From Trametopsis cervina (lineage: Eukaryota; Basidiomycota; Agaricomycetes; Polyporales; Irpicaceae), in the NCBI GenBank assembly GCA_022385755.1, contig MU278353.1, positions 953,000-1,016,999 on the forward strand: 64,000 nucleotides of DNA. Reading direction: 5' to 3'. Positions 1 through 64,000 of this stretch are shown piece by piece. The notes below the pieces were generated by a model. The model was not told the origin of the DNA, searched no databases, and worked only from the letters and a program-made list of their open reading frames with translations. Positions within the stretch are counted from its first letter, which is position 1; each line of letters begins with the position of its first letter. The position numbers and the translations under genes were made by a program.

Positions 1-370
1 TAGTCCTGGACCCCGCCAGCCAATCCTCCCACAGCATCAAATACCAAGACTGCCGTGAAGAGAACTTGAGATTGAACCTGTATATCCTCTTCAATATTGA
101 CCTGATGGACTGTAGTGTAATGTCAACACTCTTTGTGCATTTTCTCTGAACTCACCGACGTAGAGGCCGTCAGTTGTACACGGCTCTGCATAGCTTTGTG
201 GCGTTCCGTATATGGCAAACTCCAAACTCAATTTGAAGAGAGACCTCGATGCAGTACGGTTCAGGAATCGGGATGGATTGGCTCTACTATTCCATTATCA
301 CAATTGTACCACTCCCGTCACCCCTTTCACCGCACATTAGCTCCCAAAATTTTATCATAAAACTGTACAC

Positions 371-1877
371 TTACAATACAACTGGTTTCCTACCCTTAGC
401 AGGATCACCGAGATCGTACCAGCCCACATAAGCATCGGACTGTGCGATAACAACGCCGTTAGGCCGTTGACGACTGCGTCCCACGCCGACATCCCAGAGA
501 CGTACACAGCCTGGAGAAAGAAAACCATGAGCATGAACAATAAAATAACCAACGTGAATCGATCTACCGTCTGCGCCGCCGGAGACCAAATGCAATCGAT
601 TGGTGTTGGGATCAACTATCCAGTCAATCTTGTACACCCCAAACTTCCCGTCGTCAATTGTACCCTCGGTAGCTGGGCTGTGGTGAAACCGATGAAGAAC
701 ACGCGTCAGATACCTACTGTCGTAGACGTGACAGCAGTTATTGCTCCTTGCCACCGCAATGTATACCCCATCCGGGCTGTATAGAACATCGTTGACGCTC
801 GACGGAAATCTGTTAACGGAGGTGCCCGACGCCATCTCTTCGTTACCCTCATACCAGCGCGGGAGAGGCTCCAATTCGGTCTTTCTTGTACTTCCGTGGA
901 ACCCTTCCGACCGGATGTCGTACAGAGCCAGCTCGAAACGTTGGTTTTCGTTGCAGGTTACGAGCGCCAGCTCATCTCCTGTAGAGCGATATAAATGATC
1001 AGACAGTCACTCCATCCCCTCAGCCACTCACCTCGAGGGCTAACATGGAGGCACTCGCCACCGCGACTGTTATCGAGCGCCATAAATAGAGATGAAGAGT
1101 TAACATCATAGGCTTTGTGCTGCCCCACACCCACGGAGGTGTCAGATGCCGTAGTAGCAAAGATAACGTTCTGAGTGATCTCCCTCCCCCACGTCAGGGA
1201 TTGTACGGGCTGAATATAATTTTCAGGTGAGATGAGGTGTTCAATGACAGTACGAGAGCCCTGATGTATTCTCAGCCTGCCCCAAGAATCTCCCACTGCG
1301 TAAACTGAGTCGTTCGGCTTGAAGCGGAGGCCGAGGGGCAAACGGCCTTCCCTATAAGTATCTGATCTGAAAGTTAACAATAGCTCGTGCGCTCAGGGAG
1401 GGAGGATCATGTACATTTCTTCACTACTAACGCCTCGTCGCCCTCTGCTATTCCTGAGCAGTCCCACACAATAACTCGGCCATCTTGGCCGCATGAGACC
1501 AGCCTATGGGGGCTATTTCCTGTTAAAATCGCAACAATATTACAAAACACAATAACATACTCTGTTGGATCGAAATGAACGTCGCCCGTTGTGTAATGTT
1601 TCACTCCATGTTGTGTCTCCCGAGAATGGCCTTGTAAGGGTACGACTGTCATTTTGTGAGCAGAAATATGACTGCGGGCAGAGTGCAAGGTTTACTTCTG
1701 CCGGCATTCATTATTTTCAAGCTTGAATCAGAATTGTACGTTCTGCTTGCTATAAGGCATGAGCTACGTTTTGCGACACAACCATAAATCACCAACCATA
1801 GTCCTCAGCATCGACCTCACCTACTACACAGCTCGCAACCGCTATCATATCATCTGCTTGTGATATAGCATTGATTG
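371..1877 (-). CDS. WD40-repeat protein
   Basis: A WD40 beta-propeller scaffold protein of unknown specific role. Spliced minus-strand exons show WD-type blades: one ending in RVIVWDC near 1450, one with CVRLWDVG near 500, and a typical SPDGVYIAVA strand near 780. One intron is clear at 511-567. Others fall near 968-1030, 1350-1425 and 1510-1575, where frames join after splicing. The reading frame stops at 371. The 5' end is not resolved: an exon at about 1797-1877 (INAISQADDMIAVASC) looks coding and probably belongs to this gene, and the true ATG may lie near 1.99-2.1 kb. WD40 proteins usually hold multiprotein complexes together. Nothing here identifies the complex. Confidence 0.72.
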
Positions 1878-2090
1878 CTACAGGAGACGGATAAGCAGAC
1901 ACAGGGGTATGTTTAATTTGGGGACATACCTCCTGGCGAGAACCGCTTGTGTGTCACCTGTCGAAGGTGGAGAAATCGTGCGCGGAGGCCATGTCGTCTG
2001 GCCATCCAGGCTGGACTCTCGAAGCTTATGGCCATGGAGTAGTGAGCCCTTGCTTTGCGGCCCTAGCAGTTGTATCAGTGCCACGACATG

Positions 2091-3235
2091 CTAAGTGGTG
2101 AGAACAGAAATGTTTATTACGATATTCCAGAGCAAGTGCTCTTCTTCAAACAGCTTTGCATTTTCTGCTGCGCTCCGAGGGCGTACATGAGTGGTACGGT
2201 ATGCAAAAGTACGATGCTTGAAGTGTCGCTTTAAGGAGTCTTCTCCCATGTGGGACGCAGCTAGAACCGCCTCTCCAAGCTCCGTCTTCTGGTCGCGAAC
2301 ATCATCGGAGTATACTAGACGATCCGATAGCTTTATCTTCTTCCACTGGACGTGCATATTGGATTGTGATCGATTCAGACATTGTGATGAACTCACATTT
2401 GAATCGCACGTAATATCTAGACTAGTATGAAGAGTGTCGTATTCCTCCTCACTCTCAGCGTGCTGATTGTTCTGTGAGGGCAAAGTGGGGATAAAACCGA
2501 TGCAAATGGCTCACGTACCGCATCAACGTCCAAAGAATCGTCTCCGTTGTTTATTGTCGGATCCTCACCCAGATCGACAGTCAAGGAAGTGTCTCTTTGG
2601 CTGTTTGTTGGACCCTCATCCTCATCCAGCACTATGACCTCATGAGACGTAAATGGTGGCCTCTGAGCCGAATATTGACCTGATTGTTTGCTGATGAGAG
2701 GCGCGTGTCTCAGGGAGGGCCCTGCAATGGGCTGTGTAGAGTATACTCCCCCAGGGAGTGGTGTCCTTGAAGAGCTCGCCTTCATTTATATACGTTGGTG
2801 AGTATAGGTTTGTATTCCCTGGTGAGCGCATAAACATACAGGTGGTCGTGCTGTAAGATCTTCCTCATCACTGTCTAAAATCTCGTGAACGATTTTGGGC
2901 TTTCTCTCATCGTCATCCAAAATCTCGTGAACAATTTTGGTCTTGCTCTCATCATCGTCTAAAACCTCGTGAACGATCCTGGGCTTTCTCTTCCTTAATT
3001 TATAAACAAGAGAAACTTGTTTTTGCACACTCGCCTGTGCTGTGGTCTCCACAAGAGGCCTTAATCTTTGGATTAGATCCTCTATCTTAACATCCATGAG
3101 ATCAACAACAGGAGCCTTGTCATTCAGTTTTCTGCGAAGTGCCGATACCGTATAGTCGTGGTAGCATCCAGAAGTTCGCGTGGTACCATGGGCGCCCGCA
3201 TGGATCGGGGGCCGGCAGTGCTGAAGACCGTTCAC
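2091..3235 (-). CDS. Acidic protein with repeated SIM-like motifs, unknown function
   Basis: Not recognised as a named family. Introns at 2780-2839 and 2472-2518 join three exons in frame. The first exon encodes three near-identical tandem units of about 15 residues, each of the form K-P/T-K/R-IVHE-I/V-LD-D/S-DE. The second encodes SHEVIVLDEDEG. Hydrophobic triplets followed by acidic runs are the hallmark of SUMO-interacting motifs, so a poly-SUMO-binding role is an inference. The rest is serine-rich and probably disordered. The start at 3235 is the longest option; an internal Met near 3099 (MDVKIEDLIQRL) could also serve. The gene is head-to-head with the RING/TRAF gene, with about 93 bp between the start codons. 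Confidence 0.55.
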
Positions 3236-3328
3236 ATGCTTGGGGGCCCTGCGCCACTACTCACTACTTGATCTTCCCCACCACCTTCTAAGTACGAACA
3301 CTAGGATTCTCTGTCTGAGCGGGCTCGA

Positions 3329-5143
3329 ATGAGTTCTTACAGCTATGTGGAGGGTGTAAATGTCAACTTAGTGAGGTTCATGGTTGCATTCTTGCCGTGA
3401 CCGCCTTCCTGACGGTGCCGATAGTTGTGCTGCATCTGCCAGTGAGTCTGCTTGTTCAACGCGGAGGTAGACTCTTTTAATCAATTTGACGGCGAAGGAC
3501 TCCTTTCAACAACCCGTTAACTACGCGAACATGCTCCCATACCTTCTGTCAAGAGTGCATAGTGACTGCTCTCTCCATGTCCCAACACTGTCCTATTGAT
3601 CGCTCTCCGCTCACAACCGGCGACCTAATGTCGGCGGATCCACTTGTGAGAAACGTATGTTACTTAGCGGTTCTACCCAGGTTCTGTCTTTGTAACTCAC
3701 CATCGTACCATGAAGCTTGTGGACGAGCTACAAGTAGAGTGTCCAATGCGGCCAGCAGGGTGCATGTCTACTTGTCAAAGGCAACTTTTGGCCTCACATC
3801 TAAGGGACGATTGCCTTTACGTTGAAGTCCCCTGCGCGGACGGCTTGTGCGACAAAGTCACTGTCCGAAAGGTGGCAGATCATCGTGCGCATACTGACCA
3901 GAGTGATCAGCCAGGCCCCCGGCAGTCTACAGAATCTTCACAGGTATGCCGTTACGCATGTCGTTTCTCTGACGCTGTTTCACTATTCTCATAGCCTACA
4001 GAATGCGATGGGTGTAATATGGAATGTACCCCAGAGGCCCTCGCTGATCATAGAGCATCATGCCCGAACGTACTGGTCACTTGCACACAAGCCGTCCACG
4101 GCTGCGATTGGAAAGGGACAAGAGACGAGCTCACTACCTCTCATCTGCCACATTGCGCGTACGAAGGTATCAAAGGCTTCTTTGCTATTCAAGAGAAGCA
4201 TATGTCTTCTCTCACGGAGGAGAACGCCGTCCTGCGCCATAAGGTCGCGGCGTTGGATGGCGTCATAACATCCCTCAAGCGTGAGCTGTCCGCCGTAAAG
4301 CTAGCACTGGGCCCTTGGTACCGTTTGGACGGCAGTACGAATTCGTGGTCGCGCATTCAGTCCTCAGCTGCAACATCATCTCGCAGCGAAGCCCCTCGAC
4401 CATCCAGCTCAGTTCGGGTGGCAGACGGAGTTACGGAGCAAGCACAGCAGGTACCGACAGCCACCAGTACGCCCAACTCTAGTGATTTATCTTCATATTT
4501 TCCCTCCTCGGAGCAAGACGATTTCCTGCCTCTTGATCTTCCATCTGGTGTTGACAATCATGTGACCACATCAACGGCGCAGCAGCCAGCCTCCACGTCA
4601 TTTGCTACCTACCAACTGCCAGCCTCCCCGACTACGCATAGAACTCCTTATGTGCCATTTTCTCCACCCCAATCTGCCGGCTATAATATCCCTACTGCTA
4701 CCTCCCCGCCACAATCTCCTGTAGCGCCTTTGGATATCAGTTCGACCTTAGAAGGCTCTTTGGAAGGCTTGCGTGGCTCCGTTGTCGCTATTAGCGCAGC
4801 GCTGGACTCCCTCGGTCGGAAACATGAAGTCGCTCTGACTACAGAATCTATGCGGAATACTGAAGAAATTCGGAGTCTACGTGCGATCATACATGGACTA
4901 CGCATGCAGGTAAGTCATTCAGTAGCAAAGAGGCCTTGATCTTGATCAGTTCTCCAGGTACATTCGATTATCATGGATCGGAATGCACAAACAACCGGTC
5001 GTTTGGGGGAAGATGCGGGGGTTCCAATGTGGTTACCCGAGATGCACGATGCAGGCCCCTCGTGGATGCGTCTGCCTTTCCCGCCTCGATATCCCTATGC
5101 ACCCATTTCTGTCCCTCCTCCAGGATCTGTGCCTAAATTATGA
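3329..5143 (+). CDS. RING and TRAF-type zinc-finger protein
   Basis: Probable E3 ubiquitin ligase or signalling adaptor. Six exons join in frame: 3329-3370, 3425-3441 (17 nt), 3498-3654, 3716-3943, 3995-4909 and 4958-5143. The spliced N-terminus gives a RING finger (LCCICQTPF, then CSHTFCQEC, then HCPIDRSPLT). It is followed by TRAF-type zinc fingers (VECPMRPAGCMSTC, VPCADGLC, CDGCNMECTP, CTQAVHGCDWKG) and a short coiled coil near 4200-4290. A long Ser/Pro/Thr-rich tail follows, with no MATH domain. The RING appears only after removal of introns 1 and 2, which supports the model. Substrates cannot be told from sequence. Confidence 0.85.
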
Positions 5144-5382
5144 AGGACAGCGCCAGGACACGGGGGTGTTCAAATAGTGCAGGGATATCATGCTATAGAG
5201 GTACGTCCTCCAGCTTTCCATGATACTATATGCAGAGCGATTGATACATTACCCAAGTTCTGTACACAACTTGAGCCTGTAGATATGGCCCTCGCAGAAC
5301 CAAGTGTATCACATATGCGTTAGAACGTCGCAATGAGAGTGTAAACCAGTATCCATGAAATCTGATTACGGGTGAATCAGCA

Positions 5383-5931
5383 CTATTTCATTCGCAGAAC
5401 TGAATACGTGTCGCAACGAAGGGATGCTTTGTACAAGGCTCGCGCGGATGTACCCAATGGCAAGAATGTTGTATACGATGGATATACCCTTAATCTGCGA
5501 CATATATGATAAGCACGACGATGAAGTTTCCCAATCCGAGGCTTCATGTTTTTGGAACCGGAAATTACAACTGGTTGAGCTGTTGTATACTGTTTGGAAA
5601 GGCGTGTTATAGTACTCTCGTCGGGGCCGCCAACAGCGTACAAGCATTGCCCATAGTTACCCATCGGGATCTCGCTATTCATCGTTTCCAGCATCATGCC
5701 AATAAATTCAACAAAAACACTGTGTGTAGGTGAGAATAGCAGTGAAAGCTCTTGACAGACCTTTAGCACAACCTCTCTCATTGACTCCACGCGGCGGGAA
5801 GCGCCGTTATTGATCCGGTGACGGCTGTCACAGTAAACGTCAGATACGAAACGGAACACCGTCTTCAGATTTTGCACCTTCGCATATCCTACGTAGGTCA
5901 CCAGAGGAGGACGAATGGAAGACAAAATCAA
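5383..5931 (-). CDS. Unrecognised ORF
   Basis: A single uninterrupted frame of 182 codons in an area where other frames are broken. I recognise no domain. Composition is ordinary, with a hydrophobic stretch in the middle (LSLLFSPTHSVFVEFIGMML). It could be a small gene, one exon of a larger gene, or chance. The flanks, 5144-5382 and 5932-6340, show nothing convincing. Confidence 0.28.
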   Translation of the reverse strand: MILSSIRPPLVTYVGYAKVQNLKTVFRFVSDVYCDSRHRINNGASRRVESMREVVLKVCQELSLLFSPTHSVFVEFIGMMLETMNSEIPMGNYGQCLYAVGGPDESTITRLSKQYTTAQPVVISGSKNMKPRIGKLHRRAYHICRRLRVYPSYTTFLPLGTSARALYKASLRCDTYSVLRMK

Positions 5932-6341
5932 TAAAAGCCTGTTGCTCTTTCAGCAAACCTCGTTACTATGATGCTGAACGAACGCGCCTTCCAGGACAGA
6001 GAAGAGAAGCTTCAACCGCTTGCTACAACTTGGGATGGTGTGTACGTGTGTGTCAAAGTAACTCCAGTTGACATTTTCAGTCGATATGGTAAGTCAGTAG
6101 ATACTATAACCCACCTTGGAAACTTCTGACAAGGCATACATCACCCTCGACCAGTGAAACGACTCCCGGCCTCTCGCACGTTACTAATAGGTATGCTCTA
6201 CCCCGAGAGGCAGAGCTGCCTCGTGCGCGAAAACGCAAGGTCGTCAAATTTCTTTATTACACAACGCCACTGTTGCGCCCGATGGCATCTCGTTGGCCAG
6301 AACTTCCCATTCGGGCAAGTCACGGTTGGCCACAACTCAGA

Positions 6342-6349
6342 TATAAAAG
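6342..6349 (+). promoter_or_regulatory. TATA-like box
   Basis: TATAAAAG lies about 320 bp upstream of the first in-frame ATG (6670) of the next plus-strand gene. No other ATG falls between 6355 and 6670, which fits a long leader. It is a short AT-rich match, so only weak evidence. Confidence 0.3.
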
Positions 6350-6669
6350 GCGTCTTTCTGGGTGTTAGGCCTCTAGCTTCTTGTTCATCACCCTCACCAT
6401 CGCGGGCACATACTTGGCCACCATTCACATTTGACCTTCTGCTCCCTCACGTTGACTCATCACCTCAGTTCCACAAGATCTAGTTAGATAACGCCACAGT
6501 AGTGCAATAGTTTTCATATAACTCATTGGCCGACGGGTGAGTCGCGTCTATTGAATTCAGCACTACCCTGACGAGTCCTCTGGCTGCTCTAGAGAATTGC
6601 ACCGGGACGGCACACGGATTCGTACTCGGCGATCGCGCTCCCTCTTCATACGAGGATCGTGACGGGGAA

Positions 6670-7982
6670 ATGTTTCACAAGAAACCGAGATTTGTATTTT
6701 ACGATGCAGACGGCTCAAATGGCCGACTTGTTGGGCGGCGGGATGGGAGGCGCTATGAAGAGCTCCCCACCAAGGAGACAAAACCAAACAATGAGGTGCA
6801 TGTATCCCACCGTCCCGCGGTAGCTATCATTCTACACTGCCACTCATATATTCCCTTATACGCGTTATGATTGTTCGCTGATAGTCACAGGAACGGGCCT
6901 CGTGTTCAAACAAAGACCTCGCTAACGATGTTCCGGCGCCAATGATACTGCCTCAAGTCATGACTGGTCATAGAGCTCCTGCCACTGCCCATGCTGAAGC
7001 ACGCAGAAGTCCACATGTATGTTAAACCACAATATATGCCACTTGCTCATTTTATCATCATAACCCCCAATGCCACGCCTCACAGTCGCGGAACGAAATG
7101 AGGTACAGTCAGAGTATACAGGAAAACATGCTTCGATCGCAGCTCGAAACCATCACAAACCAACCCCTCCCTGTCGAGTGTGATGCGGTTTGTGCCATGT
7201 CCGCATGTTGAGTCTGAGTATTAGCACTCATCCCAAACGCCTTCGAACAGTACCAGCAAAGCTCTCTACCCGGTCCATCACCTCCGTTCCACATAACGCT
7301 CTCCACCGATCCAGGTCGACCCACGGCGGAAGTCGTTGTGTTTGCGAGTCGGAATTATTTCACAAAGCGTAACCTGGATATGTGGCGCCATAGAATCCCA
7401 AAAGACACTGCAGTCTATCTCTATCCTTCCAGCAAGAGCAACAGGGCGTCATTCGCTTACTATTTGCCTCCATTACTCCCTCAGACACAGACAACGGCAA
7501 ATACCTCGGGAGGGCACGCAGAGTCTCCCCATCAGCAATCTGGTCACTCCATAGCTCTTCGGGACATTGACAACCGTTCTCGGACATCTTTGCCTTTTCC
7601 AAACCCTGTAGACCAGGACCTCCGCGCTTCAGAACGCCTCTTGGGGAACCAGAGCAGCTTGCGCTTGAATGGACATGAGCCTCGAGGCCGGCGCGAGCAG
7701 ATGCATGGTGAACAATTCATCACGCAGGCTGCACGGTTGGCCAAAGATCTCGAAGAGGAGACCTCCGCATACGATGCAGATGACGAGAGCGGCGAGGAGT
7801 TTGTCACCGTTCGGTTTGACAATGAATTACTCCCCTACGAGGTCTCCGCTTTGCGCAGCACCTTGCATGAACATGACTCGACGGCGTCTGGCAGAACATA
7901 CCCCGTCGATAAGGCTATGAATCGGGATACCGTGTCCACCCCAAGACCACGCAAACGATCGTTCTGGGAGGTCGTTGGATAG
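6670..7982 (+). CDS. Hypothetical protein of about 367 residues
   Basis: Not recognised. Four exons join in frame: 6670-6795, 6891-7016, 7086-7179 and 7225-7982. All three introns have GT-AG ends, and the spliced length is a whole number of codons. The N-terminus (MFHKKPRFVFYDADGSNGR) leads into a polar, probably disordered middle. There is one more compact stretch with beta-strand character (PFHITLSTDPGRPTAEVVVF) and an acidic patch near the C-terminus (YDADDESGEEF). The frame is also open upstream of 6670, back to about 6560, so an earlier exon cannot be excluded. It converges on MCM2; the 316 bp between the two stops hold only 3' UTR-like AT-rich DNA. Confidence 0.55.
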
Positions 7983-8299
7983 CTATCACTGAGACCGTAA
8001 ATAGCTATCTGTTTGCAGATTGTGTCCGACCGCTGGTGCTTCCTATCTTGGGATTTCTCTGCACAATATTGTAGTCATAAGATGAAACGGCCTGTAGAAT
8101 ACAATAATATATACCGTCTCCCTACGTGTATTTTCGAGTGTGGCGTGCACGATTCGTGTTATTTGTAGATGAAAATCGAGGTTGGAGTTTAGCCACAATA
8201 GATACATATACATTTTAGTCGGAGGGAAAAACAATACGATAACAAAAGACAAACAAAAAGACAGCATACACTTGACATGAGTCACAGGCTTGGTTTCAA

Positions 8300-11200
8300 C
8301 TATGTTGTACGAAATACTTTCTCAATAATTCCATCCGAAACTTTGTATCCATTGGTCGCAAACAACTTCGACCGAAGGAAAGGGGCCGTGTCAAATATGT
8401 CGTGCTCCTTGGCCTGAGAACGGGGTCGTCAGTGGGAGGATAACAGAAGTAAGCCTCTGGGACTCACCCGCTCGTCAAGCTCGGTGACCTTGACGGTAAT
8501 TGATGTCGGCTGGTCGCGTTTCTGCAGCTGATACAGATGGACTTTCTCCTTGACAATTTGACCAAGCAAGAAGGAGAGCAGCTCTTCGTGGTCACGAGCT
8601 TGAGTGAGGTATTTTCGGAAACCCTGTCGGGAAAGCTTAGTGGTATATCCAAAAGATGTTCCCAAATCCTACTCACGCGCTCAAGCGTCTTCTTAATTGA
8701 CATCTTCTGTGCGCTTACGAAGCTGCCTACGGTGACCGAGATGGCTAGGTCGATGTCATCCGCTCTGACGTATTCCCGCAAAGCCATCTTAGCACTAGCT
8801 TCAGACATGCGAATCATACTCTCCAGATGACGGAGCGTAATGGGGTAGGAACCAGTAGCGAGAGACTCTCGACGAAGGTCGGCGAAAAGACGCGATATCT
8901 TTTCCTGATCCATGTCGAAGAGCTTGGGTCGAACTCTGTCCCTTGCATACATTATGTATTTCCTCAGTGTATCTTGAGGAACGAGCTTCAATGCAGATAA
9001 GCAGACAAAATCTACTATTAGCCGTTTATGAACTCACATCTGCATCCAAAATCGTGCCCACGTCCATCTCGTCTGTTTCGGGCTCAAACTTTGGATGGCT
9101 TCTGAGGTGGCTTCCAACCACAAAGCGAGCAAGCATCTCGTCTTGAACGGGGTCAACGCCGTCTTTCACAACACATAGTATATCGAATCGTGACAGGATA
9201 GGCTCTGTCAGCTCAACGTTCTGCTGGAAGGGGATCGTAGGGTTATAGCGCCCACGTATTGGATTGGCCGCGGCAATAATGGCGCATCTCGCCTGTAAAG
9301 TAGTAACAATGCCGGCCTTGGATATGGATATTGACTGTTGCTCCATGGCCTCGTGGATTGAAGTACGGTCTGCATCGTTCATCTTGTCGAACTCGTCAAT
9401 GAGACATGTCCCCTTGTCTGCTAGAACGAGGGCACCGCCCTCCAGAGTCCATTCGCGGGTGACTGGGTCCTTGCGCACGCTTGCTGTGAGACCGACAGCT
9501 GAGGCGCCTTGTCCAGTGGCAAAGACCGAACGATGGGCGGTTTTTTCCACATACTTGAGGAATTGGGACTTGGCTGTCCCAGGATCACCAAGGAGAAGAA
9601 CATTAATATCACCACGGATTCTGTGTTTATGATTGATGTCTTTAGAAACTCCCCCAAAGAGAGAGAGCGCAATAGCAGTCTTGATATCTTCGTGGCCATA
9701 GATGGATGGGGCGATAGATTTGATAATTCGCTTGCGAATACGGTCATCTCTAGCCAAAGCTCGGATCTCTTTCTCATCTTCTTCAGTGAGACGGAAAGCG
9801 GCAAACTGATCCTCCTTCTTGTTGATATGGTTTGCTTCTATTATGGTCGAAAATACCGGAAATCCATTTTTCGCATTGAGTGATGCATCGAAATTGTTCC
9901 GATAGATCCCAGTGACTTCCTACGTGACTGGCAATCAGCATTGTCATGTCTAATTCTAAGGAAAGCCTTACTATCTCCTCTCCCGGTTTCGCGGAGTCAA
10001 TGAGATCCCACAGAAGCACAACCTCTCGATGCCGCGGAAGTCGACCAGGGGGCACGGATCCAGGAGACTCCTGCAGAGTCATCTTTTGATAATTCCTATA
10101 AACAGTCTTCGTAGAAATGAGACCAGGGCGAGCAATCCACACAATGTAACACCTACTTGTTCGGAGTTGACCGAGAAAGGACCTCCACTCTCGCAGTTGG
10201 GACAATAGCTGATCCTAACTTCCTGTGTAGAGTCCTGGTAAAACGGACCTAGGACGGCACCACATTTACGACAGTCGAACTTGACATATTTCAGCTGCGG
10301 GAAGACTCCCGTTCGCCTGGTGACGACGCCTGACACACGAACAAGGTTGTTGAGATTCGTGCGACGAAGGTCACGCAAAGATGAACTCAGTGGAAGGTCC
10401 GTAACGCGCACATGGACTTCTGAGTGAATACGCTCGTATGAAGGGTAGTAGACCAGGATAGCGGCAAGGGCGACTTCGTCAAAAATGGCAAGCATGGCAG
10501 AGGGTGAGTTGGTAAGGAAATACGCGAGTATTGGCTTCGACATCGCCAGATGCAAATAAGAAATTTCGAGTGATTCGGAATTATCTGTATGAGATATGTC
10601 AACAAGCTAAACCCAATCGTGCAGACGAAATCCCATACTCTCTCCTAGACTGCGAATCCTCTGGCCATAGACTGATGTACCATGATCATCGACGTATGTC
10701 ATAAGGAACTGCCGGAAGTGCCGAACAATTGAGCGGCGGACACGCTCATTAGCGATCCACTCCACGATAGACTTCGCCTTGATGTCACTTAATTGCTCGA
10801 GGGGTATTTCCTACGACATTCCTTAGACAGGAGGGAATAGGAGCAGATATAAACTCACGTCTTCAATGCCTTCAAGATCGTCAATGTCTTTTCGTTCATC
10901 ATACTGCCTCCTGGTACGTCGCTTCATCTGGGACAGAAGTCCTCCGTCTGCCATGTCTTCGTCTTCCATATCATCGCTCTCCAAGAACCCTGGGTAACGT
11001 GTTCTGCGAGCAGCGCGTGCCCCAGACCCTCCACGTCGAGCTTGGCGATCACGGCGTTGCATTGTGGCTTCAGCTGCTCGACGTTGTGCCAGCGACATCT
11101 CCGCGATTTCTTCCTCATCGTTCAAGTCAGCGTCAGAATACCTGTCCAAAACTTCGTTGACAGCATAGTCACTGCGAACGACGCGTAAATGAGTGCAACG

Positions 11201-11540
11201 TGAGCCATCCACAACATGTCTAACGACAAAGACTCACTCTTCGAGTGTCTCGCCGAACAAGTCTTCCCCGTCCTCCTCCTCATCAGGGCCATCATCCGCG
11301 TCCCGCACTGCATCTCTTTCGTCCATGCTGTCATCAGTATCAGAGAATGGTAGGGGAGGAGACGACGGCGGCAAAGAGGAGTCGACGTCTGCATCGTCTT
11401 GGGTGGCTACGGGACGCGGTCCAGGTGGAGAAGACCCCTGCGCAGGCGAAACCGAACGCCTACGTTTTGCGCGACGAGTAGACTAACAAAGACACAGTTT
11501 AGCTTCATTATACGGAAAGTCAGACCACGACGCATACCAT
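8300..11540 (-). CDS. MCM2: DNA replication licensing helicase subunit MCM2
   Basis: Subunit of the hexameric MCM2-7 helicase that licenses origins and unwinds DNA at forks. In order: a basic, acidic and Ser-rich N-terminus ([13 protein letters not shown]); the MCM N-terminal domain with a C4 zinc finger (CRKCGAVLG and SYCPNC, near 10200-10270); and the AAA+ core with Walker A (GDPGTAKSQ, about 9575), Walker B ([10 protein letters not shown], about 9390) and arginine finger ([20 protein letters not shown], about 9160). The C-terminal MCM helical domain ([20 protein letters not shown]) is at about 8870-8930. The [17 protein letters not shown] stretch separates MCM2 from its paralogues. The start codon is alone on the first coding exon: ATG at 11540-11538, intron 11537-11483. 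The gene ends KVFRTT-stop at 8300. Confidence 0.95.
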
Positions 11541-11775
11541 AGCGTTTCTGTATTACTGGAACGTAGGATGTGTGCACGCGCCGCAGACGCGTTGTAATAT
11601 TCTTTTCGGAGTTGGAAACGCGTCAACAAAGCCAAAGCTGCGCGTCAGTGCCCGATCAGATTGATCCTTCCCGCGTTGAGCCATAGGCATTGTTCTCGAG
11701 ATAATTATTGTACGCATACCACCACCTGGCCAGTGGATGACCTCCGTCCACGCTCATGCCACACCTTCTACAACC
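11541..11775. promoter_or_regulatory. Divergent MCM2/MED14 promoter region
   Basis: The 235 bp between the MCM2 and MED14 start codons must hold both 5' leaders and promoters. ACGCG-containing sequences occur around 11580-11625 (GCACGCGCCGCAGACGCG and AAACGCGTC). This resembles the MluI cell-cycle box (ACGCGT) that drives MCM genes in yeasts. The role here is inferred. Confidence 0.4.
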
Positions 11776-14700
11776 ATGGAGGAGCCTCTGAACACACACT
11801 TCAACGGTATACCAAACGGCTTACCACACATACCTTCCGAAGAACAGCTTGACCAGCAGCTTCCATTCGTAAATGATGGTCAAGCCCCCCTCGCCGAGCT
11901 TGTATCCCGGATGTCGCAGGCGATGTTCGCAGAGTTGACAGAGCTCGCGGAGACGTGAGTTCTCTTCCACCTCTGTGCCACGCCAGCTGTTACATAACCT
12001 ATAGTATGCCACACATGTCTGACAATCAACGTAAACGAACCCTTGCAGAGTGGGTTGTGAAGACGAAGAAACAAGTTGTAAAGTTGTACGCTGTGGTGAA
12101 ATGGTCGCGGGATGCTACTGTTGTACAAAAAGCCATGGTGAATTTACCGTGTATATTACGGCGATGGATGCTGAAAACCTTACAGAATGTAACGGCGTTC
12201 TTAATGGACCAAAACCGTCAATTTGAGGAGGCTATCAATGGGCTCAAATACACCAAGGATAACCTGGATCCAGCAAGACTTAGGAACCATGACCTCCTAA
12301 CTTCACTGGATGTCCTGACCACTGGTTCCTATCGTCGCCTTCCCTCCGCTATCAAGGTTGGTTTGACTGAACTAAACAAAGCGACACTTGATGTCTGACG
12401 CATTACAGACAATCATCATCCCTCCGGAGCCCCTCAGCTCTGACAAAATTGCTGATACTCTTTCAGCTATTGAAGATGTCATGCGCTATCGTCTACGAAT
12501 GCACGAACTTATTCCATGTGAAATGGATAACTATCGTATCGCCGATGGCCGCGTATATTTCACCGCACCCAAGTTGTTTGAAGTGTCACTGTGCGTGAAG
12601 GGGGCAAAATCCGACGACGGTTGGTTTTTTGTCGACGTCGACTTCTTATTCACTGTCGGTGGCGATGCAACTGGAATGCAGGGTCAGTGGACACTGGTGA
12701 CGTCTCACGCGTGTACCGGTATTTACCACTTCGTACTTCACAGAATTCCCTAGAAAACCTACAGGTCCAATCAAACGACATATCGCCGATGAGGCCGACG
12801 GACGTTTAGGCTTCTATTTGCCAGTCCCGGATACTGTGCCTCTTCCTCCTGAAGGACAGAATGAGCGTCAAAAGCATCAGCTCCCGGACGGAGTTTTTGA
12901 CTCTCCCCTTGTGAGATTATACAATTTTCTACGTATGTTTCTTACTGTTGCTGTGTCAAGCTATCGATCATGCTTATGTTTCCTAGAAATGATGTCTATG
13001 TCGTATCAGCTGGAGATTCTGTGGTATCAGGTGTGTTCTGACTGAGCCTTCAGGTAGTGGAAATCTTACCATTCCTGTATCTGCCTGATAGGCAGAGCGT
13101 CTACGATCACTGGGATGGGCAGAATACCTCACCGTTCAAATGAGCAACGACAGACGGACGCTGACTCTGTCCTATTGGATGTAAGCTGCATCTTAGTACC
13201 TATTCCTGGGTAGGCACCTCACTGAGGCTCACCCGACAGACGCAAACCCCCTCCCGCTATCCCTGGTCGTCCTCCTCCAAGGTCTAAAATACCGTTGTTT
13301 GGTGGTACACTTACAATATCCATTATACCAACTCAGCCTGCCCCGCCGACAACGGTGGCCCCTTCTTCACAATCTAGCCGCATTACACAAAGCCAGCCCA
13401 GTCAATTGGTCCATAGTCAAAGCAGCTCTCAACAGCCAACGAAGCAAGCACCTATGAAACCGCATCGCTCTCCTCGAGATCGGGTGTTGGCAGAACTGCA
13501 GGAACGTGCCAAACTGGGTGGACGAGTCCAGTCTCAGGATGTCAGGAGCAAGCCACAACCTTCTGATGAGGTTGAGAGTATGAAGTTCTCTGTGACCTGG
13601 GAACCTCAGCGCACTGCTCTGGGCGTGCAAATTTCTGTGGAGGATGCTATCCTGCCTCCAGGAGAACTTCTTATTGTCAGTGTCTCTAGGCAGAAGTAGA
13701 CCTGTTTTCTGACATGCGTATTCCCAGGATGCTGACAATTTGGACGTGGAGTCATTACTGCGAAAAGTCATTTGGCAACATACGAAAGCTACCCTGACAA
13801 TGTTCCAGCTTCAGCTGCAAAGGGGACCGTATAAGTCAGTCTTTGGACCTCCCGGCGAAGTAGACCTGGTCACCGAAGGTGTGTATGATACCTTCCCACC
13901 CCTTGTATAACGCTTCATTCGGTGAGTGATATAGAAGGGGCGCTTGCTTTGCGCACACACCTCTGCTCCGACGAAGTCGTGATCATAACTATTGATCCGC
14001 GAACCGGGAGAATCAGTATGCGAGATACTGGCGATCTTGCGGCAGCTGGTCGCGGGCCTAAATTCTCGGCCATCTCTGAAGCCATAAACATGAACCCGAT
14101 CATGTTACCCGGAGCACTTGTGCAGTTTAGATTTAGTGTATGTATCCGTTTTTATGTTGCTACCAGCTGATATATATCCTTTTAGCAGACGATAACAGAC
14201 CTTGCTGAACAGAAGGCCAACTATCTCGGCTTACGATGTTTCCGCCAGCGCAACTTCAGCCGTGACGGTGCGTATTAGTTCTACTGACAGTATCGTGAAT
14301 TGAGTGAAGCCTTACATCGTGGTGCAGAACTTCAAAAGCTGGGTCCCGCAGCGCGGAGTACACTGTACATCCAACTTGCTACGTTTCCGTATCATTATCT
14401 GGTTCTCGTCGTAACCGACGAAGAATTTCGATACGCTCTGATATCCGTTAAAGAACGCATAGGCTCAATGTACGCGGAGCTCATCATGGAAGACATTGGG
14501 TGGCTTGACGTCAATCAAATACATGGGGACGATGTAATAATCAAACAACAGTCCGGCCTGGACGAGCTTGGCACTACCGGAGAGAAAAGACCGCGTTCTC
14601 TTTACGAATTAGATGCCCCTAAACCGATAGGTTTTGGTGAACAAAGAGCGTCTGCTAGGTAGGTGACTATGTCATATTGACACAAGTCGCGTCTGATCAT

Positions 14701-16128
14701 GAATAGCTTCCGGCTGGAGACCCAACTATTACGAGAGCTTTATGCATACTGTTGGTGAGTCAAGAGCGCGAATAGTAGCAATGGTTTGGTTCACGGTATC
14801 TTCATAGTGCTCGTGTTGCCTACACTAAAGTGGAGATGCAGCTGAAGTCTCGGGGAATCACGTATAAGCATGTCACACCCACATCTCCTCTGTCGTCCCC
14901 GGCGGTACTAGCCCATATGCACTCATCCTTGGCGCGGTCCATTCCTTCACTTTGCGTTCAGTCATCAGATATCCTTTCAGGAGCTCCAGCTGCAGAGGCT
15001 GCCATGCCCAATATCCGTATCATCCCCCTCAATTGGTGGTCCGACCAGAAACCCCAGGTTGTCACATGTGTGAAGCTGAAGTACGTCCAGCAGCCAGTGG
15101 GCAAACGGGCGGGAAGCGGCGCCGTTATTCGACCGTCAAAGCGTATCATTTACGACACGAGAGAAGCCATTGTTACATTCCTATCGGAAGATGTGGACAA
15201 GTGTGTAGATGAATTCTCCGAGGAATGGGCACGAGTATCGAAGATGGTGGTCATTGCCCGAGAAGGTACAAAGGCATTCTTCTTGCACAAAACGACCCAA
15301 AGCTAATCTCAGACAGTCGCACAAATGGCCGTGAAGTACAAATGGTCTGACGTACGATTACTCTCATTCGACTTACAGACTGTGGAGTTTTCCTACACTG
15401 CCGGCTACACTGTGTCTATCACCTGCGTGGACCAGCTATCGCCTACAGGCGGTTCCTTTGAGCTCAGCTTTGCTCGTGGCAGCGATGGACCCGACGTTGT
15501 CGACGAGAGCACAGCGGACGTGGAGACGATTCTATCCCAATACAATCCCCACGAAGATGTAGAGCCCTTTTTGCGAGATATCTTACGCAAAGCACCATTG
15601 GCCCAGGCTCTGCACAGGCTAGTCGCTTTGCTACGGGACACCCTACCCATAGTTGCAGAGCTCGAATACATAAGGGTGAAGGCGGAGAAAGCGGGCGACG
15701 ATATCGATACATTCGCGAAGACTGCTGGCTGGTTTCGCGTACTGTATGGCGATCTGAGGTACAACCTGTGCTTTGTGGCTTCACAGTTCCATCGCTGACG
15801 GCCGTGCCTTAGACATGCTCTTGACTTCAGATTGATGTCGAATGCGCAGGTGTTGGTTATGGACGGCTCAAACTCTGCTTTCAATGTTGGCGAACGCGCG
15901 ACGACGAGCGACAATAGTTTGCTGTTGCATCCTATACCCGATTTCCCGAACATCGTCTCTGAAGCTCGCAAGGACATCGGAACGTCTACTGCCGGTAGGA
16001 GAAGTGTCTCCATCGACATGGGTATGGTTTGCCACTCGTCAGTAGTGGGTATCGTGGGGCGTGCATTGCACGAAAGGATCCTGGCATCGTTTAAGGACAA
16101 GGAGCCTGGGAAAGTGACGGCAGCTTAA
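11776..16128 (+). CDS. MED14: Mediator complex subunit 14 (Rgr1-like)
   Basis: Backbone subunit of the Mediator coactivator, linking head, middle and tail modules to RNA polymerase II. The N-terminal MED14 domain is clear after splicing: LAELVSRMSQAMFAELTELA, then MSDNQRKRTLAEWVVKTKKQ and VVKLYAVVKWSRD, followed by the IIIPPEPLSSDKIADTL helix region (about 12400-12470). The rest is long, split by many short introns, with weakly conserved folded segments. These include RIADGRVYFTAPKLFEVSLC and a Pro/Ser/Gln-rich insertion at 13295-13500. The frame ends EPGKVTAA-stop. An in-frame Met at 11737 could extend the N-terminus by 13 residues; I prefer 11776 because it starts the conserved-looking part. 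It converges on the sedolisin gene with 213 bp between the stops. Confidence 0.85.
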
Positions 16129-16341
16129 TAGAACTCTTAGTATTTTTGGATATTGTCATATAATGTATGTTTATTATGTCGTGGTCGCACATAATGGGCA
16201 CACCCTTTCGCTCGGTCATCACTCAAGTTATACTCAGGATGTACGTCTGACGGCCAGAGTGCATTTCACGATATCTCGTTCGCCAAATTTGCGACCATAC
16301 ATATCCATGTCTAGGATATTTCTGATACAACTTGACATCAA

Positions 16342-18820
16342 TTATGGCAACAAAAGCCACTTGGTCAGTAACTTGGGGAAGTTCGGTGTCCCAAGACCGG
16401 TGACGGGGTCCCATCCCTCCACTGCACTAAAGCCAACTGTTCCACAGCCAGGGTTCGTGCCGTTCTTGATATCATTGAACGCGCTGCGGAAGTTGTCAGA
16501 GTATACCTAGAAGCTTTGTTAGACTCCTGCGATGATATGGAATTCCTCAGCACATACTGTGGGGTTGATGAAGCCAATCGGCTTTTTGCCGATGGCAAGG
16601 CGTGCATCGTTGATAGCAGAGAGAATAGATGCGAGGACGGGCGAAGAGCAGGAAGTGCCAAAGACGCGTTCGAACTGTCCGTCAACGGCGACGGCATAAT
16701 TCGCCCTGACAGACTGCATGTTAGCGGAACGTTAGCTGCGCGGATCAAGGTTAGACGGACCCATTTGCAGAGATGTCTGGGAAGGCACGAGATTGGCCAG
16801 TTGAGTTCCAGATACTGGGTGGGTAAGGTGGAGGGTGATTCTTCAAAAAGCTTTGTACTGCCGGCTTTTGGTAGTCTGGTATGGGGAAGTAATTGCTGAA
16901 TCCACCACCTGAGAATATGACCTCGTAGGTAGCGGATTCTGGGTCTGTAACCTGGTACCAAATTCCGTCAATTTTTCCAGTACGTGCATGACAGGGAGGG
17001 CATACCTTGTGGCCGGCTACCACTTGTGTCGCCCCGACGCTGGTAATGAATGGACACGTGCCTGCAAGAAAGTCTCAGTAATTATCAGCTATATCGTGAC
17101 CGGAAGACTGACTAGGGAAAGTTGGGTTGAAGCCCTTGGCCGCTGAGGACTGTGTGCCGTTAGGAAAGAGACACACATCTCCACCCCCTCCAACACCTTC
17201 ATCACCTGAGGAGTATAAGATTGTCACGCCCATGAGGCCGAGCTAGGTTTAACCGCGATGCGAAGATGAGCTCGCGGTCATCTTGGAGAGCCACTGTTCA
17301 ATTTACCTTGGCATACTCGGCACATTGCCTTGCAGTATAGAAAGGCGTCAGGTCGGCTTCATTATAACTGTATGACGTAGAAATAACTGAGGCTGGCTTC
17401 ACGGCACCACAATCCGCGGCACCTATACCACCATGCTAAGCGCTATGATGGGATGACTAACGAGCATCGCACCTTTGTAACCGCCGGGCAGCGGGTCAGG
17501 ATAAATACCATCTTGTGTTGGGTCATCGCCGCCCTCGAAAGTGCAGAAAGAGCCATCAAGGGCATCTAACAAATTATTGAAAGATGCACCTGATCATGCC
17601 TGTCAGTCACGATAAGCTTGATGCGGATGCAACACCTTGCCTTGTGGTATGTCACCGACTTGATACAATGTCACTGGCTGACTCTTTCCAACAAGTGCCA
17701 TGGAGAACTGCAGATCTAAATTTGACTCTCCATTCACATTGAAGCCGGTCTCGGTTGTCTGCACAACACCTATAGGATGCTTGTTATCAGAACATGATGC
17801 GTTACTTCCATTGCTCAGAGGACATACCACCGTCAATGCTAACAAGGACGGGTCTCTCACCAACTTGTGACTTTGAGAAGTTAGTGAAGAAGAGATCCAA
17901 ATCCGATGGGACGTATGCTTGCGGCGTGTATTCGACTACGTGAGCGCGGTGAGTCCTCGTCCCTAGCGTGATAAACCCTAGCTATCTGCTCTTACCGATA
18001 CCAATGCTGTTCTTCTTCGGGGCAACGGGTACGTAGACGAATTCGTATAACGCACGGAGACAAAGTGGAGTAATGTGAGTGTCGCAGTTTTCAAGTTCGT
18101 CAATTATATTCTGAGTAATCGATAATATCAGTTTTCTGTTAGCCATTGGCGTTGATACGGCACAGAACATGCCTTGATTGCACCGACAGACTTGGGGGAG
18201 ACGGGTCCAAAACCAGGTTGGCCGGGATGGACGCTTGGTCCCTTGCGCTTCTGCATTTCCGGTCTGCGTTTATTGAGGATAGCATCGAAGTGAATAGTGG
18301 GGGTAATGAGCTCGACATGCTTCGAAACGTGTTCGGGAACATGGTAGCCAGACGCGCATCCGAAGTGCTTGATATCCGTGAGGGCGTGGTTGTAGACATG
18401 GTACTCTGTCTTCAACAGACGCTCAGCTTCAGCAACAGAAACATTCGCTTCTAGCCATCCTCCGCTGTTGCTTAGTCGGACGCGAGATGGCTCAATGCCC
18501 CCTGTGTGCAGCCAGTCGCGCACTGTATCGACGGTTTCTGAGCTGGGACGGAACATGCTCGCGACCTCGGATGCAGACCAGTGGTTCCCGTAGTTTGGGG
18601 AGTCAGGGTGAGAGACGTCCATGAGCAGCTCTTCGATACGGTCAATATTGTTTTGTGCGAGACCGATCCGGAGAGGGAGGATAGTGTCCGCCGGTGCGCG
18701 GTGAGAGCGTTCCCAGTTGGGAGGCAGGGCACGGCGCGACTCGTGCCTCACGAGCGGCGGCGATCCCAAGCATGGAGCTGTGGCAGTGAGTAGAATAAGA
18801 GCTGCTGTGAGCAGCATCAT
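16342..18820 (-). CDS. Secreted sedolisin (peptidase family S53)
   Basis: Acid serine-carboxyl protease, probably tripeptidyl-peptidase type, secreted as a zymogen. A signal peptide (MMLLTAALILLTATAPCLGS) precedes the pro-kumamolisin activation domain (YGNHWSASEVASMFRPS, about 18580). The catalytic Glu and Asp lie in GESNLDLQFSM (about 17720). The oxyanion Asp lies in SGDEGVGG (about 17200). The nucleophile Ser is in GTSCSSP (about 16650); the usual motif is GTSxSxP. The calcium site is formed by NDIKNGT and GWDPVTGLGTP (about 16390-16470). Many short introns interrupt the gene; all key residues are present, so it is probably active. It fits a saprotrophic or wood/litter lifestyle. Confidence 0.9.
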
Positions 18821-19831
18821 GAATACAGGCCGGGGTGGGATAGACCTGCGATGATGGTGGGTTTCATCTGCAGAGCCGAGGGCTTAAATAGTGGCCTGAG
18901 GGGCATTCGAAGGTCAATGGATGCATTCTAATTGATAGGCATAAGCGGCGGTAAAGGAATGGATGCGGCATTAAGGTGAAATCGAAGGGAGGAGCAGGCA
19001 GTTGGAAGCCCTCGTACCTTGTCTGCGGTACACCGCTATCCAAGCATGCGCCATGGGGTGCAACCCCGTGTGGGGTATTCTATCTCTCCCGCTGCTGAGA
19101 CTGCCATAACAGCTATCGAAGGTGATGAGTATGATGTGCGCTGTTTCATTCTTGGGTTTCCGCATGGTTACGCCGCTTCCTCCCTTGCTTCCGTTTCTCG
19201 ACGTTACCTCACGGACTCCGACGGCCAAAGTCTTCTATAGCACGCGATTCTCCGGAGAATCATTCGTAGGGGCTACTTAGCAGAGGACCAGTGAATTGAC
19301 AAGTTGGTACATAGATGCTAGGCGGCGACACACCTTTTGGGAACGAGCAGATGTCGATTCTGCCAGCTGAAATTGTGTCTGTCTGATAGGAGCGACAGTT
19401 GTTGTACATGTCCGGCGGGATATTGGTCAGCCTGTGGAGATTAGATGAGTATTGGTGGCAGACGTAATAAAAATATGACTGGTGTAGAATCAGAGAAGGA
19501 AGAGAGCGCCGTGTTGACGGTCCGCCTTGTTCCTAAACAGGAATGCAACGTTATTGCACGTTGCCTCGTGATCGTAGCGTATTTGAATCTGAAGTCCAGA
19601 TCAGCAGGGCGGACGCAATCTGGGACCTGAGCAAGGTCTACACTCTGTGAAAAGGCATCCTACTTACGGACAAGCCATGCGGATATCAGGTATTTTTGGG
19701 AACGATATAGAGAAGGCTGACAGATGGGGCACGTACTGAGCACGAAGTATCTCTCCATCTTGTCGGCAGATGTGGCGACGGGCGATGTAATTCATTATAT
19801 AGGTAGCAATAATTTTATAGCCTAGATTTGA
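18821..19831. other. Intergenic, no supported gene
   Basis: About 1 kb between the sedolisin start and the hydrolase stop. Only short frames with no family resemblance are seen. The first 100-200 bp is presumably the sedolisin promoter. Confidence 0.6.
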
Positions 19832-21182
19832 CTACATCATATCGGGCCCTGTGAGGAGGTAGTTGACAAGGTTCAAGCCTGGGATATTACAGGTCAACGA
19901 AGAAAACGTGAAGATAGAAACAGGTACGGACTTTGATTCGATCCAGTCTGCAATGAGACGAAGGCACTCCGTCCTTTCAGGCTCGTGCCAGGCGAACATC
20001 ATGAAATCATGGACAGCATCCGGTTTTTCTACATACGTAACCATGTCTGACCCGATGTCGCTCGTCATTCGCAAGCGTAGGAATCGAATCGAATGGACCA
20101 GAACTTCAGCCCCACCAGCAAAGATGAGAGTTCGAGGGAACCCACGGAAAGACACTTCCGTGGATGAAGAGAAGGAAGCGGGAGAGATGTAACGGTTCCT
20201 GACGCCAGCTTCACGCCCCAGGGCCCCGCAATAGTTGGTGATAAGAGAGGTCGTGCCACGATTGGCCACACTGATGACATCCGAGCGTATGTTGTACTGG
20301 ACGGATGATCGCACATCGTTGGATGCGGGCCCCATATCAACCCAAGGCGAACACAAGACCAGTGCCCCTGGGGAGCGCGGGATAGGTGAACCCTCGGCAC
20401 TGTTCTCCAACAGATAGCGAACGAGGGCAATTGCCAGGTTACCTCCTGCCGAATCTCCTTCAACAATTATGTCTTCAGGTGGAAATCCAACTTCGTTGAC
20501 GAGGTAGTTATATCCAGCAATCGCATCGAGAAGGGCGGCGGGGAATGGATGATAGGGCTTTACTGACCGATGCTTTGTCAAGCGGTATTCGAGGGTAAGA
20601 GCACGCGTCACATCGGAGCTTGTATGTTCTAGGATACCTCGAGGAATATTGGACGTTGGGTCGCTTGGGGAGGCTGATTGGCGAGTAAAGCCACCACCGT
20701 GCAGCACATACAACATCTTCTCGCCCGGCTTCGGAGGTGAACCAAGAGGAACATGATGTCCCTTCTTTTCAAACCAATATCCTGGAATACGAATTGATTC
20801 TACGCCTGCGTCGGCAGCCCACTGCTTTACCTCGCCCAATATCAGATTCGGCACAGGAGCTATCCACACGCCCTTGACGTGTTTGTCCTGCTCAATGGCG
20901 AGATAGTTTGCTTCCCGCTTCAAGGGGCCGGTTCTGTAATCGTTTGTCCATAGTCAATACAGTGAACAGTGCGGATAAGTAAGATGCTCACTTGGCAACC
21001 ACGTATGGCATGTATTGCATGAGTCTGACTCTTAACGTGCGCCCTAGTGACCATGAGTCCCGTGGACGGTTTATGTTCGGTAGTGCGTAAAGGGTCCATA
21101 ACGGTGCGCGTACGAAGCTAGTGACGAGGGCCTCCCGCAAAAGATAGAGGGCCCTACGGGGCTCAGTTTGATAGACAGGCAT
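19832..21182 (-). CDS. Alpha/beta hydrolase (HSL-like lipase/esterase)
   Basis: Probable esterase or lipase of the hormone-sensitive-lipase superfamily (alpha/beta-hydrolase-3). Two exons join across an intron at about 20938-20995. The N-terminus (MPVYQTEPRRALYLLREALV) is a cap-like helix region. Visible motifs are the oxyanion loop HGGGF (about 20695), the nucleophile elbow GDSAGG (about 20440) and the C-terminal DAVHDFMMF with the catalytic His (about 20010). The catalytic acid is usually an Asp in a GGAExLLD-like stretch. Here it reads GGAEVLVHS, so the acid may be replaced or displaced. No signal peptide, so likely cytosolic or membrane-associated. It shares a 247-bp divergent spacer with the small gene at 21430. 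Confidence 0.88.
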
Positions 21183-21429
21183 TTAGCAGCACTGGGGTAA
21201 TGCACAAACCGTGGAATGTTCGTTACGGCCGCAAGGATGACAGAACTGGGAAAATTGAGCTATGGTATATAGGAGTATGTCGCGCTCGCCATCACCGCCG
21301 AGTGAAATGACCGTTTGGTCACCAAACGGTGTGTGCGACCGACCAGTGGGATATGGGCGCGCAGAACCAGATTGAGGTTTCATCTTGCTCACGCGATCAC
21401 ATGCACTTTGCTCCCGACGCTCATGTACA

Positions 21430-21732
21430 ATGGCCTCTAAACCCAGCCCGCTGCCGTTGAGCGAAACATTACGTGACCTAGCGCTCTTGCGGTCATGCGA
21501 CATTGATCTGTCTGCACTTGTCCCGCAACAAACGAGTAGCTTAACGACTAGGACGGAAGAAGGGAGGGCGGTGGAGGTGGTTGTGACACAGTCTTACGAG
21601 TTCGTGCAAAACGCACGGACGGCGCTGAAGATGCTGAATCAAAATAAAGCCGAAAAGCAAGGAGCGCGCGTGGAGGACATACGCAGTGCTCTCGATGACG
21701 TTTCTCGAGGCTTGGGCTCAACAAGTTCATGA
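21430..21732 (+). CDS. Small helical protein, unknown
   Basis: A 100-residue single-exon frame starting MASKPSPLPLSETLRDLALL and ending GLGSTSS. It is strongly helical and heptad-like (VVVTQSYEFVQNARTALKML), with no cysteines or membrane segment. This looks like a small coiled-coil subunit of a complex, but I cannot name one. Divergence from a close neighbour and clean coding composition favour a real gene. An in-frame Met at 21385 is less likely because the added residues are Cys/Arg-rich and unlike the rest. Confidence 0.55.
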   Translation: MASKPSPLPLSETLRDLALLRSCDIDLSALVPQQTSSLTTRTEEGRAVEVVVTQSYEFVQNARTALKMLNQNKAEKQGARVEDIRSALDDVSRGLGSTSS

Positions 21733-22435
21733 TTACCCGGATGCTTGTGAGTGACTTCCACTGTCCTGGACTGACTTACCTAACACGACGCCCCACGCCC
21801 ATTAAGGTGCACTCCGAGGGTTGTCAAGACCGCACACTATTGCTATATGGAAAGGCTTTTCCCGACACTATAGTGCCAGTGGTGCATCACTCTCTCAAAC
21901 GTTCACGGATGACTACCGCATGAGCTAAATAGCAAGGTTGTATTCGTCGAAATGATACCAATTACTCTAGGAAACACGGATTAGCCTCTGCCCCTTTTCA
22001 ATATTAACGGGTGTTCCTCGCGTTCCGCGATGGCCGTCGAAGGTCATCAAGGTCTGGTATTTCGACCGTACCTGAAGCCGATTTCTCGGTGTACAAAATG
22101 CAACGACAATGAAGACTGTGTTGCCTTCGCTAATTCTGTGAGAGGATGCAAGTGCTCATAGCTCGCTACAGTATTCATTGCCACTCAGCACTGGGAGGCG
22201 ACTCTGAAACACGGAGACCACACCAGATTAGCTAGCATCATTACCGCAGCAACCACCTTTAGCACGATCCATCGGGACCTCTAAGGGTCGACATCGACCT
22301 TCTGGTGGTGCCAGTCGAGGCCCGAAAGTCCACAGTGAGGTCTCACCTCAAAAGTCATCCTAAAAGGTCTCACTTCATAAGCGTCAGAGGGTTGGATGGA
22401 GCTTTTTCTCGAGTCGTCCAGTTTCTACCTTTCAT
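21733..22435. other. Intergenic, no supported gene
   Basis: No frame longer than about 90 codons and no recognisable domain. It contains the upstream region of the DUF6533 gene. Confidence 0.55.
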
Positions 22436-24231
22436 ATGGGAAACACACTTGCGCCTGGAATTGCGCAAACCGCCCAGGAAGCCGCGATTTCCACGCTGTG
22501 GTATCTGCAGTACGCCAGGTTGTGTGCATGTACGTCATATTTTCCCTATGAGCGTGAATTCTCTAACGTAGCCTGCAGTTGTGTCAGCAACTATCGTTCT
22601 TTATGACTGTAGTATGTCGAGTATCTCGTGCGGCCCGATCCGTTCTCACACCGTGTAGTTTGTTCGTTTGAGCGGGAGATAGAACTGGTCTGGGTTAGTG
22701 GGTTAGCAGCACGTCCAAGAACTCCTGACTCTTATGCGATTTTACAGAGAAAGCGGTGGTCATTTATCAAAGTGGTGTATCTATGGGTGCGTTTGGTATC
22801 CACAGTTTTACTACACCTTGTCCCTGACCATAGCGAAGCATCGTTATTTCGGTTTATCTTGCCTCATGTGAGTGGTCTTTGCACAGTCGCCGCCCCAGAA
22901 TGCTACACATCGTTTTGAGAACAGATTTGAGGCTTTCGGTGAGCGAACATTCTTCAGAGGTCAAAGCGTTACTTATGAGCGACGTCAGCTTTGTCGAGTA
23001 GACACGCTACCACCAAGGTATGTGCTCACGAGTGAACTTTCAATGCTCAAAGACTCAGCTTTTGGAATGTTTAGTTGTGAGTACTTGTATCCCTTATGTC
23101 CTCTTCTCTGCTAAAGTTCGTTCATAGCTGTAAGTCGGCCCTTCACAGTCAATTTATGGTCGCTTGCTGACCCGGGGACAGGTCAGTTTTGGTTTCGGTG
23201 GTATATCTGGAGCGACTTCGTGGTCGTTTTCACCTCAGAAGGCATGTTTCAGTTCCTCAGTTCTCCAGTGAAGTAAAACGCCTAAACGGGGATGTTACTC
23301 AGTTACGTTGATCCTCTGGATATGGGTGGTCTACAACAAGCAAAGATGGCTATTTCCCTTTTTGACGACTATCTTCCTTGCAAAGATTGGATTGGTCGCG
23401 GTTCTGCTGGCAGTATCGATGCCTTCCGTATCTGGTGCGTTCGTAGTCGCTCAAGTCCCTCGCGGTTTTTGAAAGCTCATGCACGGGCACACACAGCCCA
23501 GACCTTGGTCACGCCGGGAGACACCTTTTGCGTCACCTCATATCCAGGCTTCATGTTTCGTATCGTATGGGTGCCAATCTTGGCATTTAATCTCTTTCTC
23601 CTCGGCATGTTCATGTTTAAAGGCATTCGAGCGTCTTGTTCTCGAGAAAGTCGACCGAAGTTTGGCGTTTACCACATGGTATATCGCAATACTCTGTTTT
23701 ACTTCCTTGCGTAAGGTTTCATCGACCGCTGGGACCGTCAACCGCACGCTAACACCTCACGACACCATAGGATCACTGCGTCCTATATTTCGTGTTGTGT
23801 CATTTGGCTCGTCGCTGATGTACGTGCCGATCTCTGTGTATCGTTACTATGCTCACGTACCCTCAAAATTACAGCCCAGGCTCGCGCAGTTGCCTGTCAC
23901 ATTTACGATGGCATTCTCTATCACCAACTGCACTCGGTTGCTCCTCAACATCCGGCGTGCGTACTATTTCGGTACGGACCACGCTGGTGCGGGGCTTCTG
24001 TCTTGGTCGGCGATTGCAGGGCAGCAATCGGTCGCAGCCCCGCGCGTCGTCGCCCTTCCACGACGGCACGTCCGAAAACGAAGTTCGTCGGCGTTCCCGG
24101 GCGAAATTGAAGTTGCGGTTGAGGTCGCAGTCGAAGTGGACAGCAAGCACGAGTTGCACTCCTCCGGGACCATATGCGAGCTTATAGATGGTGTCTATGA
24201 GTTGACGGAAATAAAGAGCGTCGATAGATGA
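22436..24231 (+). CDS. DUF6533 multi-pass membrane protein, copy 1
   Basis: Basidiomycete integral membrane protein of unknown function. Spliced exons give MGNTLAPGIAQTAQEAAIST, then the DUF6533 core (VSATIVLYDC, CSFEREIELVW, RKRWSFIKVVYLW, KHRYFGLSCL). Further membrane spans follow near 23200-23270, 23300-23450 (VTLILWIWVVYNKQRWLFPF) and 23540-23640 (IVWVPILAFNLFLLGMFMFK). The last hydrophobic region is near 23780-23950, and the cytosolic tail is basic then acidic (FPGEIEVAVEVAVEV). About seven spans are expected. A closely similar gene in opposite orientation lies at 37668-39501. The start ATG at 22436 is supported by alignment of the first exon with copy 2. Some middle exon limits (22930-23160) are uncertain. 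Confidence 0.75.
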
Positions 24232-26192
24232 GGCCCCTAAGCTTTACCATGGTGAGTTTGTGTCTTGATAGGCGGATATGCATAATGTTGACAAGTGGAT
24301 ACAGTCCATCTATAGCCATATACGCAGTGTTGTACTCCCACTTACAATAGATCGCCAGCCGGAATAAGTCATTCATTACTCGCTGTTTGTACACATTGTG
24401 TCAGGATTACCCTTTTCGCGTAAGTGCACAGGGTGCGTTCGTAGCCGTCTTCTTGTGTAGAGGTCGTCGGTCAATACTCAACCACGACTTTACTCATTTG
24501 CTACAAGCGATTTTTGCGGAAATCTTAGGTGCGTGGCTCGACGCGCATGAAAGGCACCAGCTCGTGGACCAGGATATTGTTGAGCTGGCCTGTCTATTGT
24601 CCATAATGTTCTTACGCATTACAGGGAAATCCAACAACGTGGAAAGTTGCTGGCTGACCAGTGCTGGCCCAATCCAGTAAACTGTGACCAAGTAGCGGAC
24701 AACTTCGGAGTGGCAAAGGCACAATGGAGGCTGTGATCCAGATGAATATCGGGCTGATCAGCGTGCCGCTCCTGAGCACCGAGTGGGGCGCTGTACAACC
24801 ATCCTCATTGTCTGACTTTGTCGGAGTAGAGATCAGGATTATGGGCACAAAACCTGACACAAGTTATATAGAGTAGGACTGAGACTGCTGAAGACTTGTT
24901 GTCCTCCCTCGCCCACCGCCTCTCCGTACTTCACGCGCTCACTACTTCATCTTCCACACATGTTTCACGGGACGGGTGAATATTATAGACCGCTCCGTGG
25001 TCGATTCTAGCTCGACCCGTTGGCGCATCAGGAACGAGCTCAAGCCGCAAATCGCTTAGAGAAACATCTCACGCAGGACAGGCGCAGAGCCCCGCGGTGC
25101 CGGCATGCATCACGATCATCTCAGTCGTGGCTGCAGGATAAACATTTGAAGGCTCCATAACAACATCGTCCTGCTGCTAGCTGTTGGGGAATCAGCTTCT
25201 CCCTGCGATTTAACAGATTGCTCACGACTCACCATACGATACCCCTTGCCAGAACAGCTTAGAGACGTGCAACTGGGTGCTCGGATGATACTGCACATTG
25301 AGGGTCCCTTCAGATGCTCGTGTACTTGACAGCCATGGCACGAGCAGATGCCAGACACTGTCGAAACCTGCGTAGATGACCAAGGCGCCGCGAGGTACGC
25401 AGCTTCGCACTCATTCACGCTTCTCAAAAGACAATAGAGCGTCACTGCACACTGGCCGTAAGAATGTCAGATGAGACTGAAGCTGCACAATGGACAATGG
25501 CAAATCATACTCACGAGGCACCCACGCTCTTGTTCAGCGTCTACGCGTGCTGTCACACAGGTCACGCACGCGACGCGTCCAGGTTGAACAAGTCATGTGT
25601 GGACACGATAAGCGTATATCGACAGCGAGATATCTACAGCAGGTGGGGAGCGACAAAAAACACCGACAGTTCGAGCAATGTACCAGCAGAGAAGAGCAAC
25701 GTCGACGTCGTGAAAGCAAATTAAGCAGGAAGGCGTGGTTAGCGGAAGGTTCGAAGATCGATAACTGTTGAGATCAGATTTAAAATCGAGGAAGATAGCA
25801 TAGAATCTGCGCCGTCTGTCAGTTGCTTGATGATGAGCACACAACTGCTCGACTCACCTCGCGGGAAAAGGGGAAGTAGCATGTTTCGAAGGGATAACGG
25901 GATGGGACGCAAACGATGAACGACGATAGGGACGATGGAAGAACAAGGTTTTGGTGGCCTTCAAGACCGCTTTTCCGTCAGAGATGTGTGTGGGAAGAAT
26001 TGCGCTGGTGGTACAATGCGATTGGAGGGTGGGTTTAGCATGAAGAAAGCAATAAACTGCAGGAGGCATCGTCAGGATACACTCACAAACGCACAACTCG
26101 GCGCCACTCACCAGCAATAAAAATCGAGGCATACGGGTGGCCAGTGTCCGAAGGTCCATGCGGTCGTAACAAGTCGTAAAGTTCCAGTCAGG
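24232..26192. other. Long region without a confident gene
   Basis: Only short frames are present. The best is a minus-strand stretch at about 25222-25410 (ALVIYAGFDSVWHLLVPWL), which could be an exon or relic, and a plus-strand frame at 24387-24680. Neither shows a family. The 3' UTR of the HMG-box gene should lie just below 26193. Confidence 0.45.
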
Positions 26193-28438
26193 CTAATTCG
26201 GGACACCCGCCCAAGAAGGGAGACGCGAGTTCGGGTTGTGATCAACAGGTGTTTGCGGCGCCGACCAGGCCTCATGTTTCACAGGTGGCGCCTTCCACGA
26301 GCCAGCAACGCGACGTGCACGGGCGTGCATAGCACCAGTCGGCGGGACATATCGGGTATTCTGCTGCGGTATGCTGTTCGCTGCGGGAGTGGAGGGTTCG
26401 CTGGAGGTAGAAGCGGGGGACATGCTGTGCATCGGCGCGGACGAGTGCTGTTGCTGCTGTATCTGTTGTGGCTGTTCCATGTATTGGTACCCCTCGTAAT
26501 GCATTTGTTGAGGCTGTTGCTGCATATACTGAGATTGGTACTGCTGCTCCTGTGGCTGCAGGGGCTGTGGCGCGTAGTGAGGCTGCGGCTGGTGCATTTG
26601 TTCTTGCGAGGCTTGTTGAGTATACTGCGCCACCGGCTGCTGCTGTTGCTGTTGCTGGGTGTATTCGTTCGCTGGTTGCTGTTGTTGTTGTTGATGGTGA
26701 GCAGGTTGTTGTTGCTGGCTCTGCTTCTGCTTCTGGTCGAGATAGCGAGCGAACATCGCCTGGAAGTCAGGGTCCGAGAGTACGTCTGCGGAGAACGGCA
26801 TAGGAGGCATTACTTGCTGCGTCTCCTGAGAAGGTATCATGAGCTGAGACTGCACAGGTACGCCCTCCGATTGTTGGTCTTCCATTGCCGTATGACCCTG
26901 CGGCTCTGAGGAGTACTCCGATGAGGCTGAGACTTGAGGCATCATAATCTGCTGTGACTGCGCAGAGACGTCCCCACTGAACATGTCCATGTTAGTGGCG
27001 ACCGAAGCCGAATCCTGTGCTCCCTCCCAATTGGTCCAAGGTCCTGTGTCCGGCATTCCTGGAATCTCGGAAGGACCGTCCTGGCTGAAATTCATCTGAT
27101 CAGCCTGATATGCAGAGAAGTCGAAGTCATTCAGTAGCGATGCAAAGCGGTCGCGGTCGTGCTCGGATGACTCGAAGTTCGGTAAGTTCACGTCGATTTG
27201 GCCAGGCGCGGCGTCTAGGAATAGGTCTGCAGGGAAATGGAACACCCCGTCATTATTGTCCATTGGTGGGAGTCCCATGGAGTCGAAATATTCCAGATTG
27301 CCGAAGAATTCAGTATCTGCGTTGGCGTTGAACTCCTAGATACCGAGTTTTAGTGAAAAGGAGAGCGTTAGTGAGGAATGGGGCGACGAACCAAATCGAT
27401 AGAGACCGATCCTGAACCTTCTGCATTCAGAGAACCAGAGTCATCACCCCATGAGAGGTCGGCAGAAGTCGGCGGAATCAAATCGGCGGACAGAGAGTCG
27501 TTTCCGCTTTCAGGAGAGGGATGATGTGAGGGTAAAGGCCAGGCCAATGGGGATAGTGATGCAGGTGTGCTCGAAGCAGGAGATGGGATCGCCAGGCTGG
27601 AGCTAGAAGGCACGCGCGAGCCGGTATCATTTGTTGCGATAGACACCAGTCGAGCACCTCGGGCTCGAGGAGGTATGCGGGCGGGTACGTGGCGAGGAGC
27701 GCGCAATGGCGACTTCTGGTCCTTGAAATTGAACGCACTAGGCGCCAGTGACAAACCTAGTACGTCTCCAGGAGATGTGGGTTGGGTTGTGGCGGCAGTG
27801 GAAGATGAACCTTGCTCAAAATCAGAGAGGGGAAGAGGACTGGGGGTGGTGATAGGTGTCGACGCAAGTGAGAGCGGCGGTGAGGGTCCATCAGGACCAT
27901 GAGAAGCAGACTGCAAAGACTGCAGCGCTGCTTGATTCGCAATGGCGGCAGCGATGTACGAGGTGTGCACTGAAGACGCAAGTGGGGGAGGAGGAGTTTG
28001 TTGCTTGACCTTGACTCGTTCCTTCTCTTTCACCTGTTGCGCCTTCTTGGTAGCAGCTCTCTTCTTTTCTTTGGCTTTCGCAATTTGGTGCGAGGTGCGG
28101 GGTTTGTATTTGTAGTCTGGGTACCTCCTCTTGTGCTCTGCCTTCTCCGCCGCAGCCATCAACTCAAACTTCTTCTTCACATCCTTCGTCTCATTCTTCC
28201 ACCAACTGGATATGATGCTCGACGCTTTGGCCATCGGTGCCCTCGACCCGTCGGAGAGGGGTGGAACGTCGTCGAGACGCGTCTTCCGGTAGAGAATCCA
28301 CGCGTTCCTTGGGCGCAGTATCTTCTGGCCAGTGGCGGGGTCGACCATGGGCTCGTCATCGGACGACTGGTGTCCATCCTCGATATGGTCTTCGGCTACG
28401 AGTTGCTTGCTGGTGCTGGTGCTGGCAATGCCCTCCAT
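26193..28438 (-). CDS. HMG-box transcription factor with Gln-rich C-terminus
   Basis: Sequence-specific DNA-binding regulator of the MATA_HMG/Rox1/Prf1-like type. Exons 28438-27392 and 27335-26193 flank a 56-bp intron. The HMG box is at about 28130-28320: RPRNAWILYRKTRLDD, SSIISSWWKNETKDVKKKFE and AEKAEHKRRYPDYKYKPR. A Lys-rich segment after it (AKAKEKKRAATKKAQ) may act as a nuclear localisation signal. The middle is Ser/Pro-rich. The second exon carries polyglutamine tracts (26440-26760) typical of activation or condensation domains. Related fungal proteins control mating, hypoxia or development; which applies here cannot be told. The frame is open upstream to 28702, so a longer N-terminus is possible, but MEGIASTSTSK is the better start. 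Confidence 0.85.
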
Positions 28439-30160
28439 TGTGTCGTCACGTCGAGCTGCGGCTACGAGTTGGCCGTCCGTACTCGCCCAGGTGTGTATGT
28501 CGTGGTGGCGAAGATGTCGAATGTCGGAGGAGAACGATCCTGAGCAGCGAAGTTGTACTTTCAAAAGGTGTGGGAAAAGGTGGATGTTCGGTTTGCAGGA
28601 GACGGTTCGAATCCAATGCCTAATACGTTTGTTATGGGAGGCGATGGCTTTGTGGGTCCACCCTTTTATCGGACTTTCGCCCCAAATAGCCACCATGGCC
28701 ATACTTATACGGGTTTCATGCCTGTGACCTTTACCTTATACGGAGAAATTGTACATTTTCGGCCGTGGGCCATAGGCATCGTGGTGGTAGGTAGGAAACA
28801 AACAAAGCCACGAACAGCGGGTGATAGCGGGCGCGTCTGTCGCCTACACGCGTTTTCAGGCCCAAATCGCATCGACGAGACGTGCTGAAGAGTATGAGGA
28901 TATAACATTAACTACGTTGTAACTTGTCTCTCAGAAAGCTCCTGCACGACAATATGCGAAACCTGTAGCTGATATAATGAACTTCGGTCGACAATTATCT
29001 CGTTTGACCGACGCTTTCCATAACAAGTTACCGCCGTCATCCACGTCCTGGTACTACTCGTGTTCGACATACACATCGAGCTTCGGGCTGTCCAGTGGCT
29101 TTTCCTTCTGAAATTGCCTTCAACAACGTAGTTCTTACCATGTCCATAGCGCGGTCTTCCACCCAACACATAATCACGGGCCATACGGCCGTTGGGTGAA
29201 AGGTTTTCGCCTTGCGCCATAATTCTACTGCGTACGATCATAGCTGTGCGATGGTAGTACTGTAAGTGATACGTCGTGATCCAGTATGCGTGTTCCTAGG
29301 ACAGTACAATAGGTGAGAATTCCCTACAGACTACGAGCACGCCTCAAGACAATAGTTTGTGCTATATCCAGGCTCTGGGAGGGCCTGACGCTTTCACATG
29401 GACCTACCCACGATGCCTTCGTACGTTATGCTGTTGTTATGGCGAGGCCTTCGCACATCGCTGTTGTATGCCCATTGAATGCATATCGAGCCGAGCTTCC
29501 TTGTCCTTCGCAGGACCGAGCCTCGACGCTAAAGTCGACCATTCGAGCAAACGCGTGCAGATGGAGACGCATGCGTTGTTTGCACGTGCGCGACAAGTGG
29601 TGATGTTCTGTTACGATGTGATAGGTAGTCTAAGGCCTGACATATAGCAGTGTTTGTAGTGATATGCACTCGCTTTTTCGGGGAACTGCACACTCATCTC
29701 ACGAATATACTAAGCCATGGAATCACATTCACCGCAAACGACGATATTGATGATACAGGGTAGTAGCAGATATAGAACAGACACACCCACCCACATGGAC
29801 ATGGGCGGAACGGGAGAACAGCAGGGGTAATCGGAGCGAGAGACGGGGAGTGATACAACTGGTAATCGTACAAGTACAAGCCGGGATTGTGATTGAACCG
29901 AGAACCTGGACGGGGAAAAGTGCTAACCAGGGACGAGAACACGACGAGTGCAAGTAGAGGCGACGACGGACAGTAAGGACAGTTGTGGGCGAGCAGGTGG
30001 GGTGTCATGACAAGAAAGCGATGAGAAACGGAAAAGATATCAGGAATGCACGCCTAGGACACGAGGGTAGCTGGCGGCAGAGATGTGAGATGCGCTGCAA
30101 AGGCTTTCTCAATCGCTGACACCTTGAGACAAACGCAAGGCCACTCACTATTTGCATCGT
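28439..30160. other. Upstream and intergenic region
   Basis: Holds the HMG-box gene leader and the 3' end of the RRM gene. Plus-strand frames at 29313-29647 include a Cys-rich stretch (CLRTLCCCYGEAF) preceded by a possible splice acceptor, but no start, stop or family supports a gene. Nothing else is seen. Confidence 0.45.
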
Positions 30161-31030
30161 TTAGTAGCCACCCGGCTGTCCACCGCCGTAGCCCTGGGGA
30201 GCGCTGTAGCCTCCACCACCGTAGCCACCCTGGTAGCCGCCTTGGCCCTGGCCGTATTGCTGACCGTAGCCTACGGAGCGTCTGTTAGAACATAGAAATA
30301 CGTTGCGGGTAAGAAGATCTTACCTCCTCCACCGCCGTATCCGCCACCTCCACCTTGGTAGCCTCCGCCACCCTGGTAGCCACCACGGCCTCCTCCTCCT
30401 CCACCGCCGTACCCGCCGTCTTCTGGAAAATGAATATCGACATGAGCGGATAGAAAATCAGAGCATACCTCCACCACCGGAGCCACGAGCGTTGGCGAGG
30501 TTGACGCGAATGCGACGGCCGTCGAGCTCTTGCTCGTTCAAGCTGGCGATCGCGTTGGTCGCTTCGCCCGACGAGCTGAAGGTGACGAATCCAAAGCCGC
30601 GAGAGCGGCCAGTGTCACGATCGCGCATCACGATCGACTAAAACATAACGATGAGAAAACCGATAGATCTGAGGATGCTAAGCGCTGCGATAACACAGCA
30701 CCCGGGCATTGATTATGAACGATTGCGCACATCGAGGATAGCGCCATACGCGGAGAACGCCTGAGCAAAGAAACAAGAAGCCACGAGCAACGATCAGACA
30801 CGGTAACAGACACACAGCGCGAACGACCCCAAGGGGGAGCTCGCGCCTGAAAGAATCAGACTGACTGCGCGTAGGGACTCATCCGTTGTATTCCACGACA
30901 AGTTGCTACATGAGGGACACAAGACACTATTAGCCACGGACCCTCCAGGCGCCGGGGACGCCTAGAGGAGTCACGCATCTGGGGAGCACGGGTACGACAA
31001 AACTGACCCAACGTAAACCTTTGCAGACAT
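30161..31030 (-). CDS. Glycine-rich RNA-binding protein (single RRM)
   Basis: Small nucleic-acid-binding protein of the GRP/CIRBP type, likely acting in mRNA processing or stress response. Six exons join in frame: 31030-31008 (23 nt), 30905-30866 (40 nt), 30760-30731 (30 nt), 30637-30469, 30422-30324 and 30270-30161. The product is 156 residues. The RRM reads [20 protein letters not shown] through [18 protein letters not shown] to [15 protein letters not shown], with RNP2 (VYVGNL) and RNP1 (RGFGFVTF) intact. The tail is Gly/Tyr/Gln-rich repeats ending GGQPGGY. The RRM is assembled from microexons. The GC-rich Gly tail is split by two introns, and alternative splicing there is plausible. Confidence 0.92.
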
Positions 31031-31776
31031 GATTCTGATAATACACTAGTACCGCGACCTTTGAAACTTGGGAAACCGAAACGGAAACCGGAGACACGAG
31101 ACAAATGGGAGTGAGGGGACTAGAGAGAGGGTTAAGGACTTGGAGCGTCTCCCTTCGCGAGTTTATAAGTGGCCAAGAGTCTTTCAAACTCCGCGCGCAA
31201 ACTTACTGCGGCTAGTCTAGGCTCTCGTGGTGCCTTCCATATTAGGAAGAAGGCGGTGTGGCGCCAGCGTGACAAGCTATCTTTGGGCTTGAATGTCACG
31301 CTCGTTGCCGTAAGCGTGACGCGCACGGACCACTTGGGTTCCGCCGGCAAGGTCACGAGGCGCGTCTCCATTCATTGTGCGCGCCTCGCACAGGCAGGCT
31401 TCTGATAGCACAGTGTCCATCAATGAGCGAGGTGTTCGCAATCTCGGGTTGGCCCAGCGAACATTGTTTGCAATGTTAGGGAAACAGATGCATAGATTGC
31501 GGAAATCAGTACGCGAAGCTGACACGGAGACGGCAAACAACACAAGGCAGAGACATCCAGAAATGTACGATGAGAGGGCTGTATTACTACAGTAGTGAGA
31601 AGTGAACCTTCCAAGTCATAAAGGGTTCGTGAATGGTGAGGGGTGTGGGGAAGATGAATGTGGTGTGATGTACACAAGTGACTGGAATGAGATTGGAAAC
31701 GTGCATGTAAGGGGATATCAAGAAAACTTTCCACGACAGATGTCGAATAAAACCTTTGGCCCACTCACACCAGAAC
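31031..31776. other. Intergenic, no supported gene
   Basis: Upstream of the RRM gene and downstream of the ABC transporter stop. Short frames only. Confidence 0.55.
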
Positions 31777-34700
31777 TTAGATCTGGCCAGTGCTCTTCCT
31801 CTTCTTATCCTTGGACTCCTTCTTCTTGTCCTTCTTCGTCTTGGACCTGTTCAGGTCCGCGCTGCTACCCGCCGGACTGTCGTTGGTGTTAGGAGTGCCA
31901 ATCGCAGCGTTAATCAGGCTGCCGTCCTCTCGCACACTGCCGTCCTTTGCAGGTTCATCTCTAGCCAACTCCTTCGAGTCTCTCGACAATCCACTGTTAT
32001 CACGCTTCAGCGAGTTAAAGATAGCAGCAGGGATCGAGCTCGTCGAGCCTTGACGACGTCCGGAGATCGAAATTCTCCTAGCGAGACGCTGAATGCCCTG
32101 AGTAGAAAGGGTCCTCCTCCTCTTGCCGTCTTGATCAAGATCCGGCGACGCGCCTTCGCGCGCAGGCGTGGCAATGTTCTGGAACGTGACACCAGGCGTG
32201 CCACCAATCGAGGGCGTGTTGTTGACAGAGGATGTTTCCGAGCCTGGGAAGGCGAGGCCAGCAGGCGCTGGGCTATCTCGTCCAGACGGGAATGCAACAG
32301 GGGCTTGTTCTTCCTTTGCCTCAGAAGACGACGGGAACGTGACCGCAGGGGGCGCAGGGAATTCAAGAGGGCCATCGGAAGATGGGAAAACGACCGGGGC
32401 AGAAGCTTCTGTAACGGCACTCTCCTGTTCAACAGGCTCGCTCGCTGGGAATGCAACAGGACCATCCGACTCGAAGGGTTGAGTGGCTTCCACAGTTGCC
32501 GGCACGTCAAGGTCACCATTGGATGGAATTTCCGCAGGCTGGCCCTCAGGAGAGTCGACCAAAGGTTCCGCAGTCACCGTCTCATGAGCAATAACCTCAG
32601 GCTCTTCGTCCACTACGTAGCCTACAGCACTCTTCTTGTCCGCGGAAGCCGTATCTTCGGTGGAAGAGACTTGGTCAGCCCACATCGATGCGAAGTAGCC
32701 ACCCTTTGAGAGCAGTTCAGTGTGATTTCCCTGTTCCACGATCTGTCCATCCTTGAGTACGAGAATCCTAAATGAGGATGGCGCTGGTCAGTACACTAGA
32801 ACAGGAGCAGCCGTCAGATAAGTAGAACGTACAAGTCGGCAGACTTAATGGTCTGAATGGGATGCCGGAATGCGCGTGAGCAAACGTGTGAACATTATGA
32901 GGAATCCTTACGTACCGAGAGACGATGGGCGATAGAGAGCGATGAACGGCCTTCAACAAGGTGCTGTAGCGCGTTCTGGATGTCCTTCTCCGTTGATGTG
33001 TCCAGAGCACTATGTGGCGTGATCAGCCTCATGCATCTCGGGCGCGCCATGCCATAACGAACCTTGTAGCCTCATCCAGCAGCAGAATGGGAGGGTTCTT
33101 CAATAGGGTGCGAGCAATAGCCACACGCTGCTTTTCACCCCCGCTGAGACGGATACCGCGCTCCCCTACCTTGGTGTCATAGCCATCCGGGAAAGACGAG
33201 ATACGTTCATGCATCTGGGCTGATTTTGCAGCGCCCTCGATCTCCTCAGGCGTGGCATCAAACTTTCCGTAGGCGATATTGTACCCAATGCTGGAGTTGA
33301 AAAGCACAGGGTCCTGGGGAACGACACCAATAGACTTGCGCAGACTCGCCTGCGTGACGTCCCGAATATCCTTGCCGTCAATCAATATCCTACCCTCGCC
33401 TTCCTTTAGGTCATAGAACCTGTACAGGAGACGCAGGATTGTGGATTTTCCAGAACCGGATTCGCCAACAAGAGCGACAGCGGAGCGCTTTGGAACCTTG
33501 AAGGAAACGCCATTGAGAGCGGTCGTGCGACCATCGTACGAGAAAGTGACATTGTCTGTATGATCACCAGTAAGTACATACCGTGTCTGTGTAACGAAAG
33601 ATTGATAAACATACCGAATTCGATCTCACCATCCTCAACGATCAGGTCAGTAGCATCGAGTTTATCGTTGATATCTGTTGGCTCGTTCAGGAGTTTCAGC
33701 AGCTTCTCAGTGTCAACAAGTGACTGGTTGACGGAGCGGTAGATGTATCCGAGCATATTGAGCGGTGCGTAGAGCTATGGAAATACTCATGAGCGAAAGA
33801 TCAGTCATATGGGTTGAGGCTGAAACACACCTGAGCAAGATATGTAATAAAGAACACAAACTCGTATGATTTGGATCGTCCTTGAACCACACGCAGAGCA
33901 ACAATTCCTGAACCGATCAAGAGTCCAAGAGTCTGCAATGGGCGGGTTTTTAATATATGTCCAGAAGCTGACGATGGATTCTGCTCACGATGATAAAGTT
34001 CTGAACGAGGTTCAGTAGGTTCAGAGACACTACGAAGGTAAGTTGGTATCGCTCTACTACACCCACGGCTTGTTCAGCATACCTAAAACTCTGTATTCCA
34101 CATTTTGATATTGCCTGATGGCATCCTGGTAGCGTGCAGCCTCATGCTCCTCGCCATTGAAGTACTTGACGGTCTCATAGTTGAGCAGACAGTCGGTGTG
34201 TATACCACGGGTGGCCTATGGGCATTCTCTCAGAAGTTAGGGAAAGCGCAGTGATAATGCTACGCACGATATCGCGCTCGTTCATCTGTCTGCGCAGTTT
34301 GGTACGGTAACGCGTCAGGATAACACTTGCGGCCACTGCGGAGAACATGTCAAAAACGTGCGACGATAGCCAGGTTGTGAAGAATACGCACCGTAAGCCG
34401 CAAAGACAAAGAAGATAACCAGCGACAAGACCCATTCAAAGTAGATGCTGAAGAAAATCAGAGCAACGAAAATGTCGACAAATGTAGGGACGATATTGAA
34501 CAAGATGAGCTCCAGAGTGTGGTTAATCGCGGCTCCTCGATCGAGGATGCGCAGCACCTCGCCCGTCTTGCGGTGCGTGTGGAAGTTGAAAGACAGATTG
34601 AGAAGATGATTGAAAGAAAGCAAGGACATCTCTGTGAAGTTGAATGAGTGGGGGCGAATCTTAAAGGATGAGGCATTTTACGCACCGCGGTCAGAATACT

Positions 34701-35931
34701 GCATAACAGGAGCCCATAGAGTCTACATTTGGGGTGTAAGAGGCGAGAACGGAATGAAGCAAGTATACTGATACTTACGTCGCGAAGAGAGGCAAGACCA
34801 CCTGAAGACTGCAAGAAACGCAGGCCGACATATGCGAAGAGGTATGGCCATGGCGAGACTTTCGACCCTTCCTCGAAAATGCGAACAATTTGCGAGAACG
34901 CAACAGGGACGAGGAAGTTGATAAAGCGACCAACGACGACCAACATTACACAGAGACTGGCAAGGAATTGCAGAGCGCGGCTCTTGGATGGCCAAAGGTA
35001 CGGAGTAATTCGGCTTAGACGGTGCAAAATCTCACCCCATGTGGGGTCGGGGTTGACATCCTCCTTCTCCTGTGAACGTGGAGCGCCCTTGGTGCGAGGT
35101 AGAGGAGCAGTAGACGGTGCAGGTGTCGGAGCACGCGTCGTAGGGCCAGAGGCGGTCGGTGCTAGTGAACGACCGGTCCTGAAGGTGCCGTACTTGCTCG
35201 CTTCGGGAGCTAAGGATAAGCCAGTCGAGGCTACCGCAGTAGCATCGCTCGATTCGAGAAGATGAGTGGTATCTGTAGCCTCTTCACTGCCATTCTGTAC
35301 AGCAGCGTACGTGATGCGAGGCTTAGCGAGGGCAACCAAGAGAGGGAGTTCAACAAGCACACGGAACGCTGGGAAAACAAGGTGCACAAGAGGAACAACG
35401 TGTATTGGCTCTAGATTTGCTTATTGAATAAAACACGCCGAACAACGAGTAGACATTAGACGCACTTTTTATGGCCAATGCAATCAACACGACCTGAGGG
35501 ATGTCGAGCAGAAGGGACCATGCGACCGCCAACTTGATCCTCTTCGCGAGCCACACCTCAGCGCCCTGCAAATCCTTCCAAGTCCCTAGAGCAGCCAACC
35601 CGGCGAACGCGACAAGCCCCTCTACGGTGGCAATTTCAAGACCGGTCCATACAGGCCACTGCTTAGTGATCACGGCAGTAACAATGAAGGCGAGACCATC
35701 CAGCAAGAATGTGAGAGCAGAAAGAGAGAGAAGAGATAGAATCACAGCACGACGAGGCGTACGAGTAGCGACGACGACAGGCGTAATGGGAGAGGAAAAC
35801 TGAGAGGACGAGGGGCGCAGAGCGAAGAGAGAGAGGGCAGATAGTAGTACAAGAACTGGTGATAGTACTCGGAGGACGAAGAGAGGTGTCCAAACTATCG
35901 TGTTGGGGAATGTGGTGGCCCAGCTAGCCAT
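31777..35931 (-). CDS. ABC half transporter, ABCB6/HMT1 type
   Basis: Membrane ATPase of the mitochondrial/vacuolar heavy-metal-tolerance group, which moves porphyrins or glutathione/metal conjugates. An N-terminal hydrophobic domain of several spans (35931-35400) precedes a linker rich in Ala/Pro/Thr (about 35060-35270). A six-span ABC transmembrane domain (34960-33760) follows. The nucleotide-binding domain has Walker [10 protein letters not shown] (about 33460), Q-loop VVPQDPVLF, signature [12 protein letters not shown] (about 33130), Walker [10 protein letters not shown] and H-loop SIAHRLS (about 32920). Downstream of the NBD is an unusual tail of about 290 residues (32650-31780) with repeated FPSS-like motifs, ending in a Lys-rich segment ([18 protein letters not shown]). 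Start [10 protein letters not shown] at 35931 is preferred to an upstream Met at 36027. Substrate not deducible. Confidence 0.9.
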
Positions 35932-37667
35932 GGTCGTCGCCGTCGTCGCTACACTCGACAGCGTCGGCGTCGTGAAGTCGTGAAGGAAGAAAAGGGAGAG
36001 GTCGTGCTGGTCGTAAACAAGAAGCACGAACCGCGTGCGGAGCCTCTTATCCGTCGGCTGCGTAAGTTTTAGCGGCCTGCGCGAAATTTCTCAACTTACA
36101 AGCTCGGCATCTCTGGAAATGCATCAATCTCCTACTTTTTACGTCTCCGTGCCTTTGATAATCATATGTAGCCAAATTCCAGAAATACTCGCTCGAGCTG
36201 CATCACCATTATCCAAGCCAATCACGTCTTCCAAAACATGTTCGGCGCGACTTTGCTGAGCGAGGTCATCAGAATACCTCCCGACATCGCTAGAGGCTGT
36301 GTCAGACAAGTCCGTCTGATTCCCTACGCACTTCAACTTCACACAAACAGTGCAGAGCGGGGTATGCTATTGACACTCCTGCTGCAGAATGTACTCCCCA
36401 ACACCCCCATACCGCAATTGCAGCTCAGAAGTGTGCATAAATGACTGCGTTTAGGACCATTCTCACCCGTCATATGACAGCGGAGGTGGCTAGTGGCCTG
36501 CGGCAACTCCCCCGTTGACTATGTCGGAGCGTGCCTCGTGTAAACCACGATGCAAGATGATCTCGTTCACGCTCCTAGCAAAGAACGGATTCCTCAGGCC
36601 GACTGCCCAAGGGAAGCTGATGATAACCGGCCTACGGTCGAGCAGTGACATCCGCATGTATCATTCGGGGATCGTCGAGTGGTCGCCATTCATTCAGCGA
36701 AGTCATCTGGTGGGAACAGTGGGCATCAACTAGTGTATGAAGTGACTTACAGTGAAGATACGAATCACAATCGATAATCTCTACGCTGCGTATTCCCATA
36801 GAATGGATGCGGGGACGACGTCCTAGCTTTGTGACAAGACTACTGGTAAGTGAAAGCCCTCGACTCACCTCTACCCTCTGAATGCGTCGTCTCTGAACCA
36901 AGGCTAAAGCTTGTCAAAATCCTCGCTGAATCACCTTCCAACTTCTACTTGACGTGCGGACCGACATCCCGCGCTGTTAAGCACATTGTTGCTGTGCTTA
37001 TCAACTCCAGAAGTTCCGCGACCACCACAGCTCTAACTTACCTTTACTCCGAAACGCCATCGCTCCGAGGGCCGATAATGGTATGGCAAGTGTATGGGTT
37101 TGGCGAACTTAGCCGCTTTGGGGATTCGCGACGAGATAGTCTTGGCTTTCTGTCGTGCGATCCTACGGCTCTAGGTTGCCAGTGGTACCGGTAAGGTACG
37201 GGACGATCCTCGCGGAAGGATTGATAGCTGTAGGCTTATAGACGAGCTGTGTACAGCTACATTAGCTTACGAGACGGTATGACGATACTCACCGAGCACA
37301 CTTCTGCTAGAACCCTGACAAAAGTATCATTGCGAGCAGTCTGAGATGCGAGACGTAGACCGTTAAGAGATCGTCTTGCCTTCAACCATCACCAACTTCC
37401 TGGAATTTTGGAGGCTAAATAAAGGAGGCGAGGACCGAGTTGGTTGCTTTATGAGAAACCGTCGTCACATAATCACCGCTCTACTGGGGTGCAAAACAGT
37501 GGGTACCGATGATGCATACTCCATAGTCTCTACACCCAAGTTTGATGTGTTCGACTATGACATGATATGTATATTTGACAACACGAATATACACGATATA
37601 AACGGGATAACTGCCGAATTGGTATCAGCACCGCACTACATTCACTGGATTTGCGCTCACCAGGACA
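35932..37667. other. Region with only weak ORFs
   Basis: Two frames may be real. One is a minus-strand frame at 36632-36901 containing LGRRPRIHSMGIRSVEIIDC and ending HADVTARP-stop, with possible splice acceptors upstream. The other is a plus-strand frame of 103 codons at 37376-37687 (MPSTITNFLEFWRLNKGGED). I recognise neither. The rest shows nothing. Confidence 0.35.
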
Positions 37668-39501
37668 TTATCTATCCACCGTTTTGATTTCTGACAGCTC
37701 GTACTCGCCCGCTCTGTATCCGTCGAAGCTAGTTGTTGACGATCGCGAGTTCTCGTTGTTGGCGACCTCTACTTCTACCGCGACCTGCACAGCAACTTCG
37801 ATTTCTCCCGGGAAGCTATGCGAGCTTCGTTGCCTATAATGACGTCGCGGAAGAGCCACTACCTGCGGGACGCTGATGGATTGACCTCCTGCAATAGCGG
37901 ACCACGACAGCAGTCCCGGTTCCACATCGTCGGAGCCGAAATAGTAAGCCCTGCGAATGTTGAGCAATAACCGAGTGCAGTTCGTGATGGCGAAGGCCAT
38001 CGCAAACGTCACTGGTATCTGCGCCAAGCCAGGCTGAGGCAGACGTTGAGTTCAAAGACGTGAAGCATATACAGCAGTGAAGACGTACATCAGCAGCGAG
38101 CCAGATGATAACACATGCAATATATGAAGCGGTGATTCTGTAGGATGGGGAGGTAAGCACAACCTGGCCGTAAGGCGCTGGGACGTTGTTGATTACTTAC
38201 GCGAAGAAATTAACGAGTGTGTGCCTGTATACCATGTGATATACGCCAAAAGTTGGTCTTTTACTTCGTGAAAGGGCGTTACGGACTCCCTTGTACATGA
38301 ACATTGCCAAGAGAAACAGGTCGTATGCCAAGATAGGCACCCAGACTATCTTAAACGTCAGCTGAGGACTTGACGTGATGCAGAAGCTTCGTCCAGGTAG
38401 AAGCACGTTCTGCGCTGTATCCTGGTCTGTCAACGCTATCATAGTTGGGTGCTGTAAGACTCACCGATCTCAGAGGGCATCGATATTGCCAGTAATATTC
38501 CAACTATAGCGATTTGTACAATAAACGTTATGGACAGAAACGAGAGAAGCCATTTCTTTCGATTATATACCACCCATATCCATAGGAGTAGAGTCACTAC
38601 CGCAGTACTACTTAGCTTTGATCGCGCAGAGGAAACAGCGTAGCGCACCTTCTGAACTAAAGACTATGCCGAAGTAACACCAGACATCCCAGTGAAACCA
38701 GAACGAACCTGTCGAGTTCGTGAGAACAGTACGTGTAACTCGGTGCAATAAACGTACAGCTGTAAATGGGATCGTCAACAACAGCAAACGAAAAGGATTC
38801 ATTCGGACGTACAACTAGATTGCCGAAAAGTGCCTTATTATGAGCACACAAGGCCGGTTTAGCGTCACGCACCTCGCTTGACGAATTATTCCTCGCGATC
38901 GCTGGCCCGAAAGTCAGTCAGGACGTTTGCAATTTCGAGAGCAAGCTCACCAATTGCTTCAAATCTGACACATGGATTCAATGAACTGCAGGCGCGATAG
39001 AGTACGAAAACTCACAAGAGACAGAACAGGCCGAAATACCGATGCTACGTTCCTTAGCTCCTGCGGTGAGGCAGAAGAAAGACAGGAGAACACACCCATA
39101 TGTATACCACCTTGATGAATGACCACCGCTTTCTCTGTGTGCGTACGTAAGTGAGTCGAAAACGCGATCGAGACCTCTCCTCAGCGTGCTTACCCAAACT
39201 AGTTCAATCTATCACATACGAACACTTAGCATCACTGTCATTACACGGTCAGGTTACGCACCTCCCGTTCTAGCGATAGGACTGCAAAATGTAAGCGAAG
39301 ATCAGTGTATAGAAATCAGTTACTCACTGCAGTCGTACAGGACTATTGTGGCTGACACGACTGGATATGACGGGTTAGCACAGCTTATGAGCAGAAGTAA
39401 ACCCACTTACAGGCGCATAGCCTGGTGTACTGCAGATTCCACAAAGCATTGATTGCAGCTTCCGGGTCGATTTGCGCGGAGCCCTGCGCAAAGTCTTCCA
39501 T
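37668..39501 (-). CDS. DUF6533 multi-pass membrane protein, copy 2
   Basis: Paralogue of the gene at 22436-24231, in opposite orientation about 13 kb away. Spliced exons give MEDFAQGSAQIDPEAAINAL, then VSATIVLYDC, LSLEREIELVW, RKRWSFIKVVYIW and HRYFGLFCLL. Membrane spans follow, including STGSFWFHWDVWCYFGIVF, LLLWIWVVYNRKKWLLSFLS and IVWVPILAYDLFLLAMFMYK. The tail is very like copy 1 (ITNCTRLLLNIRRAYYFG and FPGEIEVAVQVAVEV). An extra intron splits the ERE/IELVW motif that is contiguous in copy 1. All exons seen remain open, so both copies appear functional. Function unknown; surface receptor or scaffold roles are often guessed for this fold but not shown. Confidence 0.76.
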
Positions 39502-40445
39502 TACATAGGCCAAAAATCTTGGGAGGACTCAAGAGGTGCGCGGAAAGCCATTCGGTATTATATGGTTGTCTCCCAACACTGGCACGAGGCGGGTGAGTAA
39601 CCGACGCCAGGTTCGAGTTCGGCAATCTGGGCGCTATTTGCTAAGACTTTAGTGAAAACAGAAACCGAGGGTGTGACAACCGGAAATAGCGATTTCCGCC
39701 CTGAGCAGCGACAGCTGTTGTACATGTTCGCGCTCAGCTGTCCAATTTTGCGGAACGCCAGCGTGTTCTTTTGGAGTCTCGCACTTCACATTTCGGTGCG
39801 TGGAGGCCTATGAACCTGCGAATATTCGGAGATGTGAGCCACTGCGATATATGCGCACAACAAATGAATGAGCAGCTTTTCTGTGACGGCGGCAAACCAG
39901 CTGTAAATCTGATATCAGATGCGCTGGTAGTTTGCCGAGCAGGGAGTCGGGGATGCTAGGCCAATACAAATCGACGTCCGCCGCGGCAATGGCAAGGTGA
40001 CCCATGTGTTCCGGTGGTGACCTGTTTGAAGCACAACCTCACTTGCGGTGAAAGCACTGCACACGTAATGCCTCTTTGAAGATGGTCGCGGCCAAGAACC
40101 ATGAAAGATACAGAGACGCCATCACATACGTTAAGTGGACACTCACTCGTTGTTTGGGCGACGGAGATGTAAGGGTCGTCGAAGTTAGGGTGTATCGCAA
40201 GTAGCTCTGCTGGCTCGGCCACTCGCCTGTGTTGTTTGCGGTCGAAGATTCACAAGTCAAGGCACTAACTCCTGCAAACCACTTAGTGCGGGCACTCAAC
40301 GTAGTGGATTACGGATGCGCCGTAAGTGTGCTACGTCGCAGATGTATTAGCTTGGTAGTATATGTATCAGTGGTACAGAAAGTCCTGATGGACGACAGGA
40401 GCGTTCCCCCGACAGCATCGGATGAGATACAGGCCACAGAAATCT
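39502..40445. other. Intergenic, no supported gene
   Basis: Short frames only; includes the upstream region of DUF6533 copy 2. Confidence 0.5.
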
Positions 40446-40948
40446 TCAGGTCAGGGTCGGGCCATTGAGTTTTGTGGACATTTCCGTCAGGGGGGGTGGA
40501 TAGTTTTGCAGGGGTTCGCTACGCAACACTGTCATCCACTGCGGCTGACAAATAAACACGCCAAACGCACCTGCGGATGTTCCACACATCCTCGCTGCTC
40601 TTCGCCAAGCGTCTCTTCGCCCACCATTCTGCCCGGCGGTGAATCCAAGCTTCATATTTCTCCTGCTCGTGCAAGGATTTGTTGCTCATGCAGAATTTGA
40701 AGTCTTCTCCTTTCTGCGCACATTCAGACATCTGACCGTACCTATATAAGGACCGCATCTGGTGATTCAGAACTGAGGCGCGACGTGAGCGGTCCATATT
40801 GGCACGAGTTTCAAAGCAGCGCACTGTGACATGATAGGAACGTGTCCATAAGACTTAAGCAGGACGGTATATCCTCTGGTGAGGGGTATATCTTCTTTAG
40901 ATGCGCGATTTCCTGTTTCACAGTGGTTTCATAGTCCAGCTTGGGCAT
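40446..40948 (-). CDS. EMI1/DUF3128-like twin CX9C protein
   Basis: Small conserved protein of the early-meiotic-induction (DUF3128) family. Three exons join in frame: 40948-40825, 40772-40571 and 40518-40446, giving 132 residues. It has two exact CX9C motifs: CLSLMDTFLSC and CAQKGEDFKFC. The conserved C-terminal block is AWIHRRAEWWAKRRLAKSSE followed by DVWNIRSEPL. CX9C pairs usually form disulfides in the mitochondrial intermembrane space through Mia40, and yeast Emi1 belongs to that group; location here is inferred. Splicing is decisive: without the two introns the frame terminates early. It ends PLTEMSTKLNGPTLT-stop. Confidence 0.85.
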
Positions 40949-41218
40949 TGTGCCAATGCGGCGGTGAGTGCAAGAGTCGAGGAGGTCGTCGTACAGTACT
41001 GAGCGGCCCGGGGTATTGCGTGATAACTAGGTTATCAGCCAAATATGCGCTTCATCGCAATCTTCTCACTACGGTCCCTCGGCAAAACCACGGAACACCT
41101 TTCTCATGCTTTTCCGCGGTCCTGAGACAGCTGCTTCCTGATGGGCGGGGGAGGGACCTGTTAGGTCGTGTAGGTCCTTGAGTCGGAGGCAGGACACAAG
41201 ACTTAACGGGCGCCTCGC

Positions 41219-41590
41219 AGGGGACGCAACATTTTCGGGCGCTTCGCGTGCCACACCGCAGGCTGCAAGGTCGAAAATGTCGCACTGCGCATTATTCCGC
41301 CATAGAATATATACAGTAAAGCCCCCGTCGTGTAGTATTAGCATTTAATATCGGGTTTTAGGTGTTTTTTCTGTTATGAAAACCATCGCTCGTTCGCAGT
41401 ACAAGGGATGCGGAACTTGTGGGCGCTTCGCGTGCCGCACCACAGGCTACAAAGTCGAAAACATCACACTGCACGTTAGTCTACCACACTACATATAAAC
41501 AACGGTCTCTATTATCTAGTACTACTACTTTTTGCTGTATTTAAGATGTTAGATCCCATATGAAAACTGTCGCTCTTGCACAAATGACAA
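41219..41590. repeat. Diverged tandem repeat of about 184 bp, two units
   Basis: The core GGGCGCTTCGCGTGCC occurs at about 41237 and again at about 41421. Similarity runs on through CGCAGGCTGCAAGGTCGAAA versus CACAGGCTACAAAGTCGAAA and through a later ATGAAAAC-TCGCTC block. Differences in the core are all transitions. No coding potential is seen. Flanking DNA from 40949 to 41788 holds no supported gene. Confidence 0.6.
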
Positions 41591-41788
41591 TCTTTGTGTT
41601 CAGAGACCTTTTATTCATATAGCACGTCGAGCACGAATACTGAACCACTCGCATGTATGAGAAAATTATGTGTAGTATAAGCGGACTTATTGTAAACTAC
41701 ATGGCATTAGGTACAATACGAGACGAGACGACTGGGGCATGCCTGCGGTATGAAGCAGGGGTTTAACAAAATAGCAGAAACTACACAC

Positions 41789-43610
41789 TTAGCTATCGCG
41801 CAGGCAGTCAATTCGGAGATATTGTTGACCTTCGTGCATCACAAGAAGTGAGGATGGCGTTGACGACGAGAGCTGAAGCTGAGGGAATAACCGAAAGAGC
41901 ATATTCCCGTCTTCACTGCGCTTTGCTCGCTGCAGCAGCATGTCCGCAAAGGCCTCGTATTCCATACCGAGGGAGCTGGCATCATTCTGGATAACTGTCT
42001 TTTCATACATATGACGCACCGCCTTGAGGAACTCGAAGGCATGAAAGCAGTGAGTCTTCTTATCCCTTGTGAAAATGCCTGCAGGCTGCGGCCACCGTGG
42101 TGTCGTTTCGTACGTGGTCGTCCCATTGTACTTGACGTTGTGCATGTGCGTTGGCACTCCATCTGAGCACAAGCCACGCTTGTGGTTGGTGGCGGAACCT
42201 TCGGGACCAGGAAACATAACTGTGCGACAGCGTTTGCAGACAGCGTTTGCTCGCTTTCGGTTTTCATTTGGTGCATCGGTCGCTACCAAACTGACAGCAA
42301 AGCAGTGGCGAGACCAGAATGTTGTCGAGCCAGACCGTCGGGCTATATTTGCACAATGTTTTTACTGAGTAACACTTTCAGATACGGCTTGTAAGAATGA
42401 TTACTCACAGACGAAGTCCTTCCGTGCAAGTCTATCGAGGATCTCTACTTCAATATCGCCAATCTTCTCCATAATTGCGCGCGGACTTTTGGGTGCAGGA
42501 GGAGGGCCGGGTGTATTGAGCTTTGATGCCACAAGCGCGTTGTTGTAGATACGGGCAGCCTCAACGTACGAGTTTGAGTTCATTCGATATGAAGCCCACT
42601 GGTGTTGCTCTCGAAGGTTCATGAAGAGGTAGTATTCATCATCTCCACTGATTTTGAGCGAATTTGGATTGATGCCAGTTTGAGCTTTGAAGAGTCGTTC
42701 ACTGCGCGTAAGTCCTTGACTATCGTTTGGAAGGGGCAGGCGATCAGAAAGAACGTTGAGGGGAGTAAACGTCAACTGGACCGGAGCCGGCTGTGGTAGA
42801 TCATCCAGGGTTGGCGGAGGTGTGTGTATTTGAGATGCCGAGGTTGGGTATAGTGAAGCTTCCGCTTGGAAGGCGGACTGTGGCTTTGAGTCAGAAATGT
42901 CGATTGGCTTGACATGACCGAATTGAGCCGAGACAGGAGTGAACGAGAAACTACTAGCATGGCCTGAGCCGAACGAAGAAGTTGCTTCGTTTACTGAAGC
43001 TCTCAATGAAGTTGACGAACTGGGCACAGGACTTGTTGGCTTTGCAAGTCCGTGTAGGTGAAAGAATTTATGCATATTGGTCTGCTTATGTCAGTCAACA
43101 GCTATTATAGACTTCACGGAATAAAACACACCTTTTGTTGCGCCTTTAGCGGCTTTCGTAGATTTATTCCAGGGGCAATAATCTGGAGCTTCTTCTCCGC
43201 TGGCTCTCCCTCCATCCATTCTCTATTTCCATCATTATTATCAAGGCTTATTGCCTTGCGCTTTGATAATGCGGTGATAGAGCGAATACTCCCTTCAACT
43301 GTAGCGCGATTGAAGGAACCAGATATGTTTAGCTCAGGACTGACCGCTTCACCAATTGCTGGCACATCGAGCGCTGACAGCTGTAAGCTCCCGTTTGAAG
43401 AGCTATCGTCGTTGTCCACAGCCGTGAGGTCCTAACAACGCGTAAGCAGTTGCGCATCTGGATAACTCGGGGTTTAACTTACTATGATGGGTAAAGTCGG
43501 TACAGTAGCCCTACTCGAGCCATCCTTTAACTGTAGCATTCCGATCGACTCAATAACTTCAACCTTCGCAGCATGCGTGTCGTGTGGAATGGGGTAGTTC
43601 AGCTAAGTAG
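41789..43610 (-). pseudogene. 3' part of an interrupted DDE-transposase-like gene
   Basis: C-terminal half of a multi-copy basidiomycete transposase-like protein. Exons run from about 43600 to 41789 with introns near 43435-43482, 43092-43135 and 42353-42408. They encode LPIIDLTAVDNDDSSS, LTRSERLFKAQTGINPNSL, DDEYYLFMNLREQHQWASY, then ARKDFVSRRSGSTTFWSRHC. A zinc-knuckle-like stretch follows (CKRCRTVMFPGPEGS, then NHKRGLCSDGV), and the end is YLRIDCLRDS-stop. The family order (DDE core, SGESFG block, acidic linker, TRSERLF block, Cys stretch) is completed by the piece at 62237-64000. The 18.6-kb element lies between them. The frame is open on this side, so the disruption looks recent. Family assignment is from memory of the shared architecture. 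Confidence 0.7.
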
Positions 43611-43649
43611 CCAGTATTATCACAATCAAAGTGGGATTTATAGCCGGTA
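43611..43649 (+). repeat. Left terminal inverted repeat
   Basis: Begins CCAGTATTATCACA and aligns without gaps to the reverse complement of 62198-62236. By eye 31 of 39 positions match; the first 14 are identical, and TGGGATT and AATA/TATA blocks follow. Confidence 0.8.
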
Positions 43650-45870
43650 TTGATGGCCAACGGATTCCGGCCGGCCGCCGTAAGGATAGCGGTAGTACTG
43701 TGCAGCTGGGCATTATGGATACTGTGATACTATCATAGATGTATTAGCATGTGTTTTGTATCCAATATAAAGGCTTTTATTGTAGAGCCGGCCAATGAAT
43801 GTAGCATACTATCCCTCGGCCGATATAAACTATGTGCTGTGATACTTCCCGGCCAATGTCAACAATGGTAGCCGGTCGATATATTGCTCAGGATGCTGAC
43901 TCTATAATATAGATAGGCCGATTGAGTTCTTCTGTGGTAACATTGGTCGGCCGATCTGACTGCCCCAATATTGATGCCTTGCCACACATAATATTGCTCG
44001 GCTGGATGACATACTTTTGTTCTGCAATACAATAATACTGGGCGGCCGGACATGATAATATCTTGCTATAGTACAGTAGTGTCAGTCGGCCGGCCATATA
44101 ATACGTTTGTAGTGGTCGGCCGGAATCAATTGTCCTCCTACCTATAATGCTAATATGTATCGGCCGGCTACAATAGGAGCACTGAGAGTGTCGTACTGAT
44201 GGTCTACAGCCCTGTAATATTGATAGACGTAGGTTATTGGAGTCCAGTAACATTGGTCGGCCGAACACCATGGCACCGTACCAGTCTCCGATAGTATCCA
44301 TCGGCTGGACATACTGGTAGACCGTTATAGCACAGTAGTAGTATGCGGCCGGTCAGACAACTCAGTAGCTTATTGCAGTGTAGTAACACAGATCGGCCGG
44401 ATACGATTGTACTGTATCTTTACTCAGTACTATACATCGGCCGGATATACTGGTAGGCGGCCGGTTAGTCAGCACACTAGGTTATTGTAGTCCAGTACTA
44501 CCGGTCGGCCGGTCATCACAGTACAATATCCTTACACAGTACTATCCATCGGCCGGACATACTGGTAAGTTATCATCACCCAGTAGTNNNNNNNNNNNNN
44601 NNNNNNNNNNNNNNNNNNNNNNNNNNNNNNNNNNNNNNNNNNNNNNNNNNNNNNNNNNNNNNNNNNNNNNNNNNNNNNNNNNNNNNNNNNNNNNNNNNNN
44701 NNNNNNNNNNNNNNNNNNNNNNNNNNNNNNNNNNNNNNNNNNNNNNNNNNNNNNNNNNNNNNNNNNNNNNNNNNNNNNNNNNNNNNNNNNNNNNNNNNNN
44801 NNNNNNNNNNNNNNNNNNNNNNNNNNNNNNNNNNNNNNNNNNNNNNNNNNNNNNNNNNNNNNNNNNNNNNNNNNNNNNNNNNNNNNNNNNNNNNNNNNNN
44901 NNNNNNNNNNNNNNNNNNNNNNNNNNNNNNNNNNNNNNNNNNNNNNNNNNNNNNNNNNNNNNNNNNNNNNNNNNNNNNNNNNNNNNNNNNNNNNNNNNNN
45001 NNNNNNNNNNNNNNNNNNNNNNNNNNNNNNNNNNNNNNNNNNNNNNNNNNNNNNNNNNNNNNNNNNNNNNNNNNNNNNNNNNNNNNNNNNNNNNNNNNNN
45101 NNNNNNNNNNNNNNNNNNNNNNNNNNNNNNNNNNNNNNNNNNNNNNNNNNNNNNNNNNNNNNNNNNNNNNNNNNNNNNNNNNNNNNNNNNNNNNNNNNNN
45201 NNNNNNNNNNNNNNNNNNNNNNNNNNNNNNNNNNNNNNNNNNNNNNNNNNNNNNNNNNNNNNNNNNNNNNNNNNNNNNNNNNNNNNNNNNNNNNNNNNNN
45301 NNNNNNNNNNNNNNNNNNNNNNNNNNNNNNNNNNNNNNNNNNNNNNNCGGACATACTGGTGGGTTATCATGGCCCAGTAGTAGTGAGTAGCCGGTCAGTC
45401 TGCACAGTAGGTTATTGTAGTGCAGTACTACCGGTCGGCCGGTCATCACAGTACAGTATCCCTACACAGTAGTATCCATCGGCCGGACATACTGATGGGC
45501 TGTACTAGCACGCTAGGATATTAGAGCTCAGTAATACTGGGCGGCCGAATCCCATAGCACTGTATCCTGACACAGTAGTATATGTCGGCCGGACACACTG
45601 GTAGGTTATCATGGCACAGAAGTAGTGGGCGGCCGATCGGTCAACATAATGGCTTGTTGGATTGTAGTAGCATACGATGGCCGAACACGATAGTAGCGTG
45701 TTGTTGCCCATAGTGATATTATAGTAGCCGTCGGCCGACCAGTACCTTGCACAGAGTAATATCAGCCGGCCGGCGATGACAGTACCTTAACAAGTCTGGT
45801 ATTACAGTTCGGCCGACCACGGTAGTACCGTGTTATCACAGTACAATAATATCTGCTGACTGGCGCTGAT
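43650..45870. repeat. Left subterminal CGGCCG array
   Basis: CGGCCGG, CGGCCGA and GGCGGCCG motifs recur every 20-60 bp, separated by AT-rich spacers with repeated CAGTA and TACTG words. A higher-order unit containing CGGCCGGACATACTGG recurs at intervals of about 106 and 136 bp after the gap. No coding potential. The array includes N's at 44588-45347. It probably serves as transposase binding sites, as subterminal repeats do in many DNA transposons. Confidence 0.85.
44588..45347. other. Assembly gap (N's) in left array
   Basis: 760 unknown bases inside the repeat array. Long frames called across it are artefacts. Confidence 0.99.
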
Positions 45871-45993
45871 TATAGCTCATTTTAACTGTTAAGTTGGTAC
45901 ACCCCTGTTCTTCCTCTGATACGCAGGCGTGTATTTCACGGTCGGCTTACAATTTGTGACAACATACTATTCCAACACAACATACAGGCGTAT

Positions 45994-46696
45994 CTACAAA
46001 TCATTGCTGCCATCAGAATCCAACTTGGTAGCATCGTCATCATCCTCGGAATCGGTCAGCTCAATGACCTCGATGGGAGGCTGTATGCTCCCAATTGAAT
46101 GTGTGACTTCGAGGCATTGGCTTGAACACTCACGTTTGCAAAGCTCCACCACCAATGATTGATAGGGGGCTGCATATCGGCCGTTCTTCTCCCTACAGCT
46201 GGGTATGTCCACCACCGGTCACCCCACATATTATCTGGGGCCGGCTGGGCATCGAAGGCAATCGCGCGAAGATCATTGAGGTTGAGATCAACCTGGTCGA
46301 ATTTGATTGTGACCTTATTGAGGAGCCAGACAAGAGGCTGGTCCAGCTGCACCTTGTCCACACGGCACTTTCCTGAGAGAATGCCGGCTTGGAAGAGGAC
46401 CGCTTTCTGAATCAAAATGAGCATATAACCGGCTATAATATATTTTTGCAACTGACCACCTCCTCAATGAGCCCCCGTTTGAATCGTGCACAGTTCAGCA
46501 CATCGTCTTCGGCAGGGAGAACCAGCAATGCTTGGCGACAGCGAGCAGCGTATACACGGAGGTATGAATCCGCCATGTTCTCAATGACATGATGGTTGCG
46601 CCAATCTTGGTCGTGAAGGAAGGTGGGGATTTGCCTCATATCCATGGTGGCGGATACGATATGAGCACCATCAAAGCTGGACGTATATATAGGCAT
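45994..46696 (-). CDS. Small KDZ-linked protein with C-terminal SIM-like motif
   Basis: Unrecognised protein of about 200 residues. Exon 1 starts MPIYTSSFDGAHIVSATMDM and ends FKRGLIEEV. Introns near 46392-46440 and 46085-46135 join it to KAVLFQAGILSGKCRVDKVQ, with DNMWGDRWWTYPAVGRR further on, and then PPIEVIELTDSEDDDDA. The last segment is a textbook SUMO-interacting-motif pattern, V-I-E-L followed by an acidic run. It starts only 46 bp after the transposase stop on the same strand. It could be a separate gene or a spliced C-terminal extension of the transposase. Role unknown; recruiting SUMOylated host chromatin factors is an inference. Confidence 0.55.
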
Positions 46697-46742
46697 AGAT
46701 TTGTGCTATCCAATCGGCGTACTCTAATGAGTCACAGGCTAT

Positions 46743-49700
46743 CTATTGAAGTGTAGATCGAGCTTCAATTGCGTGATCTTCCAGCCTCTGCCACACATAT
46801 GCTTGGCGCAAGGCGTATGCTGTATATCCTGCACCTTGCCCACGCTGATGGGTCTTGTCAGCCCTATCCGTCCATACCTTCCGATAGTGCTGATAAAACC
46901 GGGCAATGCACTCCAACTCAAATGGAATCAGAATTGCCTCCTCCTTCCATCGATCCCGCCGTGCCTTTGCCCTAAGCCATACTACTCGCCGATCTAAACG
47001 TCTGTTAGTGGCCGGGCTCATCGGTCGATCAAATGAAGGCTTACATTCATCAAGCAGCTTGCCATTGTCAATGCCGGATGGGTGTGCATCGCCCCATATC
47101 CACGACTGGTGGGTGTGTCTCAGTCCACGGATATCTGACGAAAGAAACTCCGTGCTAATTTTAAGATCATCTTTGGTCAGCGGCTTGAATCTGGTGCGAA
47201 TGGCGACTCCTTCAGGGCTGGCTTCATCGGTCATGGCATACATGATCCGACGTGTCTGCTCATAGATGCTAGCTTGTTGTCGCACGCTGGCGGCCACGGC
47301 TCGAACCTTATCCCAGGCTCTGAGTCGTTCATTGTATGCTCCAGCAGGACGGACACCTCGACGGAAGACGACCGATTTCCATGCGAGTAACACCCGGAGT
47401 GATGCAAGCCGATCTTCGGCCTGTCCTTGCCGCAATGCAAGCTCTTGTTCTATTCCTGCCTGAATCTGGTGGTTGGGGCCATTGGCAGTCACTGGGAGAG
47501 TTGAGAATAACAGGACCGGAATTTTGTAGGCCGGAACCTGATCTTGTTGCAGCTCTGAGGCAGCCGAAACCGGTTGATCCTCCGGTCCGTCCTCGTCATC
47601 GGCTGCATCCCACTCTGCTCCGTCGTAGGCCGCAGGGTCTGTTACATTGTCGAATGCATTATGCGATGATGAATTTGTGCCGGGAGCCACCGTGACCGTG
47701 TACATGCTGCCGGTATTTTCATGCGATGAAATACGCACTGCAAGTCGCCGCTCCTTGCGAATGAACTTAAGCTTATCATCGTTGCTGGCGTATCTGCCAA
47801 GCTTCCTTGCCTCGGCTGATAACGCAAGCCTGGAAATAGTCAGTATTTTATGGAATACATGTGCATCTCATACGTACTGCTCTTCCTGTAGTCGTAGGCC
47901 ATTGGCAACCCATGCCGCACGGCCAATCAAGGTAGAATCACGGCCGGTCTCTAAAGCCGAGAGGGCAGCAAGTCGATCGGCCAGGCCTGGTGCTGGAAAG
48001 ACTCAGCACAAAGTCGGCGTGAGCATAGAGCAGACATACCAGATTTCTCATTGACGTCAAAGATATCCATGGCTTCGGGACTATTCCATCTCTCCTCCAA
48101 AGCCGTTGTTTCCATAATAGACCATGCATGGCGATCTTCGGGGCTCAGAGTGCTGTTGACAGACTCAAAGGCTTCTTCGCTCGCAGCGAGCATATCGGCA
48201 GCATTTGTGTACTTTGCACGTATTCGGTTAACTGCCCTCAGACAATTCAGCGCTGAATGACAGACTATAGTTTCAGTACATACCAATGCGAATGGTTTTC
48301 ATCCAGTTGGAGTAGCCGATCTGATCATCAATTGCTTCTTGTCGATGAGCCGAGGTCATACCACGGGTCGCACGACTGGTGTCATTCAACGATGCCCATA
48401 GCGTCTCTATAATTTCACCGTCGACCATACCCACACCCTTTATGAAGTCAGGTGAGAATCGAGGCAAACACGACTGCTTGTGCCCATGGACATGGAATAA
48501 GCCGATGCCTTTCACCGTTCTCAGGTTGGGGAGGTGCTTGACCATATTACTTAGAATTGGCGAGTTTTCAATTCTGTATCCGAGGTGTACCATCCACTGG
48601 CATACAACGTCATAGTACAAAACGGCTTCAGAGAGGGAGGGATGGATGAGCCGCTCCAGACTGTTGACATAGGAGTAGTCCATATCGCGCTGCCTGCATA
48701 CCGGTGAGCATATGCCTTTTATGTTGGGTGTACAACATACTTTTCTCCACGTGTGAAGTTTACCACAGAGTGCGGTACCATGGCCCCATGCCTTGCACAG
48801 GCCGTCGCACCTATTCCTGTGGCATCTAGAGTACTTTTGTGGCCAGGTCCATTGACCGCTTTATGATCATTACAAGACGACCGCTAGAACTCAGGTTAGC
48901 ACTGCTGTTAAAATGTCAAAACGCACGGGCCCACCTGCACACGTTCAACAGCAGTACGAACATGCTCTTCAAACCTGGCTCGCCCTACAAAAAAGCCATC
49001 CCCGTCTGACAACCAAACATCATCCTCCGGGTTCTTCATCCGCTGATGCTCGGCTGCAAAGTTACCATCCATAACCAGCTGGACACGATATTTCCATCTA
49101 ACAGAACATATTCGGTCAGTACAGGTATGCAAATGGGCAGAAACATTTGCTTACTTATCCTGGTCATCCTGCCAGTGTGTAGGCAGGTTGATGTTCGGTT
49201 GAGGGCAGGCAGGGCAAAACAATGCCATTTGGCCTTTGACGTCGGCTCGATATCCGTCGTGTGTTACTCCCGTTATGCGACGTGTTTTTAAGTGCCGCCA
49301 CTGACGTATCACCCGGAGGAATTCACGGTAGCGGTTCTACAGCATTTATTCAGTAGCAAGACATTATGACAGTTTTGTACACGCACCGAAGTAAGGTGGG
49401 GCTGAATAGGGTCTGTAATTCTCTGTAGCACATTGAAATAGCTCTGCGCCGGTGTGTTACATGCTCGATTATAGAGAATAAAGTTGTCCAAGACCGCGAA
49501 GGTAAATACTGTGGCCGGCCGGTCACAGCTGGCGGGGTAGAGTCGAAGATCAAGCAACTGACGGTACCGCTCAGTGGCAGCAGAGCACTGACAGTAAAGC
49601 ACCGTAATATGATGGATACCGCTCACATCAATTACAGTGAGCTGACCGGCTTTGCGTTGGGTGCGCCCATTGAGCCCGGCCGCAGTAGACAGATCGGCTT

Positions 49701-50540
49701 CATTGTCTTCGGGCATGTCTTCCAGGACGTCGATTGGCTCCAGCCGCTCTTCCTCTACTTCAAGCACTTCTACAATCGTATTCGCGCTCTGCATGGCATC
49801 ACCGGTATGATGCGGTGACGTTGGATCGAGAGCATCCTCGGCTTGCGTGTACTGTAGGGTATGGATGTCCCATAAATAGTCGCATCCGTGGCGCAAGCAT
49901 TCCTACGTACCTGCAGGCCGGTCTGCAATTCTGTAGCGGCACGAGTAGGGCATAGGTTCCCCCCATGTCCACAATGCAAGTTCATGCCGGTTTGTGGAAG
50001 CGACCAGGGGGTGTAATATCCATCACTGTGCCACCGGCTCACACGATGCCACGGAATCAAAGCATGCGCTTTGTGTAGGCAGGGCAAACAGTGTATAGGA
50101 GTGCCTAGGCAGTCGTCGCAGCGCCAGTCGGCCACATTGCCACAGTAACATTCTCGGCCGGCCGATGTGGGCACCTCACCGGCCAATATTGCCTCCTCAA
50201 AGGCAAATCGGTAGTTTTCCAGCCACTGCCGCATAAAGTAATTCTGGGACTGGTATATGGGGTAAGTATACACTCCACAATATCTGTCCACAGGTTCGCT
50301 CACTCGAGAACTGTCAACGTTGGGAGGTGGGATATCTTGTTCGATTGAAGGCGGGTCATCGGCCGCACTCCTTCCACCATGAATGTCATCGGGAGCACGT
50401 TCAACGACCTCCGGCCGGCTCGGAACAAATTCAACTCGGTCTAAGACTTCAATACTGCCCTGGCCATGTCTCATCGGCTTTCTAACCGGCGCATAGACAT
50501 GGATTTTACTGCGAATCTTCCGTGTAGTTGACCGAGCCAT
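46743..50540 (-). CDS. KDZ-family transposase with CxC2-type cysteine cluster
   Basis: Transposase of the Kyakuja-Dileera-Zisupton superfamily (RNase-H-fold). After a basic N-terminus (MARSTTRKIRSKIHVYAPVR) comes a CxC2-like Cys cluster: ECYCGNVADWRCDDC, HCLPCLHKAH, WHRVSRWHSDGYYTPWSL and HCGHGGNLC (50150-49950). The KDZ block follows: YCQCSAATERYRQLLDLRLY, RPATVFTFAVLDNFILYN, FCPACPQPNINLP. Likely catalytic acidic positions are in VMDGNFAAEH (about 49065), YYDVVCQW (about 48605) and DGEIIETLWA (about 48415). HSVVNFTRGEK and MDYSYVNSLERL join cleanly across an intron. The C-terminus (VVWLRAKARRDRWKEEAILI, GYTAYALRQAYVWQRL) matches the family's usual end. No frameshift or stop is evident, so it is probably active. 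The TET stop codon is 94 bp upstream of its start. Confidence 0.9.
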
Positions 50541-50634
50541 GTTGTGGAGAGTGGAACAATGAGGGAATGATATCGTTATCCATTTGTCATTTACATGTAT
50601 AAGCCATTGGGTGATCGCTTTAGCTCACGAAACT

Positions 50635-51987
50635 CTACTCGGCCGATGTCCCACGTGTTTCTCCCATACCCAGCCAATCGCTCACGTCATCTGCAATATT
50701 CTTCATGTGCACTAATGACGAACATGCCACGTTTGTAGCCTCCATCAGCTCTTGCCGCATGAAGCTCACAAGCGCAACACGCTCCCCATCCTCAACCTCG
50801 GCTCCATGTCGAAGTAAGCCACCCGCGAGACTGATTATGGTTCCGGACTTGTAGCGCAGGCGGATACCTAGCTCTTCAATCATGAAGTCTCCATCTCCAT
50901 ATTTTCCACATGTGGCAAGCACATCGTACATGCCGGTGGAGGTCTTACGATCACGGTGAAGGGGTGTTTGCCGGTTAGAAATGATGGCAAGACCATGGCT
51001 TGGATACGCCCAAGGGTTCAGGGTCTCGTTAAAGCGTGTATCGGCAGAAAGAATGCCCTCGCAGCTTTTTTGCTGTTTGACCTGCAGCGGAAAGCAAAGA
51101 GCTGCGATAAAGCTAAAGACATCCTGGAACGGCACCATCGTCTCCAGCCAGGCACCAAAGTGCGGTGACGCATGAAAATCACGCCAGGCGGCTCCCAGAA
51201 CAGGTGGGTATTTCGGTTGCTGTTGATCACGATACGGTTAGTGTGAGGCGGTCTGGGCATGTATGCAACTTACCGGCTTCCCAGCCTCATGCCATACCGG
51301 CGCAAACGTGATAATCCCCGGAGGAATCTCGCAATCTTCTGCCTTGCGGAAGTATTGCAAATCTCCTCGCCAAGTCACACCGGCTGTCCGGGATGGATCT
51401 TGGGGCTTACATTTCGACTTTGTAAGCTCCTTTGTCAATACCTTTGTAGCCACAAGTGCTGCGTCCTAGACAATTGTGAGATTGAAAGCAGTGATGTGAC
51501 GTGCTGCGCACCAACCTGTGCCGAGGTATCAAGAACTTCAGGAAAGTACCAGCAAAGGATTCGGTCCTGCTTATCCGTGATGACGCATGGGAAGTCGATC
51601 ACATCTGTAATCGCTGCACAGTCTTTCACCCGGATCTTTTCACGGAGCTCGGGATTGTTCTCCGCTGTTTTGCCGTTCTCTATGTCAGAGGCATATGCAA
51701 CTGCATCGAGATGTTGATATTTGACTACTTATGGTAAGCCTCGCTTTTGAAACATCAGAAAGGAACTCACTAGCATTGCCTACCGCCACAACGTGCATCT
51801 GACAGATCCGCTCGAGTCTACCGACTCGGTCCGACGACATTGTATCCATCACGCTCCCCGGGCGCTCAGGATAAGGGTGCTGAGCATGTTCCAGCCTATT
51901 CACGTATTCCGCCGCATGGAATTTGAAGAGGTATGCCATTAGCTCCTGAACTTCCACGTTCCACTTTGCCATGAGTTCTACAGACAT
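50635..51987 (-). CDS. TET/JBP-family 2-oxoglutarate/Fe(II) dioxygenase
   Basis: Probable 5-methylcytosine oxidase. The core is intact in the last exon: PLHRDRKTSTGMYDVLAT with the HxD iron ligands (about 50950), then FMIEELGIRLRYKSGTIISL. The distal iron His is in GGLLRHGAEV (about 50810), and the likely 2-oxoglutarate-binding Arg is in GERVALVSFMRQ (about 50770). Upstream exons give MSVELMAKWNVEVQELMAYL, IRVKDCAAITDVIDFPCVIT, YFPEVLDTSAQ and VTWRGDLQYFRKAEDCEIPP, followed by an exon with the HLFWEPPGVI region near 51200. Fungal TET/JBP proteins oxidise 5mC to 5hmC and further; a Coprinopsis member is biochemically active. It is on the same strand as the transposase and close to it, as expected for KDZ-linked TETs. 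Confidence 0.88.
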
Positions 51988-52599
51988 TATCGTCGCTGGT
52001 ACAGAAAAGGAGTGAGTGGTGGTGGTGTTGAACTAAGTGAGTACCGGCACGTTATCTGATGCAATCTGCAGTACTCGTGTTGTGGCAGTGGTTATCAGGC
52101 TACCATGTGGCCTATAACACATTTCAAATCCATCGCCGATCGACGTTATTTACAGAGCGAGCAGAGTCTGATGGAAGGTCGGCCGAACAATTACTGTGCT
52201 ATCGGCCAGGCACCGGAGGGAATCTTGTCGGCCACGTTTATCTGAGATCTAGATTATGGTTTGCATGCTAATCGAATGACGATCTTACGATTCAATCTTA
52301 ACTTCTCTGTCTTCGTACTGTGTATACGCAGGCCACAGCGCATAGTAGGTCAAGGGTAGAACAGAACGACACTGGAATTCAACTAGGGCAGGTTATTTGG
52401 CAGGTTGACGAAAGTGGTGGATTCGGCCGACCGATAAGAACAGTCATATTAACATTTTGAAAGTGATCGAAACTAGTGCTGCATGCATGCATCCAGCAGT
52501 GTCGCACAAACTACATCGAGGCTTCGGATGAAGCACGAAGATGAACCGACCAGAACAAAAGTCGTCCGCCTACCTTGTTGTACAGTCTCACAACTTACC
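51988..52599. promoter_or_regulatory. Divergent TET/cargo-1 intergenic region with CGGCC motifs
   Basis: 612 bp between the two start codons. GTCGGCCGAAC (about 52177), ATCGGCCAGG (52200), GTCGGCCACG (52228) and TTCGGCCGACCG (52422) resemble motifs of the terminal arrays. Possible transposase or regulator sites; no gene seen. Confidence 0.45.
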
Positions 52600-55370
52600 A
52601 TGCCTCAAGGAAGAACTCTGCCCTCTTTTGAACTGTATAGCGATGCGCAGAAAGCAGTTATTGCACGGATCGGCCCGCTTTTTCGCAATGCAGCCGATCG
52701 ACATGCTCGTGCACAGTTGCGGCGTCAGGCAGGAGAGGAAGTTGCAGCTCTATGCCCGGATGGCTCTGCGTATTCCATCCATACGTGGGCGGAGGTATGT
52801 TGCACATCTTCTTGCGGCCGATTCAATATTGATGTAAGTACCAGAGTGCCTCTAACTATATGCAAAACCACTTCAAACCGCCTCCGAGCAGTCTGCCTCC
52901 AGCAAAGAAGTCTACACCCCGGCAGCGTGCACGAAAGTGGACGGATATGTGGGCGGAGGAACATGCACAGGAGCTTCACACTTATCTGCGAGAGAACGGA
53001 GCCGGCGATGGGCTGAAGGCCCGCAATCTAGCGATTAAAGAGCTAACCGAAGACGTAGCCGAAGACGCAAAGGCACGATATCGCGAGGCCGCCCGACAGC
53101 ATAAGGACGGAGAGGGGCTTACCGTCACACAGCAACATAAGTAAGTAGCATACAGCATTCATGCGAATACACACTCACTTTCATCCCACAGAAATCGGAA
53201 AGAACTATTGAAATATGCGAAGTCGGTTGCGACCGGCTTGAACACCAACTATGGTATCCCGTTCACATTGCTCCTGACCGGCTACAAGGATGTTGAGGGA
53301 GAGTGGAGTGTCACCGCGTAAGCATATCACATCTTGTGCGTGTGATATACTGATACGACTTTGATCAGCCTCGACAACAACGACGTTATAAATCCTAATG
53401 TCGCCACCATGGCCAACACAAACGGGAAGGCGTTCAACACGATTATTACCCTTTGGCAGAAATATATACAAGACGTAACCGGTAATGTCCCCTTTCATTG
53501 TGAATAGGTTATACAACTGACCGATTAGCAGATGCACTGGAGGCCGATAAGGAAGAGTCAACAGCCGGTGACAGCAGCGCTGTGAAGATCGCAGGTACCG
53601 CCGGCCGAGACATTCCCATGCTACCGCTGGACAACGCAGGACATTGCATCATCCCATCCGATGATGATTTGAATCTGCTCTCCGCGAAGGATCTCAGCCG
53701 GGCTGTTCGCGAAGTGTGCACAGCCGAGTATGGTATGTCGGTCGGCTAAGCTGCATCTGCCCGGTACTTACCTTTGTGAGGACAGTCCTTGCAACGGGGC
53801 TCGCCTCCGCAACCATGCCTTGGGTGGACATACGCTCACACCCCGAACAGTACTTTGATGTTGGCCGTATGTGGTTGGAAGACGTTCAAGTTGAAGATCC
53901 ATCCCATCTTCGCCGCCGATCACTCCTTTCCCTGCTTCGCCAATATCGTGCCCGCGACGACCGATTTCTGCGGTTTACTGGGGTGCAGAGAGATGGAGAG
54001 CTAGTCTATACCGGTCTATATCCGGCACACACCGATGACACCCCTAGCGAAGATGAACAAGTTCCCCCGGCGACCCAACCTCCCAAGTCGAATCGGCCGA
54101 ATCAAAGCAAGACATCGGTCCGTGGGAGAAGAGCTAAGGGAAAGGGGAAAGCTCGTCAACTGCCTTCCTCAGAGCCGGATGCGGTGTCTACCGACGACGA
54201 TGAGGGTAGCGTCACCGAGGTGTTGGGTGGCCATGTGCAAAACGCAGCCGATCTCGTTAAACGCTCCTCTACACGTACTCATCCCAGACCGCGTATTGTT
54301 ACCCGGCAACCTGTAGCGCAACTGGTAGTTGTTCCCCATGGTGAAGGTCTACTTACATTGTCGGACTACGCCGAGCAGCCCCCAGATGAATTTCGAGAAC
54401 GTCCAGACCAGCATATCAGTTACGTGAAGGCGTTGGCACCGGGCGATGTTCGGCTACACGCTGCAGCCGACCGCACATTTGGTTTCAGGAGCAGTCCGCT
54501 TGAACAGATCCAATACGTCCCACTCAAAATGATGCCGTGGGCAACCTGGTACTACCCTTCGGTTACCCTCCCCAGCCCTCGCATCTTTGACTACGCCCTA
54601 CTGTGGCCCTGGATCAGCCAACGCGAATACATCACCGGGGATCTGTTCTACAACAAGGCCGGGCAGCTCGAACAACTCACTCTCGGGTTCGCTATGTTGC
54701 TGCGGGAGCTCCTTTCTACCACGTTTGATCGTCTCAGTCCCAGCGACGAGGTGATTGAACGTGAGTCCATTCTTACTGGTGAAATGACAATCAATTCGGC
54801 CGTCGACATCATTCATTCCGCTCTTGACTTCATACTCATGGTTCTACCCCCGCCGTCAAATATCCCAGTGGGAGAAACGCCTCAACCGTCGCAACCGGTA
54901 TCAGAGCCTTCCTTCTATGCTATGGCAGACACAGACCTCAGTGTCTTATTGCCAGAGCTTTACCTCACGCACGTGGAGACCGCCCTTCCCGGACTACCGA
55001 GCCCGGCTCATATCACCGAGGCTGGAAATACAGATCGGGAGCCGGAGACAGAAGACATGGCTGAGCTGGCCGACCTCGAGGAGGGAAGCACTGAGGAGTC
55101 AGGAACGTCGGATGCACTGTTACGGAAAAGGAAACGGGCTGCCACTGGGCCTTCAACAGCGTAAGTCAACATGTCACGCTGGTATAATCCACTCTAATCC
55201 TGTGTAGCAGACAAGGTGCCACATCACACACCTCTACAGAGCTCCCGATGGCTACTGTCAAGCCTCCGTCGAAAGTCGCCAAAGGTCACGAGTTCACCGA
55301 GCTCAAGACTCGCAGCGGTCGGCAGGTTACCGTTTCTGAGCGGGCGCGGGGCAGCTTAGTTCTCAAGTAG
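52600..55370 (+). CDS. Transposon cargo gene 1, unknown (HMG-like segment)
   Basis: Large protein not recognised by name. It starts MPQGRTLPSFELYSDAQKAV, with an intron at about 52796-52852 joining TWAE to SASNYMQNHFKP. A basic-helical segment follows (TPRQRARKWTDMWAEEHAQE through EDAKARYREAARQH). Its spacing of aromatic residues and its ending resemble an HMG-box, but this is tentative. Next come KYAKSVATGLNTNYGIPFTL and a long exon (53800-55160). That exon has an acidic/basic disordered middle (RGRRAKGKGKARQ) and an ordered C-terminal part (YVPLKMMPWATWYYPSVTLP, WPWISQREYITGDLFYNKAG). The end is SERARGSLVLK-stop. Convergent with cargo gene 2, 58 bp apart. Probably nuclear; role unknown. Confidence 0.68.
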
Positions 55371-55428
55371 GCCGTACATACATATGTAAATTGTTCTGAC
55401 TGTTAAATGTTACTTGGATTGGACGTGG

Positions 55429-57039
55429 TTATTCCCTCTCGTCGGAATCTGACCCTGCCTCTTCAATTCCTGCAAACGAAACAACACGGCTACTACGACT
55501 TCGGGAGGACACTTTGACATCGGTCAGCGTACAATGCGCCCAATGGAAGTAGTGCATGACTTACTCCGGCTTGATGCTTCTGAACGAGGACTGTTCAGAA
55601 GCTGCACCGGTGGATCACCAAATGCAGACAGCTGACCAAGACCGGTCGACTCATTCCTTGCTGACTTAGTGGTGTCAGTGTCTCTGTTGCGACGACCGAG
55701 GCGAGATCGGTCAGCTGGGGTAGGTTGCAGGGGTACAGAATCGGCGCTCAGCAGGTCGTTTGAGGCCGGAAATGGGGGAGATTCTACCATAGCGTTCAGT
55801 ATCAATCTGTCACAGATAGCCGTGCTGGCTCACCTTGGCCAGATGGTTCTGTAACAGCGTCACTTGCCTTGTTCACAGGTGTGTCACCGAAGGCAGGAAG
55901 GCGAGCAAGAGCAGAGACGTCTTTACCGGCATCACCGGCAGTACGTCCATGCGTACCAAATGCGTCTTCAGAATTGTCATCGGGGACAGATGACCCTTCT
56001 CTGCCATGCGACGAACCCTCTCTGCTGAAGCCGGGTAGGATCTGCGAAGGTCGTGCATTTATTGCTACCGTGTGGCCTTCATTCGCTAATCCTGGGTTCA
56101 GCTCAAGTTGAAGTGCACCCACAGCAGTGCTCTCGGTAGATATGGTGAGATCGGCCGCCTCGCCCTCACTACCTTCGTCTTCAAATGCTGGAAGCTCCAC
56201 CTCCCACACACCTGTGCCATCACTACTCTCAGCATCGGACTCGAATGGGGAGTTTGAAACCGTGTGTAGGCTAGCCGATGTAACCTTTCTTGATGGATTC
56301 CTCTCCGCACCGGTTGATTTATTCCGACTAGTTGTAGTATCAGTCAAAAAAGCAGGCACCGGCTTTGCCATATTCCACTGGCTGTCGTCCTCATCCGAAC
56401 TCTCAGACCGGTCTGCTGATGACAGGGTGGGCGCACCGAATTCGCGTAATGGAGAAAGCACTGAGGGCGCCTGTTCTGCCCTTTGTTGTTGGTGTGCACG
56501 TGGTTCCTCCAAGCTGAAGGTAAACTCAAACGAGTTGGAGCGTCCGAATCGAAGGGGTTCTGCATGAACTGGCGATGGGGAATGTGCAGGGTGAGTTGAT
56601 GATTCCATACCCATAGGCGATGTGCCGGTGAGTACAGCGGCCTCCTGTTCAACTGCAGAGTCTGCTGGTGTGCTTGAGCCTTCAAATGCAGGAAGGATAG
56701 AGCGGCCGAAGACGATTTCTCCTGGGTGATCTTCATCATCGGCCATCTCTGAGTCTGATGAGTCGCTATCGGTGGTGTGGTTTGAGCTCTGGACAATATC
56801 AGCGGCACTGCGGTCTGCGTGGAAAGTCAGTTAAAGCGGCAGATGAAAGATTGGGATGCATGTACTTACCTCTTGTTATCCAGAAGGTTTCGCCATCGGC
56901 GAGTAGCCCATATTGTGTTTCCTCACGGCCGGTCACATCATACACTCGGCCGAACCTCTGCGTACGTGATGTGTCTAGATGTTATATTTGAGAACTCCTC
57001 GTACTCATTACAGGTGGAAAGGCACTTACCGCGCTGCAT
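55429..57039 (-). CDS. Transposon cargo gene 2, disordered with repeated PAF motifs
   Basis: Unknown protein. The first exon (57039 to about 57030) holds MQR only. The second gives SRTQRFGRVYDVTGREETQY, then GLLADGETFWITR, a compact beta-type segment. The large exon (56746-55830) and the last exons are Ser/Glu-rich and probably disordered. A short hydrophobic motif recurs in them: ILPAFEG, PVPAFLTD, ELPAFEDE, RLPAFGDTP and QLSAFGDPP. The end is EEAGSDSDERE-stop. A repeated linear motif in a disordered chain suggests multivalent binding to one partner. It diverges from cargo gene 3 over 220 bp. Not seen in a named family. Confidence 0.62.
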
Positions 57040-57259
57040 GTTTGCAATAGTGAGAACTAGAATATCTGTCTAAGTTATAGGCGCCTTGCGGATAGCCTAC
57101 ACGATCACGTGATGTACTCGGCCGGTCTCGTCGGACGCGGCGATCTTGCCATGCTGATCTACCAGCTGGCAGCTTCATCTTCTCCGTTGTTTCCTCTTCC
57201 ACTTCCATCACCACACACACCGTGCTCTTGCATTTGAATCCCTACCTCGTGTCCTCATC

Positions 57260-60200
57260 ATGTCCACCAACGCTCAACACCGTATGAACGTGGCCGTTTT
57301 CCGACTTCTTGCCGGGCTGGATGTTGTCAACAACGTCCCGCAGGAGAAAAGGAAGGAGTATTGGGATGAAATGGCTGTCGATGCTGTACGTATCTTTACA
57401 CTGTTTAATTTATATAACTAATGATTTGCAGGAGGTCGTGATACAAACATGGAACAGTAACCGGCAGGTAATTGTAAACTCGGTGGCGGCAAGCGCGGCC
57501 ATCGAAATGAGAGCAGCCGGGCTGAAGAAGAAGTTCCCGAAACTGCGTCGCATTACTGCGGACGATCCTCGAGTTAGGCAGTACAAGATGAAGCTAACGG
57601 ATGCACGGCCGGCTATCAATGAGGACACTCTGGATGCATCTGGCAGGGCGTGGTGGGAGGGTAGGCATTTATTCCGTTTTGTGCTGCTTTTTCTGATGTT
57701 TCTTTACAGATTATACCATTCATTCCACCGACGACGCATCAAAAGGAACTGCATCGCCAGAGTCGGCAGCCCCGGGTACACTACGTAGCGGCCGATTGCG
57801 CGACATGACCGCAGACGTTGGCAGGAGTCCAGACAATGGTCAAGACGAACACCACCCCGGCGAGACGAAGACGCTAGCTACCCGAGGTCGGCGACCGAAC
57901 GCAGCAGCCTTGGGCCGGTCACAAAGCCCTGACAAACTCCTTGAAGGTGGCAGCCAAGTCAGGAAAGGAAAACGGCCGGTTCAACGTCACACCTCCCCAG
58001 TGCCGGATGGTGAGGATGTAATGGACACAGGTGTGTACCTATGTCATGTATCTAGCGGTCTGACTAATACTTCAACAGACAACGGTCAAAGCAGCTCGCC
58101 AAGACCACTTGCCCGAGGTCGGCAGTCACGCACAGTGGCTATGACGCTGTCACCCAGTCCTGAACAACCTCGGAAAGGGCGCAGTTTGGTCAGGAAAGGG
58201 AAACAGCCTGCGCGGGGACGAGCAACATCCGTGCTCACCGGTGATGAGGCCATGGACACAGGTATGTATCACAACATGGACATAGCAGTTTGACTAACGC
58301 GTTGGCAGATACAACTCATAGGAGCCCGCCTCAACGACGAACTCGTAGTGCGTCCAGGGCTAAACGCCCTTTGCAGGCTGTTACAGAAGGTGAAGACGAA
58401 GGTATGGCTACAGGTGTGTGTCAATGCTGTCTATATCGAACTGTGAACTAACCGCAATGTAGATACAAGTCGTCGTAGTGTACCTGCACGCCGGAAACGT
58501 AGCCGGTCTGCATCTACTGTTGCAGCGGATGCTAGCGATGTAGAGGAGCAACCGGCCCTGAAGTCCGCCATGAAAAGGCCAAGAAAGCTTCCACGAGTTA
58601 TTCGACCCATTGTCCGACGTCAGAAGCAGCAGCGTGAAGTCAACAGGGGGAAAGGCAAGGCAAGAGCAGCGTCGGTGGTCTCTGCCGTGGAAACGGACGA
58701 CAATCCTGTCCAACAATCTCCATCGCAGCAGACGCATACCAATGTCGATGGAATGGATGGCCCGGCTCTTGATGTGGACGCGCTTGCCGAGGAAATGATA
58801 ACGGAGGAGGACTGGCACGTTGGACCGACTGCTTCGGTGAGTACAACACATGCATGCAGTATCCATACTGGAGTGCTAAGTTGAGCTATAGCGTCTTTGG
58901 TGCACCTCATGCAAGTCGACACGCGAGGAGGGCTTTCGCCACAAATGCAACGTCTATTTCAACCCGGGCGACACCACCTCCAGTGCACGATGCATTCGAT
59001 GCATAAGGCAGAAGCTACGGTGTGACCTTGCTCCACGATTCAGCAAGGGCACGAAGACTACCGTTGAGATTCTCAACGGAATGCTCTTGTTGCTGAAGGT
59101 TGCCGAGGAACGACATGCCGAAGACCTTCTCCTGCCTACGACATTTCAGGATGCTGCATTGATGGCCACCTCCAGCCATCCCGATCAAGGTACATCTGCA
59201 CCTCCGGAGGATCCGTTTGAGTTGACGGATGGCGAGGATGATCTGGAATGGTGGCATCGCACGAGAAAGTCCGCCTCCGGTAATTCGTCCTCAAAGGCAC
59301 GCCAACCGGCCGGTCACGGGCGTGGAAGGCCAAACACACGTGCGCACAAGACCGCAAAACCTCAACAGACCAAACAGGGCCATGCTGCATTGCCGTCAGC
59401 CCCTGTAGTGTACATGAGGAGTCGTACATCGCGTGGAAAACACGCCATTCCTTCAGACTTGGAGATTAGTAGTGGAGAGCTGGAAGCCGACCGTCCGCAG
59501 CCCAGTTCACGTCGTGTTCGCCGCATCAATGCACGTGAGCCCAACGACAGTAACTGGAAGATAGGTTCGCTTAGACTGATTCACCTGCGTTTTGATCTGC
59601 TAACCACTGCTTTTTAGTCGACTCCTCATCTGAGTTTGTGACTGGCCGATCAGATGGTAGGCCGAAGTGCTTTGCCCGAGCTGAATCACGGGCTGACTTA
59701 CTAATAGATTGGGTAGCAGGAAGGGTCTACCACTCGCAGGGATACTACAGCAACCTCCATGCACAGCAGATGCGCGAGAAGATGGACCCTGAGGACGAAT
59801 CGGACGAAGAGCCTGACAACGCTCCAGCAGACGACGCAAGTACTGGGCCGCAAGCGGAAGAAAACCACGCAACTTCAAGCTCGGATTCGCTCATGTTCAG
59901 CCGCCTCACGCTCTACAACGACGTTGAATGGGACCCTCCACTGGCATATGAAGATCCAATTTGGTATGATGTGATACCAGTAGACTCGTGGCATGCTGAA
60001 GCAATATTTGGGGATTTCAATGGCGAGCAGCCGCCTCCGGACGAGCAGATTCAAGTTGATGAGCCGGCATCATTCGCACCACCTGTGGCCCTTTCCGCTC
60101 CGGAAGCACTCGGCAATAATACAGGAATGCAGACAGAGGTACCGACGGTTGCATCCCAGTCTGCTGAGCAAACACCTTCCAGGATCATGCTCAATACAGG

Positions 60201-60363
60201 TACGGTTGTCATTCCTTGATATGTGAAAATTTAGATTGACGATTTTCAAATAGCTGTTCAAACTGAGCATTCCCACCAAATGGGTGAGGCGTCCATTCAG
60301 ACGGATGGCCCTAACCACAGTCGTGCTGGAGTGTCTTCAGTGCAATGGGGGTGGGCTCAGTAA
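57260..60363 (+). CDS. Transposon cargo gene 3, Cys-rich with repeated exons
   Basis: Unknown protein. It starts MSTNAQHRMNVAVFRLLAGL, with a helical N-terminal region (EVVIQTWNSNRQVIVNSVAA). Several similar exons (57700-58560) follow, each rich in Arg/Ser/Pro and ending in a GED/GDE-xMDT-like sequence before the intron. A cysteine cluster at about 58890-59030 reads LWCTSCKSTREEGFRHKC and ARCIRCIRQKLRCD. The second half has the C-x2-C-x6-C spacing of fungal zinc clusters, but the first half does not, so this is a variant zinc site. A helical segment (VEILNGMLLLLKVAEERH) comes next. The C-terminus carries three QT-D/E motifs and ends SSVQWGWAQ-stop. Likely nuclear and DNA- or chromatin-binding, by inference. 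Confidence 0.65.
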
Positions 60364-60571
60364 TGGATGGTTACATTGTACTCTGTACTTCTTTTATATC
60401 GCAGCCAATTTAATATTGATCGTATATTTATGCCTCATGCACAATGAAGTGTTGCAGAAGATTTGTGTGACTAACATACCCCAGTCTTCATCTCATAAGT
60501 TAAACAGCACTATGCCTACCTGGCCAATTAAGTATACTCATCATACAGCCTGTCATCAATATTGCGCTGTG

Positions 60572-62197
60572 ACCGGTCTCGTTGCATCATCGGCCAGGCA
60601 GTAGTAATGTTTACCGGCCCATGGGTAATACCACTCGGCCAGCCTATACAATTCTTTACCACACGGTCAGTCATTATTACTATGCGGCCAAACGGTACTA
60701 TTGCTCCTTGAGCAGTCTACTGTGTCATCGGCCAGGCAGTAATGCCGTTTTACTAGCGGATAGATAATACCACTCGGCCAACCGATATGATTCTAATGTA
60801 CGTTTTCAGTTATTATTACTGTACGGCCGACCGATAGTATTCATCTATCACTGGTCTACTGTGTGATCGGCCAGGCAATAATACTGTTTGCTAACCGATG
60901 TAAATTATTGTCCGGCCGATCAACATTACTCACCCAACATGTTATGATCACTCTGTGGCCGGGCAGTAATACTGTATACCGGCCGAGGGATAATACCACT
61001 CGGCCGACCGATCTAAGGCTAAAGCACAAGGTCAGTAATTATTACAGTACGGCCGACCACTACTATTGGTTCANNNNNNNNNNNNNNNNNNNNNNNNNNN
61101 NNNNNNNNNNNNNNNNNNNNNNNNNNNNNNNNNNNNNNNNNNNNNNNNNNNNNNNNNNNNNNNNNNNNNNNNNNNNNNNNNNNNNNNNNNNNNNNNNNNN
61201 NNNNNNNNNNNNNNNNNNNNNNNNNNNNNNNNNNNNNNNNNNNNNNNNNNNNNNNNNNNNNNNNNNNNNNNNNNNNNNNNNNNNNNNNNNNNNNNNNNNN
61301 NNNNNNNNNNNNNNNNNNNNNNNNNNNNNNNNNNNNNNNNNNNNNNNNNNNNNNNNNNNNNNNNNNNNNNNNNNNNNNNNNNNNNNNNNNNNNNNNNNNN
61401 NNNNNNNNCGACCGATCTAAGGCTAAAGCACAAGGTCAGTAATTATTACAGTACGGCCGACCACTACTATTGGTTCATGACCAGTATATTGTATCTTCGG
61501 CCAGGCAGTAATACTGTTTCCCGGCCGACAGATAATACCACTCCTCTGACCGATCTAAGTCCAAAGCACACGGTCAGTAATTATTACAGTGTGGCCGACC
61601 ACTACTATTGGTTTATGACCGGTATACTGTGTGATCGGCCAGTCAATAATACTGTTTGCTGACCGATGCACAGTATCGCCCGGCTGTCCCATATTATTCT
61701 TCAGCAACCTGTAAGTTTATGTCAATGGCCGAGTAGTAATACTCACCAGTGAATGAACCATGTGTGAAATCGGCCGAATGAAATTACTCGTCAGTATGCA
61801 ATCAGTACATATGAGCGGCCGAACGATAACACTGACATACAGTAACACGGCTTGGTGCACGTCTCCGGCCGACGGGTAGTATGTAGCATACTGTTTCGCT
61901 CGGCTGACCTACCGTATTGCTGTATTTTGTAAGAGTATATCGGCCACCCGATATTATACGTATTAATTGCTGCTTGTAATGCTTGATAGGTCTGCTTGAT
62001 ATTATAGAATGCATGCCGTTTTTTCACCTTACATCGGCCGAGTGATATTACCGCCTAACTCAGCTTCATATACTGCACAGTAGGCATAGTGTACACATAT
62101 TTCGGCTGGTCTGTATTACCAAGATATATTGCTACTACACCGGCACTGTACTACTAAGCTACCATACATGGCCGGCCGAGGTCGGCCAGCCGATAGC
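60572..62197. repeat. Right subterminal CGGCCG array
   Basis: Motifs such as CGGCCAGGCAGTAATACTG, CCGGCCGA and GTACGGCCGACCACTACTAT recur, with a higher-order unit of about 138 bp. Unit sequence resembles the reverse complement of the left array (GGCCG-CCACTACTA and CCAGTAT words in both), as expected for inverted subterminal repeats. No coding potential. Gap at 61074-61408. Confidence 0.85.
61074..61408. other. Assembly gap (N's) in right array
   Basis: 335 unknown bases. The 69 bp on its left (61005-61073) are identical to the 69 bp on its right (61409-61477). Confidence 0.99.
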
Positions 62198-62236
62198 TAT
62201 CGCCTATTAATCCCATGTTCCGTGTGATAATACTGG
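62198..62236 (-). repeat. Right terminal inverted repeat
   Basis: Reverse complement begins CCAGTATTATCACA and matches 43611-43649. The last element base is 62236; flanking gene sequence resumes at 62237. Confidence 0.8.
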
Positions 62237-64000
62237 ATTATATATCTTCACGAGGACGTGGAATGACATGAGAGGAGGACGAGTTGTCGAGGAGCAAAGG
62301 GTCAATAGGTATGTAGACCTTTTGCTCATAGATACTGGCTAAGGCTGGATCGATGCTCATGGCTTCCAAGATCTCACGACGCTGTGTGTCCTCGTCATCG
62401 ATAGCATCATTGAAATCGTCTTCCTCTTCTTCTTCAATCTTCAAGAGCCCTCCAAATGTCTGGGCATGCTTTGATATAACTGCGCCAAACGATTCGCCAC
62501 TTGGTACGTCTTCTATGACTTCTAGCGTTTGCAGCTTATCGAACCCTTCTAAACGCAGCACACCACGTCCTGCTGACGTAGGACTGTGCTGTTGTAGAAG
62601 ACTATTCCACAAATGAGCGTTATGGTCCACAAGGCTAATGTGGTGGCTGCCAAACGTCGATGCGAGAAAAGGAGTAGGTGCGAACTCCTTTGATTTGAAG
62701 CGCACACGGACATTTCGTCGAAGAACATGGTCACCCGCCAAGTTCAATATACCCTCATAGCCAGAGGGGTTTGCACGTTGCAGTGAGTTCCAGCCTTTAT
62801 GGGAACCCTCGATGCGGCTTCCGTCAGAACGAACATCGTTTCGCGGACGAGAAAGGCATCCTTTCTCTACGTGAGACATCTGAACGGCATGTGCCTATCA
62901 AAACCGTTGGTAAGTTTGAATACAATCGCGCAGATAGTCTGCTTACGTACCTTTGCAGCCGCTTGTGACCAAACATTTCCGTGAGCAAGCCACTTCTTGT
63001 ATGTAGCGTCCAGCCTTGCTGCTTGTTCCTCTTTATTCCGCCAAATTGCAGGCTTGCCATTTTCTGCTGGCCTCTCAAGTATCGCTTCGACAATATCACG
63101 CGATACAGCTCCGCGATAGGCGTTGTGAACACCTCCGATGATTACAGCCTCATATCTAACATTGATGTGAGTAATCTCGACGGACTATGCAATCGCGATG
63201 CTGACATACCGGCCTTTGAAATGCTTCAGGTCTAGACCGAGAAATGCACCGGGAAGATTCTTCTTCACTGCGCCAGCTACCTGACAGCAGTTATCTGCTA
63301 CCACAATAAGGTCTTGTGGAATATTAAGCAGATCAAAGCGACGTCGTAAACCAGCAAGTGATTCGCCAAAGTCGTCGTTTGCACCACTTTGACAAAAGCG
63401 CTATATGTTACAGTTAGCGAGATTGTCTGCATTGAGAAGCAAAACTCGTACGTAGAGGACGATCTCATTCTTTTCATTGACCGCTGAAAACATCCCTCCT
63501 TTCCAGACCTGGTCACGCGAACCATCTTGCGTGTTGATGGTAGCCTTTCGCGTGATGCGATATGTATGATCAAACGAGAGCGTGATGGCTAGAGATTTGC
63601 GATAAGTAAGCCTCTTCTGCAGATCATTGTTTTCTTCTCACCTTCAAGCGTACGCAGATATTTTGATGACTCCACCAAGCGCAGAGCCCCAAAGAGTAAG
63701 TATACCTCAGTAATCATATCATTGCTGATTGAAGCATCGGCATAGCCATTTGATGCGCGCGGCGGCGAGAATGGTTCAATACTGATCGACTTTCTGAACG
63801 ACAAGACAGTTTGCCCTTTTTGTGCGATCAACGTCTCAATAAACTCAAGGTACGCCAACCGCTGCGCATGATAGTGAAGAAGGTGGAGTTCTGATACACC
63901 GTAATTAGATTTGATGCTACCAAGATGAAGACATCGACCTACGTTCAACATGCGTTGCTATTCCCAGTGCGGTAAGTGAAGGACGGAGCTCAATGATGAG
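62237..64000 (-). pseudogene. 5' part of an interrupted DDE-transposase-like gene (runs off window)
   Basis: N-terminal and central part of the gene whose end is at 41789-43610. Exons give LHYHAQRLAYLEFIETLIAQ, FDHTYRITRKATIN, VWKGGMFSAVNEKNEIVLY, RFCQSGANDDFGESLAGLRR, LIVVADNCCQVAGAVKKNLP and RGAVSRDIVEAILERP. They continue with GCLSRPRNDVRSDGSRIEGS, HKGWNSLQRANPSGYEGILN, HHISLVDHNAHLWNSLLQQH and VPSGESFGAVISKHAQTFGG. Aspartates in FDHTY and VADNCC are candidate catalytic residues. The frame reaches HVIPRPREDI and meets a stop at 62238, next to the transposon end. The start lies beyond 64000. The family is widespread and repetitive in agaricomycetes as I recall it, so this host gene may itself be a mobile element. 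Confidence 0.72.

Follow-up and report, generated by a model that had tools for sequence, protein, structure and literature searches.

A transposase gene lying beside a gene for a TET/JBP dioxygenase raises a double question: do both belong to one mobile unit with definable ends, and what might the dioxygenase do for that unit? The locus lies in a window of 64,000 nucleotides from Trametopsis cervina (the whole stretch analysed), in which a first-pass annotation had proposed a complete, bounded KDZ-TET transposon at 43611..62236 with matched terminal repeats. Other copies in the genome bear out the central claim. Specifically, positions 43591-62257 of the window are one copy of a mobile family of KDZ-TET DNA transposons in T. 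cervina, whose members share their tips, the order of their genes (across five compared copies) and 7-bp target-site duplications (in all ten paired ends). Accessory genes near a KDZ transposase and a TET gene can thus belong to the mobile unit and be kept by selection, as opposed to being chance neighbors.

Extent and ends of the element

Comparison with the other genomic copies sets the true extent of the unit at 43591-62257, or 18,667 bp. The proposal of a bounded unit therefore stands and the tips are indeed shared between copies, but both ends shift outward by 20-21 nt. The features of the two ends are as follows.

43584..43590: left target-site duplication, GTGGAAT
43591..43610, + strand: left tip, GGGGTAGTTCAGCTAAGTAG, common to other copies
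43611..43649, + strand: left arm of the inverted repeat, 20 nt inside the true end
43650..45830: left subterminal array, with repeats centred on CGGCCG, commonest spacing 44 bp
60590..62195: right subterminal array, for the most part in inverse orientation to the left one
62198..62236, - strand: right arm of the inverted repeat, 21 nt inside the true end
62237..62257, + strand: right tip, ending TTATATATCTTCACGAGGAC, common to other copies
62258..62264: right target-site duplication, GTGGAAT

The inverted repeats that had been taken for the termini are real (43611-43649 and 62198-62236; 39 nt, 79% complementary), but they are not the ends. A further 20-21 bases on each side, outside the repeats, are common to other copies and the 7-bp duplications start only beyond them, which moves the ends out to 43591 and 62257. 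The two tips are not inverted copies of each other; in the aligned pairs the tips read GGGG...GAC, and CAG...CTG appears only 20-21 nt further in. Insertion into a repeated host target, another reading of the shared flanks, was rejected because the tip matches adjoin element sequence and are followed by unique duplications. Specifically, all 12 left-tip matches in the genome (0-3 mismatches) and all 13 right-tip matches (0-1 mismatch) adjoin element sequence. Four right-tip matches with three mismatches (C3:1418021, C4, C9 and C31) were read and dropped as unrelated.

Genome-wide, the 7-bp duplications are perfect in ten of ten paired ends and differ in sequence from pair to pair, with 0 of 90 cross-pairs matching in the control; it follows that the unit transposes. 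In six pairs the next base on the right after the duplication is G, like the element's own first base, so that these are also compatible with an 8-bp duplication. The other four (C6b, C15, C17 and C18) differ at the eighth base, and the family as such does not show the 8-bp target-site duplication of Zisupton.

A unit of five genes

The unit contains five genes. Five had been expected to accompany the transposase; there are four, namely the TET gene and three genes without a Pfam family, called C, D and E.

45994..50540, - strand: KDZ transposase with CxC2 domain, modelled at 1287 aa
50635..51939, - strand: TET/JBP dioxygenase, modelled at 384 aa in 4 exons; its start could lie further upstream
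52600..55370, + strand: gene C, 821 aa, 7 exons
55802..56746, - strand: gene D, a fast-evolving open frame of 314 codons counted from the first ATG
57260..60366, + strand: gene E, about 916 aa, 8 exons, mostly low-complexity

Both enzymes had been named correctly from the outset. The transposase matches PF18758 with 157.1 bits against a cut-off of 26.6 (residues 411-639, spanning the full profile, 1-217) and the CxC2 domain PF18803 with 81 bits against 27; should the 51 nt at 46994-47044 be intronic, it would measure ~1270 aa. MDGNF, YDVVCQ and DGEIIETLW, which we take to be its acidic catalytic motifs, are identical in five of five copies. The dioxygenase matches PF12851 with 41.1 bits (cut-off 34.9), and its best structure match is CcTET. 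It carries the features of AG-type TET/JBP enzymes, with the Fe(II) H-x-D...H triad, the 2OG arginine and an aspartate at the CcTET D337 position present in eight of eight copies. The position of CcTET G331, placed via an ungapped aligned stretch, holds threonine in all eight, not glycine or serine. The glycine or serine found there in the Kyakuja set is, in the account available, an observation on substrate range and not a class criterion (Kojima 2025, PMC12730594).

The accessory genes offer fewer handles. Gene C, which has no Pfam match, contains an HMG-box-like stretch around residues 94-156 (as numbered in its relative P0001), the structural match of which has a Z below the level considered safe. 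Foldseek returned no match for it at E <= 0.001, and sequence searches of the PDB, by gene C alignment and by an HMG stretch, gave chance-level matches only. Gene D likely has a conserved upstream exon at 56802-56981. Gene E encodes a six-cysteine cluster, C-x2-C-x11-C-x14-C-x2-C-x6-C, conserved in seven of seven copies examined, with loops longer than the classical Zn2Cys6 spacing; its structure model (pLDDT 33.5) is too poor for use. In the C2 copy, protein model P0008 skips the cluster, which the C2 DNA contains. Searched at the protein level, gene C, as a single sequence and as an alignment, and gene E retrieved only T. cervina proteins and a 449-aa metagenome protein, P0010; as these searches required shared 5-residue words and scored the best 7,988-7,993 candidates, distant relatives may be missed. 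Pfam matches below cut-off to CodY (in TET), NNH7 (in part of gene C) and COMMD1_N (in part of KDZ) were taken as chance.

Subterminal arrays and a possible role for TET

The two subterminal arrays had also been recognized at first pass, and repeats are present on both sides. Within the element, CGGCCG occurs 23 times in the leftmost 2.3 kb against 0.3 expected (at most 2 in 100 first-order Markov simulations) and 12 times in the rightmost 2 kb, again against 0.3 (simulation maximum 3). Among 80 right-array sites, 24 (nearly a third) have the left-array orientation; the short copy C14 was excluded from array and gene counts. A composite motif derived from the arrays, TA-rich on one side, has 22 matches in the genome, all within elements. 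Runs of N at 44588-45347 and 61074-61408 sit inside the left and right arrays, respectively, so that the assembly does not fix the array lengths. The element body is enriched as well (24 against 3.4 expected), and CGGCCG is thus not confined to the ends; its occurrences throughout the body include some near promoters. Every array site core contains two CpGs. The CpG ratio in arrays, body and host is about 0.9-1.07, without depletion, and hence leaves no trace of past methylation.

The sequence evidence makes it likely that this is a mobile KDZ-TET element whose TET has an anti-silencing role. In this reading, the host would silence the element by methylating cytosines in its CpG-containing arrays and promoters, where the element's own TET would oxidize 5mC and thereby keep ends and genes usable. 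The exact ends, the fixed gene set, the element-only motif and the location of all detectable host TET genes inside the family make this idea directly testable. The complete mechanism, to which we give not quite an even chance, would add that offset inverted repeats and arrays direct the KDZ transposase to the two dissimilar tips, where it cuts, and that the element is reinserted with a 7-bp stagger. More tentatively, the HMG-box-like protein C could bend the long ends so that they form a synaptic complex, and CGG/CCG half-sites in the arrays could be read by the six-cysteine protein E. Maize Spm/En, with TnpA, likewise combines CpG-containing subterminal repeats with element-encoded relief of methylation. 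The comparison is functional only, as its transposase is unrelated, and the T. cervina element differs in that it encodes a catalytic dioxygenase, while its repeat binding is putative.

An unlikely extension would make the element a self-contained epigenetic switch. CGGCCG, a double-CpG palindrome and CGG/CCG inverted pair, would be read by E, closed by host methylation and reopened by TET, with the ends folded by C, so that the methylation state of the arrays licenses transposition and the five genes form one obligate module. The family may, furthermore, persist as lineages too diverged for mutual repeat-recognition silencing.

A simpler account, doubtful but with a real chance of being right, treats the arrays as plain multiple transposase-binding sites, with TET and the accessory proteins acting on element transcription only and not on the ends. 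It sits well with the mostly mutually inverted arrays and their composite motif, with the Zn-chelating CxC2 domain of KDZ itself and with the spread of CGGCCG through the body, including near promoters. The two CpGs per site core, a possible TET substrate, and the gene E cysteine cluster, which could read CGG, count against it.

It is improbable that the element acquired TET, C, D and E as cargo of benefit to the host. Judged by dN/dS, purifying selection acts strongly on KDZ, TET and C, moderately on E and weakly on D; the long-term constraint on TET, C and E would suit such cargo, but the pattern is as expected for genes needed by the element itself. Moreover, for TET and for both large accessory genes, C and E, matches in this genome lie only inside elements (counts being lower bounds), and cargo as host genes was rejected accordingly.

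Old, immobile and merely well-preserved relics are a similarly poor explanation: the copy pairs compared are only about 69-81% identical and some projected exons contain stops, but the duplications are perfect, one pair is recent (C3/C38, 96.6%, the single exception), dN/dS is low and the motifs are intact (transposase 5/5, TET 8/8). Because the window's exon borders were used for this projection, the following interruptions neither show broken genes nor prove all copies intact: in KDZ, one internal stop each in C6b and C2, in a presumed intron, and a frame shift in C17; in gene C, one stop near a splice site in C28; in gene E, loss of frame in C6b and C17 and one stop each in C28 and C2; and in gene D, loss of frame in C28, C17 and C2.

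Relation to known KDZ elements

Iyer et al. (PNAS, 2014) reportedly described KDZ elements that carry TET and, in addition, a divergent HMG-domain protein. The T. cervina family seems to share with them the KDZ transposase, the TET and an HMG-like accessory protein; its exact ends, duplications, arrays and genes D and E are established here.

KDZ transposons that carry TET have been reported before (Kojima 2025). Kyakuja, the TET-bearing transposons of Agaricomycetes reported from Polyporales, resemble the present element in their KDZ-type transposase and AG-type (CcTET-like) dioxygenase, their 7-bp target duplications and the lack of inverted repeats at the extreme tips (PMC12730594). According to the same account, the role of transposon-borne TET enzymes is not validated by experiment (Kojima 2025, PMC12730594). 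For two Laccaria families it gives 5'-CA..TG-3' as the termini, in contrast to the GGGG...GAC tips in T. cervina, where the inverted repeat lies 20-21 nt inside; the Kyakuja description, as far as it was available, also contains neither the long CGGCCG arrays nor the three additional conserved genes (PMC12730594). Since its termini are not CA..TG, we place the element nearest to Kyakuja without filing it there, a separation that follows the published description of termini. What is new is the T. cervina family, with the gene set that its copies conserve and the architecture of its ends: a literature search, with supplementary tables outside its scope, brought up no description of the family or of the arrays, and Table S1 of Kojima 2025 may contain related families.

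Cryptococcus KDZ1, KDZ2 and KDZ3 are likewise large (9-11 kb) mobile basidiomycete KDZ transposons, but the part of their description available mentions no TET and gives them a CxC1 domain and true terminal inverted repeats of 139-241 bp (PMC12810828). Their target duplications measure 8 bp in KDZ1 and 4-8 bp in KDZ2 and KDZ3 (PMC12810828).

Boundaries of the mobile unit

The comparison of copies across the 29.4-Mb T. cervina genome (59 contigs) establishes the TET-bearing KDZ element as a mobile unit with a defined gene content, and its mechanism is one that we infer and that can be tested. The complete, bounded unit of about 18.6 kb proposed in the first-pass annotation is borne out: the copy in the window (C6:953000-1016999) spans window positions 43591-62257 (18,667 bp), and further copies have common tips and 7-bp duplications. 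The terminal repeats reported at 43611-43649 and 62198-62236 are real, yet they are not outermost, as the copies have 20-21 further common bases outside them. These tips differ between left and right, and farther out the sequence is unique. The outer 14-mer of the inverted repeat has two exact genome matches, namely both ends of the window element, and 19 matches with one mismatch, some of which, lying about 18 kb apart, are the ends of further elements.

The 7-bp duplications start directly beyond the tips and are perfect in 10 of 10 paired ends; cross-pairs gave a 7-bp match in 0 of 90 cases, the best agreeing at 5 of 7 bases. The base after the right-hand duplication is G in 6 of the 10 pairs, like the element's own first base, and may represent a target preference. 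A strict 8-bp duplication was ruled out because this base differs in 4 of 10 pairs. One left tip, close to the beginning of contig C20, and one right tip, close to the beginning of C12, have the same 7-mer and are probably the two parts of an 11th element, divided by an assembly break. When the window flanks are joined (43477-43590 and 62265-62894, strand -), a 248-codon open frame spans the joint, which suggests that the element may interrupt a host gene; this frame matched no Pfam family.

Gene content, confinement and selection

Five two-ended copies (window, C6b, C28, C17 and C2; 17,963-18,667 bp) were compared in full. Coding stretches were located by the codon-position bias of differences among them, and splice models were built from these.

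Genes of the element, in order
1, minus strand: KDZ transposase with CxC2 (Pfam family)
2, minus strand: TET (Pfam family)
3, plus strand: gene C, 821 aa
4, minus strand: gene D, at least 314 codons
5, plus strand: gene E, about 916 aa

The KDZ-TET unit had been described as having five accompanying genes; KDZ and TET are indeed present, but the genes number five in all, KDZ included. The description of the accessory genes as lacking recognisable function stands, in that the Pfam search returned families for KDZ and TET and none for C, D or E. The gene D protein (window 55802-56746, strand -) is of low complexity apart from short LPAF-like motifs (LPAFEG, LPAFED, LPAFGD) that recur along it. 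Outside T. cervina, the protein search turned up a single relative of gene C, P0010, a 449-aa protein on a 7.2-kb metagenome contig, which aligns to 55% of the query at 54% identity.

Rather than occurring mostly outside such elements, the cargo genes C, E and TET matched in the genome search only inside element spans: C and E at at least nine places each, and TET at at least eight. At the ninth element locus, on C18, a 21-kb N run occupies the expected TET position. A Tet_JBP profile search gave at least eight matches at E <= 1, five over the cut-off, at the same eight loci; the control search gave one match, below the cut-off, in E. coli. KDZ domains occur at at least eight of these loci and at at least ten places outside. 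Ten KDZ loci outside this family (C37:156630, C41:45341, C28:6701, C9:492362, C16:667079, C16:567975, C5:801708, C31:10249, C36:176379 and C3:1078986) have no TET match at the same place, and some outscore the TET-bearing KDZ loci.

Apart from the C3/C38 pair (96.6% identity), the copies are 68.7-81.2% identical in compared stretches (whole copies 69.5-75.4%), with 0.43-0.80 synonymous differences per site. Pairs at or above 0.74 were given no ratio and left out of dN/dS, which was 0.07-0.11 for KDZ (5 of 10 pairs), 0.12-0.21 for TET (7 of 10), 0.09-0.16 for gene C (7 of 10), 0.20-0.34 for gene E (9 of 10) and 0.39-0.84 for gene D (10 of 10). Judged by these ratios, four of the genes (KDZ, TET, C and E) have been maintained by selection in lineages that are old and separate, and the constraint on gene D is weak. 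That copies this diverged are flanked by perfect duplications suggests that these lineages go on moving without large bursts.

The TET dioxygenase and relation to known KDZ elements

The nearest solved structure to the element TET is CcTET of Coprinopsis. In all eight TET copies the H-x-D motif, the distal H and the R are kept, as is the Asp at position D337 (CcTET numbering), which Kojima 2025 (PMC12730594) describes as needed for 5mC. The G331 position is Thr in 8 of 8 copies and, in the same text, Gly or Ser in the Kyakuja set. The host itself appears to encode cytosine methyltransferases, as suggested by at least four PF00145 DNA methylase matches, all over the cut-off, at three places (C21:162486-163016, C1:1465193-1466366 and C5:754255-754389).

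The class of the element is already known, and its architecture is a new variant. Complete TET-bearing transposons, including Kyakuja with 7-bp duplications, also occur in Polyporales, according to Kojima 2025 (PMC12730594). As far as Kyakuja is described there, the T. cervina element has the same duplication length and TET type, but its tips, its offset repeats, its arrays and its extra genes set it apart; it is therefore classed among the TET-bearing KDZ elements and placed closest to Kyakuja, with no claim of membership. Cryptococcus KDZ1-3, as described in PMC12810828, have true terminal inverted repeats, in contrast to the offset ones here, and 8-bp or 4-8-bp rather than 7-bp duplications.

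Subterminal arrays and short or single-ended copies

CGGCCG-centred repeats form arrays near both ends of the element. In the window copy, CGGCCG density reaches 14.9 per kb over the left 2.3 kb, 7.2 per kb over the right 2 kb and 1.7 per kb in the element body; 43 kb of host flank has 0.12 per kb. In 5 of 5 copies CGGCCG is enriched at each end, and also in the body. The arrays are oriented, with 122 of 125 left-array sites facing one way and only 24 of 80 right-array sites doing so (Fisher p 3e-27, sites within one array not being independent). Sites are most often 44 bp apart (53 of 252 spacings), and 43-49 bp accounts for 90 of 252. No CpG depletion was found. The composite motif AGTANTANNNNTCGGCCG, derived from these same arrays, has 22 exact genome matches, all 22 within element spans, with none in copy C2 and three C3 matches about 7 kb from the C3 left end; a reversed-pattern control had 0.

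Short or single-ended copies were also observed. A 3.4-kb copy at C14:37370-40840 (sequence L066) has a tip at each end, lies between perfect 7-bp duplicates and consists of N at 1,700 of its 3,434 bases; either it has lost sequence by deletion or the assembly gap within it was given the wrong size. The left tip at C5:1308069 is unpaired, no right tip lying within C5:1306570-1311740 (sequences L051, L006 and L007), and is followed by several TGTGATAATGCTGG-like repeat copies and 10 CGGCCG sites; this stretch is perhaps a truncated or rearranged array. Unpaired right tips lie at C47:62036-62055 (L035) and C18:231979-231998 (L032), the latter with just about 15-20 bases of repeat left beside it.
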